Below, one piece after another: positions 1 through 47,818 of a DNA stretch of 47,818 nucleotides. The notes beneath the pieces were generated by a model. That model was not told the origin of the DNA. It did not search any database and saw only the letters and a program-made list of their open reading frames with translations. Position numbers and translations under genes: made by a program. Origin of the DNA: Deltaproteobacteria bacterium. GTDB taxonomy: Bacteria; Desulfobacterota; Syntrophia; Syntrophales; UBA8958. How positions within the stretch are numbered: position 1 is the first letter of the stretch; each line of letters opens with the position of its first letter. The stretch is from assembly GCA_026388335.1 (NCBI GenBank), contig JAPLJZ010000206.1, positions 1 to 47,818 on the forward strand. Reading direction: 5' to 3'.

Positions 1-126
1 TGCGATAACTTGTTCTCGGGAGCCATCACGTCCGATCTTGAACGGATTTCCGAATAACGATGGACGCATGATTGAAACGCCACGGGTTCCATCTTTCCGA
101 TTTACAACAAGAGCTAAATTCTTCAT
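1..126 (-). CDS. DUF4326 domain protein, 5' part only
   Basis: The first 42 codons of a minus-strand gene that leaves the window at base 1. The ATG at 126-124 follows a strong AGGAGG-type ribosome site. The visible protein has the core RPSLFGNPFKIGRDGSRE (about residues 21-38), which is the signature of DUF4326, a small family of unknown function common in phages and bacterial islands. The real length and neighbours cannot be seen. The family call rests on this motif alone; no function is proposed. Confidence 0.7.
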   Translation of the reverse strand, partial: MKNLALVVNRKDGTRGVSIMRPSLFGNPFKIGRDGSREQVIA

Positions 127-1013
127 GATCTTTCCTCCTCTGTCTGAATTTTGCGCCCGTCATCGAATCGCCGATCAAAAGTCAAGGAAAATACCTTTTC
201 GTTCGAGATCGAAGAAATAATTAAGGTGAGCCGAAATCTTGATAAAGGCCGCTACCTTTAAAAGGCTTTTGACGCGGCCCTCATAATTCTTTTAAATTTC
301 GGCTCGGCTTAATTATTTTTTGATCATGAAAAGGAAGATTTTACTTTACTTTTGAGTCTTTCGGCGATGTGATAGAAAGGCGTCTAATTCAGAGAGAGAG
401 AGATAGTTTTCCGCAAGTTCTTTTCCCGTAGCGGAGCTAAAGAAGGCAACGGATATATCCCATATTTCAATGCTTGCGACTCGTATGAAGCGATGCCTCG
501 TAACTTAGAAAGAGCCGCCCGACTCTCGCCGCCAGCAGGACAGGTTCATCGTCCTGATCTGCGCGGCATAAAGTCGGGGTAGTCCATGACAGGCCCCATC
601 GTCATGGACCGTGCTCATTCAAGTTGCGGCAAGCGAATAATCCATGCTGTAATAATGTATTCTTCATTACGTAGGTTCATTAGCGCCGCGGTGATTTTGG
701 CGGCGCTATAGGTTTCCAGAGGGCAAAAGCGGGACATGCTTTTGTTTTTGCTTCTGTGTTATCGCGGAGCCGCTACGAAGGCGGGGCTATTGCGATGCTT
801 GCGGTGAGGGTCCAAGTGTGAAAGAAATTGCAATAGGCATGCCTGAGTAATTGTCTTCCGGTAATGTCTCAAAGCGAACATATCCCACGATCTTTCTTGT
901 CATATCAATGCCAAGGGACTGAAGGGCACATTCTTCATCGTGCGCTGTGGGTCCCCTGGCTTTGATATGACAAGCGTGCTTGGGACAATCTGACATCATC
1001 AGGAAAAGATCGA
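127..1013. other. Non-coding stretch with compound hairpin
   Basis: No convincing gene was found on either strand over about 890 bases. It holds the compound hairpin at 216-317 (listed separately) and a GA-rich run near 391-404. A few short open frames exist, but none has both a ribosome site and recognisable sequence. Confidence 0.5.
216..317. repeat. Compound inverted repeat (22-bp arms plus inner stem)
   Basis: The outer arms 216-237 and 296-317 are reverse complements with two mismatches (AATAATTAAG...GAGCCGAAAT against ATTTCGGCTC...CTTAATTATT). Inside lies a second perfect stem, GGCCGC at 247-252 and GCGGCC at 274-279. The right arm runs into a T-rich tract, so transcription from the left could end here. 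The two-part architecture and long outer arms also fit a small non-autonomous mobile element. It does not carry integron attC core sites. The structure is directly visible; its role is inference. Confidence 0.6.
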
Positions 1014-1352
1014 ACAATCCCGGTGAAGCGCAGCCTCCGACGAAGGAGGTGGCGGAGCGGGGAGACAGATCAGCCACGGGGAAACAATTCAGGGGCGGGC
1101 AAACAGTCCCGGTGAAGCGGAGCCTCCGACGAAGGAGGTGGCGAAGCGGGGAGACAGGTCAACCACGGGGAAACAGTAACGGAGCTGGCAAACAGTCCCG
1201 ATGAGCGTAGCCTCCGACGAAGGAGGTGGCGAAGCGGGGAGACAGATCAACCACGGGGAAACAGTAACGGAGCTGGCAAACAGTCCCGATGAGCGTAGCC
1301 TCCGACGAAGGAGGTGGCGGAGCGGGGAGACAGATCAACCACGGGGAAACAG
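1014..1352. repeat. Tandem array of four 88-89 bp repeats
   Basis: The sequence GCCTCCGACGAAGGAGGTGG recurs at 1033, 1122, 1210 and 1298, giving periods of 89, 88 and 88 bases. The units are nearly identical over their full length and the last is shortened. Each contains CCTCC-GACGAA-GGAGG, a small hairpin that includes a Shine-Dalgarno-like GGAGG. Copies 2-4 are closest to each other, which suggests recent slippage or unequal crossing-over. No spacer diversity is present, so this is not a CRISPR array. Confidence 0.85.
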
Positions 1353-2032
1353 TTCCGGGTAACAGATAAACAATCTTTGCAAGTGCTGTGACAGGCGGCG
1401 CTGCGAAACATGATTATTCCGGTGCGGACTTCCATTTGCGACTTATCCTGGCGCTGCACTTGCTTCCGCTTAGTGTGGATCAAGGTTCAATGATCGCTAA
1501 CCACGGATGGTCACGAAGTAAGGAGTGGGCAATTCGGCATGGATTCACCTTTCGGGAGTGGGCAATTCGGCACAGCGCTTCCTATCGCAGTTCCGCCCTT
1601 TCAGGTTCCATAAAGTTGGGGAATTCATGACAATCCACGTCATTTCCTCTAACAAAACGCCATATCCGTAACTGGGCATTTATTGTCATAATCGGTAAAA
1701 AGCCGTGTTTTCCTCGATTATCGGTGTTTTTCACCTGTTTTCGGCGTTATTCCAAAAGTTCAACCCCCCATAGGGATCTATCCCTATAATCCCTTTCTTT
1801 ATTCCCCCCTTAACCTTTTTGACCAGCCCCCCCGCGCCCTCTCCTCATTGATCAGTGTTTTCCTTAACTGTGCATTGATCCACGAGGCGATAGCGGTGCA
1901 CTGCTGCCTTGCACAACGGCGTTGGAGTATATGGACTGACATGACCAGACGTCACCGGCGATTCGATGACATAGTAGGCATTGTAGATTTCTTTTGGTAC
2001 TCATTATAATCCGTAGTGTGATTGCCTAAGAT
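1353..2032. other. Non-coding stretch, no gene seen
   Basis: About 680 bases without a supported gene. An 18-base direct repeat (GGAGTGGGCAATTCGGCA) occurs twice, near 1521 and 1556. A short palindrome, TAGGGATctATCCCTA, lies near 1772. The interval is low in coding signal on both strands and probably marks a decayed boundary. Confidence 0.45.
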
Positions 2033-2497
2033 TTATAAGGCTCCTTTCTTTGTCGTCTGTTTCCGCAACGTCACGAGATCACCATCCAATCCATGGCAGA
2101 GAATTTCGAGTCTGGATGATTCAGCCACAAGGATTTCGGCGAGTATCGGCTTGAGTCGGAAGGGGAAAAGGCTGGGACCATTAAGCAGATCTTTCAGCGG
2201 AGCCGATCCGTTGGCGCGGGCATAGAGGGATGCTTTAACCAGCCATGCAATCAATCTTGAATCATCAATGACCTGCATTGTCCCTGTACTGTGAATTCCT
2301 TTTTTACCAGATTCCTGCAGCACTCCCCAGTCCAGATAGGAACGGAGGACGTAACGTGTTCGACGGGATACTGTCTCTCGTTCTTCATATTGTTCCCGTA
2401 AACGGCGTGGAACCTGTGTGGCAACTACGGCACCTTGCAGCTCTAAAAGGCGACCGGCCTAAGTGGCAACACTTAACCAGAACGTGTAAACTGCCAT
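2033..2497 (-). pseudogene. Winged-helix-like protein interrupted by one TAG
   Basis: From ATG at 2497-2495 the minus frame stays open to a stop at 2033, apart from one TAG at 2461-2459 after 12 codons. Downstream of it the reading is protein-like: residues about 15-60 look like a winged helix (ELQGAVVATQVPRRLREQYE, then TRYVLRSYLDWGVL), followed by a hydrophobic C-terminal half with SRLIAWLVKASLYA and LFPFRLKPILAEILV. No good start lies after the TAG except a GTG at 2323 that would discard the winged helix. I read it as a recently inactivated gene of an uncharacterised family; a sequencing error or suppressed stop is possible. Confidence 0.55.
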
Positions 2498-2611
2498 AAC
2501 CATCCCCCAATGAACAGCAATGTCTTGTAGGAAAACGGGGAGGGAACGAAAATTGAGGAGCCCCCTCTCGCTGCGAGGAGGCCCCTCGTTGGTTAAAAAG
2601 GAAGTAAGAAT

Positions 2612-3862
2612 TTATATCATTTCCAGCACCGTGGCGATGGATACGCCGCCACCGCCGCAGAGGGTGGCCATACCGATGGTCTTGCCCCGTTTCTTCATGG
2701 CGTGGAGGAGGCTGACCATGATCCGGCAGCCGGTCGAGCCAACGGGATGTCCCAGGCCGCATCCCGACCCGTTGACGTTCGTGATCTCCCGGTTCAAGCC
2801 TATCTCCCGCTCGCAACCCAGATACTGGGCGGCGAAGGCCTCGTTCAGTTCCACGAGCTCGAAATCGCTGATCTTGTAACCTGTCTTCTTCAGAAGGTTG
2901 GCCACCGCCGGCACCGGGCTCAGGCCCATCACCGAGGGATGGTTGCCGCCGTAACCCACCGCCTTGATCCGTGCGATCGGCTTCAGTCCCAGCTCCTTCG
3001 CCTTCTCCGCTGTCATGAGGATCATGGCCGAGGCCCCGTCGTTCACTCCGGAGGCGTTCCCCGCCGTTACCTTGCCGATTTTGGGCATAAAGGCTGCCGG
3101 CAGCTTCGCCAGTTCCTCCATCGTCAATCCCGGACGGAAATGCTCGTCCTTGTCGAAGATCTTCGGCGGCTTCCCCTTCTTCTGGGGCAGCTCGATGGGA
3201 ACGATCTCCTCCTTGAAGTCTCCCTCCACCGTTGCCCGCTCCGCGTTGTTGTGGCTTCTCAGGGCCACCGCATCAATCTCTTCCCGCGTCAGGCCATGCT
3301 TGTAGGCGATGAGCTCCGCCGTGATCCCCATGATGTAGGGTTTGCCGCGGAAACGCTCCACGATTTCTCCCTCTTTGATGGGGCCCAGCTCCAGGCCGGG
3401 AATGATATGTGACCCCGCATGGAGGGCGTGAACGATATCATCCACAAATACCTGATCCTGGAAGCGGCAGCCCCAGCGCGCCGTCGGGACGGAATAGGGA
3501 ATCCCCGACATGTGCTCCATTCCACCGGCCAGGACTACATCCACCAGCCCCGCCTGGATCATCGCCATCCCGGAAACAACCGCTTCCATCCCGGAGATGC
3601 AGACCCGGTTCACCGTTACTGCCGGCACTTCCTCGGGAATCCCCGCCAGGAGAGCCGAAATTCGGGTCGTGTTCAGTGAATCCACGGGCTCCCGGCAGCA
3701 GCCGAAACGCACATCCCCGATGATCTCCGGATCGATCCCCGCCCGGCTCACCGCCTCTTTCATTACCACGCTGCCCAACTTCGACAGGTTTAAATCCTTC
3801 AAAGTGCCGCCAAACGCCCCGATCGCCGTCCGGCAGGCTGATACGATAACTACATCTTTCAT
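2612..3862 (-). CDS. Acetyl-CoA C-acyltransferase (thiolase)
   Basis: A 416-residue protein of normal thiolase length. It catalyses thiolytic cleavage of 3-ketoacyl-CoA, or the reverse condensation, in the cytoplasm. All three catalytic elements are present: nucleophile Cys88 in VNRVCISG, His in GHPVG near residue 370, and the second Cys in LCGGGG near the C-terminus. The start is set at the ATG at 3862, nine bases after GGAGG; the frame is open farther upstream but only as a shadow of the next gene. It is the last gene of a three-gene minus-strand operon with the acyl-CoA and 3-hydroxyacyl-CoA dehydrogenases, 23 bases behind the former. Unlike the thiolase-fold proteins at 20-22 kb, this one looks fully active. 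Chain-length preference cannot be told. Confidence 0.93.
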
Positions 3863-3885
3863 GATGAAACGAACCTCCATATAAC

Positions 3886-5034
3886 TTAACCGAATTTTGC
3901 CATCAGGTAACGGCCGACGGTCATGATTTCCGCTTCCTTGGTTCCCTCGTAGAGTTCGAGAATCTTGGCGTCGCGGTACCATTTCTGGACCGAATACTCG
4001 TCGATGTAGCCATAGCCGCCATGGAGTTCCACCGCGTTGTTGGCGCAGAAGACCGCCGTCTGGCCGCTGTAGAACTTCGCCATCGCCGCCAGGGTGTAAT
4101 CGGGCGTCCCGTTGTCCACGAGCCAGCCGGACTTGTAAACCAGCCCCCGCAGAGCCTCGATCATGATGGCCATCTCGGTTAGCTTTTTCTGGGTGAGCTG
4201 ATAATTCCCCAGGGCCGTCCCGAAGGCCGTCCGCTCCTTGCAATATTTCACTGAGGTCTCCAGACACGCTTCGGCCAGCCCCAGACCCTGGGCGGCGACC
4301 ATGATCCTTGTCGTGTCGAAGAAGTGCATGAGCTGATAGAAGCCCTTGCCTTCCTTGCCCACGAGGTTAGCCTGGGGAACCCGGACGTCTTCGAAGGCGA
4401 TCTCCGCCGTATCGGAGGCGCGGATGCCCATCTTCCCCTTGATCTTGTTCCGCGTCACGCCCTTGGCGTCGGCGGGGATGATGATCAGGCTGAAGCTGTT
4501 GTGTTTTTTCTCTTCGGGATTGGTGATGCACTGGGTGACCATGAAGTCGCAGACCGTCCCGTTGGTGATGAACATCTTGTTGCCGTTGATGGTGTAGTCG
4601 TTCCCGTTCTTGACGGCCCGGGTCTTGTAGCCGGCGACGTCGGTCCCGGCGTTGGGTTCGGTGAAGGCCCCGGCGCTGACCCATTCCCCGCGGCAGACCG
4701 GGGGCAGGTACTTCTGTTTGATCTCTTCCGAGCCGTACTGGAAGATCGATTCGCAGCCGAAACAGGCGGCGACGACGTTCAGGCCGATGCCCATGTCAAC
4801 CTTGGAAAGCTCTTCCGTGATGATCGCGTTGCCCAGGATGCCCGCGCCCGCGCCGCCGTACTCCTCGGGGATCCAGGCCGCCACCAGGCCATTATCCGCC
4901 GCTTTCTTGCGGATCTCGGGGGTGTATTTCTCGTGCTCGTCCGCTTCCTTGCTCAGGGGCGTAAACTCCGTCAGGGCAAACTTGTAGGCCATGTCCTTCA
5001 ACATCTTGAGTTCTTCGGTTAATTCAAAATCCAT
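3886..5034 (-). CDS. Acyl-CoA dehydrogenase (short-chain type)
   Basis: A 382-residue FAD enzyme that would introduce the 2,3-double bond into a saturated acyl-CoA and pass electrons to electron-transfer flavoprotein. The N-terminal helical, middle beta and C-terminal helical domains are in order. Motifs include SAGAFTEPNAGTDVAG (FAD and substrate binding) and the catalytic base Glu363 in LELYEGT, the position used by butyryl- and medium-chain enzymes. The ATG at 5034 is preferred because an in-frame ATG at 5049 lies inside the GGAGG ribosome site. No etf genes are in the window. The substrate could be butyryl-CoA or a related short or cyclic acyl-CoA. Confidence 0.93.
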   Translation of the reverse strand: MDFELTEELKMLKDMAYKFALTEFTPLSKEADEHEKYTPEIRKKAADNGLVAAWIPEEYGGAGAGILGNAIITEELSKVDMGIGLNVVAACFGCESIFQYGSEEIKQKYLPPVCRGEWVSAGAFTEPNAGTDVAGYKTRAVKNGNDYTINGNKMFITNGTVCDFMVTQCITNPEEKKHNSFSLIIIPADAKGVTRNKIKGKMGIRASDTAEIAFEDVRVPQANLVGKEGKGFYQLMHFFDTTRIMVAAQGLGLAEACLETSVKYCKERTAFGTALGNYQLTQKKLTEMAIMIEALRGLVYKSGWLVDNGTPDYTLAAMAKFYSGQTAVFCANNAVELHGGYGYIDEYSVQKWYRDAKILELYEGTKEAEIMTVGRYLMAKFG

Positions 5035-5066
5035 TCGTACTTCCTCCATATTAATATATGTTTATT

Positions 5067-5915
5067 CTAATAGTCGTAAACCCCTTTGCCCGTTTTCCGG
5101 CCGAAGCGCCCGGCCCGGACCAGCTTCCGGAGGAGCGGCGCCGGACGGTACTTGTCCCCCAGTTCCCGATGGAGCCCCTCGATGACGCGCAGCAGCGTCT
5201 CGTTGCCCACGAGGTCCGACAGGGCCAGCGGACCGATGGGGTGGTTGCAGCCCAGAACCATGGCCTTGTCGATGTCCGCCGCCTCAGCTATTCCTTCATC
5301 GAGGACGAAAAACGCCTCGTTCAGCATGGTGCAGAGGATACGGTTCACCGCGAAGGCCGGGGCTTCCTTCACCACGACCACTTCCTTGCCGATCTTCTTT
5401 CCCCAGGCCTTGGCGATCTCTACGGTTTCGTCCGATGTCTCATGGCCGCGGATGATCTCCAAGAGCTTCATCACCGGCACGGGATTGAAGAAATGGGTCC
5501 CGATGAACTTGGCGGGACGGTCGGTTATCGCCGCCATCTCCGTAATGCTCAACCCGGAGGTGTTGGTGAAAAACAGACAATCCTTGGAAACGATGCTCAT
5601 CAACTCCTTGTAAACCTGCTTCTTGACATCCATCACCTCGATGACCACTTCCACCACCACGTCGGCCCCCGCGGCGGCCTCCTTAAGATCCAGGGTCGGT
5701 TTGATCCGGCCCAGAACGACGTCCATGTCTTCCTTGGTACGCTTGCCCTTCTCCACTTCCCGGGAAAGATTCTTCGTGATCGTCTTCATCCCCCCGTCTA
5801 TGAACCGCTGCTCGATATCACGCATGGCCACCTCGTAGCCCGCCTGCGCGCATACCTGGGTAATCCCGTTCCCCATTAGGCCCGCTCCTAAAACACATAC
5901 CTTCTTGATTTCCAT
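5067..5915 (-). CDS. 3-hydroxybutyryl-CoA dehydrogenase-like
   Basis: A 282-residue NAD(P)-dependent 3-hydroxyacyl-CoA dehydrogenase. The Rossmann glycine motif GAGLMG is at 10-15. The catalytic His141 lies in GTHFFNPVP, with the partner Glu in LLEII just after. The C-terminal domain contains the expected [13 protein letters not shown]. Length and sequence fit the short Hbd family rather than a multifunctional FadB. The start at 5915 follows GGAGG; the longer frame beginning at 5951 is not supported. It is the first intact gene of the hbd-acd-thiolase operon. An enoyl-CoA hydratase is missing here; the only crotonase in the window is at 18.9-19.6 kb. Confidence 0.92.
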
Positions 5916-5958
5916 CTTAACTCTTCCTCCTTTGTGATTTTTGTATAGCACCCAGGAA

Positions 5959-6165
5959 TCATTGTTTGTTGAGCCAGTGCATCTTTTTGGTCTCCTCGAT
6001 CAGCTCATCCCGGAAGTCGGGATGGGCGAGCGTGGTGATGGCCACGACCCGTTCCGGAAGGGAAAGACCCTTTATATAGGCGACGCCGTTTTCTGTAACC
6101 AGATAGCCCACGTCCTGCCGTGGCACGGTGACGATCTCACCCGGCGGCATAAGCGTCAAGAACAA
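5959..6165 (-). pseudogene. Acetyl-CoA hydrolase/transferase, C-terminal fragment
   Basis: About 65 residues that match only the last part of the acetyl-CoA hydrolase/4-hydroxybutyrate CoA-transferase family: PPGEIVTVPR, then VGYLVTENGVA and [13 protein letters not shown]. The same block ends the full-length homologue at 10137-11474. Everything upstream, including the catalytic Glu region, is missing, and the PAS gene stops only 33 bases away. It is therefore a severed 3' end, probably left when the DNA now upstream was brought in. It was likely once the first gene of the beta-oxidation operon below it. Confidence 0.85.
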
Positions 6166-6198
6166 GGACAGGCATTAATCGTATTCCGGGTGCTTTTT

Positions 6199-6858
6199 TT
6201 AATGCTCCGGATACAAAATTGCAGCGCAATCAGGGCATATGCTGTGGGTTAATTCAGGCTCAGAATAACGCGTTATATACGATTTAATTTGATTCCGGTA
6301 ACCTTTATCATCCATGATCTTTCTGCAATTAGCACAAATGGGCAATAAACCGCGTAGCGTCTTTATACTGACAAGAGCATCGCGAATGTCCTGAATCAGT
6401 TTATCCCGCTCCATTTCCAAACGCTTTCGTTCGGTGATATCCCGGGAAACACCTCGTAATCCCACTGGTTTGCCTTCTGTATCCCTTGTAAGAGATGCCG
6501 ATATTTCATAAGTCCTTTTATCCCCGTCTTTGCTGATCCATTTCGCCTCTACTGCTTTAATCGGTTCCCCTGTTCTATAGAGTCCATTGTAGGCCTGAAA
6601 CAATTTCCTTTGAGTTGTTTCATCTTGATACTGCCTGCTATTTTTCCCGATCATTTCCTCTTTTCTATATCCGAGATGATTGAAGATCGCTTCATTAAGG
6701 AAGATATAATTACCGGAAAGGTCGATCTCGTAATAGACCTCCTGCATGTTATCGAGGATTGTTCGGTATCCCTCCTCACACTGACGAAATGCCTCCTCTG
6801 TCCGCTTACGTTCATTTTCCAATATTTCCAATTCGGCAATTTTCATGCGCAATTCCAT
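6199..6858 (-). CDS. PAS-domain protein with C-terminal Cys-rich tail
   Basis: A 219-residue cytoplasmic protein with an N-terminal coiled coil (about 1-30), one PAS/PAC domain (about 30-150, ending in GLRGVSRDITERKRLE) and a tail with CANCRK and CPDC that probably binds metal. This tail ends many PAS proteins of Desulfobacterota, but no kinase, cyclase or effector domain follows, so it is probably a stand-alone sensor or partner of another regulator. The ATG at 6858 overlaps the TGA of the upstream gene by one base (TGATG), so translation is coupled. Its signal and target are unknown. Confidence 0.8.
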   Translation of the reverse strand: MELRMKIAELEILENERKRTEEAFRQCEEGYRTILDNMQEVYYEIDLSGNYIFLNEAIFNHLGYRKEEMIGKNSRQYQDETTQRKLFQAYNGLYRTGEPIKAVEAKWISKDGDKRTYEISASLTRDTEGKPVGLRGVSRDITERKRLEMERDKLIQDIRDALVSIKTLRGLLPICANCRKIMDDKGYRNQIKSYITRYSEPELTHSICPDCAAILYPEH

Positions 6859-8273
6859 CAATTTATTTGCTCTTCCTGGATTTTAAGTATCTCATCCCAG
6901 ATTTCATCCACTTGATTTTGGGTATTTTGTGATAAGTCCTCATCATTAATTACAAAATCCGCGTAACCAAGCTTTTCTTCAATCGAAAGCTGGCCGCTTA
7001 ATCGGCGGGTGGCATCATCCCTGCTAATTCCTTCCCATTCCATGAACCTCTGAATCTGAACATCTTCAGGTGTATACAAGACTAAAATCTTGTGAAACAA
7101 ATATTGCAGGTTCAGTTCGATCATCAAAGGAGCGTTCACCAGGACTACTGCATGGGGGTTAATTGAGGTAATTGCATTAAGTCTGTTCTTAAACTCTGCA
7201 AATATTCTTGGCTGGGTAAAGCTTTCGAGCTTTTTGCGTTTTTCCATGTCCCGCGAGATGATGTTTGATAGATATTCCCGATTGATGGTCCTATCATCGT
7301 TGAGAATTTGCTCTCCGAAATAGGTGACCATATCTTTCCAGGCAGGTTTGTCCGCCTGCATTACGGATGCAGACAAAAGATCATAATTAATAAGCGATGC
7401 TCCTTTTTTTGTGAACATTTCCAGAACTGCAGCTGTTCCAGCGGCAATTCCACCGGTTACGCCCAGAAGAAAGCGATTATCCTTGCCCCGAATCGCCTCG
7501 ATTTGGCCGAGGCTGCCGTATGATCCTGGAAATGCCCGGGTAAGGTCCTGCTCTGCACCGGCAAAACTGATTGGATAGCGGATGCCTCTCCTGTAAAGCG
7601 CTTCCAGCCCTTTTAGGGCCTTTTCCATTTGACTGGCCGGTATGGCCATGACCAGGTCTTCATCTTGGGCATGACCGTAACGCCTCTCTCCATAGCAGGG
7701 TATAGTCATTGATGGTTTAGTCGTCAGGTAGCAGCGGGCGATGGCGTCCGAACAGGAGGACTCTCCCACGCAGTAAAAATTCATGACCTCGTAATTTTCG
7801 AATTGAAGGGCATTAATAAGAATCATCATCTGCGCTGGATTGGCGTAGATTAAGACTATGTCAGGCTCGAAAGGATTGTACACCAAAGGCGCCATTGCCA
7901 CGGCATTGTATTTCCCCAGAGGAAGGCGAGGGATTGCAGCCTCGTACCTTTTTGCATCAGCTTTTGTTTTTACCCACACAATGCTGCGGAATGTCCCATC
8001 CCGGTTTAAATCCGGGATCTCGGTGAGACCTAATATGGAAGGGCAGGTGGGGGAGACAAAATCGTCTCGGTCAGCACCGACCGTCCAGTCGAAATTCCTA
8101 ACCTGTGTAATCATCTGACAGAGTGTGACTTTTCCAGCGGGGCGGCGAATGAATGGAATGGAATCAAGGTCCCGTTCATTTTCCAGCATTTTAAAGGCAA
8201 CAGGGAAAGATTTGAGCCGTAAAAGCCGCTCCATACTCCGGACGATTTTCGTCCAACTCCGAGATTCATTCAC
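6858..8273 (-). CDS. DUF169 - dephospho-CoA kinase-like fusion
   Basis: About 471 residues in two parts. Residues 5-260 match DUF169 (AFKMLENERD, conserved Cys in KVTLCQM and SPTCPS, GESSCSDAIA). Residues from about 270 onward have the fold order of dephospho-CoA kinase CoaE (GVTGG, later APLMIELNLQ and DFVINDED). The CoaE P-loop is altered: GGIAAGTAAV replaces the usual GGIGSGKST, so the phosphate-binding Lys is Thr and the following Ser is Ala. ATP-dependent kinase activity is therefore doubtful. A GTG at 8273, six bases after AAGGTG, is the best start; a GTG at 8282 lies within that ribosome site. The context suggests a role around CoA thioesters, but this is inference. Confidence 0.75.
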   Translation of the reverse strand: MNESRSWTKIVRSMERLLRLKSFPVAFKMLENERDLDSIPFIRRPAGKVTLCQMITQVRNFDWTVGADRDDFVSPTCPSILGLTEIPDLNRDGTFRSIVWVKTKADAKRYEAAIPRLPLGKYNAVAMAPLVYNPFEPDIVLIYANPAQMMILINALQFENYEVMNFYCVGESSCSDAIARCYLTTKPSMTIPCYGERRYGHAQDEDLVMAIPASQMEKALKGLEALYRRGIRYPISFAGAEQDLTRAFPGSYGSLGQIEAIRGKDNRFLLGVTGGIAAGTAAVLEMFTKKGASLINYDLLSASVMQADKPAWKDMVTYFGEQILNDDRTINREYLSNIISRDMEKRKKLESFTQPRIFAEFKNRLNAITSINPHAVVLVNAPLMIELNLQYLFHKILVLYTPEDVQIQRFMEWEGISRDDATRRLSGQLSIEEKLGYADFVINDEDLSQNTQNQVDEIWDEILKIQEEQIN

Positions 8274-8283
8274 GTCTCTCACC

Positions 8284-9417
8284 TTATTTTGATGCGTTAT
8301 TTCCGTTTAGGTGTGCTCTGAAGACCACGGGAGAGAACCTGCACTTTCTCAGACACGCGACTAAATCCCTTTCGTTCCGAATAGAATCTAAAAATCTGGT
8401 GGCATAGAGACCAACTTCCTGAGGCTTGTGAGCATCGCTCCCGCCCGTAAGGGGCAAGCCCAGATTCAGCCCCACTCCCGCCGCAAATTTGTTCTCTTTC
8501 TCGGAAACACGGCTATTGAGGACCTCTATGGCGTCCACTCCGCGGAATATCTGCCGTTCGCTGGCCTTTTTAGGAGTGAGGCCCAAATATCCTACTCCAA
8601 AGGTAAGAAAACCCCGAAAAGGATGAGCGGCAATCATGAATCCTTCCTTCTTAAGAACCTTTTCCCGCAGCTCCGTTAAAGAGATTATTCCTTTAATATT
8701 TTCTTCCAGTCCAAGAACAAGAATATCTCCCTGATCAGTCGTAATTTCATTCCCCCTTAGAATGAGAAAGCCGTATTTTTGCCTCAAATCCTCAATATCC
8801 CGAGGATCCCAGAGATAATTGTGGTCGGTCAAACAGACCCCGTCCAGACCGGACTGCATGGCCGCCTCAATAATCTGCTCTACAGAAGCGGAACTGCAGG
8901 GAGAAGCCGGATGGGAATGGACATGCAAATCTATAAGTACACCATCTGAGCTGCTTCTGTTTCTCCTATCCTGAATGGATATAAATTCTATTGGTTCTGT
9001 TCGATCCGGACCGTCAGTTACCCCGAAATAATCGCTAATCTCCATATTGGGCCCTTGTGATTCCGCAGTCTCCTGAAGCAGCACGATCGCATCCCGGACC
9101 GCATCAAAACACTCCAGGATCAGATCCGCAAAATGACGGCAAGCCAGGCGTCCTATGATCTTCTGGACCTTTTGAGTGACGTCCTCATCAATCCGATATC
9201 CAACGGCCTCTTGAAGATAGGGAATAGCCCGGGGGCAGTCCGAGTTTTCCATTCGATTCCAAATACCACGGATAGAGCGGATCTCCAGGTTCGAAAGCAC
9301 CAGGTCGATATCAATCTCCATGCCGTAGATATCGTCCTCCATCACACCATGGACAGAAAGGATGTCTTCGCTTTTACGAAGTACGCTCGTCACTTTATTG
9401 CGTGTGAATTTTAGCAT
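8284..9417 (-). CDS. DUF2889 - PHP domain metal hydrolase fusion
   Basis: A 377-residue protein. Residues 1-150 resemble DUF2889 (SVHGVMEDDIYGMEIDIDL, AVGYRIDEDV, RLACRHFADLI). Residues about 160-370 form a PHP phosphoesterase domain with all the metal motifs: DLHVHSHPASPC, LTDHN, RGNEITT, AAHPFR and GGSDAH. PHP proteins hydrolyse phosphoesters such as nucleotide or sugar phosphates; the substrate here is unknown. The start at 9417 follows TAGGAG. It lies 36 bases after a stand-alone DUF2889 gene and two bases before the DUF169-CoaE gene, so the three probably share one message. Confidence 0.8.
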   Translation of the reverse strand: MLKFTRNKVTSVLRKSEDILSVHGVMEDDIYGMEIDIDLVLSNLEIRSIRGIWNRMENSDCPRAIPYLQEAVGYRIDEDVTQKVQKIIGRLACRHFADLILECFDAVRDAIVLLQETAESQGPNMEISDYFGVTDGPDRTEPIEFISIQDRRNRSSSDGVLIDLHVHSHPASPCSSASVEQIIEAAMQSGLDGVCLTDHNYLWDPRDIEDLRQKYGFLILRGNEITTDQGDILVLGLEENIKGIISLTELREKVLKKEGFMIAAHPFRGFLTFGVGYLGLTPKKASERQIFRGVDAIEVLNSRVSEKENKFAAGVGLNLGLPLTGGSDAHKPQEVGLYATRFLDSIRNERDLVACLRKCRFSPVVFRAHLNGNNASK

Positions 9418-9453
9418 CGAGGACTCCTACGATTGCCCTAAGAAATGTCGCTT

Positions 9454-9951
9454 TCACTTGTTCAACTCCAAGGCATCCATAAGCGGACTGTCTTCAGAAA
9501 GGGCCGCACAGCTGTTCAAGAGCCTGGGATTGGCCCGGACCATGCTGGCAAAAAATTCCTTTTCCCCCTCCCGGTCTTTAGGTGCTGCAACCAGGATGTC
9601 CTTCGTAAAGGACATAATGACCCCGTTGCAGCATTCATCTAGAAGAATGGATACAGGTCCTGCGAAAGGATTGTCATCGAGAAGACCGCGTATTATCTTT
9701 TTGATCCCGGGTCCCACTCTCGTGCCAATAACATTTTGAAGATCCCATGACAGGTCCAATCGGTCATCCTGCCGGAATCGCCTGACTTGGCCCTCTGCCT
9801 GGGTAATTTCCAGGTTGGGGGACTTTACCAGAATCTGCACCCAGGCCTCCATCAAAGTATCCTGAACCCGGCAGGTTGCTCTTGTTGTCTGATCTCCCAG
9901 CTTTTCAACGGTGGTGCATCGATTTCTTGCGAAACACAATATTTCCGTCAT
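9454..9951 (-). CDS. DUF2889-like protein
   Basis: A 165-residue protein with no signal peptide or membrane segment. Its N-terminal two thirds parallel the first domain of the next gene (CRVQDTLMEAWVQILVKS, VIGTRVGPGI, CCNGVIMSF), which supports membership of the DUF2889 family. No catalytic motif is recognised. The ATG at 9951 has only a weak ribosome site. Together with the following PHP fusion it forms a tandem of two DUF2889 modules inside a CoA-transferase/mutase cluster. Function is unknown. Confidence 0.65.
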   Translation of the reverse strand: MTEILCFARNRCTTVEKLGDQTTRATCRVQDTLMEAWVQILVKSPNLEITQAEGQVRRFRQDDRLDLSWDLQNVIGTRVGPGIKKIIRGLLDDNPFAGPVSILLDECCNGVIMSFTKDILVAAPKDREGEKEFFASMVRANPRLLNSCAALSEDSPLMDALELNK

Positions 9952-10136
9952 TGATCAACCAGCATTCTCCCGTCAGCAGGCGTTTAGAATACATGTGCAT
10001 TATTTGCTCGGTTTTGAATGATTCATATTTCAAAAATGAACATTCCCGCAGCAAGTTGCGAGGTGTCACGGGTAACAATTCCTCATGTCGAAGCAAGCTT
10101 CAGGGAATTGCACCCGAAGAGATTCATATTTCAAAA

Positions 10137-11474
10137 TTATTTCGCGGATTTTCGCCAAATATTCATTTTTTCGGCATTTCTTACAAGCTCATCTCTTAGA
10201 TCCGGATGTGCAATATTTATAAGAGCTTCTGCCCGTTGCCAGGTGGACTTGCCGGCCAGGTCGGCCACGCCGCATTCCGTCACGATCATGTGGACCTGGG
10301 TGCGGGGCACCGTCACGATAGTACCTTGAGGCAGCATAGGGACGATCCTGCTTTTCATTTCGCCGGTCTTCTTATCCTTGTAGGAAGAGTAACAGCAAAT
10401 GAATGACATTCCTCCGTCAGACATGTAAGCGCCGGTGGCGAAATCGAGCTGGCCACCGGTGCCGCTGATGTGGCGCGGACCGGAAGATTCGGAAGACACC
10501 TGACCGAACAGATCCACCTCGAGGCAGGCGTTGACGGATATCATGTTGTCATGCTGAGCTATCACATGGGGGTCGTTGGTGTAAGACACCGGATAGGATG
10601 CCAGCGAGGGATTATTGTCAATCCAGTCATAGAGGAACTGGCTGCCTGCGGCAAAAGCGAAGGCGCTCTTGTTCTTGTCCACGCGCTTCTTCCTGTTGGT
10701 GAGCTTGCCGGCCGCGTGCATCTGGTAATGAGCGTCGACCAGCATTTCCGAATGACAGCCCAGATCCTTGATGTCCGATTTGGCAAGTGTCTCGCCTACA
10801 TAATTGGGAAGACCGCCGATACCGAGCTGAATGCAGGCGCCGTCGGGGATCATGGGAACGATATGGCTAGCGATCATCTTGTCGGTCTCTGTCGGGGGCG
10901 TCGGGGGAATAACCTCGACCTTGGATTCGAACTCTGTCACATAATCAACTTCCGAAATGTGCACTACTTCGTCGCGGCCACCCAATGCCCAGGGAAGCAG
11001 TGGATTGACCTCCAAGATGATCTTCCTGGAAACATCCAGGGTTGCCCGCACTGCGGCATTGGAATTATGCAAACTGAAGAAACCGTCTTTATTCATTTTG
11101 GTCACGCGGAGCATGGCTACATCTACACACTTGATGCTCTTCCGGTAGAAAAGCGGCTGGTTACGGAAGATCATGGGGTGATAATAGCAACGACCGCGAT
11201 CATGAAGCTTTCTTGCATAACCTGAAAAATGCCAATCCTGATAGGTGAAGACGTCTCCTTCTGGATCTGATTCAATACAGGCATTTGCAGATAGGGTCAA
11301 ACAGTGCCGAATATTTATATTTTTGAGTTCATTTTTTCGAGCCGCTAAAGCCTTGTCCAAGGCAATAGGTTTTGTATGTCCGAATCCATAATCAATCCAG
11401 TCATCACTCTTTACTATCTTTACTGCTTCTTCCGGCGTTACTAACTTCTTTTGGTATTCTTCTGCGTACGACAT
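10137..11474 (-). CDS. Acetyl-CoA hydrolase/transferase family CoA-transferase
   Basis: A 445-residue class I CoA-transferase of the 4-hydroxybutyrate/butyryl-CoA:acetate type. It would move CoA between acetyl-CoA and another carboxylate without using ATP. The probable catalytic glutamate is Glu243 in LGCHSEMLVD, and QLGIGGLPNYVG forms the CoA-binding loop. The ATG at 11474 with AGGAGA upstream gives the family length; the longer frame to 11525 reads into a decayed MeaB tail and is not part of the protein. It is related to the severed fragment at 5959-6165. It could be a CoA-activating or product-releasing step of the B12 mutase pathway; the acceptor acid is unknown. Confidence 0.9.
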   Translation of the reverse strand: MSYAEEYQKKLVTPEEAVKIVKSDDWIDYGFGHTKPIALDKALAARKNELKNINIRHCLTLSANACIESDPEGDVFTYQDWHFSGYARKLHDRGRCYYHPMIFRNQPLFYRKSIKCVDVAMLRVTKMNKDGFFSLHNSNAAVRATLDVSRKIILEVNPLLPWALGGRDEVVHISEVDYVTEFESKVEVIPPTPPTETDKMIASHIVPMIPDGACIQLGIGGLPNYVGETLAKSDIKDLGCHSEMLVDAHYQMHAAGKLTNRKKRVDKNKSAFAFAAGSQFLYDWIDNNPSLASYPVSYTNDPHVIAQHDNMISVNACLEVDLFGQVSSESSGPRHISGTGGQLDFATGAYMSDGGMSFICCYSSYKDKKTGEMKSRIVPMLPQGTIVTVPRTQVHMIVTECGVADLAGKSTWQRAEALINIAHPDLRDELVRNAEKMNIWRKSAK

Positions 11475-11489
11475 TGAAAATCTCCTTTC

Positions 11490-11655
11490 ATGCACTTCAT
11501 CATCTTTTTTGATTATGAGGCTCATTACCTCTTCAACAATCGTATTAAGGGGTCGATCTCACCTTTGGCTATTTTTCAAGATATTTCCGCCTGAAGCCAA
11601 TATTGCGGATGTGATCATAAATGACCCTCTTAATTTTTCTGCCATCGGATGACTT
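11490..11655 (-). pseudogene. MeaB C-terminal remnant with frameshifts
   Basis: Reading the minus strand in three successive frames gives KRVIYDHIRNIGFRRKYLEK, then AKGEIDPL, then IVEEVMSLIIKK. The intact MeaB at 13836-14813 ends with IFDQLRGTGLRRKYLEKI, AGEIDPYTAVEEVM and LFIKK, so the order and identity match well. At least two frameshifts and a stop separate the pieces, and nothing of the GTPase domain remains. This is a vestigial second meaB, sitting between the two kinds of CoA-transferase genes. Confidence 0.8.
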
Positions 11656-11677
11656 GACCTCACATGTAGATAAAGTT

Positions 11678-12499
11678 CTATTTTTTCAATCCACCGAGGA
11701 GCACCTTATCCGGATCAACTTCGTTTCTCAGAATGTCAATAACTTCCCGGGAAGGCGGCTCAGATTGCACTGCCCGCGAAATATCAATATCCCAGCCAAT
11801 TGTCTTTTTTATTTCAACCGGGTTAGTGCCCGGAAAGTATTCGGCAAGGAAAGCTATCTTTGTTTTTTCATCGAATTTCATGACGCACTGAGTTGTAACG
11901 ATAGCGTCTGGACCGCCCCGAATCAAACCGGCTTCTCTTCTCGGGACCCACTTTACATTGCCATTCTCAAATACTTTCACCATCCAGCCCGGACTCGTCA
12001 AATAGTCAACGATTTTTGGGAATCGCCTATCCTGGTGGACGATGTTAACCACAAAAGGAAGCCCGGAGGCGGCATCGTTTGCACCGCCGCTTCCCGTGGC
12101 CCGCCATCCTGGGTGTAGAATATCGAAGGGGTCTCCGGACTGGCGAGGGCCCATGGTCGAATTCAGGTTTCCGTACTGGTCGACCTGTGCCGCCCCGAGA
12201 ATTGCCATATCTGCGTGAGATCCTCCGGCATTGTATCCAAGAATGTCGAAGAGACCTGTTGTCACTGTACAGCCGTAAGCCGATCTTGGCTCACAGACAG
12301 AAAAAGGCAGATGGGCAAACCGCGAATCGACCGTCCCTCCCTCCATGAGAATCGTGGCTCGAGGGGCATGCGTTTTCACTGCAAGACTCGCCGTAAGAAG
12401 TCCAAGGCCAATACCTACAAAAATGACCATTCCATCTTTCACAAATTTAGATGTCTCGACAGCGACCATCTCAGGAACTGTATAATATTGCTCAGCCAT
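11678..12499 (-). CDS. Glutaconate CoA-transferase-like, subunit B
   Basis: A 273-residue beta subunit of a class I CoA-transferase of the glutaconate CoA-transferase type. The catalytic glutamate is retained as Glu53 in ILMEGG, corresponding to Glu54 of the Acidaminococcus enzyme, and the CoA-site motif ATGSGGANDAASG is present. A functional transferase rather than a derived hydrolase is therefore likely. The start at 12499 follows GGAGG. It lies 26 bases after subunit A in the same operon. The true acid substrate is unknown; the mutase context argues for a branched or short-chain acyl group rather than glutaconate. Confidence 0.88.
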   Translation of the reverse strand: MAEQYYTVPEMVAVETSKFVKDGMVIFVGIGLGLLTASLAVKTHAPRATILMEGGTVDSRFAHLPFSVCEPRSAYGCTVTTGLFDILGYNAGGSHADMAILGAAQVDQYGNLNSTMGPRQSGDPFDILHPGWRATGSGGANDAASGLPFVVNIVHQDRRFPKIVDYLTSPGWMVKVFENGNVKWVPRREAGLIRGGPDAIVTTQCVMKFDEKTKIAFLAEYFPGTNPVEIKKTIGWDIDISRAVQSEPPSREVIDILRNEVDPDKVLLGGLKK

Positions 12500-12525
12500 T
12501 TCATCCTCCTTATGATCATCGGGTG

Positions 12526-13518
12526 TTATTTATTCATGTAAGCGGATCGATCGTTGTCAGGATTATAGGCATAGGCCGGATTAGCCTTTAAACTGGACAG
12601 CCTTTTGCTGCCAAGCTTCTCCAGATAATGCCAATGGTCCTTGATCTTATAAACCCACTCGTCTAGCCACTTGTCTCTCTTCGAATCATCCCCCATGGCC
12701 GTGTGGAATTCTCGAAGGAAGTTAGTGTCGTAATCATAATTCATATAGGAACTTACAGGATGGCAGGCGTAGGGCACTGGAACAATGGCATCAATAATAT
12801 GGTGAGGAATCTGATTGGCATTGGGATCTCTAGCCATATAATCTTCCGTTACCAATTCGTCACATGTCAGGATTACTTTTTTCCCGGCGTATGCCTCTTC
12901 AACATCCCCACCTAATGCACCCATAATCCTTGCTGTACCCTTTTCACCCGCAAGTTGAGCATGAATGATCGTGACATCAGGGCTCAGCGCAGGCAGAAGG
13001 CAAATATTTTGATGTTCAGGCCAGAAAGGATCTTTCATGACATGGAATTTTGCCAAAGGAAACCTTTCGTCCTTACCCCTTAAGCCCATTTTCCCTTCCA
13101 CATCATATGCGGGATTGATCAGGTCGGTTCCTATCTGGGAATGGGTCGGCAGAAAGGGCACTCCCATTGCGGCCGCCTTGAACCTCAGAATCATAGAATA
13201 ATGGCTGTAATCCTCGTGCCAGATATTTCCGCTCTTTATTTGTCTTGAGCAAAAGGGATGTATAACCTGTACCAATTCATCTCCCACATAACATCCGGTG
13301 ATACCTGCCAAACAACCACCTGCTGCCAGCAACTCATCCGGACCTCCTGGTGTGACATGGCAGAGCTTTATCCCTTTGATTCCCTGCCGAAGCATCTCGT
13401 AATATATGGCGTAGCTCTTTCGGGTAATCGTAAAGCCGCCACTCGCAATGATTTGTCCATCCTTGATGAATTCCTTTACTGCCTCCGCCGGCGACATAAT
13501 CTTACTTTTCTCGTTCAT
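12526..13518 (-). CDS. Glutaconate CoA-transferase-like, subunit A
   Basis: A 330-residue alpha subunit with the family features near the N-terminus (MSPAEAVKEFIKDGQIIASGG) and the paired domain fold indicated by HVTPGGPDELLAAGG. It has the normal length of GctA. The start at 13518 follows GGAGGG. It pairs with the beta subunit 26 bases downstream to form the heteromeric enzyme. MeaB and the mutase subunits lie immediately upstream on the same strand, about 320 bases away, with a perfect hairpin in the gap. Confidence 0.88.
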   Translation of the reverse strand: MNEKSKIMSPAEAVKEFIKDGQIIASGGFTITRKSYAIYYEMLRQGIKGIKLCHVTPGGPDELLAAGGCLAGITGCYVGDELVQVIHPFCSRQIKSGNIWHEDYSHYSMILRFKAAAMGVPFLPTHSQIGTDLINPAYDVEGKMGLRGKDERFPLAKFHVMKDPFWPEHQNICLLPALSPDVTIIHAQLAGEKGTARIMGALGGDVEEAYAGKKVILTCDELVTEDYMARDPNANQIPHHIIDAIVPVPYACHPVSSYMNYDYDTNFLREFHTAMGDDSKRDKWLDEWVYKIKDHWHYLEKLGSKRLSSLKANPAYAYNPDNDRSAYMNK

Positions 13519-13835
13519 ACTTTACCCTCCTTCCAAGTATTTTCCCCAACTGCACCTGCCTCAAGCTGATTTGTAAAATTTGACCTTCTTCAGCACGATC
13601 GACAGGCATCGGTACATGAGTCCATTTCCTCCGCGTATCAGTTCATATTTTAGTCTTCCGCATGTCCATTGCCCGTCTGCAAACGAAACGACATCATAAG
13701 AGGATGTTAGGGGATGGGGAGGTAGTACCATCCCCTAACAAAAAGGTGGAGTTACAACGTCATGCCACAGAATTCCACGGAAAATGCTTTCCGCAACCTC
13801 ACCGCTTGGGATATGTAGAATATCCCCCCATGAGC
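13519..13835. other. Intergenic gap holding a 12-bp-arm hairpin
   Basis: A 317-base gap between meaB and the CoA-transferase genes. It contains a perfect inverted repeat, GTTAGGGGATGG (13706-13717) and CCATCCCCTAAC (13728-13739), separated by ten bases. On the minus strand no T-run follows it, so it is not a classical terminator; it may be an attenuator, an mRNA-stability element or a protein site. An 18-codon frame near 13563-13620 has no recognised homology. Confidence 0.5.
13706..13739. repeat. Perfect 12-bp inverted repeat, loop of 10
   Basis: Arms 13706-13717 and 13728-13739 are exact reverse complements, GC-rich, with the loop GGAGGTAGTA. It lies between meaB and the CoA-transferase A gene in a minus-strand operon. 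Possible roles are partial termination or 3'-end protection of the upstream mutase-meaB message. Confidence 0.65.
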
Positions 13836-14813
13836 CTAGACATCTTTGACTGACTTCTTGATGAAAAGAGTCATAACCTCTTCCACCGCCGTGTAAGGAT
13901 CGATCTCGCCGGCAACTATCTTCTCAAGGTATTTTCGTCTGAGACCGGTCCCGCGGAGTTGATCGAAGATCACGCGTTCGATCTCGTCTTTGATGATCAC
14001 GCTGCTTTCCTGCTCGGCCTTCTTAAATGCGTACTGTTTCAGGCCTTCAGCTTTTCGCAGCCAGGCCTGATGTTTTTCGATCTGTTCCATCAGTTCCTCG
14101 ATCCCGTCATCTGTCGTGGCAACAGTAGGGACCACGGGAACAAGCCACCCCTCTTCCGCCACAGGGCGCATTCTCAGGGACACCTCCAGATCCAGCAGCG
14201 CCGCGTCCTTGCCTGGCATATCGGACTTGTTCAGCACGATCACCTGTGCAATTTCCATGATGCCGGCCTTCATGGCCTGTATGTCGTCGCCCATGGTCGG
14301 CGTCACCACAAGCAGACAGGTCTGGACGAGGCGGGACACATCGACCTCATCCTGGCCCGTTCCGACCGTCTCCACGATGACGACATCGTGTCCCATGGCC
14401 TCCATCACGCGCATGGCATCGACGGCTCCGCGGGCCAAGCCGCCCAGATAGCCGCGTGTCGCCATGGAACGGATGTAAACGCCCTTGTCGCGGCCGTGCG
14501 TCTGCATCCTCAGGCGGTCTCCGAGGAAGGCGCCCCCCGTGAAGGGGCTCGATGGATCGATGGCAATGACGCCGACGGTCCTGCCCTGCTTCCTGTAGGC
14601 GCTGATCATACTGGAAACCACGCATGATTTACCCGCTCCCGCAGACCCGGTCACGCCGATGACATGGGCATTCCCGACCGGCATGAAAAGCTGTTTCAGT
14701 ACATCGCGGGCAATTTGTTCTTGTCTTTCGATGGCCGATATGAGTTTCGCGGCGGCCATCCTGTTGTTCATTTTAATTCTTTTCGCCCATTCGGCGGCAT
14801 TTATTACGTCCAT
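13836..14813 (-). CDS. meaB: MeaB-type GTPase, mutase chaperone
   Basis: A 325-residue G3E-family GTPase. Proteins of this family load and protect adenosylcobalamin on methylmalonyl-CoA-type mutases. Walker A is GSAGAGKS at 56-63; DPSSPFTGGAFLGDR is the switch region, ETVGTGQDE follows Walker B, and NKSD gives guanine specificity. The C-terminal dimerisation arm (RRKYLEKIVAGEIDPYTA) is complete, unlike the remnant at 11.5 kb. The ribosome site for the ATG at 14813 is weak; a Met 15 residues later is an alternative start. The gene follows the mutase small subunit and almost certainly serves this mutase. Confidence 0.92.
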   Translation of the reverse strand: MDVINAAEWAKRIKMNNRMAAAKLISAIERQEQIARDVLKQLFMPVGNAHVIGVTGSAGAGKSCVVSSMISAYRKQGRTVGVIAIDPSSPFTGGAFLGDRLRMQTHGRDKGVYIRSMATRGYLGGLARGAVDAMRVMEAMGHDVVIVETVGTGQDEVDVSRLVQTCLLVVTPTMGDDIQAMKAGIMEIAQVIVLNKSDMPGKDAALLDLEVSLRMRPVAEEGWLVPVVPTVATTDDGIEELMEQIEKHQAWLRKAEGLKQYAFKKAEQESSVIIKDEIERVIFDQLRGTGLRRKYLEKIVAGEIDPYTAVEEVMTLFIKKSVKDV

Positions 14814-15000
14814 CGTCGACGACCTCGCACAAAGTTGGGAAAATAATCATCTGGAATGGCCGCTGTGCTACTTCCATCCGGATTCCGCAAGACCCCATTT
14901 ATCCCTCCCCCTCGCAGGGAGGGAAATGGGGGAGGTTTTCACGCTTTATGGAGCCGCAGCGGAGGCATGATCGCTCGTAGCGAAGCAGCCCCTCATTTAC
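14814..15000. other. Short gap with C-rich inverted repeat
   Basis: A 187-base gap inside the mutase-meaB operon. It holds a CCTCCCCCTCG...GAGGGAAATGGGGGAGG-type partial inverted repeat near 14904-14936 and a small GCTGCTTCGCTACGAGCG palindrome near 14975. No gene is seen. Confidence 0.4.
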
Positions 15001-15417
15001 TTACTGCCTCACATGGTTACGGATGTAGGTGACGATCGGCTCGGTCAGCGATCCGGCCGGGAATACCGCGTCAACGCCCATCTCTTTGAGTGTCGGGACA
15101 TCTTCGATCGGAATGACGCCCCCGAGAACCAACCGGACGTCATTAAGTCCCCCTTTTTTCATCTCCTCGACGATCTGCGGCGTAAAGACCAGATGGCCGC
15201 CTGAAAGCGTGGAGAGGCCGATGACATCCACATCTTCGTCGATGGCAGCATCGACAATATCCTTGGGCATCATGAACATTCCCAGATAAACAACCTCCAT
15301 GCCGGCTTCCTTCAGCATGCTGGCGATTACTTTCGCACCGCGGTCATGGCCGTCCAAGCCGACCTTCGTCACAAGTACCTTGATTTTTCTAACTTTGTTA
15401 TCTTTCTTTTTTTTCAT
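15001..15417 (-). CDS. Acyl-CoA mutase small subunit (B12-binding)
   Basis: A 138-residue stand-alone cobalamin-binding subunit. The base-off motif DxHxxG is present at 22-27 with His24 as the predicted lower cobalt ligand, followed by the GLSTLSGGH and LVLGGVIP segments of the Rossmann-like fold. It would combine with the large subunit encoded 15 bases upstream, as in two-component isobutyryl-CoA and 2-hydroxyisobutyryl-CoA mutases and in archaeal methylmalonyl-CoA mutases. The start follows GGAGGAG. The subunit itself looks normal. Confidence 0.92.
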   Translation of the reverse strand: MKKKKDNKVRKIKVLVTKVGLDGHDRGAKVIASMLKEAGMEVVYLGMFMMPKDIVDAAIDEDVDVIGLSTLSGGHLVFTPQIVEEMKKGGLNDVRLVLGGVIPIEDVPTLKEMGVDAVFPAGSLTEPIVTYIRNHVRQ

Positions 15418-15432
15418 GGGTTTGCTCCTCCA

Positions 15433-17121
15433 TCAAAACGGCGCCTGGATGATTTCCAGCGGGTCATACGGGTATCCAAATGAAAGACGTACGGCGCCCA
15501 TCATCTCCCCGGTCGTGGCGCCTGCCTCTGTAGCCGTTATCATGAAGGGGAGGACATTCTCCCGGCGGTCGGCCGCCGCTTTGAGATCAAGGATCTTCTC
15601 CTTCCAAAGGCTCTTGTTTCTCTCTTTTTTTAGTTTCTTCACCATTTCGATTTGCTTTTTGACTGAAACTTTGGAAATTCTCTGCACACCTAACGGGGTC
15701 GTTGTTTCCTGATCCGTCGTAAACATATTCACGCCCACCAGGATTTTGTCGCGGTCATCGATTTCCTTCTGCCGAGCCAAGGCTTCTTTTTCAAAGACCC
15801 TGTCGAGCCACTCGGTGCGAATGGCCTCATACATCCCACCAACCTTGTCCACCTCGGCCATGATCTTGTAAATTTCCTCCTCCAGCCTGTTCGTGAGATT
15901 CTCCACATAATAAGAGCCTCCTAGAGGATCGGCTACATTGGTAACGCCAGTTTCATAGGCCAGGATCTGCTGTGTCCGAAGTGCTTGGGTATGACCGTTT
16001 TCCGTGGGAAGACACACTGGTTCATCATAGGACGTGCAGTGTAACGACTGGACGCCGCCCAGAACCGCCGAGAGAGCCTGGTAGGCGATACGGATTAAAT
16101 TGTTCAGGGGCTGCTGCGGGACTAGGGAGCATCCTGCTGTATGGACGGCAAAACGGAACTGCTGCGATGAGGTCTTCTGTGCACCGTAATTCTCTTTCAT
16201 GAGCCTGGCCCATATCCTTCGGGCGGCCCTGATTTTCGACACCTCCTCGAAAATATCGATGTGACAGGATACGTAAAAGGCGAAACGCTGCATGAATTCG
16301 TCCACTTTGTAGCCCCTGCGTATCATCTCATCGATATAGAGCCGCGCAATCAAAAATCCGAAGGCAACCTCTTGGGGCGCGGTAATTCCCTGCTCCCGGA
16401 GATCGTATAGATTGACAGTGGTATAGTACCAGAGGGGCATCTCTTTTGTGCAGTACTCGATAACATCCGTTCCCAGTTTAACGGAAAGATCTAGGGGACA
16501 TGCGGGAGCAAAGCCGCAGTAACGGAAATGCACCGGGTCGTTCTGAATGGTACCCCGAAGTTTCTTGAGGTCATAGCCCCGCTTTTTTGCCACGGCCGCA
16601 TACTGCGCCATTGTCACTACGGATACAGAGGATGCAGTGATGAGTGACCATGAAACCTTATCGAGGGGGATATCGGCCGTCATGGTCTCCATGTCGTACA
16701 TGTTGGTGATGCAAACGCCAGTCAGTCCCACCTCGCTTTGCGCCCAAGGGTGATCCGCATCGAGGCCCATTTCGTAAGGAATGTCGGCGATGGTGTTTAA
16801 TCCCGAGCCACCCTCGTCCACGAGGAGTTTTGATCGATCATGGGTATCCTGGGGTGAACCCATCCCGATGACCTCCCGTCGAGTCCAGTAACGCCCTCTG
16901 AACATGTTCCGGTGAATCCCCCGGGTAAAGGGATACGTTCCCGGATCACATATGTCTTTGTACTTTTCCGATGGAAGATCTTCTGGAGTGTAGACCTCCT
17001 TCACCTCTAGGCCCGACCACGTCAAGCTGCTTTTTGGCTTTTCATAATAAGCCGCAAGGCACTTATCCCAATCCACATCTGTTGCCTGATTGTCAGGTAA
17101 TTTTTCTGCCGTTGCTTTCAT
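15433..17121 (-). CDS. B12-dependent acyl-CoA mutase, large subunit, noncanonical
   Basis: A 562-residue substrate-binding subunit of the methylmalonyl-CoA mutase family. Family features are clear: TYPFTRGIH (63-70), RYWT (77-80), DADHP (121-125), IPLDKVS, RGTIQND (189-195) and DPLGGSYYVE. By alignment from memory with the Propionibacterium enzyme, residues that define methylmalonyl-CoA chemistry differ: Tyr89 is Val84, Arg207, which binds the free carboxylate, is Gly203, and His244 is Asp240. Gln197 is kept as Gln193. The substrate is therefore probably a monocarboxylic or otherwise unusual acyl-CoA. The ATG at 17121 follows an AGGGGGG ribosome site. A sigma-54 promoter lies about 80 bases upstream. 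Operon partners are the small subunit and MeaB. Confidence 0.88.
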   Translation of the reverse strand: MKATAEKLPDNQATDVDWDKCLAAYYEKPKSSLTWSGLEVKEVYTPEDLPSEKYKDICDPGTYPFTRGIHRNMFRGRYWTRREVIGMGSPQDTHDRSKLLVDEGGSGLNTIADIPYEMGLDADHPWAQSEVGLTGVCITNMYDMETMTADIPLDKVSWSLITASSVSVVTMAQYAAVAKKRGYDLKKLRGTIQNDPVHFRYCGFAPACPLDLSVKLGTDVIEYCTKEMPLWYYTTVNLYDLREQGITAPQEVAFGFLIARLYIDEMIRRGYKVDEFMQRFAFYVSCHIDIFEEVSKIRAARRIWARLMKENYGAQKTSSQQFRFAVHTAGCSLVPQQPLNNLIRIAYQALSAVLGGVQSLHCTSYDEPVCLPTENGHTQALRTQQILAYETGVTNVADPLGGSYYVENLTNRLEEEIYKIMAEVDKVGGMYEAIRTEWLDRVFEKEALARQKEIDDRDKILVGVNMFTTDQETTTPLGVQRISKVSVKKQIEMVKKLKKERNKSLWKEKILDLKAAADRRENVLPFMITATEAGATTGEMMGAVRLSFGYPYDPLEIIQAPF

Positions 17122-17493
17122 AGTTCCCCCCTTCTTTCAATAACCTTATTGATCTCAAAATGTTCATGTTTGGACTTAAGCTTATGCGTTCATCATAAGA
17201 GCAACAGTTGTGCCATCAGATGCCAAGGGGGATATTACCGGATTAAAAGTAAAAATATTTGCAGTTAGACCTGCGTTGGAACGGGATTAGTAAATAAATT
17301 CCACCTTGTCGGGTGTAATTAGTTCACATCTCTTGGATTCAGACGGTAATTTGGTTTTAATCCGGGCTGAAGGACATCGAAACCGGCCTGATTGAAAAAC
17401 GGCAGGGTCGGTTGGAAGCAGTCTTTTTCTCCAGATGGGATGGGGGAAATTCATAAAAGGTCTTTTTTCCCTCTCATCCAAATAATTATTGAG
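17122..17493. other. Leader and upstream region of the mutase operon
   Basis: This 372-base region holds the sigma-54 promoter at 17200-17215 and the 5' leader of the mutase gene. The part from 17220 to 17493 has no supported gene and is where enhancer sites for an NtrC-type regulator would be expected; none could be defined by eye. Confidence 0.45.
17200..17215 (-). promoter_or_regulatory. Sigma-54 promoter before the mutase operon
   Basis: The minus strand reads TGGCAC-AACTG-TTGCT, an exact match to the -24/-12 consensus TGGCAC-N5-TTGCW. Transcription would start near 17189, about 68 bases before the mutase ATG at 17121. A matching site precedes the thiolase-fold operon, and an NtrC-type activator is encoded nearby at 22651-24039. 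Confidence 0.85.
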
Positions 17494-17578
17494 GCAATTA
17501 AATCCGATGTGAAATAAATTCACATATCGTCAGTTCAGAGGATTTTTTTCTGAATCTGAGCACTTCAGGTTAAATAAA
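17494..17578. repeat. 85-bp direct repeat, copy 1
   Basis: About 94% identical to 18776-18860 and in the same orientation. Each copy carries ATGTGAA-ATAAA-TTCACAT, a GTTCAG...CTGAA pair and a gapped AACCTGA...TCAGGTT-type stem (one mismatch in this copy). The two copies bracket the adenosyltransferase gene and several decayed fragments. Confidence 0.85.
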
Positions 17579-17647
17579 CTCAATTTTAGCAGGAGTGAAA
17601 ATGTGTAATATGTTGTAATTATTAATTGTATAGTGCTACAAAGTGTA

Positions 17648-17687
17648 ATATTATGGCTCATGCAAAGTCTTGCATGAGCCATAATAT
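17648..17687. repeat. Perfect 18-bp inverted repeat, loop of 4
   Basis: ATATTATGGCTCATGCAA (17648-17665) and its exact reverse complement (17670-17687) are separated by AGTC. No T-run follows on either strand. It overlaps the end of the IS91-type transposase remnant and may be part of an element end, or an inversion made when the element decayed. Confidence 0.8.
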
Positions 17688-17790
17688 CTAACCATCTGTT
17701 CGCCTTTGTTTGGGATGTGGGAGCACAGAAAATCGCCGAAGGTCTGAATGACGATAACCGTGCCGAGGGGGATCATTTTTCGATGCCTGG
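17651..17790 (-). pseudogene. IS91-type transposase remnant, internally deleted
   Basis: The minus strand reads RHRKMIPLGTVIVIQTFGDF directly joined to SHIPNKGEQMVRYYG. Both blocks are hallmarks of IS91-family transposases, but in intact proteins they are separated by about a hundred or more residues, including the HPHLH metal motif. Here that middle has gone and the frame ends at a TAA at 17653-17651 inside the hairpin. It shows that a rolling-circle-type element once sat between the mutase and adenosyltransferase genes. Confidence 0.75.
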
Positions 17791-17889
17791 CTAATTGCCG
17801 AAACTTTCGGAATGCCGCATATCAAAGTCGCTTCGGCGTGCGAGGCACTCAAGATTAAGGTTAAACCGTGTCAGCTCGGCGCATTCTGA
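17787..17889 (+). pseudogene. Fragment of a CQLGCF-type small protein
   Basis: On the plus strand a 34-codon segment reads FDAWLIAETFGM, then ACEALKIKVKPCQLGAF and TGA. It resembles the C-terminus of small uncharacterised proteins ending in CQLGCF that I recall from Desulfobacterota. There is no start or ribosome site. It partly overlaps the IS91 remnant on the other strand, so one of the two readings near 17787 may be fortuitous. Confidence 0.35.
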
Positions 17890-17992
17890 CGGCTGTATAA
17901 AACGCCCGGATGCTGCATATGGGAAAGTACATCTTATTCCTCAGAATTTGCCTGCCTTGCCTGTGGCCTCTTTGTAAAGCCGTCAATTCATT

Positions 17993-18508
17993 CTACTCGC
18001 TCTGTTCCTCATACCTAGCCAGGACAAAAAGCATATCCGCCAGGCGGTTCAGATATTCATGGATGTGTGGATTATCGACAAGTCCCTGGCTCTTGAGCCT
18101 GGAAGTGTTCCGCTCCGCCCTTCTTATCACAGTGCGCCCCACATCGATTTGCGCTGATACAACCGTATCTCCGGGGTAGATGAAGACCTTGGGTATGGTT
18201 ACGTTTTTCTGAAGTTCATCGATGAGATCCTCAAGGCGTTTCGCATCACCTTCGCCGATTCTGACGGCAAGATTCGGAATGTCTCCGGGAAGGCTGGAAA
18301 GCTCCGCGCCCATTGTGAGCAGGTCTTTCTGGACGCTTAGGATAATCTCCTTGATTTTGGTATCCGGAGTCAGGGCACGGGCCACGCCAAGGACGGAACT
18401 TGCCTCGTCGAGAACGCCATAGGTCTCCGGTCTCGGATCGAATTTCGGCACCCGTTGCCCACCAAGGAGACTCGTTTCCCCGGTATCGCCTTTCTTAGAG
18501 AACTTCAT
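17993..18508 (-). CDS. PduO-type cob(I)alamin adenosyltransferase
   Basis: A 171-residue enzyme that adenosylates cob(I)alamin with ATP to make the coenzyme of the mutase. The N-terminal ATP loop SKKGDTGETSLLGG, the YGVLDEASSVLG segment, the VIRRAERN signature and the C-terminal YLNRLADMLFVLARY are all present. Its ATG at 18508 overlaps the last codons of the nucleoside phosphorylase remnant, whose tail (CAAAGGAGTGG) provides the ribosome site. The gene is bracketed by the 85-bp direct repeats. It supplies cofactor to the mutase at 15-17 kb and may use the promoter of the thiolase-fold operon upstream. Confidence 0.93.
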   Translation of the reverse strand: MKFSKKGDTGETSLLGGQRVPKFDPRPETYGVLDEASSVLGVARALTPDTKIKEIILSVQKDLLTMGAELSSLPGDIPNLAVRIGEGDAKRLEDLIDELQKNVTIPKVFIYPGDTVVSAQIDVGRTVIRRAERNTSRLKSQGLVDNPHIHEYLNRLADMLFVLARYEEQSE

Positions 18509-18775
18509 AAACCACTCCTTTGCAAGTATTTTTTCATAATTTTAACAACTCCTTTACCATTCTCCCGCACATGGCGTAGGATATCCTCCATTGTCAGCGG
18601 CTCATTAACTATGCCGTGGGCGTAATTATCTGTTTAACAAAGGGAGGCATAGGACAAATCCAACTCCTTGGCGACAATCGCCTCACTCGCCGTGGTCATG
18701 TCTACAAGATAGTCGGATTTTTTTATTTCCTCGTCGTTATATACGAACCTTTTTTGAATTATTTCCCATTTTGCG
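18505..18775 (-). pseudogene. Nucleoside phosphorylase-like C-terminal remnant
   Basis: The minus strand reads KKSDYLVDMTTASEAIVAKE, then LDLSYASLC, a TAA stop, then TDNYAHGIVNEPLTMEDILR. The block DMTTASEAIVAKELDLSYAS followed by TDNYAHGI is typical of the C-terminus of the purine nucleoside/methylthioadenosine phosphorylase family. The N-terminal part and start are missing and one stop interrupts it. The segment ends within the first codons of the adenosyltransferase gene. It begins exactly at the edge of the 85-bp repeat copy 2. Confidence 0.7.
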
Positions 18776-18860
18776 GCAATTAAATCCGATGTGAAATAAA
18801 TTCACATATCGTCAGTTCAGAGGAGTTTTTTACTGAACCTGAGCACTTCAGGTTAAACAA
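18776..18860. repeat. 85-bp direct repeat, copy 2
   Basis: Second copy of the 17494-17578 repeat, in the same orientation. In this copy the last stem is perfect: AACCTGA-GCACT-TCAGGTT. It lies just after the crotonase stop and before the phosphorylase remnant. Its palindromes could be operators, but the paired flanking position equally suggests a footprint of recombination. Confidence 0.85.
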
Positions 18861-18876
18861 ACCCATATTCCCGAAA

Positions 18877-19650
18877 TTAGGGAAATTTCGGCTTTCTTTT
18901 TTCGCTAAAGGCAATTAATCCCGAGACGGGATCTTCTGAGGGGAAATAGTTCAGAAACGTCCTAACCTCAAGTGAGATGCCGTCTTGCATGCTCATTTCC
19001 ATACCTTGATTAAGGACTTTCTTCATACAGGCGAGGCCGTCAGAACTTTTCTCGACAATCCGGGCCACGATATGTTCCACCTCACGCTCCAGTTCATCGG
19101 GGGGGAGCGCTTTAATAACAAGGCCATACTCCTGGGCTTCCTTGCCACTTAACCAACGCCCCGTGTAAAGCAATTCTTTGGCGCGTTGGCGTCCGATGAT
19201 CCTCGGCAGGCGCTGCGTCCCTCCGGCGCCCGGCATAAGTCCATAATTAGCATGCTGGTCGCCGATGACGGCGTCTGTGGAAGAGATCGCCAGATCGCAG
19301 GCCTGAAGCAGTTCAAAACCGCCGGCGAGGCAATATCCGTGGACAACAGCAATGACGGGAACACGAAGATTCTCCATGCTGTTAAAGGTCCGGTTGATCT
19401 GGGAAATGAAACTTTCCAGGGCAACCGCGTCCCGTTGAATAGTGAGAAAGTACTTCAGGTCCGCCCCCGTACAGAAATTCTTTCCTTTCCCTCTAACAAG
19501 CAGGACCTTTATTTCACGGTCATGCTCGACCATATGCACAGCGTCCTCCATTTCGAGAACTGTTTCCAAATCAAGCGCATTGAAAGCGTCTGCGCGATTT
19601 ATGAAAAGAGTGGCCGCTCGGTCCTTTTTTTCGAGAATCACTTTTTTCAT
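18877..19650 (-). CDS. Enoyl-CoA hydratase/isomerase family protein, atypical site
   Basis: A 257-residue crotonase-fold protein. The oxyanion-hole motifs are present (KNFCTGADL near 58-65 and HGYCLAGGFEL near 104-114). Glu113 matches the first catalytic Glu of rat hydratase (Glu144), but the second (Glu164) is His133 in IGDQHANYGL. Simple hydration is therefore uncertain; isomerisation, decarboxylation or hydrolysis on an acyl-CoA is equally possible. The ATG at 19650 follows GGAGGG. It lies 11 bases after the DUF35 gene and is the last intact gene of the operon begun at 22499. Confidence 0.85.
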   Translation of the reverse strand: MKKVILEKKDRAATLFINRADAFNALDLETVLEMEDAVHMVEHDREIKVLLVRGKGKNFCTGADLKYFLTIQRDAVALESFISQINRTFNSMENLRVPVIAVVHGYCLAGGFELLQACDLAISSTDAVIGDQHANYGLMPGAGGTQRLPRIIGRQRAKELLYTGRWLSGKEAQEYGLVIKALPPDELEREVEHIVARIVEKSSDGLACMKKVLNQGMEMSMQDGISLEVRTFLNYFPSEDPVSGLIAFSEKRKPKFP

Positions 19651-19661
19651 CTGAACCCTCC

Positions 19662-20141
19662 TCAAATATCCAGCAGCTCGTAATGAAAATCGTTGATTGA
19701 ACCTTTTCTTCGTTTCTTAAAGACAACTTTCACGCGCGTTCCGATGGCCATCTTTTCAGCTGCCTTTTTCAGATCGGAAAGATCTATGTTTTTAACGAAG
19801 TTGACAAGGGCCGTATCGGCACCGTCGAGAAGAACAAAAGCGATAGCGTATGGGGGATCGGGAAGAGATTCGAATTTGACAGGGACAATGGTGAAAGCCT
19901 GGATCGTCCCTGCGCTGGCCACTTTCACCCATTCCTTTACAGGCACGAAACACCTCTCGCAAAATGCCCTGGGTGGGAGCATAACCAAACCGCAGGCCGG
20001 GCACTTCGGGGCAATTATCATTCCTTGTTTCAATGCCTGAAAAAACCTTTGGCCTACCTGTCCCACGGCATAGTTATATTCCACGTTCCATCCGCCCCTG
20101 AGAGAAACTGCATCACTTTTCATAAGCACCCCATTCTTCAT
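19662..20141 (-). CDS. DUF35 OB-fold/zinc-ribbon acyl-CoA-binding partner
   Basis: A 159-residue protein with an N-terminal helix, a rubredoxin-like zinc ribbon with CPACG and CERCF, and an OB-fold after it (TIQAFTIVPVKFES, IGTRVKVVFKKR). In known systems DUF35 proteins are obligate partners of thiolase-fold enzymes: BbsA with BbsB, ChsH2 with the aldolase Ltp2, and the archaeal HMG-CoA complex. Its ATG overlaps the TAA of the thiolase-fold gene by one base (TAATG), a strong sign of a joint complex. Confidence 0.9.
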   Translation of the reverse strand: MKNGVLMKSDAVSLRGGWNVEYNYAVGQVGQRFFQALKQGMIIAPKCPACGLVMLPPRAFCERCFVPVKEWVKVASAGTIQAFTIVPVKFESLPDPPYAIAFVLLDGADTALVNFVKNIDLSDLKKAAEKMAIGTRVKVVFKKRRKGSINDFHYELLDI

Positions 20142-21322
20142 TATTCCGCACCAAGAACAACCACGGCATGGAACTGGAAGGAGCCGCCCTCACCGTGGCA
20201 GACAACATTGCGGACACCTTCGACCTGCATGCCGGGCGTTGCCTTTTCCATGACCTGAAGCGCGCCGTCGCAGACACGAGCCAGCCCTGTTACCGCTATG
20301 GCATTGGCGCACAGTGTTCCTCCGGAAGGATTGACGGCGATTCTTCCTCCAATATCGAAAAAGCCCCTTTCGTTTAACCTTCCGCCTTCGCCCTTGCCGC
20401 AGAAACCCAGAGCCTCAACCATTGAAATTTCACAAATAGTGAACGGCGCATATAATTCCGCAACCTGGATATCCTTTAAAGGATTCGCAATACCTGCCTG
20501 GTGAAAGGCCTCTTTTGCAGCCATTGCGAGAATATCGGAATCGGCAAAATCCATCTCGGCCCTGCCTCCCATCTGGTCCCCCTGGAAAACGGTGTTGGCA
20601 AACTCGCTGCATCCTTTTATCCAGGCAGGCCGGCATCCCATTCTCCTAGCCTTCTTCTCTGAAACCATGACCACTGCGGCCCCCCCAGCAGAACTTGGAC
20701 ATATCTCATACTTCTTTATGGGCCAGCATAAATAGGGGGATTTCATTACGTCCTCAACGGTTATCCGGCCCTTCAGGTGAGCGACAGGATTGTTTAGCGC
20801 ATTTTTCCAGGAACGCACAGCTATGAGAGCCATTTGTTCTTCCGTCGTCCCGTAAAGATGGATGTGCCGTACGGCCTGGAACGCCGCCATCGTAATGGTC
20901 GTAAGTGCAAACTGCCTTTCGTAGAGGGGATCCCAGATAGTATTCAGGACCTGTTGCGAATCTTTGCATTCCCGAACCTTGTCGGCCCCAACCACAAGAA
21001 CGGAATCGAAAATGCCGGAGGCTATGTGATAGAAGCCGGCGTGAATTGCGGAGGTACCGGTAGCTCCTCCTGTATTGATGCGCATGAAGGGCCTATTGCG
21101 CCCCCCTACTGCGCCGACACACCATTTTTCCGGATCATTCATTCCAACAAATTCGGAAGGGCCCATAGAAAAGACAACGGCTTCGATGTCCTCCATTGTC
21201 ATATCCGCATCCTCAAGAGCAGCGAGGGCGGCCTGCTGTGCGAGTTCCGGCAATGTTGCCTCATGTTGGGAGCGGTATTGTGTCTGCCCTACTCCGATGA
21301 TAGCCACCTTCCTTCTTGTCAT
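20141..21322 (-). CDS. Thiolase-fold protein lacking Cys and His
   Basis: A 393-residue protein of the SCP2-thiolase/lipid-transfer branch. NPSGG (331-335) and EALGFCGKGEGG (303-314) are conserved. At the nucleophile position the usual C-A-S-G is replaced by G-A-T-G (Gly86 in INTGGATG), and the GHP histidine is Asn340 in LCANAIAVTG. It is thus unlikely to be an ordinary thiolase. It could act as a retro-aldolase like Ltp2 or be a structural subunit. The start at 21322 follows GGGAGAA; the longer frame to 21484 overlaps the upstream gene and is not supported. It is coupled to DUF35 downstream. Confidence 0.85.
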   Translation of the reverse strand: MTRRKVAIIGVGQTQYRSQHEATLPELAQQAALAALEDADMTMEDIEAVVFSMGPSEFVGMNDPEKWCVGAVGGRNRPFMRINTGGATGTSAIHAGFYHIASGIFDSVLVVGADKVRECKDSQQVLNTIWDPLYERQFALTTITMAAFQAVRHIHLYGTTEEQMALIAVRSWKNALNNPVAHLKGRITVEDVMKSPYLCWPIKKYEICPSSAGGAAVVMVSEKKARRMGCRPAWIKGCSEFANTVFQGDQMGGRAEMDFADSDILAMAAKEAFHQAGIANPLKDIQVAELYAPFTICEISMVEALGFCGKGEGGRLNERGFFDIGGRIAVNPSGGTLCANAIAVTGLARVCDGALQVMEKATPGMQVEGVRNVVCHGEGGSFQFHAVVVLGAE

Positions 21323-21356
21323 TCGATTCTCCCGGTTTTCAACTGGTAAATACTCA

Positions 21357-22499
21357 TCAAGACTGCAGGATGAAAACAGCATTACCCTGGGCACAGAACC
21401 CTGTGCTGCCTTGGGCCAAGGCCTTTCTGACCCCCGGAACCTGGTGGTCCCCGGCTTTACCGGCAGCCTGGAGATAGGCCTCACATATCCTGAAGAGGCC
21501 GGATGTCATCATGGGATTACCGGATAGTATCCCCCCCGAAGGATTGACCGGCAGCATGCCCCCGATCTGCGTCGATCCGTCCCTGACGATGTCTTCAGCT
21601 TTCCCCGGGCCGCAGAAACCCAGCCCTTCACAAGCAATGAGTTCATGGTAGGATGTGAAATCGGAAATCTCCGCCACATCCAAGGCCCTGAGGGGATTTT
21701 TAATTTTTGTCATGCTGTAAGCCCTGGACGCGGCAATGTGTGTCGAACTGGATTCCGCGAGGTCCCGTTCCCCCAGATAGTAGGAGTCAGTGGCCCAGCC
21801 TAATCCAGTGATCCAGACGGGGTCGCTTTTCAATTCCTTCGCTTTGCGCCGGGATGCCAGGATAAGGGCGCAGGCGCCGTCTGATTCCGGTGCGCAATCC
21901 AACTCGCGAAGAGGCCAACTGACAATGCGCGACGAACGGATCTGAGCGAGAGTAACCGATTGGCGCAATTGTGCGAGCTTGTTCTTCCTGCCGTTTCCCC
22001 TGTTCTTAACGACAATCATCGCCGGAACATCGGTGGAAATGCCGTACCTGCCTAAGTAGGCGCTTGCCATGAGTGCATTCGCGGCGACATGATTCATTCC
22101 GAAACCACGATGATAAAAAGGATCCCACCTCATGTTCATAATGTTCGATACCGGCGCCTCCGAGGTTTTGCACCATCCCACAACCATGGACAGATTGAAC
22201 TGTCCCGTCATCAGGCGCAGGGCTGCCAGGATAACCCCATAGCATCCTTCATCAGTGACTTTTATCTCATCCTTCAGATAAGCCCCGGCGGGCATCGCAA
22301 GGAGCATACTCGATATGCAGCGTCCGTCTAATTCATCACAGCCGGAAATCACGACACTGTCCAATTGTCCCCTGTCGAGACCGGCATCCAAGAGGGCTGA
22401 TGATGCTGCCTCAAAAACCATTTCATCAAGTTTTTGCTTTTTTTTAGCCTTTTCGATTTTGGTTATTCCCACACCGAGAATGGCTACGGAAGTATTCAT
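21357..22499 (-). CDS. Second thiolase-fold protein, His-to-Asn
   Basis: A 380-residue member of the same thiolase-like group, divergent from its neighbour. The expected nucleophile position is Gly85 in DEGCYG, although Cys86 is only one residue away, so loss of the nucleophile is less sure than in the partner. The GHP motif is GNP (Asn328) after VNPSGG. It is the first gene of the sigma-54 operon, 35 bases before the second thiolase-fold gene. The two probably form a hetero-oligomer with DUF35. The start at 22499 follows CGGAGAAG. Confidence 0.83.
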   Translation of the reverse strand: MNTSVAILGVGITKIEKAKKKQKLDEMVFEAASSALLDAGLDRGQLDSVVISGCDELDGRCISSMLLAMPAGAYLKDEIKVTDEGCYGVILAALRLMTGQFNLSMVVGWCKTSEAPVSNIMNMRWDPFYHRGFGMNHVAANALMASAYLGRYGISTDVPAMIVVKNRGNGRKNKLAQLRQSVTLAQIRSSRIVSWPLRELDCAPESDGACALILASRRKAKELKSDPVWITGLGWATDSYYLGERDLAESSSTHIAASRAYSMTKIKNPLRALDVAEISDFTSYHELIACEGLGFCGPGKAEDIVRDGSTQIGGMLPVNPSGGILSGNPMMTSGLFRICEAYLQAAGKAGDHQVPGVRKALAQGSTGFCAQGNAVFILQS

Positions 22500-22536
22500 A
22501 AACTTCTCCGTAATGTTTTTGACCTTTATTTCTCAT

Positions 22537-22553
22537 TGCAGGAACAATGCCAA
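22537..22553 (-). promoter_or_regulatory. Sigma-54 promoter before the thiolase-fold operon
   Basis: The minus strand reads TTGGCATTGTTCCTGCA, with the invariant GG and GC at -24/-12 spacing. Two non-critical positions differ from the consensus YTGGCACGRNNNTTGCW. The start of transcription would be near 22526, giving a leader of about 27 bases. The regulator gene ends about 100 bases farther upstream. Confidence 0.8.
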
Positions 22554-22650
22554 TTAGAGGGTAAAATTTTAGTGCGGGCGTAAGAAGATCAAATCCGGGT
22601 CTCCTCCTATTGAGACCAAGGAAAGGTGGGGGATTGGAATCGAGAAATAT

Positions 22651-24039
22651 TCAAGAAAGGTGATATTTCTTTATCAGATATCGAAGGGAAAAACGATCCA
22701 TATTCAGCAATTTCGCCGCCTTGCTCTTGTTCCCTTCGGCTTTCATCAATGCCTCGCTTATAATTTCGGCCTGAAAAGATTCTGTTATAGCCTTTAAATC
22801 AATGCCGTCTTCACCAAGGACGATAGGATCAAAAGGCCTTTTCGGCGAACTCAATTCCAGGCTTATCTCTCCAATTACTTCCGCCGGCAAATGCTTCCGC
22901 AATATAATCTCGGGATTTTCAATAATCATTATTCTTTCGATTGTATTGCGGAGCTCTCTCACATTGCCCGGCCAGGAATAGTTTAAGAGGAGATCCATGG
23001 CGTCCTGCGAAATATCCCGAACGTTCTTTTTGAAGCTCTGATTGAACTCATGAATGAAATATTTTGTGAGGGGAACGATGTCTTCTTTCCTCTCTCTTAA
23101 AGGTGATAGATTTATATGAAGAACATTCAGCCTGTAAAAAAGGTCCTGACGGAAACTCTTTTTACCGATTTCTTCACGAAGATTGTGGTTTGTCGCGGCA
23201 ATTATCCGGGCATCCATATCGATCATCTTTCCCCCCCCCAGACGCCTAAATTTGCGCTCTTGCAGGACATTGAGGATCTTCGACTGCATGCTCAATTCCA
23301 TGTCTCCGATTTCATCAAGGAAGATCGTTCCCCCGTTGGCTTGCTCTACGAGGCCCTGTTTCGCCCTTTTTGCGTCAGTGAAAGCCCCTTGCTCATAGCC
23401 AAACAGTTCACTTTCCAGTAGAGTTGTCGGGATGGCGGAGCAGTTGATCTCCACGAAGGGGCCGCTGCTGCGAGAGCTGTTGTAATGGATAGCCTTGGCC
23501 ACCAGTTCTTTCCCGGTCCCGCTCTCACCCTGGATGAGAACTGTAGACGATTCGATCTGGGAAATCTTGTTCACCATATCCAGTGTTTTTTGTAATGATT
23601 TGCTCTGGCCGATAATTTTGTCCGTGCCATACAGCATCTTGTTTCTGTCCTGGAAACCGCGGACCTCGCGCTTAAGCTTATGGGTCTCCAGGGCTAGTTT
23701 TACGATTGTGGTAAGGGCCTTTGATTCGAATGGTTTATTTATATAATCGACAGCCCCTATTTTTATGGCTTGTACAGCGTTCTCAACTGTGCCGTAGCCC
23801 GTCATCATTATAACGATAATTTCGGGGTCCATTGCCCTGATCTTTTTTAAGACATCAATGCCGTCTATATCGGGAAGCCTGACATCCAGCAGTACCAGTT
23901 CGATGCCTCCCTTTTTTATAATCTCGAGGCCTTTGCAACCGGTTTCCGCCAGGTGAACCTCATACGAGTTTTTCTCAAGGACAACCTTGAGCGAGTCCCG
24001 AATCAATTTCTGGTCGTCTATTATCAGAATCTGATTCAT
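22651..24039 (-). CDS. NtrC-family sigma-54 response regulator
   Basis: A 462-residue protein with receiver (1-120, phosphoacceptor Asp52 in LVLLDVRLPD), AAA+ activator (about 140-375) and Fis-type HTH (about 430-460, NKSAAKLLNMDRFSLRYLIK). Walker A is GESGTGKE (171-178) and the sigma-54 contact loop GAFTDA (218-223) is intact, so it can activate sigma-54 polymerase. Its ATG at 24039 overlaps the kinase stop by four bases (ATGA) after AGGAGAG. It lies directly before a sigma-54 promoter and is the natural activator of the two acyl-CoA operons. Confidence 0.93.
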   Translation of the reverse strand: MNQILIIDDQKLIRDSLKVVLEKNSYEVHLAETGCKGLEIIKKGGIELVLLDVRLPDIDGIDVLKKIRAMDPEIIVIMMTGYGTVENAVQAIKIGAVDYINKPFESKALTTIVKLALETHKLKREVRGFQDRNKMLYGTDKIIGQSKSLQKTLDMVNKISQIESSTVLIQGESGTGKELVAKAIHYNSSRSSGPFVEINCSAIPTTLLESELFGYEQGAFTDAKRAKQGLVEQANGGTIFLDEIGDMELSMQSKILNVLQERKFRRLGGGKMIDMDARIIAATNHNLREEIGKKSFRQDLFYRLNVLHINLSPLRERKEDIVPLTKYFIHEFNQSFKKNVRDISQDAMDLLLNYSWPGNVRELRNTIERIMIIENPEIILRKHLPAEVIGEISLELSSPKRPFDPIVLGEDGIDLKAITESFQAEIISEALMKAEGNKSKAAKLLNMDRFSLRYLIKKYHLS

Positions 24040-25694
24040 GCCTGCGCTCTCCTGGAAACTTTGCCTTGCCTGGATTTTATCCGGGGGTCTGCCGGCAGGC
24101 ATAAAATGAAAGTCGTGCCTTTATCAGCATTGGAATCAAAGCGGATTGTGCCCCGGTGCTCCTTTATGATGCTGTATGTGATTGAAAGTCCCAGGCCTGT
24201 TCCCTCCCGGTTGGTCGTGAAAAACGGGTCATAAATCCTGTCTTTGATCTCTTCGGAAATGCCCGCGCCAGTGTCGCTGATATGGACCAGGATACAGTTA
24301 TCGACCTTTTCGGCTGAATTCTTTTCACTCACGCCGGTTTCGATGGTCAGGTCCCCGCCCTGGGGCATGGATTGAATGGCGTTAATTATTATATTTAACA
24401 ATGCCTGGCGGATCTTTTCATTGTCCATGGGGGAGCTGGGAATATTATTCCCATAACGGGCAGCCAATCTGATTCTCTGGTTATTGCACTGCTCGCTGAT
24501 CAAAGAGCAGATGCTCCGGACTATTTCATTAATATCTCCTTTTTCAAAGTTGAATCTCTTGGGCCGTGCAAAGTCGAGAAGGTCGGATACCAGCTTTTCC
24601 AATCGAACTATTTCATGTTTGGCTTCATCGAGCAGGAGGGCTTCGGATGTTGTGAGGCGTTCGTTATCTTTAAATATATCGAGGACAACGTTGATTCCCG
24701 TGAGGGGATTTCGTATTTCGTGCGCAACACCCGCCGCGAGCTCGCCCAGCGAAATAAGCCGGTTCATCCGCTGCAAACGTTCATCCCGTTCGCGTTCGCT
24801 GGTGATATCGTAAATAAGAAAGAGTACACCCCTGAGTGCCCCTTTATCATTGAAAATCGGCGAAGAACTTATGCTTAAAATGATGTTCTTATCGTTTTTC
24901 AGAGAGCATTCACAGCCTTTTATATTTTCGTGGACCGAAATGGTTTTGTAAAACATGCTGTATATCTCAGGGATATTCGTGAAGACATGCTGGACGAACT
25001 TGTTCAGAATATTTTCCTTGTTCGCACCGAGAATATTTTCCGCTGCGGGATTTAAAGACGTTATCTTCCCATGAATGTCCGTGGTGAGTATGCCGCTCAC
25101 GGAGCTGTTCAGAATATCTTCGGAAAACATCTTTTCGTTTAATAGAGCCTCATAAAGTCTCGAGTTTTCGATTATGATGCTGGCATAATTGGCAAAAATA
25201 GACAGGGATTCAAACTGCTTTTCATCGATTTCGGGTTCGCCCTGTCTTTTATCCACGCCAAGAATGCCGATGATCTCTCCCTTGACCTTAAGGGGGACAT
25301 AGAGGATGCATCCTCTTTCAAATTTCTTCGTAATTTTCAGATCTGCAGGGGTCAGAATCGGATCAGAATAGACATCTTTTATAAGGAGTGGCTCCCCGGT
25401 CAGGGCCACTTTAGTTTCAATTGAATCGTGCCTTTTCAAATTATATGGCTTTGTCCTGGAGGATTCTTCCAGTTCATGTGAAAAACCGTTGATCCACATG
25501 CATTCAAGTAAATCTTTCTCTTTATTGATCAGATATAGACAGGATCGATTGAAGCCCATACCCTCTGTCACAGATTCCAGAAGGGAATCAACAACTTTAT
25601 CAATGGGAGATGGGGTCGTAAGGAGAGAACTAATCCTATATATGATTGAAAGGATATGCTCGGAAAACTCGCCAAAGATGTTGTTGTTTTTCAC
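24036..25694 (-). CDS. GAF-PAS sensor histidine kinase
   Basis: A 552-residue cytoplasmic kinase without membrane segments: GAF (about 30-180), PAS (about 190-300), HisKA with His325 in GVAHEIRNP, and HATPase with NIIINAIQSMPQGG, DTGAGIS and GTGLGLS. Since there are no transmembrane helices, it probably senses an internal signal such as an acyl-CoA, redox state or free acid through GAF or PAS. It is translationally coupled to the NtrC-type regulator. Confidence 0.93.
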   Translation of the reverse strand: MKNNNIFGEFSEHILSIIYRISSLLTTPSPIDKVVDSLLESVTEGMGFNRSCLYLINKEKDLLECMWINGFSHELEESSRTKPYNLKRHDSIETKVALTGEPLLIKDVYSDPILTPADLKITKKFERGCILYVPLKVKGEIIGILGVDKRQGEPEIDEKQFESLSIFANYASIIIENSRLYEALLNEKMFSEDILNSSVSGILTTDIHGKITSLNPAAENILGANKENILNKFVQHVFTNIPEIYSMFYKTISVHENIKGCECSLKNDKNIILSISSSPIFNDKGALRGVLFLIYDITSERERDERLQRMNRLISLGELAAGVAHEIRNPLTGINVVLDIFKDNERLTTSEALLLDEAKHEIVRLEKLVSDLLDFARPKRFNFEKGDINEIVRSICSLISEQCNNQRIRLAARYGNNIPSSPMDNEKIRQALLNIIINAIQSMPQGGDLTIETGVSEKNSAEKVDNCILVHISDTGAGISEEIKDRIYDPFFTTNREGTGLGLSITYSIIKEHRGTIRFDSNADKGTTFILCLPADPRIKSRQGKVSRRAQA

Positions 25695-25924
25695 AATATT
25701 ACCTTAAAGGGGAATGTATTCCATTTAAAGCTTCTATTTTCCAATGTCAACGAGTTTTCCTTTCAGGAAGGAGCGTTTTCAGCAACTACCTGCGGAAAAG
25801 GAGGGGAAACACTGAATGTTTCAACCAGGATTCAATGCCGAAAAGGGTTTTTCAGAACCTTTGTTTGTATTTGAAGAAATGCTTAAATACAATTAAGGGG
25901 AGCTTATCGAATCCAGGAAGGAGC
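25695..25924. other. Upstream region of the kinase gene
   Basis: No gene seen. A possible sigma-70 promoter for the kinase lies at 25722-25750 on the minus strand. Confidence 0.4.
25722..25750 (-). promoter_or_regulatory. Possible sigma-70 promoter of the kinase-regulator operon
   Basis: TTGACA at 25750-25745 is followed after 17 bases by TAAATG. The -35 is perfect and the -10 is weak. Transcription would begin near 25715, about 20 bases before the kinase ATG at 25694, so the leader would be short. Confidence 0.4.
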
Positions 25925-26161
25925 TCACACCACCGCCCATCCGGGTGATAGCCCTCCAAAAATTCCACCATGTATTCCGTTATCATCAGAAACTGTGACT
26001 AACAATCCTGAAAAGGCCACAATGGGGGACTCCCTTTCTACCCATAGAGGAGAATGGTAGGGGTGGTGCCCTGTGACTGGCGGCATAGCGATGTCGCAGG
26101 AAACCTCAGCCTTTCCCTCTCCATTTCCATTGACACACAGAGGTGATCCGTTTATTGTCAC
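25925..26161 (-). CDS. Unrecognised small protein or gene remnant
   Basis: A 78-residue frame starting at GTG (26161) with protein-like composition (TINGSPLCVNGNGEGKAEV, MPPVTGHHPYHSPLWVE, GIHGGIFGG). The glycine- and loop-rich text and the early CVNG motif are faintly reminiscent of PAAR-like tip proteins, but this is not firm. There is no clear ribosome site, and the frame continues upstream to a TGA, so it may be the 3' end of a broken gene. Its stop lies 230 bases from the kinase start. Confidence 0.3.
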   Translation of the reverse strand: MTINGSPLCVNGNGEGKAEVSCDIAMPPVTGHHPYHSPLWVERESPIVAFSGLLVTVSDDNGIHGGIFGGLSPGWAVV

Positions 26162-26208
26162 AGGTAAGCAGGTATTTACGGAAAGGATAAAATGACAACG
26201 AAATCCTC

Positions 26209-27009
26209 ATGAAACAAAAATCGAAACGCTTATCCCTTCTCATCCTTCCAATCTTTCTCATCCTTGCGATCGTAATATCCACATCAGGCGTGGTCATTGC
26301 CGCGGACGTGGTTCAGGCCGGCAACACTACGAATGATTCGTTCAACAAATCTAAGAAGCTCCTCCAAAAGGTCATCTACAAGGAACCAGAACATCGGATA
26401 GACATTTACTGTGGCTGCCAATATGACGAGCAGAAAGAAGTGGACTTCGCGTCCTGCGGATATACGCCTCAGAAGGACAACAAACGAGCGCATCGGATTG
26501 AATGGGAGCACGTTGTCCCGGCAGAAGCATTCGGCCAGTCATTTCCGGAATGGCGAAACGGCCACCCGGATTGCGTGGACAGCCGGGGGCGATCTTTCAA
26601 AGGCCGGAAATGTGCCGAGAAGGTCAACTTTGAATTCCGTAAAATGCAAGCTGACATGTACAACCTCTACCCTGCAGTCGGTGAGGTCAACGGGCTACGA
26701 TCAAACTATTCCATGGCCATGATCCCCGGTGGCCAGTACCGCTTTGGGGCGTGTAAAACGAAGATCGAAGACCGCAAGATCGAGCCTCGGCCAGAAGTCC
26801 GGGGGGAAATTGCGCGAACGTATATGTATATGGAAAGCGCCTATCCAGGGCGCGGGATTATTTCCGGTAAAAATGAGAAGCTTTTTCGGGCCTGGGACAA
26901 GACCGACCCGGTGGATGAGTGGGAATGCGAGCGAGCCCGTCGGATTGCCAGGATTCAAGGAAATACTAACCAGGTTGTCGATCAGGCGTGCAGGGCATTG
27001 CAGAAATAG
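26209..27009 (+). CDS. Endonuclease I (EndA) family, secreted
   Basis: A 266-residue DNase with an N-terminal signal peptide (hydrophobic 9-31, LLILPIFLILAIVI, cleavage near VIAA). The beta-beta-alpha-metal nuclease core is present: RIEWEHVVPAEAFG with the catalytic His, and MQADMYNLYPAVGEVNGLRSN-type metal site with the Asn residues. It would act in the periplasm or outside the cell on DNA. Six-codon frame ATG..TGA at 26192-26212 overlaps the endA ATG (ATGA) and owns the AAAGGA ribosome site, so initiation may be coupled. It begins the plus-strand accessory stretch. Confidence 0.9.
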   Translation: MKQKSKRLSLLILPIFLILAIVISTSGVVIAADVVQAGNTTNDSFNKSKKLLQKVIYKEPEHRIDIYCGCQYDEQKEVDFASCGYTPQKDNKRAHRIEWEHVVPAEAFGQSFPEWRNGHPDCVDSRGRSFKGRKCAEKVNFEFRKMQADMYNLYPAVGEVNGLRSNYSMAMIPGGQYRFGACKTKIEDRKIEPRPEVRGEIARTYMYMESAYPGRGIISGKNEKLFRAWDKTDPVDEWECERARRIARIQGNTNQVVDQACRALQK

Positions 27010-27081
27010 ACAACATCTTGGCCCAACCGGGATCGTTGAAACTGATCGAAATCCAGCCGGCATATTCTGGGGAGAAGATCT

Positions 27082-27588
27082 ATGGTCGACAGTTTCGCTA
27101 AGACCTTTGAGCATCTTAAACAGCAAGATTCCAAAATGCAAATCAACAGGATATGGAACCTGATCAAGGAAGGCAATTACGCTGAACTTAACCAGGACGA
27201 GCAGAAACTGGCCATGATCATTATGGACCATCAAGAGTTTCAGGAATATTTTGAAAATGAAGATTTAGTTTCTGGAAGGGAATACAAAGAGGCTGAAGGA
27301 TTCAATCCTTTTCTCCATATCAGCCTTCATCAAATGGCGGAAGACCAGCTTGCTTCGGAAACGCCTGTTGAGGCTGCCCTGCTTTATGAATACATAGATA
27401 GAATGGGATATTCAAGACATGAGGCAATTCACGTGATCGTCATGATCCTTATCCATCTTATCTATGATACTTACAAGAATAATAAGACCTTCAGTGAACA
27501 ACGGTATAAACGCTTGCTGGTAAAATGCAGGAAGGTCAAACCTTCAGAAATGCAGGATGTCGTGGAAAGAGAGTTTTCGAGTAATTGA
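27082..27588 (+). CDS. DUF1841 family protein
   Basis: A 168-residue soluble protein. The segment FNPFLHISLHQMAEDQLASE and the following YSRHEAIHVIVMILIHLIYD match the conserved His-rich core of DUF1841, a family of unknown function. It starts after GGGAGAAG. Family members are usually about 140 residues, so there is a slight C-terminal extension. It is in line with endA but separated by about 70 bases. Confidence 0.7.
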   Translation: MVDSFAKTFEHLKQQDSKMQINRIWNLIKEGNYAELNQDEQKLAMIIMDHQEFQEYFENEDLVSGREYKEAEGFNPFLHISLHQMAEDQLASETPVEAALLYEYIDRMGYSRHEAIHVIVMILIHLIYDTYKNNKTFSEQRYKRLLVKCRKVKPSEMQDVVEREFSSN

Positions 27589-27634
27589 TAGTGGTCAGAT
27601 CAAACAATGAGTAATGATAGGAGGAGAAGCTCCC

Positions 27635-28102
27635 GTGAAGGATTTCATTTTCAAGGATTACAGACCATCAGGCGCCGGTATATGCAAGTGGATCGCCTTA
27701 ATTCTCATCATAGTCTTTGCAAGCGGCTGTTCCTGCCTCCCTAAAGGAACCAACAAACCTGGCAGCAAAACCGGAATCGCCAATCCCGCATCGGTCAACT
27801 GTATAAACAAAGGCGGGACCCTTTCGATTCAGAAAAGAGACGATGGCGGAGAATACGGCATTTGCATTTTCGAAGATAACCGCCAATGCGAAGAGTGGGC
27901 GCTTTTTCGGGGAGAATGTCCTGTTGGTGGAAGGAAGATCACGGGTTATGTGACCCCGGCAGCTCAATACTGCGCCATCACTGGCGGATCTTATAAAGTC
28001 ACCGATCAGAGTAATACTGATAAGGAACAGGGAACCTGCACATTCAAAAACGGCAAGAGCTGCGACGTCTGGGACTATTACAGCGGCAAATGTTCAAAAT
28101 AA
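27635..28102 (+). CDS. Lipoprotein with two DUF333 repeats
   Basis: A 155-residue predicted lipoprotein. A lipobox (FASGC) follows a short hydrophobic stretch at about 13-28. Two DUF333 modules follow: NPASVNCINKGGTL...CIFEDNRQCEEWALFRGECP and TPAAQYCAITGGSY...CTFKNGKSCDVWDYYSGKC, each with paired Cys and the W-x-x-x-x-G-x-C ending. A GTG at 27635, eight bases after AGGAGGAG, is preferred over the ATG at 27614, which lies before that site. DUF333 proteins are cell-envelope proteins of unclear role (E. coli YoaF type). Confidence 0.85.
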   Translation: MKDFIFKDYRPSGAGICKWIALILIIVFASGCSCLPKGTNKPGSKTGIANPASVNCINKGGTLSIQKRDDGGEYGICIFEDNRQCEEWALFRGECPVGGRKITGYVTPAAQYCAITGGSYKVTDQSNTDKEQGTCTFKNGKSCDVWDYYSGKCSK

Positions 28103-28118
28103 CATAGGACACTCAAGA

Positions 28119-28364
28119 ATGCAGATAACCAAAGACGAAGCTCTGGATATCGCGAAGCAAAATATCTCCCAGATGTTCCATATCGAGATTACAGACGAAT
28201 GGGATAGAGGATGGAAGGTTTATCAACACCGCAATTTCGGCGACTGTTGGTACATAACTTTGAGGCCGGCCTTTTCAACCGGTCTCTGTTCTTCACATCT
28301 AATGGTAATATCCAGAGACACAGGAGAAATAATCTATTCAGGACCTGCAAACGATGAAGGTTGA
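28119..28364 (+). CDS. Small hypothetical protein, PepSY/Imm35-like
   Basis: An 81-residue protein. The pattern TKDEALDIAKQNI at the start and VISRDTGEIIYSGP at the end resembles small PepSY-like or YrhB/immunity-35 folds, but the match is by pattern only. AGGA precedes the ATG. Its 3' end overlaps the next gene by 11 bases, which argues for joint translation. Confidence 0.6.
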   Translation: MQITKDEALDIAKQNISQMFHIEITDEWDRGWKVYQHRNFGDCWYITLRPAFSTGLCSSHLMVISRDTGEIIYSGPANDEG

Positions 28365-28854
28365 TCCCTTGAAGTTGGTAACCATGATCATCTCCGGCGG
28401 CCAAACGGGCGCTGACAGAGCAGGCCTTGATTTCGCCATCAAACATGATATCCCTCATGGCGGTTGGGTTCCCAAAGGCCGAAAGACTGAATACGGCACT
28501 CTTGATTTGAAATACCAGCTTCAAGAAATGCCCACTGCCGAATACGCAAAGCGAACCGAGAAAAACATCCTTGATTCAGACGGCACTCTGATTATCTCCC
28601 ATGGACTTCTCACGGGCGGATCGGCGTTGACAAGGGAACTGGCCAAGAAGCATAAGAAATTCTGGATTCATATCGACATGGCTGATCTATCTTTGGAAAC
28701 AGCGGCGGACAGGCTCATATCCTGGATTGAAAGAAACGACATCAAAGTCCTCAATGTCGCCGGTCCCAGAGGCAGCAAAGATCCTACGATATATCAGGCA
28801 ACCATTGACTTGCTCGAAAAGACATTGATTTCATCATTTTCAAAAGCGCAATGA
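28354..28854 (+). CDS. Putative molybdenum carrier (YpsA/SLOG-like) protein
   Basis: A 166-residue Rossmann-like protein. ISGGQTGADRAGLDFAI (13-29), GWVPKGRKTEYG, TEKNILDSDGTLIIS and GPRGSKDP are the conserved blocks of the family called putative molybdenum carrier, which belongs to the SLOG superfamily of nucleotide-ligand binders. Homologues have been proposed to bind molybdopterin or nucleotide signals; the actual ligand is unproven. It is tightly packed with its neighbours (11-base overlap before, ATGA overlap after). A Met 10 residues in (28384) is an alternative start. Confidence 0.85.
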   Translation: MKVDPLKLVTMIISGGQTGADRAGLDFAIKHDIPHGGWVPKGRKTEYGTLDLKYQLQEMPTAEYAKRTEKNILDSDGTLIISHGLLTGGSALTRELAKKHKKFWIHIDMADLSLETAADRLISWIERNDIKVLNVAGPRGSKDPTIYQATIDLLEKTLISSFSKAQ

Positions 28855-29159
28855 CGAATGAAGAGAAACAGCCGCAATCAGTTGCGGAAGCCGTTGACAT
28901 GCTTCATGCCAATATGGGTCTCAATGATGAAATTCTATTGGCTACCATGCGTGAAGAAAATCTTATTGATGTCCATTTTGCCCTTGGGTATCAGATCAGA
29001 CATGAATTCGGCCTCTGGACTGGAAATGATGCCCTCCTTGAATCTTGCCGCATATTATCGGGAGATGAAAATCTTCATGTGGATGACGCATCGATGCTGA
29101 TCGTCAAGGCACTATGGGAAAAGGTGCAAAAATCAAATATCCTTGAAGATTATGGATGA
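28851..29159 (+). CDS. DUF6794-like small protein
   Basis: A 102-residue protein. The core VHFALGYQIRHEFGLWTGND followed by LLESC and HVDDASMLIVKALWEKV fits a family of small proteins known as DUF6794, of unknown function. The ATG overlaps the previous stop (ATGA). No motif indicates an enzyme. Confidence 0.6.
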   Translation: MTNEEKQPQSVAEAVDMLHANMGLNDEILLATMREENLIDVHFALGYQIRHEFGLWTGNDALLESCRILSGDENLHVDDASMLIVKALWEKVQKSNILEDYG

Positions 29160-29349
29160 TTGCGGACTTTGTGAAAACGGCAAGATCTTCACCTTCTGCA
29201 AAGGATGCAACATACCCGTGTGTGAAAAGTGCTGCCGGTTAGAAATCATCGGATCTGGCTGCGGTTGCGTCTGGCCAGTTTATTATTGCATGAACTGCTT
29301 ATCTAACCCTGTAATCAATCCGAATGCGCTGTTGAGAGAGCCAGAATAA
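29152..29349 (+). CDS. Small Cys-rich, probable zinc-binding protein
   Basis: A 65-residue protein with about eleven cysteines in pairs (CGLC, CKGC, CEKCC, CGC, CMNC). This argues for two structural zinc sites, like a small RING- or B-box-like treble clef. The ATG at 29152 lies inside the end of the previous gene in another frame. No homologue is recognised. Confidence 0.55.
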   Translation: MDDCGLCENGKIFTFCKGCNIPVCEKCCRLEIIGSGCGCVWPVYYCMNCLSNPVINPNALLREPE

Positions 29350-29378
29350 GATTTAAAACAGAAGGGGGAAACTGTACA

Positions 29379-29633
29379 ATGGAGGATGTAAACAGACAAC
29401 TTGAGGCCACCTATGAGGAAATTGTCGATGTGCTGGCCACAAGATTGAAAACCATATGGGAAATAGTGGACAATCAGAGAAAAGAAACAATAATGCTGAA
29501 AACGAAACTGGCTGCTGCTCGAGAGCCTCTGGAAGATCTGCGACAAATTGTATTTACTCTGGAGATGGAACCAGATCAAAGAGAGTTGATCGATAATGTC
29601 ATAACCAGACTTACAATATCACTGAGCACTTGA
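29379..29633 (+). CDS. Small coiled-coil hypothetical protein
   Basis: An 84-residue, acidic, mostly helical protein with heptad-like pattern over about 1-60 (TYEEIVDVLATRLKTIWEI, ETIMLKTKLAAAREPLEDLR). AGGGGGAA precedes the ATG. No domain recognised. It is followed closely by another small helical gene. Confidence 0.5.
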   Translation: MEDVNRQLEATYEEIVDVLATRLKTIWEIVDNQRKETIMLKTKLAAAREPLEDLRQIVFTLEMEPDQRELIDNVITRLTISLST

Positions 29634-29641
29634 GGACTCCC

Positions 29642-29818
29642 ATGGCTGAACAACTCGATCCTAAAGAAATTACATCATTCGAACAACTTCTCTGGTCCGA
29701 AGTTATTCAGTCAGAGGCTCTTATCAATCTTCTGGACGGCAAAGGCATCATCAGCAAGCAGGAGCTTCTGGAAGAAATGAGAAGAGTTCAGGCAACGATG
29801 CTTAAATCGGAAGTATAG
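29642..29818 (+). CDS. Small helical hypothetical protein
   Basis: A 58-residue protein beginning MAEQLDPKEI. The ATG at 29642 is chosen because TGAGGA lies just before it; a frame opening at 29630 would overlap the previous gene. The protein is helical and acidic (LLEEMRRVQATML). Its stop lies just before the amidohydrolase start. Function unknown. Confidence 0.5.
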   Translation: MAEQLDPKEITSFEQLLWSEVIQSEALINLLDGKGIISKQELLEEMRRVQATMLKSEV

Positions 29819-29821
29819 ACC

Positions 29822-31384
29822 ATGAAAACATATAGCGGCGCAATCATCTCCTGCGACAAAGATAATCACGTTTATCAATACCTTGTCGAAGATAAAGGCC
29901 GAATTGTATTTGTTGGGAATGACCTGCCTGCTGAATACAAAGGAGCGCCAATTGAGGTTCTTGGGGAAAGATCATTGCTCCCATCTTTTGCAGATACCCA
30001 TCTCCACTTTGCATCCTATGCCCTGTTCAATGCCGGACTCGATGTAAGATCCGCGCGAGACCTGCCCGAGATGTGCGAGCAAGTGAGGGAATTCGCAGCT
30101 ACGAGTAACGACAAGATCATCATGGGATTCGGCGCCTCAACCCATTCGGTTAATGAAAAGAGACTCATTTCGAAGGATGAGCTTGACAAAGCCTGTCCTG
30201 ACCGGGCGGTATTTATCGTCAAATACGATGGCCACTCCTGCATCCTGACCAGCAAGATGATCGAGATGCTGCCGGATAAAGTCAAAACCCTGAGAGGATA
30301 TCACGAAGATACTGGCGAAATGCAGCAGGAGGCCTTTTTCGCCACTACTGATTTCATTACCAAGAAGGTCTCTATCTCCAGGACCATCAAAAATATGCTC
30401 CGGGCTGTTGATGATCTGGCGGATAAAGGCATTGGCATGATGCACACAGCATCAGGAGTGGGTTTTCCTAGGGACCTGGATGTCACCATGGAGATGGTCT
30501 TTGGGAAAGGTCTGAACACCGGTTTCCAGAGCAGGGTCTTTTTCCAGACCATGGACATCAACAAGGTCAAAAAGAGGAGGCTTCCCCGTATCGGAGGATG
30601 CTTCGCAGCATCCCTGGATGGTTGTTTTGGAAGTGAAGATGCGGCGCTGAAGCAACCTTACGTCAATAATCCCAACAATCGGGGGATTTTGTTTTACAAG
30701 GATGAAGAGGTCATAGAATTTGTCAAAAGAGCCAACCGCGAGGGACTTCAAATAGAAATGCATGCCATAGGCGATACGGCATTTGATCAGGCAGTCATGG
30801 CCATAGAAGCTGCCCTGAAAGATTATCCCAGGAATGATCACCGGCATGGTATCATCCATGCCTGCCTGCCAACTGAGGAGGGACTTCAAAAGTGTGCTGA
30901 TCTTGGCATTCAGATCCCTCTACAGCCAGCGCTCCTAATCTGGGATCTGGAGCCCTGCGAATTTCTGAAAAGCATCCTGGGAGATCGAGCAGACAAAATC
31001 TCTCCCCTACGCAAGATGACCGACATGGGAATCATATTGAGTGGCGGATCTGACGGCCCCTGCACGCTTCCAGATCCTGTCTTCGGCATCCATGCCGCCT
31101 GTAACCACTACATCCCTGAACAGTCCATTACCATTCAGGAAGCCCTTAAAATGTTCACATACAACGCCGCTTGGACCACCTTCGATGAAAAGGATCGCGG
31201 TAGCCTGGAAAAGGGCAAGATTGCCGATATGGTGATCCTGAATAAGAATCCTCTGGCCATGAAGCCGAATGAGCTTCTAAACCTGAAGGTGGAAAAGCTC
31301 CTTTTGAATGGAACAGCTTATAAAAAAGGGCAGGGGATTCTGAGCCTGCTGGCAAAAGGAATCCTGTCGGAGGGAAAGATTTAA
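29822..31384 (+). CDS. Amidohydrolase-3 family (YtcJ-like) metal hydrolase
   Basis: A 520-residue enzyme of the amidohydrolase superfamily. Metal ligands are visible: DTHLHF (about 58-63), MHAIGDTAFDQ (about 319-329), GIIHACLP (about 346-353) and SGGSDGPC (about 405-412). Residues 440-500 form the composite beta domain (GSLEKGKIADMVILNKNP). Such enzymes hydrolyse amide or related C-N bonds in small molecules; the substrate is unknown. No signal peptide is present. The ATG at 29822 follows GGAAG and the preceding stop by three bases. Confidence 0.85.
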   Translation: MKTYSGAIISCDKDNHVYQYLVEDKGRIVFVGNDLPAEYKGAPIEVLGERSLLPSFADTHLHFASYALFNAGLDVRSARDLPEMCEQVREFAATSNDKIIMGFGASTHSVNEKRLISKDELDKACPDRAVFIVKYDGHSCILTSKMIEMLPDKVKTLRGYHEDTGEMQQEAFFATTDFITKKVSISRTIKNMLRAVDDLADKGIGMMHTASGVGFPRDLDVTMEMVFGKGLNTGFQSRVFFQTMDINKVKKRRLPRIGGCFAASLDGCFGSEDAALKQPYVNNPNNRGILFYKDEEVIEFVKRANREGLQIEMHAIGDTAFDQAVMAIEAALKDYPRNDHRHGIIHACLPTEEGLQKCADLGIQIPLQPALLIWDLEPCEFLKSILGDRADKISPLRKMTDMGIILSGGSDGPCTLPDPVFGIHAACNHYIPEQSITIQEALKMFTYNAAWTTFDEKDRGSLEKGKIADMVILNKNPLAMKPNELLNLKVEKLLLNGTAYKKGQGILSLLAKGILSEGKI

Positions 31385-31406
31385 AAGTAGAGCATAGATA
31401 CAACAG

Positions 31407-31673
31407 ATGACAGATCATGAAAAGCTACCGCAGGAACTGTGCCGGGTGAAGAAGGCAGTGAAGGCGCTGATAAAGCAGAATCCTGGTGGGATTACATATC
31501 CGGAAATATGCAACAGGCTGCAGCAAGAATCAATTTTTATGGGAACGTACCGGAATCTGCTTTCCATGACCTCTTCGGTTCTGAGGTTGCTGGTTGAAGA
31601 GGGGACCGTTTTATGCCGAGGAGAAGGAGCAGCAAAGATTTTTCTGTACGCAGGAAATCAATCTTCACGTTGA
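31407..31673 (+). CDS. Small winged-helix-like protein
   Basis: An 88-residue protein. KKAVKALIKQNPGGITYPEI, the following helix and VLRLLVEEGTVLCRG resemble a winged-helix fold like that in small regulators. No family name is recognised. The ribosome site is weak. It lies 22 bases after the amidohydrolase and may be its regulator, by context only. Confidence 0.5.
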   Translation: MTDHEKLPQELCRVKKAVKALIKQNPGGITYPEICNRLQQESIFMGTYRNLLSMTSSVLRLLVEEGTVLCRGEGAAKIFLYAGNQSSR

Positions 31674-31765
31674 GATAACGAACCACGTGATAAGGAACCA
31701 CGATGCGTTTTTAGTCGAAACGTGATACGCCGTGCTAAATTCGCTTCACCAGGAGGATCAAAAAA

Positions 31766-31945
31766 ATGAAGAACGTAGAGATGAAAGTGGAAGGCAACAT
31801 CCTGACCATCAAGGTTGATCTAAGCAAAGAATTTGGACCGTCATCATCGGGAAAGACCATTATCATTGCATCATCGGAAGGAAATGTTGCCATTCCTGAA
31901 AAAGAAGAGATTAAGATAGGACTGAATGTCTATAAGAAGAAATAA
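31766..31945 (+). CDS. Small conserved hypothetical (59 residues)
   Basis: A short gene with a strong AGGAGG ribosome site at 31751-31756. The product (MKNVEMKVEGNILTIKVDLS, then GKTIIIASSEGNVAIPEKEE and GLNVYKKK) is basic at the end, beta-rich and low in Cys. It looks like a small conserved protein I have seen in anaerobes, but no function is known. Confidence 0.7.
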   Translation: MKNVEMKVEGNILTIKVDLSKEFGPSSSGKTIIIASSEGNVAIPEKEEIKIGLNVYKKK

Positions 31946-31988
31946 CGCCGCTTAAACGAGAGCAGGTGGAGCCAGTTTTAAAAATCAA

Positions 31989-32240
31989 ATGTCAATCCAC
32001 AGAATTCCAGTCAATAAACTCAGCCACGAAGCCCTAAAAGGCATTATTGAAGAATATATTTCCAGGGATGGGACTGATTATAGCGAAGTTGAGGCTTCAG
32101 CGGAAACGAAATTCAGATATGTAAAACAAAAGCTTCAAAGCGGATTGGCAGTTCTTATTTTTGATGATGAGGCTGAAACCACCAATATATTCTTGGCTGA
32201 TGATCTTATTTTAAAGAAGCTTGATGAATTAACCGAATGA
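31989..32240 (+). CDS. YheU (UPF0270)-like small protein
   Basis: An 83-residue protein. IPVNKLSHEALKGIIEEYIS, RDGTDYSE and GLAVLIFDDEAETTNI follow the UPF0270/YheU pattern closely. Function in the family is not known. A weak ribosome site (GGTGGAG) lies farther upstream than usual. Confidence 0.7.
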   Translation: MSIHRIPVNKLSHEALKGIIEEYISRDGTDYSEVEASAETKFRYVKQKLQSGLAVLIFDDEAETTNIFLADDLILKKLDELTE

Positions 32241-32355
32241 TAATTACTAGTCGCTGCTTAAATTTTAGTATCGACTTCGCGGAGTAAAATATTTACACCC
32301 TATACGTGTCTGGTAAATGGCGAGGTTCCGTAAAGCTTTAACTCCATCCCCTGAC

Positions 32356-32396
32356 AAAGCCCCTGTCTGCATTTGATTCAGGGGCTTTTTCTTTTG
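32356..32396 (+). terminator. Rho-independent terminator
   Basis: Stem AAAGCCCCTG (32356-32365) with CAGGGGCTTT (32379-32388) followed by TTCTTTT. It closes the small-gene run that ends with the YheU-like gene. Confidence 0.85.
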
Positions 32397-32475
32397 ACCT
32401 CAGCCGATATTTTTTATATACTCTCCTTCCGAGACCTCGCCGACAAAATAATCAAGAAAAAGGACCATCAATAGC

Positions 32476-32661
32476 ATGACCAATAAAGGCATCCCTTACA
32501 TCGACCATACTGGAACCATGATCATTCCCTTTAGTGCTGACAAGAAATATCATTTCTGGAACGGTGGGCAGCCGCTGTCTGATACCTTATTGGAGCTGAA
32601 TATGCCGGAGGACATTTGGAGTAAGCATATTGAAAAGCCCTATCCTGGGGATGCGGTGTGA
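32476..32661 (+). CDS. Small hypothetical protein
   Basis: A 61-residue protein with AGGA before its ATG. It is aromatic-rich (YHFWNGGQPLSDTLLELN) and has no recognised domain. It stands between a terminator and the convergent dinB gene, so it would be transcribed alone. Confidence 0.45.
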   Translation: MTNKGIPYIDHTGTMIIPFSADKKYHFWNGGQPLSDTLLELNMPEDIWSKHIEKPYPGDAV

Positions 32662-32739
32662 TCTGGGGGTAGGGCATAGGGAACGTATTGGAAGCGCCCC
32701 ATATTTCTCTTCGTCAGACTCGTTTCGATACGCAACCGG

Positions 32740-33924
32740 CTATTTCTTAACCAATGCGGCAAAGGTTATTACTCCAGAGCCATGCTTGCTTCTTATTTTG
32801 TCCATGGCCTCGTCAATTCGCTCATTCTTCTCGTTCTTCACATTGTCTTCCATTTGATCAAAAAGTGACAACTGATCCGACGAGCAGTCTTCATAAAATC
32901 CCGAGAGGCTTATTCCGATTAATCTTACCGGACGGAGCCTGTTCCAGTTTTGCTCAAGCAGACTGCAACCAGCCTGATATATTTCCTTGGTGGTACAGGT
33001 CGCAGAAATGGTTTTCTGTCTTGTGACTACCTGAAAATCAGAATATTTGAGGGTGATATGAACCGTGCGACCTTTTTTGCCATACCTTCTTGCAGTCATG
33101 CCAATATCATCAGCAAGCTCCATTAGAACAATCTTTGCTTTCTCGATATCGGATATGTCTTCCGGCAGTGTCGTTGAGCGGCCGATTGACTTCATATCAT
33201 CAGCCGTGCGAGGGAGAACAGAGGAATTGTCAATCCCATTTGCACGCAGATAAATTTCATTCCCCGATTTCCCGAAAGCTTTGGCAATGAGGTTTACGTC
33301 AAACCTTGCAAGATCACGTATGGTCTTTATTCCCATCCGGTTTAGCTTTTCAGCGGTTTTACCACCAATGCCGTACATCTCTTTTACTGGAAGTGGCCAG
33401 AGTTTTCCCGGAATATCACGTTCCCATAATTCGGTGATGCCGAGGGGCTTCTTCATTTCCGCCGCCATTTTTGCAAGGAACTTGTTTTCAGCGATTCCGA
33501 TTGAGCACCAAAGCCCGAGTCTGTCTTTGATTTCATTCATTATCCGTTTTGCAGCTTCTACAGGTTTGCCAAAGAGTCCTTCACAGCCTGTCATATCAAG
33601 CCACGCCTCATCAATGCTGTTCTGCTCCAGAATTGGTGTAAAGTTGGATAGCAGGTCCATGACGTCTTTTGATTTCTGCTCATAGAAATGGTGATCTGGC
33701 GGCACCATGATCATTTTAGGGCAAAGTTTCAAAGCTTCGTGAAGAACCATGGCAGTCTTGACCCCAAATGACCTTGCCTCATAGTTTGCCGCAAGAATGA
33801 TTCCCGAACGCTTCTTCGGATCGCCGGCAACAGCGGCTGGTATTCCGACAAGAGAGTCATTCCTTGTCATTTCACAACTTATAAAAAAAGCATTCATATC
33901 AACGAGAAATATGACTTTTTGCAT
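32740..33924 (-). CDS. dinB: DNA polymerase IV (Y family)
   Basis: A 394-residue translesion polymerase. Palm residues: first Asp in FLVDMNAFFISCEM (about 9), catalytic pair in SIDEAWLDMTG (about 105). The fingers contain AANYEARSFGVKTAM, the thumb HhH KEMYGIGGKTAEKLNRMGI, and the little finger ends with QLSLFD, a beta-clamp-binding motif. The second Asp of the common VDMD motif is Asn here, but the metal-binding first Asp is kept. The start at 33924 gives the usual N-terminus; the frame extends to 34008 without support. No LexA box was recognised upstream. Confidence 0.93.
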   Translation of the reverse strand: MQKVIFLVDMNAFFISCEMTRNDSLVGIPAAVAGDPKKRSGIILAANYEARSFGVKTAMVLHEALKLCPKMIMVPPDHHFYEQKSKDVMDLLSNFTPILEQNSIDEAWLDMTGCEGLFGKPVEAAKRIMNEIKDRLGLWCSIGIAENKFLAKMAAEMKKPLGITELWERDIPGKLWPLPVKEMYGIGGKTAEKLNRMGIKTIRDLARFDVNLIAKAFGKSGNEIYLRANGIDNSSVLPRTADDMKSIGRSTTLPEDISDIEKAKIVLMELADDIGMTARRYGKKGRTVHITLKYSDFQVVTRQKTISATCTTKEIYQAGCSLLEQNWNRLRPVRLIGISLSGFYEDCSSDQLSLFDQMEDNVKNEKNERIDEAMDKIRSKHGSGVITFAALVKK

Positions 33925-34405
33925 GAAATACCTATCGAAGTAATCGCTCACGTTATGGGGCAATCCCAACAGCCGTGCTATCGAGTATCTGGCTGATTGT
34001 AAAACCATTTCATCGTTAGCTTTGCAACGAAAATATTTGCCCTGTATCTTTCCCAGAAGAAGATGACCTCAGCGGCGTTATCGTTCAGGTCCGGGAAGAA
34101 AGAAGAAAAGTCCATGTTACTTTACATGAGCACGGCCCGTCAGGCAAAGACAGGTACTGCGGTCCCGCCAGATAATATGGGGTCTGGGTAGAAAACCGTT
34201 GATAAAAAATCGTTGGACTTTCCTGTGTTTTGAGTATAACCGTTTATAACATTGAATTTTTGGAGGGGGAATTTTCGGGGTGGCGATGTTACGTGTAACT
34301 TCCTGTAATGCAGCATGCGGAAATTTTCACTATTCTACATCATTTCAAACGGAAATAATTATTTATCGGTGTCACACCCCACATTTATGACATGACATGA
34401 ACTTC
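33925..34405. other. Gap between dinB and the toxin-antitoxin pair
   Basis: About 480 bases upstream of dinB. No supported gene. AT-rich from about 34300 on. Confidence 0.5.
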
Positions 34406-34447
34406 TTGACTTAATCATTATTAATCGCTATGATTAATTACGATTAA
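34406..34447 (+). promoter_or_regulatory. Autoregulated toxin-antitoxin promoter
   Basis: TTGACT (34406-34411), 17 bases, TATGAT (34429-34434) is a near-consensus sigma-70 promoter. Repeats of TTAATC/GATTAAT (near 34411, 34421, 34431 and 34441) in both orientations overlap and follow it, as expected for operators of a ribbon-helix-helix antitoxin. Confidence 0.7.
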
Positions 34448-34463
34448 TAAATAGGAGATACCC

Positions 34464-34724
34464 ATGACTACCAAAGTGCTGACTGCACACATACCATTGC
34501 CCTTGGCCGAGAAGGTCGACCAGTTGGCCACCCGCCTGGAGCGCTCCCGTGCATGGATCATCAAGCAGGCATTATCCGCATGGATAGACCATGAAGAGGA
34601 GCGTCAGCGACTGACAATAGAAGCGATGGCCGATGTCGATACTGGCCGTACCATTGACCACCAGGCTGTACAAGAGTGGGCAGATAGTCTTAGCACCAAA
34701 GCCCCGCTGCCGTTGCCGCAATGA
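34464..34724 (+). CDS. Ribbon-helix-helix antitoxin (ParD/CopG-like)
   Basis: An 86-residue protein. The first 45 residues (VLTAHIPLPLAEKVDQLATR, SRAWIIKQALSAWI) form a ribbon-helix-helix DNA-binding domain; the acidic C-terminal part would bind the toxin. Its stop overlaps the toxin start (ATGA). It would repress its own promoter through the repeats upstream. Confidence 0.88.
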   Translation: MTTKVLTAHIPLPLAEKVDQLATRLERSRAWIIKQALSAWIDHEEERQRLTIEAMADVDTGRTIDHQAVQEWADSLSTKAPLPLPQ

Positions 34725-34999
34725 TGCAACTGAAATGGACCAGCAAGGCACTTTCCGATCTGGTGCGGCTTTACGATTTTCTGGCGCTGGTGAACAAGCA
34801 GGCCGCCGCCCGCGTTGTGCAATCACTGACTGCTGCACCGGCCCGTCTCAAGGAGTATCCACGCATCGGAGAAAAATTAGAAGAGTTCGAACCGCATGAG
34901 GTTCGACGTCTCTTTGTGAACCATTACGAGATGCGCTACGAAATCCGGGAATCCATGATCTATGTGCTGCGTATCTGGCATACAAGAGAAGAACGGTAA
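34721..34999 (+). CDS. RelE/ParE-family toxin
   Basis: A 92-residue protein of the RelE/ParE fold. The motif WTSKALSDLVRLYDFL at the start and EVRRLFVNHYEMRYEI followed by YVLRIWHTRE at the end fit ParE-type toxins that target gyrase, though ribosome-dependent RelE action cannot be excluded. ATG-ATG at 34721/34724 gives two equivalent starts. Confidence 0.88.
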   Translation: MMQLKWTSKALSDLVRLYDFLALVNKQAAARVVQSLTAAPARLKEYPRIGEKLEEFEPHEVRRLFVNHYEMRYEIRESMIYVLRIWHTREER

Positions 35000-35268
35000 C
35001 CGACTGCCAGCCTTTTTGAGCGCCTCCGACAAGGCCGTAAAAGGAGATCAACGGTGGTTCATCCGATATGATGCATACTTACTTGAAGATACTTTTAGAT
35101 AGATCTAAAGTGTTCAATGGATATTTTATGCTTCTCTCCGTAAAATGTTTTGTGCAGATTATGCTCAGAGACTACCTCCTACAGCAAGACTCTCCAATCA
35201 TCTGTCTGCTTCAGGCTTTTTAAAAGGCGTCATCATTCCACGCTGCATTGATTTTTTGAGGGAATTGC
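35000..35268. other. Gap without a supported gene
   Basis: Immediately after the toxin a plus reading of SLFERLRQGRK hints at a short leftover from a similar module, but it breaks at once. Nothing else is seen. Confidence 0.35.
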
Positions 35269-35829
35269 TTACCCTTGGAGACTTCCGTTCAGTCTGTCAA
35301 CAATAACAATTACCAATCTTTTGCAAACATGGACGTCGATGGTCAATACTTTCTCGATATCGGCGGCGCTGCGGGATCCGGTAATAAAAGCAATGTAAGG
35401 TACTCCCCTGACATTCACTTTTGCAAATAAAGAAGTAAGATCGGGCAAAATCCTGTCGCTAGCAATGATGACGACATGGATTTCGGGAAGGCTTGACGCC
35501 AGGCGTTGAGCGGCGTCCGAGGATTCCTGCATTACCGTTCCCGTGTCGGCGGCAGCCCAATCCATCTGGCTGATACCAATCTTTGCTGCGGCCACCGCCT
35601 CCCTTGTCACGTTGAATTTCAGGCCCGGAACTTTCCCGGCGAGTTGATCCGTCTGAATCCTCTGTAGGAATAGACAGTCGCCCCAGACCGCATAATCCCC
35701 CGGGCTGTCCGCCACCCTTTCTTTTTGTAAGAAAGCGATTACAAATTGAAGGGCGGCAATTTTTGTTTCGAACCGGTGGACTTCACTGCCTACCGCCTCG
35801 GCCCTGGCTTTGAATTGATCAAGCAGCAT
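35269..35829 (-). CDS. LUD-domain protein (LutC-like)
   Basis: A 186-residue LUD-domain protein, the family of LutC in lactate-utilisation complexes. It aligns along its whole length with the product of 43305-43859: both begin with M(L)xDxFKAxAEA and contain GDYAVWGD or GCYAVWAD, VPGLKFxVTRE and TADIEKVL or TADIERVL. That comparison sets the start at 35829 rather than 35907. The ATG lies within the end of the GlcF gene, so the two are co-translated. It appears to be the LUD partner of the GlcD/GlcF dehydrogenase. Confidence 0.82.
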   Translation of the reverse strand: MLLDQFKARAEAVGSEVHRFETKIAALQFVIAFLQKERVADSPGDYAVWGDCLFLQRIQTDQLAGKVPGLKFNVTREAVAAAKIGISQMDWAAADTGTVMQESSDAAQRLASSLPEIHVVIIASDRILPDLTSLFAKVNVRGVPYIAFITGSRSAADIEKVLTIDVHVCKRLVIVIVDRLNGSLQG

Positions 35830-37135
35830 GTTTGATTTCTTCTGTCTTGCTCTTTCTTGCTTCTCGGTATGATTTGGCCAGAAGCGATATGTAATGAGTT
35901 GCGACATGATCCTGTCCTGAATTCGCGAGGCCTTCGGACAACTGCATCATGCAGCCCGGGCAGCCCGTGATGACCCCGTCTGCCCCCGTCTTCCGGATAT
36001 CATCCATCTTGCGGCCGGTGATTGCCATGGATGTTTCGAGATGGGTAATGGTATAAGAGCCGCCGCTTCCGCAGCAGGCGTCGGGCTTTGCCATCTCTTT
36101 CAGGGTAACGCCCGGAATGGCGTTCAGGATGATCCGTGGTTCCGTGAAAACCTTCATTACTTTTTTTAAATGACAAGGGTCGTGGTACGTGACGGTTGCC
36201 TCCACGCGTCCGGTGGGTTTCTTGTAATCGATGACCTTGGTCAGGAAAGTGGAGATGTCATAGGTCCGGCTCTTCCAGTACTCGGCCTTGGGGCCGTAGA
36301 GGGGGTCCTCCGAAAGGAGTTCCTTGAAGCCGTGCTGCCAGGACTCGCCGCAGGATCCACAGGCCGTGACGATGTAATCGGCGCCTGTTTTCTCCATTAC
36401 ATCGATGTTTTTGCGCGCCAGCACCCTGGCGCTTTCAATGTCCCCGTGGGCGAAGACGGCAATACCGCAGCATTGCTGCTCCTTGGGGATGGCGATCTCC
36501 ACGTCGTTTTCCTTCAGTACCTCCACGACGTCCTGGGCCACATCGGGAAAGATATAGTTAAAGGCGCATCCGGTGAAAAAGGAGACCTTCGTCTTTCTGT
36601 TTTTCGCTTTGATGAGCTCCGGCGCCTGGTCGCGGAAGGGGGTCGCTGCCAGTCCCGGGAAGATCCTCTTGATGGAAAGACCCATGGTGAAGCGGGGTTC
36701 ATAGCCGGCATTCCCCGGGAGCTTGCGCAGGCCCATCCATTGTAAGGCGGCCCCGGCTTTCATGGCCTTGTCGAAGAAGGGCTGATTTTTCAAAGCTCCG
36801 AAAATCACTTTCTTGATGGGATGAAGTCCTGTTTCCCTTGCCAGGGCGGCGCGTAGTGAAAGCATGATCTTGCACACATCGACCCCGCAGGGGCAGTTCT
36901 GCATGCAGGAGGTGCAGACCAGGCAGTTGAACAGCTTTTCCTGCACATCGTCGTCTTTTAGATCCAGATCTCCTTTCAAAATCGCTTCGGCGATGGACAG
37001 CTTTCCTCTCGCGTAGGCCCCCTCTTCCTTTTCCGTCAGATACACCGGGCATACGGCCATGCAGTTGCCGCATTTCATGCATTTCGCCAGGGCATCCTGC
37101 ACCTCTTCCAGTTTGTCGTAGGGTGTCGTTTTCAT
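35819..37135 (-). CDS. GlcF/LutA-type iron-sulfur subunit
   Basis: A 438-residue (Fe-S)-binding protein. Two [4Fe-4S] motifs lie near the N-terminus (CMKCGNCMAVCPVY and CLVCTSCMQNCPCG). Two CCG domains follow: FFTGCAF...QQCCGIAVF and HDPCHLKKVM...CCGSGGSYT. Such proteins pass electrons from an FAD subunit to an electron carrier. The start at 37135 lies four bases after the GlcD stop, so the pair forms a D-lactate or glycolate dehydrogenase of the GlcDF type. The LUD gene overlaps its 3' end. Confidence 0.9.
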   Translation of the reverse strand: MKTTPYDKLEEVQDALAKCMKCGNCMAVCPVYLTEKEEGAYARGKLSIAEAILKGDLDLKDDDVQEKLFNCLVCTSCMQNCPCGVDVCKIMLSLRAALARETGLHPIKKVIFGALKNQPFFDKAMKAGAALQWMGLRKLPGNAGYEPRFTMGLSIKRIFPGLAATPFRDQAPELIKAKNRKTKVSFFTGCAFNYIFPDVAQDVVEVLKENDVEIAIPKEQQCCGIAVFAHGDIESARVLARKNIDVMEKTGADYIVTACGSCGESWQHGFKELLSEDPLYGPKAEYWKSRTYDISTFLTKVIDYKKPTGRVEATVTYHDPCHLKKVMKVFTEPRIILNAIPGVTLKEMAKPDACCGSGGSYTITHLETSMAITGRKMDDIRKTGADGVITGCPGCMMQLSEGLANSGQDHVATHYISLLAKSYREARKSKTEEIKHAA

Positions 37136-37139
37136 ATCA

Positions 37140-38531
37140 TTAGCCTTTCACGGGGACCATCTTGGCCGGATTCAACATGTAGTCGGGATCGAGGGCTTCC
37201 TTGACCCTTCTCATAAGATTAAGACCGCTTTCGCCGAGCTCGCTCTTGAGGTATTTCATCTTCGCCATGCCGATCCCGTGTTCACCGGATAGGGTTCCCC
37301 CCAGTTTGAGGGCGGCGGCGAATATCTCATCCACGGCCTGGTGCACGCGTTCCATTTCCTCTTTGTTTCTGGCATCGGCCAGGATGGTCGGATGGAGATT
37401 CCCGTCACCGGCGTGCCCGAAGGTGCCGATTTTGAGCTGGTACTTCGCGGCGATTTTCTGAACGGCTACTAGCATCTCGGTGATACGGTTCCTTGGCACC
37501 GTGGCATCTTCCAGCACGGTAGTGGGGCTGAGCTGGGCCAGGGCCGGCAGCGCCGCTCTTCTGGCGGCCCAGAGCTGATCCCTCTCGGTATCGGATTGGG
37601 CTATTTTCACTTCACCGTTGTTCTCCTTGATGACCTTCAATACCGCCTCCGCTTCCGAATCGACAAGCTGCTGGGCGCCTCCGTCAACCTCAATTAGGAG
37701 CACTGCTTCGGCGTCCGTGGGGAGGCCCACCTTTGCGTAATTTTCCACGGTCTGGATGGTCATTTTGTCCATGATCTCCAGCGTGGCGGGGATGACGTAG
37801 GCCTTGATGATCCCTGTCACGGTGTTTCCGGCATCCTCGAGCCGCTTGAAGCTGGCCAGCATTGCCTTGCGGAACTTGGGGGGGTGGATGAGCTTGGCGA
37901 TGATCTCGGTGATGATCCCCAAGGTCCCCTCGGAGCCGACAAAAAGGGATGCGAAATCATAGGCGGTGACATTTTTCACGGTTTTCCCACCAAAGCGGAA
38001 AATTTCCCCGGACGCCAAGACCACTTCCATCCCCATAATGTAGTGTTTGGTCACGCCGTATTTCAAACCGCGCAGGCCGCCGGCGCATTCCGCAACGGAG
38101 CCTCCCATGGTCGCCGTCGTCACCGTCCCCGGATCGGGAGGATAAATGAGGCCATAAGGGGCAACGGCATCACTCAGCGCCTGGATGACGACCCCCGCCT
38201 GAACCGTCGCAGTCAGGTTTTCCGGGTCCACTTCCAGGATCTTGTCCATTTTCTGAAAGGAGAGGACAATCCCTTTTTTCAGGGGGATCGTTCCACCGCT
38301 CAAGTTTGTCCCGGCGCCGCGTGGGTAGATGGCCAAACTCTTTTCTTTTGCCAGCAAGACGATCTTTTGCACCGCTGCCGTTGTCGCGGGCATAACCACG
38401 ACGTCCGGAAGCTGACTCGGCATATCGGCGGTGGCATCGTAGCTGTAGGTCACGAGGTCGGCCTTCTTGGTCAGCACATTGCCACTACCGACGATATCTT
38501 CCAATTGCTTGATGATTGCTGTATCTAACAT
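37140..38531 (-). CDS. FAD-linked D-lactate/glycolate dehydrogenase (GlcD-like)
   Basis: A 463-residue VAO-type flavoprotein. The FAD-binding PCMH domain has PRGAGTNLSGG, PPDPGTVTTATMGGSVAE and GSEGTLGIITE. The C-terminal catalytic domain includes GTFGHAGDGNLHP and GTLSGEHGIGMAK. It would oxidise D-lactate or a related 2-hydroxy acid to the keto acid. The start at 38531 follows AGGGGGAA; an in-frame ATG 18 bases upstream lacks this. The neighbouring permease argues for lactate as substrate. Confidence 0.92.
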   Translation of the reverse strand: MLDTAIIKQLEDIVGSGNVLTKKADLVTYSYDATADMPSQLPDVVVMPATTAAVQKIVLLAKEKSLAIYPRGAGTNLSGGTIPLKKGIVLSFQKMDKILEVDPENLTATVQAGVVIQALSDAVAPYGLIYPPDPGTVTTATMGGSVAECAGGLRGLKYGVTKHYIMGMEVVLASGEIFRFGGKTVKNVTAYDFASLFVGSEGTLGIITEIIAKLIHPPKFRKAMLASFKRLEDAGNTVTGIIKAYVIPATLEIMDKMTIQTVENYAKVGLPTDAEAVLLIEVDGGAQQLVDSEAEAVLKVIKENNGEVKIAQSDTERDQLWAARRAALPALAQLSPTTVLEDATVPRNRITEMLVAVQKIAAKYQLKIGTFGHAGDGNLHPTILADARNKEEMERVHQAVDEIFAAALKLGGTLSGEHGIGMAKMKYLKSELGESGLNLMRRVKEALDPDYMLNPAKMVPVKG

Positions 38532-38545
38532 TTCAATTCCCCCTG

Positions 38546-38764
38546 TCATTTTAACTGACGTTCATTCGAACCGAATTTGTTGCAGTATATGTGATTGCCG
38601 CAGTTGCAAATAAAGACAAAGCCATCCAAAAAAAGTCTCTTCTTGAAGACAACCGTTGAGCAGTTGCGACAAACCTTGAAGATCGTCTCTCCATCAATTC
38701 CCTGCAACGCTGAGATTCCGACTTCTAATTTATTTCGTCCGTGATTTAATGTTTGTTTGTCCAT
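38546..38764 (-). CDS. Small zinc-ribbon hypothetical protein
   Basis: A 72-residue protein with CRNC and, 18 residues later, CNCG and C (VCRNCSTVV...FICNCGNHIYC), a likely zinc ribbon. GAGGAAT precedes the ATG. It runs into the glcD leader (its stop lies 15 bases before the glcD ATG), which suggests co-expression. Function unknown. Confidence 0.5.
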   Translation of the reverse strand: MDKQTLNHGRNKLEVGISALQGIDGETIFKVCRNCSTVVFKKRLFLDGFVFICNCGNHIYCNKFGSNERQLK

Positions 38765-39066
38765 AGTGGATTCCTCTTTTATGCCGGATTTCCTAACCTG
38801 AATCCGATCCGCCTGAACAGAAATCGCGCAATGGCCAACTCGAAGAAATCCTCCGTGGAGAAAGGAGGGGGGGCCGGCTGGCGCAGCCGACCCCCGATGG
38901 CAACATCAGCATTACGCGCCTGAAACGTAATTTTCTTTGTCTGCCGGTTTGGCAGTATTGTGACTTAAAAAACAACAGCTAACGCGATACCCAAATAGAT
39001 CACCTTTTCATTCTGCATTAGTTCGGAGGGGGGAGTCGCCTCCCCGCCCCCGGTTAGACAGGCTAT
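38765..39066. other. Gap after the lactate permease gene
   Basis: 302 bases with G/C-rich inverted repeats (GGGGAG-TCGC-CTCCCC near 39030-39050, and a GGGGGGCCGGC/GCAGCCGACCCCC region near 38865-38897). They lie after the permease stop and may act as terminators or mRNA ends, though without a clear T-run. No gene seen. Confidence 0.4.
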
Positions 39067-40866
39067 TTAATGGAAAACCGTTTTAATCGTGCCTTCTTTT
39101 GTAACCATGCCTTTACCTAAAATGCGCGACGACAGAGTGATGAGCGCTGCTGCGGCAAATGTGATCCCGAGATAGAGAAGACCGTCCGAATCGATGCCCT
39201 TCGCCGCTGCCGCCACAACAGCCTTGGCGGCTGCAGGCGCCACTTTCTCCACAGTCGGAATGATCCAGGTGAAGACATAGGCCTGGAGCATACAGATGAT
39301 GCCGACCACCGTGGTAAGGATCAGCGAATGCTTCAGGGTGAAACGGAAGATTTCTGACTCTTTGCCGACCATGTTAGTTGCCGCCGTGGCGACGGAGATC
39401 GACTGCGGGGAGATCATCTTGCCGCATACGCCGCCGCAGGTATTCGCATTGACAGTAACAAGGGGATTAATACCGAGCTGTTCTGCCGTAACAGCCTGCA
39501 ACTTTCCGAACAGGGCGTTCGTGGACGTGTCGGAACCGGTCATGAAAACGCCCAGCCAGCCCAGAAACGCGGCGAAGAACGGGAAAAGAAAGCCTGTGGA
39601 GGCGAAGGCATAACCCAGGGTGATGGCCATGCCGGAGTAGTTCATGATGTAGGCGAAACCAAGAATCGTGGAAATCGTGACAATAGGCCATCTCAACTGC
39701 TTCAGGGTATTGCCGGCAACCTCCAACGCGGTGCGGATAGAGGCGCCCATCACCGGGATCGAGAAAAACCAGGCCAGAAGAATGGCCGTACCGGCGGCGC
39801 TTAGTCCGTTAAAGACATAGACGGCGGTCTTTGCCTTGCCGACGTGGTCGATCACCATGTTGTTAAGGCCGTCAATGGGCAGCTTGAACAGGAAGATCTG
39901 GTTCATGGCTGTCTGTACGGGTTTGACGCCCCAGGCGGCAACAAAAACGGAAAGGAGAATAAAGGGCGCCCATGCCCGGAATACCTGTCCGCCGCTATAG
40001 TTGAGCGTTGCCCTGCCTGCGCTCTTTTCCTCCTCGGGGAACCGCCAGCTTTCCTTGGGATGCCAGAATCGCAGGAAGATAACGGTGCAGATGATCGAGG
40101 CTATGGACGAGAGTATATCCGGAAGTAGCGGGCCAATATAGTTGGAAGACCAGAACTGCACGATGGCGAAAGATCCGCCGCAGACCAGACAGGCGGGCCA
40201 GACTTCGAAGCCTTTCTTCCAGCCAGCCATGAGGACGACCAGATAAAGCGGGACAAAGAGGCTCAGGAAGGGCAGAGTACGGCCGACCATCTGGCTGAAG
40301 GCCATTAAATCCACGCCGGAGACGCTGGCGCCGACGACGATGGGAATACCGATGGCGCCGAAGGCAACCGGGGCCGTGTTGGCCAGCAGACAGATGCCGG
40401 CGGCGTAGAGGGGATTAAAACCGAGACCTGCCAGCATGGCGGCGGTGATTGCCACGGGTGTTCCGAACCCGGCTGCGCCTTCGATGAAGGCGCCGAAGGA
40501 GAAAGCGATAAGCAAAGCCTGCATGCGGCGATCATCGGAAATCGTTGCCAGAGAATTCTTGATCACTTCAAACTGTCCCGTCTTTACGGACATATTGTAG
40601 ATGAAAAGAGCGGTAATAACAATCCAGCAGACGGGGAAAAGACCAAATAGAGCTCCGTACACGACCGAGAGACCGGCATACTGTGCAGGCATGCCATATA
40701 CGACACACGCGACGACTACGGCCAGTGTGGTGGCGATAATCGCTGCCCAATGGCCCTTCATTTTCAAAACCGTAAGACCGAGAAAGAGAAATAAAATAGG
40801 AACAGCCGCAACCAGTGCCGACAACGCCAGGTTCCCCATCGGATTAACATTCATTGCCCAAGTCAT
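39067..40866 (-). CDS. L-lactate permease (LctP family)
   Basis: A 599-residue inner-membrane proton-lactate symporter with at least 12 hydrophobic segments. Family blocks include FGAFIEGAAGFGTPVAI, NTAPVAFGAIGIPI, TGSDTSTNALFGKLQ and NTCGGVCGKMISPQSI. The start at 40866 (MTWAMNVNPMGN) follows AGGAGG. Its promoter region carries a GntR-type operator at 41134-41144. A 33-codon frame immediately upstream (40863-40964) overlaps the start. It supplies lactate to the dehydrogenases around it. Confidence 0.93.
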   Translation of the reverse strand: MTWAMNVNPMGNLALSALVAAVPILFLFLGLTVLKMKGHWAAIIATTLAVVVACVVYGMPAQYAGLSVVYGALFGLFPVCWIVITALFIYNMSVKTGQFEVIKNSLATISDDRRMQALLIAFSFGAFIEGAAGFGTPVAITAAMLAGLGFNPLYAAGICLLANTAPVAFGAIGIPIVVGASVSGVDLMAFSQMVGRTLPFLSLFVPLYLVVLMAGWKKGFEVWPACLVCGGSFAIVQFWSSNYIGPLLPDILSSIASIICTVIFLRFWHPKESWRFPEEEKSAGRATLNYSGGQVFRAWAPFILLSVFVAAWGVKPVQTAMNQIFLFKLPIDGLNNMVIDHVGKAKTAVYVFNGLSAAGTAILLAWFFSIPVMGASIRTALEVAGNTLKQLRWPIVTISTILGFAYIMNYSGMAITLGYAFASTGFLFPFFAAFLGWLGVFMTGSDTSTNALFGKLQAVTAEQLGINPLVTVNANTCGGVCGKMISPQSISVATAATNMVGKESEIFRFTLKHSLILTTVVGIICMLQAYVFTWIIPTVEKVAPAAAKAVVAAAAKGIDSDGLLYLGITFAAAALITLSSRILGKGMVTKEGTIKTVFH

Positions 40867-40964
40867 GATGCCATACCTCCTTTTTGGATGATTTTTTTTG
40901 GTGACCGTTTGATCCCAGTCAACCCCATGTCCCCCCATGGACTAACATTCACTGCCCAAATCAT
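40863..40964 (-). CDS. 33-residue leader ORF, duplicated LctP start
   Basis: ATG at 40964 follows GGAGATAG and the frame ends in a TGA that overlaps the permease ATG (ATGA). Its first residues, MIWAVNVSPWGDMGLTG, mirror the permease N-terminus MTWAMNVNPMGNLALSA, but in a different frame from the permease itself. It is either the remnant of a tandem lctP duplication or a retained upstream ORF that couples translation to the permease. Confidence 0.55.
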   Translation of the reverse strand: MIWAVNVSPWGDMGLTGIKRSPKKIIQKGGMAS

Positions 40965-40966
40965 GA

Positions 40967-41354
40967 TGTCTATCTCCTTTCGCTGGGAAAAATTATTAAG
41001 TGATCGCCGTCGATCCCATTACCCCAATTGTTATTAAGAAAGAGATGTCCGAGGGTTTTTAGCGAGATGTGCCCAAGGGACTTCTTTTTATTCTCTTAAA
41101 CCCTCAACCGGTCCGCCTATTGCTCCAGTCAGGTGGTCAGACCATATAACCGGTCAGATCATTTTGTCAAGAGTTTTTTTTGTGGACGGTGGATTTTTTT
41201 TGTCAGAAGGTTAATATTGTGTAGATCTAAATTGTTACATTGAAAAAGTTTCACTATTCACTCTCCCCCCGCGAGGGGGGAGGGTGTTTCGATACTTTTC
41301 ACAAGGCGATCGGAAAAAGCTTGGAGAATTAGGAAGGGAAGATCGGGGCGTATG
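40967..41354. other. Promoter/operator region between gntR and lctP
   Basis: 388 bases holding the lctP promoter and GntR operator (listed separately). A perfect 8-bp hairpin, CTCCCCCC (41263-41270) and GGGGGGAG (41275-41282), lies downstream of the gntR stop and may mark its 3' end, although no T-run follows. No gene seen. Confidence 0.5.
41134..41170 (-). promoter_or_regulatory. lctP promoter with GntR-type operator
   Basis: On the minus strand TTGACA (41170-41165) is followed after about 18 bases by TATGGT, and the palindrome TGGTCTGACCA (41144-41134) overlaps this -10. An adjacent imperfect half-site, TGATCTGACCGG, lies between -35 and -10. TGGTNNNACCA is the FadR/LldR-subfamily operator form. 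Confidence 0.75.
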
Positions 41355-42095
41355 TCAGGTTAAAAGTTTAAATTCAGGTTCAATTTTTAACGTTTTTGCC
41401 ATGGCGCCCTCTGCGAAGCTCAGATGCTCCAGCATGGTTTTCTGTGCCAGGATGGGGTTCTTGTCCCGGATTGCTTCATAGATCTTGGTGTGCTGTTCAA
41501 TCAGTAATTGAGGATGTCCCGGCGTTAAGTATAATTGCCGCCGTGCTATAGAAATGGATTTGTTAAAGGAGTCCGCAATCGTGTTCAGAAGACGAACAAG
41601 CCAGCCATTCTGAGTCGCTTCGGCAATGGAGAAATGAAAGGCCGCATCGCTGCCCTCCCCTTTTTCAGAGTCATCCTCCGTCATGGCGGCTTTCATCATT
41701 TCAAGATTTTCTTCTATCCTGGCCAGGTCCCCGGGTGTGGCCCGCTGCGCGGCCAGATGGGCCGCCGCAATCTCGAAGATCTTCCGGATTTCGTAAATTT
41801 CAAAGAAGGATCCTTTCTCGATGGAGAGAAACATGGCCAGGGGCTGGATGATATCATCTCCACTTGTTTCCTTGATAAAGGTCCCCCCCCCTGCCTTGAT
41901 CTCGACGAAACCCATCATTTCCAGGGCGCGCAGTGCCTCTCTCACGGAAGCCCTGCTGACCTGCAATTTTTCCGCAAGTTCTCTCTCTGAAAGGAGTTTG
42001 TCGCCGGGCTTCAAACTCCCATTCTCCATGAGTTGCCTGATCTGTTCAACAACCTCCTCGTAGATCTTTTTTGCTTGTATCGGCCGAAAATCCAT
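41355..42095 (-). CDS. FadR/LldR-subfamily GntR regulator
   Basis: A 246-residue transcription factor. The winged helix occupies about 8-75 (GDKLLSERELAEKLQVSRAS, VREALRALEMMGFVEI), followed by an FCD ligand domain (about 90-230) with the metal/effector residues of D-x-x-FH (SDAAFHFSIAEATQN) and EQHTKIYEAI. The start follows AGGAG. TGGTNNNACCA sites lie before its own gene and before three lactate or pyruvate units, so it probably represses them and is released by lactate or a related acid. Confidence 0.9.
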   Translation of the reverse strand: MDFRPIQAKKIYEEVVEQIRQLMENGSLKPGDKLLSERELAEKLQVSRASVREALRALEMMGFVEIKAGGGTFIKETSGDDIIQPLAMFLSIEKGSFFEIYEIRKIFEIAAAHLAAQRATPGDLARIEENLEMMKAAMTEDDSEKGEGSDAAFHFSIAEATQNGWLVRLLNTIADSFNKSISIARRQLYLTPGHPQLLIEQHTKIYEAIRDKNPILAQKTMLEHLSFAEGAMAKTLKIEPEFKLLT

Positions 42096-42117
42096 CTCGA
42101 TAGCTCCTAAATGTTAA

Positions 42118-42174
42118 TGGTAAGACCACTGATCTTTTCAAATGTTCTTACCACTGAACATCAAAACTTGTCAA
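42118..42174 (-). promoter_or_regulatory. gntR promoter with operators (autoregulation)
   Basis: TTGACA at 42174-42169 and a weak -10 about 18 bases on. TGGTCTTACCA (42128-42118) is a perfect TGGTNNNACCA palindrome, and a second half-site, TGGTAAGAACA, lies near 42155-42145 over the -10. This suggests the regulator controls its own gene. Confidence 0.65.
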
Positions 42175-42290
42175 TAAAAAATCCCTTGCTGAAACTGCGG
42201 CGATCTTTTAATAGACGTGGATATTTGTGAGCGGGCTGTGCTAAATGTAGGCTTATAAAAACCTTTTCTATTAAGTAAGAGAATCTTTTC

Positions 42291-43046
42291 ATGAGCTTCC
42301 TAATCGGCGTCATAGTCGGGATTTTTGGCGGGCTTGTCGGTCTGGGGGGCGGCGTCATCATGGTTCCCCTGACCGTATTCGCGTTCAAGCTGGTTCAGAA
42401 AGAAGCTCATGGCACCAGCCTCGTTGCCGTTGTCTTCACTGGTATTACCGCAGCAATCGCTTACGCCTCGAAAGGCGCCGTCGATTATCTCGCCGCCGGG
42501 CTTCTGGCCGGGTCCGCCATTTTCACGGCTCGGGCAGGCGCCCGCTATTGTCACGCCTTGCCCGAATGGAAACTCAAGAGGTTCTTTGGCGGTTTTCTTG
42601 TCCTGGTGTCGCTCGTGCTCATTCTGAAAACCCTGCTGGCTTTTTCCCCTGACCCGCTGGAAGGCTGGATCAGGGTCGCCGCCCTTTTGATCATTGGCGT
42701 TATTTCGGGATTCCTCTCGGGCCTCCTGGGTATCGGGGGCGGGGCTTTTATGGTGCCGGCCATGGTACTCGTAGTAGGCATGAGCCAGCACATGGCGCAG
42801 GGGAGCTCCCTTTTGTGCATGATACCGGCCGGAGCTGTGGGCGCTTATACCCACTGGGGACTCGGGAATGTGGCCAAGCCTCTTTTGCCGGGGCTGATCG
42901 GCGGGACACTCGTCGGGGCCTTACTCGGAGGCATCGCTGCCAACCTTTTGCCGGAAACTATCCTGAGGCTTGTCTTTGCTGTCGTGATGATTTGGATAGG
43001 CATACAATACCTGAGATTTCCCGCCCCTGCCCCTCCTAAAAAATAA
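42291..43046 (+). CDS. TauE/SafE-family membrane permease
   Basis: A 251-residue membrane protein with about 7-8 helices and the two family repeats, each starting with a glycine-rich loop (GIFGGLVGLGGGVIMVP near 11-27 and GLLGIGGGAFMVP near 143-155). Members export sulfite, sulfoacetate or other organosulfur or organic anions. Lactate or acetate export has been proposed for some, but the cargo here is inferred only from location. The ribosome site is weak. Confidence 0.85.
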   Translation: MSFLIGVIVGIFGGLVGLGGGVIMVPLTVFAFKLVQKEAHGTSLVAVVFTGITAAIAYASKGAVDYLAAGLLAGSAIFTARAGARYCHALPEWKLKRFFGGFLVLVSLVLILKTLLAFSPDPLEGWIRVAALLIIGVISGFLSGLLGIGGGAFMVPAMVLVVGMSQHMAQGSSLLCMIPAGAVGAYTHWGLGNVAKPLLPGLIGGTLVGALLGGIAANLLPETILRLVFAVVMIWIGIQYLRFPAPAPPKK

Positions 43047-43304
43047 AAGCTCGGTCCATAAAAAAAGACTTGACAATAGATCATACCTTCCATATGGTCA
43101 GACCACGTGACTGGTTTGGTATGATGACCAAAAAGAATTCCTAACGACAGATTTTTGAAGCCGAGCGCCACAAAGTGAGCTGCCCATCGAATATGATATT
43201 GCTCGAAAAAAAGAGCAGTCGCAAATTCCGGATTTATCCATAGAGACTAACGAGAGGTTATCATTAATAATTCCGCAGGCATTGAGATGAAAGGGGGGGC
43301 AACC
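43047..43304. other. Leader of the lutC-lutBA operon
   Basis: Contains the promoter and operator at 43070-43105 and a long leader of about 200 bases with a small GCTC-GAAAAAAA-GAGC hairpin near 43202. No coding frame of note. Confidence 0.5.
43070..43105 (+). promoter_or_regulatory. lut operon promoter with GntR-type operator
   Basis: TTGACA (43070-43075), exactly 17 bases, TATGGT (43093-43098). The operator TGGTCAGACCA (43095-43105) overlaps the -10, so binding would block polymerase. A second weaker site, ACTGGTTTGGTAT, follows. Confidence 0.85.
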
Positions 43305-43859
43305 ATGTTCGACAAGTTTAAAGCAGCGGCTGAAGCGGCAGGTAACACCGAGGTGCAGCGTTTCGGCGCCAAAGCAGAGGCGCTCATTTTTATCGAAGGG
43401 TTACTTAAGAAGGAAGAAATCAAGGACACTCCCGGCTGCTATGCAGTGTGGGCTGACAGCCCATTTCTCAAGGGAATCGACACAAAAGAACTTGCAGCAA
43501 AGGTCCCCGGCCTGAAGTTTGAGGTCACCCGCGAGCTGGCAAAAAATGCAAAGATTGGCATTACCCAGATGGAGTGGGGATTGGCGAATATGGGGACGCT
43601 GGCGCAGGACTCTACTGCGGTTGAGCAGCGGCTTGCATCTGCCCTTTCATGGATTCACGTAGCCCTGCTTTCCACGGACAAGATTGTGGCTGACCTGCCT
43701 GCGCTCATGACGAAAATGCATCCGAGCACTAGCAACTATATTGCCCTGATCACCGGGCCGAGCAAGACCGCCGACATCGAACGCGTACTCGCCATCGGCG
43801 TCCATGGTCCGGAGCAACTTGTTATCGTATGCGTTGATGAATCAGGAGGAATGAACTAA
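43305..43859 (+). CDS. lutC: LutC/LldG-type LUD-domain protein
   Basis: A 184-residue LUD-domain subunit of the L-lactate dehydrogenase complex LldEFG/LutABC. Features: GCYAVWAD, KVPGLKFEVTREL, KIGITQMEWGLANMGT and ALITGPSKTADIERVLAIGVHGP. The start at 43305 (after AAGGGGGGG) matches the paralogue at 35.3-35.8 kb. Its TAA overlaps the next ATG by one base (TAATG), coupling it to the LutB-LutA fusion. Confidence 0.88.
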   Translation: MFDKFKAAAEAAGNTEVQRFGAKAEALIFIEGLLKKEEIKDTPGCYAVWADSPFLKGIDTKELAAKVPGLKFEVTRELAKNAKIGITQMEWGLANMGTLAQDSTAVEQRLASALSWIHVALLSTDKIVADLPALMTKMHPSTSNYIALITGPSKTADIERVLAIGVHGPEQLVIVCVDESGGMN

Positions 43860-45985
43860 TGAAAAAAGAATTGGCGCAATCAATACATGAAGCCCTTGAG
43901 AGGCAAAACCTAGCCGGCATTCTCGACCGTTGGAATTACCCGGCCACCCGGGCCAAGGCATACGAAGGCATCGATTTTGAGGCGATCAGGAACCGGATTG
44001 CCGAGATCAAGGGCAGCGCGGCAGATCATCTTGAGGAGCTTGCCGAAAAGTTTAAGAAATCCGCCGAAGCCCGAGGCGCCAAGGTCTTCCGGGCGAACAG
44101 CCCCGAGGCAGTCAAGGACTATATCACGAATCTCTGCAAAGAAAAGGACGTCAAGAAGATTGTCAAATCCAAGTCCATGGCCTCCGAAGAGATCCATCTA
44201 AATAAGCATCTTGCCAAGCACGGCATTCAGGCGGACGAGACGGATCTTGGTGAATGGATCATCCAGCTTGCCCATCAGACGCCTTCGCACATGGTCATGC
44301 CGGCCCTGCACCTGACCAAGGAAGAGGTCGCGGACCTTTTCAGCAAAGAGACTCATCAGCAGCAGTCCACCGACATCCAGCAACTGGTCAAGGTTGCGCG
44401 CAAAGAGCTGCGGGGAAAATATTTCGATGCTGATATGGGCATGTCCGGCGCCAACATCGCCATTGCCGAGACCGGCACGCTTGTTATTTGCACCAATGAA
44501 GGCAACGCCCGTCTCGTCACCACGCTTCCGAAGATCCATGTGGCTCTGGTCGGACTTGAGAAGCTTGTGGCGAATTACGCTGATGCAGAGCCGATCATTA
44601 CCGCATTGCCGAAGAGCGCAACCAGCCAGCTCATAACCAGCTATGTTTCTTTTATCACCGGACCTTCGCCGAATACCGACGGCTCGCTGAAGGAGCTCCA
44701 TATCGTACTTATGGACAACAAGCGGACCGCCATGGCAAAGGACCCTCAGTTCAAAGAGGCGCTTCAGTGTATTCGCTGCGCCTCATGTCTGAACGTCTGT
44801 CCGGTCTATCGTCTGGTCACCGGCCACGTATTCGGCCATATCTACACCGGTGGCATCGGCACGATCCTTACCGCATGGTTTAATGAAATGGAGACAACGG
44901 GGGATATCCAGGGGCTCTGCATCGGGTGCGGCAAGTGCAAGGAAATATGTCCCGGCAAGATCGACATCCCGGCGCTCATTCTCGAACTCCGCCGCCGTGT
45001 GGCATCAAAAGAAGGACTGCCCTTTATCTACAAGACCGCCCTGTCGGTAATCAACAACCGCAAGCTCTTCCAAGCCATGTTGCGGGCCGCCTTCATCGCG
45101 CAGAAACCTTTTGTCAAAGAAGGGTTCATCCGCCATTTGCCCATGTTTCTGTCCAATCTGTCGGAGTACCGGAGCCTGCCGACGATTGCACCGGTTCCGT
45201 TCCGCGATGTATTTAAAAAAATCAAGCAGCCGCAGAGTAAGACAAAGGCCTCGTTTTTCGCGGGTTGCGCAATTGAATTCGTAAACCCCGGGATCGGAGC
45301 GGCGATCGTAAAAGTCCTGAACAAGGCCGGCATTGAGGTGGTATTTCCCGAAGACCAGTCCTGCTGCGGAATACCGCATTGGGGAAGCGGGTCCTTTGAC
45401 ATGGCCGCCGCTGCCGCGGCGCACAATATCAAACCGCTCCTGGCGGACGACGTGGAATATGTGGTTGTGGGGTGCGCAACCTGCGCCACGGCTCTGAAAA
45501 AGGAATGGCCGCATCTGCTGAAAGATCAGAACATGGACAGTCTGGTTCCTGGTGCCAAAAAAGTGGCGGCAAAAACGGTCATGTTCTCGGAGTTGGTGAA
45601 TAAACTGATCGAAGAAAAAAAGCTGACCCCAAAAGACGGTCTCAAGCTCCAGACCCTTACTTATCATGATTCCTGCCATGCCAAAAGACACGTGGGGATA
45701 GATAAGGAGCCCCGCGCCGCACTGGCCGCGGCTGGATACGAGCTGAAGGAGATGTTCGAGTGCGACACGTGCTGCGGCATGGGCGGCTCCTACACCGTAA
45801 AGCAGCCTGAAATCTCGATGCAAATGCTCAAACGCAAACTGAAGAACATTGAGGACACGGGCGCGGAATACGTATCTGCGGAGTGCCCCGGTTGTTTGAT
45901 ACAGCTCGGAGGAGGTCTCGATAAATCAGGATCGAAGATTAAAGCGAAACATCCTGCGGAGCTGATGGAAGACAAGTTCAAATAA
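43859..45985 (+). CDS. LutB-LutA fusion, L-lactate oxidation iron-sulfur protein
   Basis: A 708-residue protein that joins two normally separate subunits. Residues about 1-300 are the LUD domain of LutB (KSKSMASEEIHLN, SGANIAIAETGTLVICTNEG). At 305-360 come two ferredoxin clusters (CIRCASCLNVCPVY, CIGCGKCKEICPGK). Residues about 460-700 are the two CCG domains of LutA (GCAIEFVNPGIG...CCGIPHWGS; HDSCHAKRHVG...CCGMGGSYT). Lactate is oxidised to pyruvate with electrons passed through the clusters. AGGAGGA precedes the start, within the end of lutC. The fusion fixes the stoichiometry of the two subunits. Confidence 0.9.
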   Translation: MKKELAQSIHEALERQNLAGILDRWNYPATRAKAYEGIDFEAIRNRIAEIKGSAADHLEELAEKFKKSAEARGAKVFRANSPEAVKDYITNLCKEKDVKKIVKSKSMASEEIHLNKHLAKHGIQADETDLGEWIIQLAHQTPSHMVMPALHLTKEEVADLFSKETHQQQSTDIQQLVKVARKELRGKYFDADMGMSGANIAIAETGTLVICTNEGNARLVTTLPKIHVALVGLEKLVANYADAEPIITALPKSATSQLITSYVSFITGPSPNTDGSLKELHIVLMDNKRTAMAKDPQFKEALQCIRCASCLNVCPVYRLVTGHVFGHIYTGGIGTILTAWFNEMETTGDIQGLCIGCGKCKEICPGKIDIPALILELRRRVASKEGLPFIYKTALSVINNRKLFQAMLRAAFIAQKPFVKEGFIRHLPMFLSNLSEYRSLPTIAPVPFRDVFKKIKQPQSKTKASFFAGCAIEFVNPGIGAAIVKVLNKAGIEVVFPEDQSCCGIPHWGSGSFDMAAAAAAHNIKPLLADDVEYVVVGCATCATALKKEWPHLLKDQNMDSLVPGAKKVAAKTVMFSELVNKLIEEKKLTPKDGLKLQTLTYHDSCHAKRHVGIDKEPRAALAAAGYELKEMFECDTCCGMGGSYTVKQPEISMQMLKRKLKNIEDTGAEYVSAECPGCLIQLGGGLDKSGSKIKAKHPAELMEDKFK

Positions 45986-46013
45986 AAAATAAATGCGCCA
46001 ACTAAAAAAAGAC

Positions 46014-46049
46014 TTGACAAAAGATCATACCTGCTTTATGGTCTGACCA
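46014..46049 (+). promoter_or_regulatory. por promoter with GntR-type operator
   Basis: TTGACA (46014-46019), 17 bases, TATGGT (46037-46042), with TGGTCTGACCA (46039-46049) over the -10. The block from GACTTGACA to TTTGGCATG closely copies the lut promoter at 43070-43105, so the two units should be coregulated. Confidence 0.85.
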
Positions 46050-46128
46050 CTTGACCGGTTTGGCATGCGGACCAAATAGCGGGACTTCTACGGTGATCAA
46101 TTGGCAATGGGGGAATTGAATACAGGTG

Positions 46129-46281
46129 ATGTGCCCTGAGTGTGGAAAGGAACTCGAAATCGTTCGTTTTGGCGGCGGATACATTGGGCTGTGCTGTGGA
46201 AGGATTCAGTATAATTCTGATAAATCGCCAGACGTATATTGCAGTAATTCATTAAGACATGGAGAAGAATCACATGATTGA
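46129..46281 (+). CDS. Possible 50-residue zinc-binding protein
   Basis: The frame starts with MCPECGKELEIVRFGGG and goes on with GLCCG and YCSNS, giving a treble-clef-like Cys pattern. It ends inside the porC start region. Its ribosome site is poor, so expression is uncertain; the Cys spacing is the main support. Confidence 0.4.
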   Translation: MCPECGKELEIVRFGGGYIGLCCGRIQYNSDKSPDVYCSNSLRHGEESHD

Positions 46282-46822
46282 AATCAGGTGGCACGGAAGG
46301 GGCGGTCAGGGCGCGGTGACGTCCGTAGAACTGATGGCTCTGGCAGCGATTGAGGAAGGCAAGTACGCCCAGGGCTTTCCTGCGTTTGGTCCGGAGCGCC
46401 GGGGGGCGCCGGTCATGGCATATAATCGGGTGTCGGAAAAACCTATCAAGATCCGCTCCGGCATCTACCAACCCGATGTGGTCGTCGTCCTTGACCCGTC
46501 ACTGGTTGGCCTTGTGAATGTGACGGATGGTCTTAAACCCGATGGCCTGCTCATTATTAATACCTCGAAACCGGCGGAGAATCTCCGGGAGCAGCTCAAA
46601 TACAACGGTAAACTGGCGACCATCGATGCCACTCACATTGCCCGGGAGGAGCTTGGCGTTCCCATTGCCAATACCACGATGTTGGGCGCGGTATTGAAAG
46701 CGACTAAGGTCCTGAAACTGGAATCTCTGGACGAGCCCATCGAGGAGCGGTTTGGAAAGATTGCACACAAAAACAAGAATGCCCTCAAGAGGGCTTATAA
46801 CGAAGTAAAACTGGCAAAGTAA
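46274..46822 (+). CDS. porC: Pyruvate:ferredoxin oxidoreductase, gamma subunit
   Basis: A 182-residue gamma subunit of the four-subunit 2-oxoacid:ferredoxin oxidoreductases. Motifs: RWHGRGGQGAVTSVELMA, FPAFGPERRGAPVMAYNR and PDVVVVLDPSL. The start at 46274 follows GGAGAAG. It begins the gamma-delta-alpha gene order typical of archaeal and deltaproteobacterial four-subunit enzymes. Pyruvate rather than another keto acid is inferred from the lactate genes. Confidence 0.92.
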   Translation: MIEIRWHGRGGQGAVTSVELMALAAIEEGKYAQGFPAFGPERRGAPVMAYNRVSEKPIKIRSGIYQPDVVVVLDPSLVGLVNVTDGLKPDGLLIINTSKPAENLREQLKYNGKLATIDATHIAREELGVPIANTTMLGAVLKATKVLKLESLDEPIEERFGKIAHKNKNALKRAYNEVKLAK

Positions 46823-46844
46823 AACGATTATTGAGGTGTTTTCC

Positions 46845-47138
46845 ATGAAACAGAAGAAATGGCCGGAAGCCTGGCAGGAAGTCACCCCCGGTTGCATGGT
46901 GTTCGAGCCGGGGAGCGCCAGTTTGTACAAAACGGGAAGCTGGCGCGCCCAAAGACCCATCTGGGACAACAAAAAGTGTATCAAATGCGGTATCTGTTAT
47001 ATATTCTGCCCCGAGGCCTGCGTCTCCGAGATTCCGGAGGGCTTCTTTGCGGCGAACCTGGATTATTGCAAAGGCTGTGGAATCTGCGCCCATGAATGCT
47101 GGCCCCAGGCCATCGTCATGGTGGAAGAGGAGGTGTGA
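46845..47138 (+). CDS. porD: Pyruvate:ferredoxin oxidoreductase, delta subunit
   Basis: A 97-residue ferredoxin-like subunit with two [4Fe-4S] motifs (CIKCGICYIFCPEAC and CKGCGICAHECWPQAI). It passes electrons from the catalytic subunits to ferredoxin. The ATG at 46845 follows GAGG with ten bases between; an in-frame GTG at 46836 lies too near that site. It is two bases short of the alpha gene. Confidence 0.92.
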   Translation: MKQKKWPEAWQEVTPGCMVFEPGSASLYKTGSWRAQRPIWDNKKCIKCGICYIFCPEACVSEIPEGFFAANLDYCKGCGICAHECWPQAIVMVEEEV

Positions 47139-47140
47139 CC

Positions 47141-47818
47141 ATGGGTAAACGTATTGGCATGGAAGTAGGAATCGCGGCGGCGGAGGCCGTGGGGCTCTGT
47201 AACATCGATGTGGCCGCCGTTTATCCCATCACCCCCCAGTCCCATATTGCCGAACATTTATCGAATATCGTTCATGACGGACGAATTGACGCCGAGTTCA
47301 TTACCGTTGAATCGGAGCATTCCTCCATCAGCGCCTGCGCCGGCGCCTCGGCGACGGGGGCCCGGGTCTACACGGCCACCAGTTCCCAGGGCCTGATGTA
47401 CATGCATGAGGTACTGCCCATCGTTTCGGCCATGAGGCTGCCTGTAGTTATGGGCAACGCCAACCGTGCCATTGCCGGTCCGCTGAACATCTGGAACGAT
47501 CATTCGGACATCATGAACCAGCGGGACTGCGGCTGGATCGTCATGCATGCGGAGAACGGCCAGGAGGTCATCGATATGACCATTCAGTCTTTCAAGATAG
47601 CGGAACATGCCGACGTCATGTTGCCGACGGTCGTTAATATGGACGGATTCCAATTGACCCATATGATCGAGCCCCTCGAATTTCCCACCCAGGCAGATGT
47701 GAACAAGTTCCTGCCCGACCGGGTTCCCTATGCCACCCTCCATCCGGATAAGCCAGTCTCCATGGGGTGCTTCAATATGCCCGAAATCTTTACGGAGACG
47801 ATGAAGGTAAAGGATACG
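47141..47818 (+). CDS. porA: Pyruvate:ferredoxin oxidoreductase, alpha subunit, 5' part
   Basis: The first 226 residues of the alpha subunit; the gene runs off the window. YPITPQSHIAEHLS near the start, VESEHSSISACAGASATGAR (about 47-66) and TSSQGLMYMHEVLP are the family signatures, and the first 20 residues (GKRIGMEVGIAAAEAV) are standard. The ATG follows GAGGAGG. The beta subunit, which binds thiamine diphosphate, is expected just beyond the window. Confidence 0.92.
   Translation, partial: MGKRIGMEVGIAAAEAVGLCNIDVAAVYPITPQSHIAEHLSNIVHDGRIDAEFITVESEHSSISACAGASATGARVYTATSSQGLMYMHEVLPIVSAMRLPVVMGNANRAIAGPLNIWNDHSDIMNQRDCGWIVMHAENGQEVIDMTIQSFKIAEHADVMLPTVVNMDGFQLTHMIEPLEFPTQADVNKFLPDRVPYATLHPDKPVSMGCFNMPEIFTETMKVKDT

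Follow-up and report, generated by a model that had tools for sequence, protein, structure and literature searches.

The window analysed here is the whole 47,818-nucleotide stretch of contig JAPLJZ010000206.1, from a member of the order Syntrophales. Two thiolase-fold genes, T1 and T2, and a DUF35 gene form a trio on its minus strand, in the company of genes for acyl-CoA and vitamin B12 metabolism:

22651-25694, minus strand: NtrC-type regulator and histidine kinase, upstream of T1; they also adjoin the trio in G037, G026 and L015
21357-22499, minus strand: T1, thiolase-fold subunit of 380 aa (open reading frame and Pfam)
20141-21322, minus strand: T2, thiolase-fold subunit of 393 aa, counted from the ATG at 21322
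19662-20141, minus strand: DUF35 protein of 159 aa, with a zinc ribbon (CPAC...CERC) and an OB fold (Pfam)
18877-19650, minus strand: enoyl-CoA hydratase (ECH), the proposed maker of the 3-hydroxyacyl-CoA
17993-18508, minus strand: cob(I)alamin adenosyltransferase, PduO type (TIGR00636, over cut-off)
15433-17121, minus strand: MutL, the large subunit of an AdoCbl acyl-CoA mutase from a divergent clade
15001-15417, minus strand: B12-binding mutase small subunit (TIGR00640, over cut-off)
13836-14813, minus strand: MeaB GTPase (TIGR00750, over cut-off)
11678-13518, minus strand: two CoA-transferase subunits (12526-13518 and 11678-12499; Pfam CoA_trans in both)
10137-11525, minus strand: acetyl-CoA hydrolase/transferase-type CoA-transferase (Pfam AcetylCoA_hydro and AcetylCoA_hyd_C)
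2612-5951, minus strand: ordinary butyrate-type set of a 3-hydroxyacyl-CoA dehydrogenase (5951-5067), a YEGT acyl-CoA dehydrogenase (ACD; 5049-3886) and a canonical thiolase (to 2612)

The longest open reading frame of T2 runs from 21484 to 20141 (minus strand), and translation probably begins at the ATG at 21322, which has GGGAG ahead of it. An earlier note on this DNA had described tandem genes coupled to DUF35 by a single base, and this arrangement holds, with the T2 stop and the DUF35 start sharing one base in TAATG. The ATG at 19650, the likely start of the ECH gene, lies 11 bases beyond the DUF35 stop; an ECH at the equivalent position in L015 is 64% identical to it. Pfam Thiolase_N and Thiolase_C_1 are matched in both T1 and T2, the Thiolase_N match of T1 being slightly below the cut-off, and the small protein matches zf-ChsH2 and OB_ChsH2_C as well as SSO2064 (3irb) and the DUF35 partners of the aldolases Ltp2 (6ok1_B) and Sal (9myr_B).

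Both T1 and T2 keep the VNPSGG motif, and the His of the GHP motif is replaced by Asn328 in T1, which reads GNP, and by Asn340 in T2 (Met as residue 1), as the earlier note had claimed and a position check confirmed. With regard to the nucleophile, its placement of Gly86 in T2 stands, whereas Gly85 of T1 occupies that position in one alignment only, the short T1 loop giving a 3-residue gap in another. At the next T1 residue, Cys86, compared across the window and its three closest orthologues, G026 shares the Cys of the window, and G037 and L015 carry Ser. Since it is Ser in two of the three orthologues, Cys86 is an unlikely nucleophile; judged from the sequences, a normal thiolase site built from Cys86 and a His is unlikely too. 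In place of the HDCF His, T2 has Tyr291 within YAPF and T1 has Ser within SDFT, changes that were absent from the earlier note.

The trio, for which that note had proposed a search of other genomes, is found at 33 loci in Syntrophales, archaea and one Simplicispira plasmid, many of them so closely related that the counts overstate independence. It is present in 15 further genomes of the order Syntrophales, some of which carry several. Since a trio was recognised by two thiolase-like genes lying side by side, that proximity is not in itself a result. Left out of the counts were the pairs L023, L042 and L100:17892, in which distance had brought together canonical or unrelated thiolases, and the duplicates L014 (on one contig with L095, G026) and L169 (likewise with L015, G479); alignments A1 and A2 hold 28 rows, without the five trios L170-L173 and L180. 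T2 has Gly at the Cys position, Pro at the HDCF Cys and Asn at the GHP His in 33/33, and Tyr at the HDCF His in 32/33; the exception, L016, has Ala there, which counts against an aldolase. Single thiolases used for comparison (n = 72) retain the Cys in 70, the HDCF His in 71 and the GHP His in 71. In T1 the nucleophile site is a short loop without an aligned Cys in 33/33, and the GHP His is Asn in 28, His in 4 and Val in 1. T1 and T2 thus have the fold of SCP2-type thiolases and lack their nucleophilic Cys and their HDCF and GHP histidines. This loss is a trait of the whole T1-T2-DUF35 family, and the residue pattern is not chance, since it is seen across the 33 trios and purifying selection on both proteins is strong, with dN/dS of 0.05-0.09 in 4 of 12 comparisons, those with unsaturated dS.

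T1 and T2 also evolve in step: their distance matrices correlate with r of 0.939 over 33 pairs and 0.771 over 12 thinned pairs, and none of 2000 shuffles was as high in either case. A DUF35 gene lies within 6 kb of 32/33 trios, in L016 on the opposite strand. NCBIfam PRK06065 and PRK06066 match all 28 scanned T2 and all 28 scanned T1, respectively (best 1e-221 and 2e-161); the two families are named 'thiolase domain-containing protein' with no function given, and the window proteins score far under their cut-offs (T2 277 vs 455 bits, T1 233 vs 516 bits).

The AF2 models of T1 (pLDDT 90.2) and T2 (pLDDT 84.9) both find their best structural match in 6esq, the archaeal thiolase/HMG-CoA synthase complex (Z 54.3 and 51.8), whose thiolase, an acetoacetyl-CoA thiolase by title, differs in having Cys, HDCF and GHP intact. 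The benzoylsuccinyl-CoA thiolase BbsAB (7pxp), from an anaerobic acyl-CoA pathway, has the same fold, but likewise keeps Cys, HDAF and GHP. BbsAB has a zinc-finger DUF35 subunit and one type of thiolase subunit.

The T2 model also superposes on Ltp2 (6ok1; Z 45.0, rmsd 2.3 over 360), and a direct alignment reads Gly/YDHF/Tyr in Ltp2, Gly/YDCY/Gln in Sal and Gly/YAPF/Asn in T2. Both of these known thiolase-fold aldolases are partnered by DUF35, in agreement with the earlier note, and the Tyr at the HDCF position is assigned as their catalytic base, with mutants reported, in the available part of PMC12329534. The steroid side-chain aldolase Ltp2-ChsH2(DUF35) resembles T2 in its fold, in having Gly for Cys and Tyr at the HDCF His and in the loss of the GHP His, and its DUF35 partner and preceding hydratase have putative counterparts beside T2. 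However, it has a single aldolase subunit and a DUF35 fused to the hydratase subunit, according to the text available, and has His where T2 has Pro and Tyr344 where T2 has Asn. The bile acid aldolase Sal-Shy(DUF35) (9myr) shares the Gly/Tyr pattern and an amide at the GHP site (Gln vs Asn in T2), but, in the accessible portion of its description, it too has a single aldolase subunit, and its essential Cys304 is Pro in T2. T2 therefore keeps neither of the second catalytic residues, having Asn at Tyr344 of Ltp2 and Pro at Cys304 of Sal, and because Pro replaces the His of Ltp2 and the essential Cys of Sal, the proton donor of T2 is not assignable by analogy. In an unrooted tree made by a quick method (SH-aLRT only, no bootstrap, several long branches), Ltp2, Sal, 4u4e, L078 and L181 form one clade (SH-aLRT 99) within a 37-row set (100) without any T1 or T2, and the L021 pair falls together on the T1 side. 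On this tree T2 appears to lie outside the Ltp2/Sal clade and would not share a common descent with these aldolases within the superfamily.

Ordinary thiolysis, against which the earlier note had argued, is well countered, because T2 lacks the Cys and both thiolase histidines in all 33 trios. The retro-aldol cleavage that it favoured gains partial support from the Ltp2/Sal alignment, from gene sets comprising ACD, hydratase, T1, T2 and DUF35, and from isovaleryl-type marks in the ACDs next to the trio. We consider it reasonably likely, at a probability of about 0.6, that T1, T2 and DUF35 form a heteromeric, cysteine-independent β-hydroxyacyl-CoA aldolase of the thiolase fold. Neighbouring enzymes would dehydrogenate and then hydrate an acyl-CoA; the resulting 3-hydroxyacyl-CoA would be bound by T2, the proposed catalytic subunit, where Tyr291 as the proposed base, at the HDCF-His position, would remove the proton of the 3-hydroxyl. 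The C2-C3 bond would then split into a ketone or aldehyde and a CoA enolate, which may be stabilised at the remaining oxyanion site before it is protonated. T1 is probably a non-catalytic partner, diverged, that would complete the dimer, while DUF35 may cap and shape the pocket. Likely substrates would be β-branched acyl-CoAs, for which ordinary thiolysis is impossible because their tertiary 3-hydroxyl cannot be oxidised; in the window, the adjoining B12 mutase would supply or drain such branched acids, although to name pivalate or isovalerate as the substrate is a guess.

The dehydrogenases next to the trios bear on this proposal. The nearest ACD of at least 300 aa within 2 kb was taken for 20/33 trios (in L021 on the opposite strand; L016 and L017, with no ACD mapped nearby, were outside the scan), and every such ACD in 20 canonical thiolase regions served as control (n = 11). 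Gly precedes the JK base position in 17/20 trio ACDs vs 1/11 controls (Fisher 6e-5), Glu is found in helix G, the base having moved there, in 18/20 vs 1/11, and 11/20 vs 1/11 are nearer to isovaleryl-CoA dehydrogenases than to butyryl-type references, although ACDs with isovaleryl-type marks include long-chain types too. For the trio ACD of G025, the top five PDB matches are all isovaleryl-CoA dehydrogenase sequences. These marks are as expected if the trio cleaves β-branched tertiary 3-hydroxyacyl-CoAs by a retro-aldol reaction, and the available text of PMC11659651 reports that a Gly before the JK base position gives space for a tertiary β-carbon.

Several observations count against the proposed aldolase. 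In the window the trio has no ACD within 6 kb, and the ACD that the window does contain is of the linear YEGT type; the ACD of the closely related L015 trio is overall nearer to butyryl-type enzymes. An HMG-CoA lyase, sought as a test of whether the aldolase is needed, scores over the cut-off in the genome of the window (G000), where a classical isovalerate route may thus exist, and in 12 of 16 genomes overall; in G037, whose trio and mutase are close to those of the window, no hit exceeds the cut-off. An ACD plus a hydratase within 6 kb accompany 18/33 trios vs 7/20 canonical thiolase regions, no clear difference, and the lack of a 3-hydroxyacyl-CoA dehydrogenase was rejected as evidence of a retro-aldol step, being seen in 30/33 trios and 16/20 canonical thiolase regions, with several regions in both sets cut by contig ends. 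In favour of the proposal, MaoC was matched in 4 of 10 trio-neighbour proteins scanned with Pfam. No aldehyde dehydrogenase family was found in 10 neighbour proteins or in a list of the 25 families most frequent in a further 52. The Simplicispira trio cluster holds SDRs and an iron alcohol dehydrogenase.

As aldol chemistry is reversible, the same enzyme could instead run in the direction of ketone assimilation, joining a ketone such as acetone to an acyl-CoA to give a tertiary 3-hydroxyacyl-CoA. An acetone-induced cluster of Desulfotomaculum arcticum combines DUF35, a thiolase-family protein, an enoyl-CoA hydratase and a B12 mutase in the accessible text of PMC8084838, and the mutase, 3-hydroxyacyl-CoA dehydrogenase and thiolase of the window lie in one strand run. 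However, the acetone clusters described in that text rely on a TDP-dependent enzyme, and none was found among the window proteins scanned, which cover part of the window; moreover, the ACD and CoA-activation genes around trios indicate acid catabolism. The marker residues of 2-hydroxyisobutyryl-CoA mutase are Ile90 and Asp117, where the window MutL has Val and Ile; it lacks the Asp, and the 2-hydroxyisobutyryl-CoA (acetone) pathway is not favoured in the window. Altogether, this reverse direction is unlikely.

It is quite improbable that the trio acts as a thiolase or acyltransferase through some atypical nucleophile, such as a Cys one residue earlier: that residue is Cys in 14/33 T2 (TCGSTG), but Gly or Ala in 19/33, including the window, and the uniform loss of the T2 histidines and the Ser at T1 position 86 in orthologues speak against it as well. 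That the trio is a decarboxylase, or forms an enolate from a 3-carboxyacyl-CoA in some other way, is very improbable. The model for such an enzyme would be the trypanosomal SLP, which has the Tyr motif of Sal (YDCF) and slowly decarboxylates malonyl-CoA, but this activity is very slow and Sal is without it, as far as the available part of PMC12329534 goes, and the ACD and hydratase neighbours of the trios imply a 3-hydroxyacyl-CoA. A non-catalytic CoA-binding scaffold or channel between neighbouring enzymes, suggested by the lack of thiolase residues in both subunits and by the joining of enzymes by DUF35 in other complexes (PMC12329534, same portion), is most improbable, as the near-invariant new residue set of T2 in 33 trios is not random loss and the measurable dN/dS values are low.

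The proposed aldolase matters because acids branched at C3 are barred from normal β-oxidation, the alcohol formed being tertiary, so that anaerobes need another way of breaking such bonds. For the second ring of naphthalene, the bond-breaking step is termed a 'novel lyase' and an AtuA-like lyase is mentioned as unpublished results, in the available parts of PMC11659651 and PMC12016498. According to the latter, this lyase, ThnQS, splits a non-oxidisable tertiary 3-hydroxyacyl-CoA, as proposed for the trio, but it is annotated as AtuA-like and not as a thiolase, and the printed thn table contains no DUF35 gene. An aldolase built from two thiolase-fold subunits would answer the tertiary-alcohol problem differently, and in a directly testable way; no report of one with DUF35 was found in searches of an open-licence library. 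If it exists, some 'acetyl-CoA acetyltransferase' and 'thiolase' annotations in such anaerobes denote lyases, pathway reconstructions change, and the handling of branched carbon chains by some oxygen-free microbes is accounted for. Far more tentatively, and with some doubt, the thiolase fold might have given rise to an aldolase a second time and independently, the trio then being an ancient C-C lyase of two subunits common to Syntrophales, Archaeoglobi, Nitrososphaeria and a proteobacterial plasmid. With it, anaerobes might break β-branched chains at the tertiary alcohol without carboxylation and HMG-CoA lyase and, in the window, together with the new B12 mutase clade, dismantle pivalate-type acids with a quaternary carbon.

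The earlier note had also proposed looking for the trio next to B12 mutases, a link that proved narrow: the mutase type of the window lies within 6 kb of 3/33 trios (the window and two relatives), with a different mutase in a fourth. A fixed link as a general rule was rejected, as mutase relatives occur without a T1-T2 pair. This is the case for MutL relatives of 66-70% identity in the stretches examined of 6 genomes (2 of the 6 contigs being under 5 kb), among which G417 has a 112-aa thiolase piece with HDCF and GHP intact, and G352 a truncated thiolase fragment together with a DUF35 gene where the contig ends. For MutL relatives of 51-57% identity, 4 of 18 stretches (L156, L161, L167, L177) have a single thiolase with Cys, HDCF and GHP intact and a DUF35 gene. 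Kitanishi and co-workers reportedly described, in 2015, how isobutyryl-CoA mutase is affected when a smaller residue takes the place of its Phe. Downstream of the trio, copies of the CoA-transferase subunits of the window, 89-92% identical, are found in L015 (both) and L014 (the second).

Retro-aldol cleavage of a beta-branched 3-hydroxyacyl-CoA is the best explanation for the function of the trio, at a probability of roughly 0.6, with T2 as the presumed catalytic subunit, which would cut the substrate, and T1 as its probable supporting subunit. The trio consists of three genes:

22499-21357, minus strand: T1, thiolase-fold protein
21322 (ATG) to 20141, minus strand: T2, thiolase-fold protein
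20141-19662, minus strand: DUF35 protein

These genes belong to a minus-strand run in the order kinase, NtrC regulator, T1, T2, DUF35, enoyl-CoA hydratase (ECH), PduO-type adenosyltransferase, large and small subunits of a B12 mutase, MeaB, two CoA-transferase subunits and a third CoA-transferase, followed farther down by a 3-hydroxyacyl-CoA dehydrogenase, an acyl-CoA dehydrogenase (ACD) and a canonical thiolase. Plausible ribosome-binding sites precede T1, T2 and ECH, and the coupling of T2 to DUF35 by a one-base overlap of stop and start, described in an earlier note, is confirmed in the sequence. A search for T2 in seven genomes of the window's genus gave no match at E 1e-60, and the trio is therefore accessory in this genus. 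The order is probably Syntrophales, since two of its genomes, G026 and G479, contain stretches identical to public records of Syntrophales and Syntrophaceae. The window also encodes a 165-aa protein without a Pfam match (9454-9951), which is 70% conserved near the CoA-transferase in genome G026, and a set of lactate-type genes (35819-45985; L-lactate permease, FAD-linked oxidase with its Fe-S partner, LUD-domain Fe-S protein) that is apparently unrelated to the trio. The genome of the window (G000; 4.06 Mb, 268 contigs) carries an HMG-CoA lyase (G000:C176:6084-6941; 308.7 bits, above the cut-off), and thus a classical leucine/isovalerate route may coexist with the trio.

The catalytic residues were compared in an alignment of T1 and T2 from 33 trios with five PDB chains and 72 single thiolases, mostly archaeal and mostly adjoined by a DUF35 gene. 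In the window's T2, Gly takes the Cys position, YAPF replaces HDCF and Asn replaces the GHP His, while T1 has a shortened loop, SDFT for HDCF and the same Asn. Across the trios, T2 has Gly (33/33), Tyr (32/33, the exception being Ala in L016), Pro (33/33) and Asn (33/33) at the thiolase positions, together with Arg in place of Gln in the next helix (32/33); the T1 loop is shortened in all 33, with Asn (28), His (4) or Val (1) at the GHP position. Of the 72 singles, 70 have the Cys, 71 the His and 71 the GHP His. This comparison points to the loss of the thiolase residues, and, as judged from sequence, of thiolase chemistry in the pair, as a stable family trait, so that the earlier note was right to describe both proteins as devoid of the usual catalytic residues, in a pattern broader than it could know. 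Of the three closest orthologues, two have Ser instead of Cys86 of T1, the residue through which that note had left room for a normal thiolase site. A Cys immediately precedes the nucleophile place in 14 of the 33 T2 proteins, the window's T2 not being among them. In a subclade of six trios (the first trio of L100, and those of L101, L102, L108, L110 and L173), DUF35 genes flank T1-T2 on both sides in 6/6 and T1 retains YDAF or YDAY with the GHP His in 4/6; here, T1 might be the catalytic subunit. In the thiolase-like PDB 4yzo (ST0096), the nucleophile is replaced by Ser and HDCF by HDMA.

The base of the aldolase Ltp2 is reported to be Tyr294 of a YDHF motif and its acid Tyr344, and Sal uses Tyr302 and Cys304 of YDCY, with Gly at the thiolase Cys position (PMC12329534). 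When aligned with T2 (Gly/YAPF/Asn), the PDB sequences of Ltp2 (Gly/YDHF/Tyr) and Sal (Gly/YDCY/Gln) share the Tyr base and the Gly, whereas the acid residue does not coincide. In a tree built by a quick method, with an unknown root, Ltp2 and Sal group in a single clade with PDB 4u4e and the singles L078 and L181 (99); T1 and T2 fall outside the set (100) that unites this clade with the canonical thiolases. Given the shared residues and the separate position, T2 would work like Ltp2 and Sal if the aldolase reading is right, yet outside their clade. In L078:1811-2971, L181:4782-5951 and 4u4e, all of them unpaired proteins resembling thiolases, Gly takes the Cys position and the motif reads YDSF or YDCF. 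The deposition of 4u4e names it a putative thiolase, but the protein may be akin to the aldolases.

AlphaFold2 models built from 28-row alignments reached a mean pLDDT of 90.2 for T1 and 84.9 for T2, the latter being weak at 118-135 and 251-259. The best structural matches of both are thiolases (6esq against T1, Z 54.3, rmsd 1.7 over 375; against T2, Z 51.8, rmsd 2.1 over 374), with lower values for Ltp2 (Z 45.0, rmsd 2.3 over 360) and Sal (Z 43.9, rmsd 2.8 over 372) against T2. A fold common to thiolases and aldolases carries no information on the reaction of T1 and T2.

The trio appears to behave as a unit. The T1 and T2 trees are parallel, with a distance correlation of 0.939 for 33 pairs and 0.771 for 12 thinned pairs, reached in either case by 0 of 2000 shuffles, and DUF35 lies within 6 kb of T1-T2 in 32/33 trios (on the opposite strand in L016), the lone exception, L109, being located at a contig end. 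Within the order of the window, the trios come from the window itself and 15 further genomes; archaeal sources are Archaeoglobus, two Geoglobus and one archaeon each of the Nitrososphaerales and the Baldrarchaeota; and one trio is carried by a Simplicispira suum plasmid, which scored highest among 552 plasmid records matching T2. This last trio (L180:6535-9129, NZ_CP027671.1) comes from a cultured host and is a tractable laboratory source. It is followed by a third protein of thiolase type and a second with an OB fold, as well as SDRs and an iron alcohol dehydrogenase. NCBI models exist for each subunit (PRK06066, T1-like; PRK06065, T2-like), solely under the name 'thiolase domain-containing protein', and no publication on this type of pair was found in the open-licence literature searched.

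Neighbour families were called with profiles built in this analysis, the MaoC identity being confirmed by Pfam for four. Within 6 kb, 24 of the 33 trios have an ACD, 21 have at least one hydratase (MaoC 16, ECH 10), 15 have an AMP-ligase and 3 have a canonical thiolase, with the recurring orders ACD-MaoC-T1-T2-DUF35 in Syntrophales and T1-T2-DUF35-MaoC-ACD in Geoglobus. In 20 canonical thiolase regions from trio-bearing genomes, ACD was found in 10 and a hydratase in 7. The co-occurrence of ACD and hydratase (18/33 trios vs 7/20 controls) leans in the expected direction, short of a clear difference. A missing 3-hydroxyacyl-CoA dehydrogenase was rejected as a trio-specific mark, since this gene is also rare near the control thiolases (3/33 trios vs 4/20 controls). 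Genes for the beta-keto acid cleavage enzyme BKACE occur near trios (L099:5557-6624, L108:12779-13738, L172:11824-12786, L173:11678-12646), with two more among 52 trio neighbours; if the trio cleaved a 3-hydroxy-3-substituted glutaryl-CoA, a beta-keto acid would arise for BKACE.

If the trio cleaves a tertiary 3-hydroxyacyl-CoA, its ACD should accept a tertiary beta-carbon. In isovaleryl-CoA dehydrogenase and ThnO, a Gly before the JK-loop base position is reported to serve this acceptance (PMC11659651). The nearest ACD within 2 kb, available in 20/33 trios, was compared with 11 ACDs of canonical regions. This Gly is present in 17/20 trio ACDs and 1/11 controls (Fisher 6e-5). A helix G Glu, at the site of the base in isovaleryl-CoA dehydrogenase, occurs in 18/20 and 1/11, and 11/20 and 1/11 score nearer to the isovaleryl references than to the butyryl-type ones, close relatives among the trios bringing the effective n below 20. 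Long-chain dehydrogenases can carry the same Gly and helix G Glu. The best five PDB matches of the G025 ACD (L111) are all isovaleryl-CoA dehydrogenase sequences; this does not hold for the ACD beside the window-type trio in L015, although it has both the Gly and the Glu. No ACD lies near the window's own trio, and the window ACD at 3886-5049 is of the YEGT type.

Regarding the B12 mutase, the earlier note had proposed looking for the same trio beside such enzymes elsewhere, and the search added genomes G037 and G026: the same type of large subunit (MutL), 89-91% identical, adjoins the trio in three of the four genomes with close trio orthologues, the window's included. Relative to methylmalonyl-CoA mutase, the window's MutL carries Tyr89->Val, Arg207->Gly, His244->Asp, His328->Ala and Gln330->His, and Asp244 and His330 are constant in all compared relatives, down to 51% identity. 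Its best PDB match is 2-hydroxyisobutyryl-CoA mutase, from which it differs at two substrate positions, Val and Ile in MutL corresponding to Ile and Asp there. A pocket with much room could be expected to accept a quaternary or branched acid. A divergent clade of AdoCbl acyl-CoA mutases (window 15433-17121; L114-L143, L150-L168) shows His244->Asp, His328->Ala or Gly and Gln330->His in all compared members, at least 51% identical; within one family, several members carry three copies in each genome. In genome G352 (L150:2637-9956), three large subunits of different sequence types stand in tandem with small subunits and MeaB.
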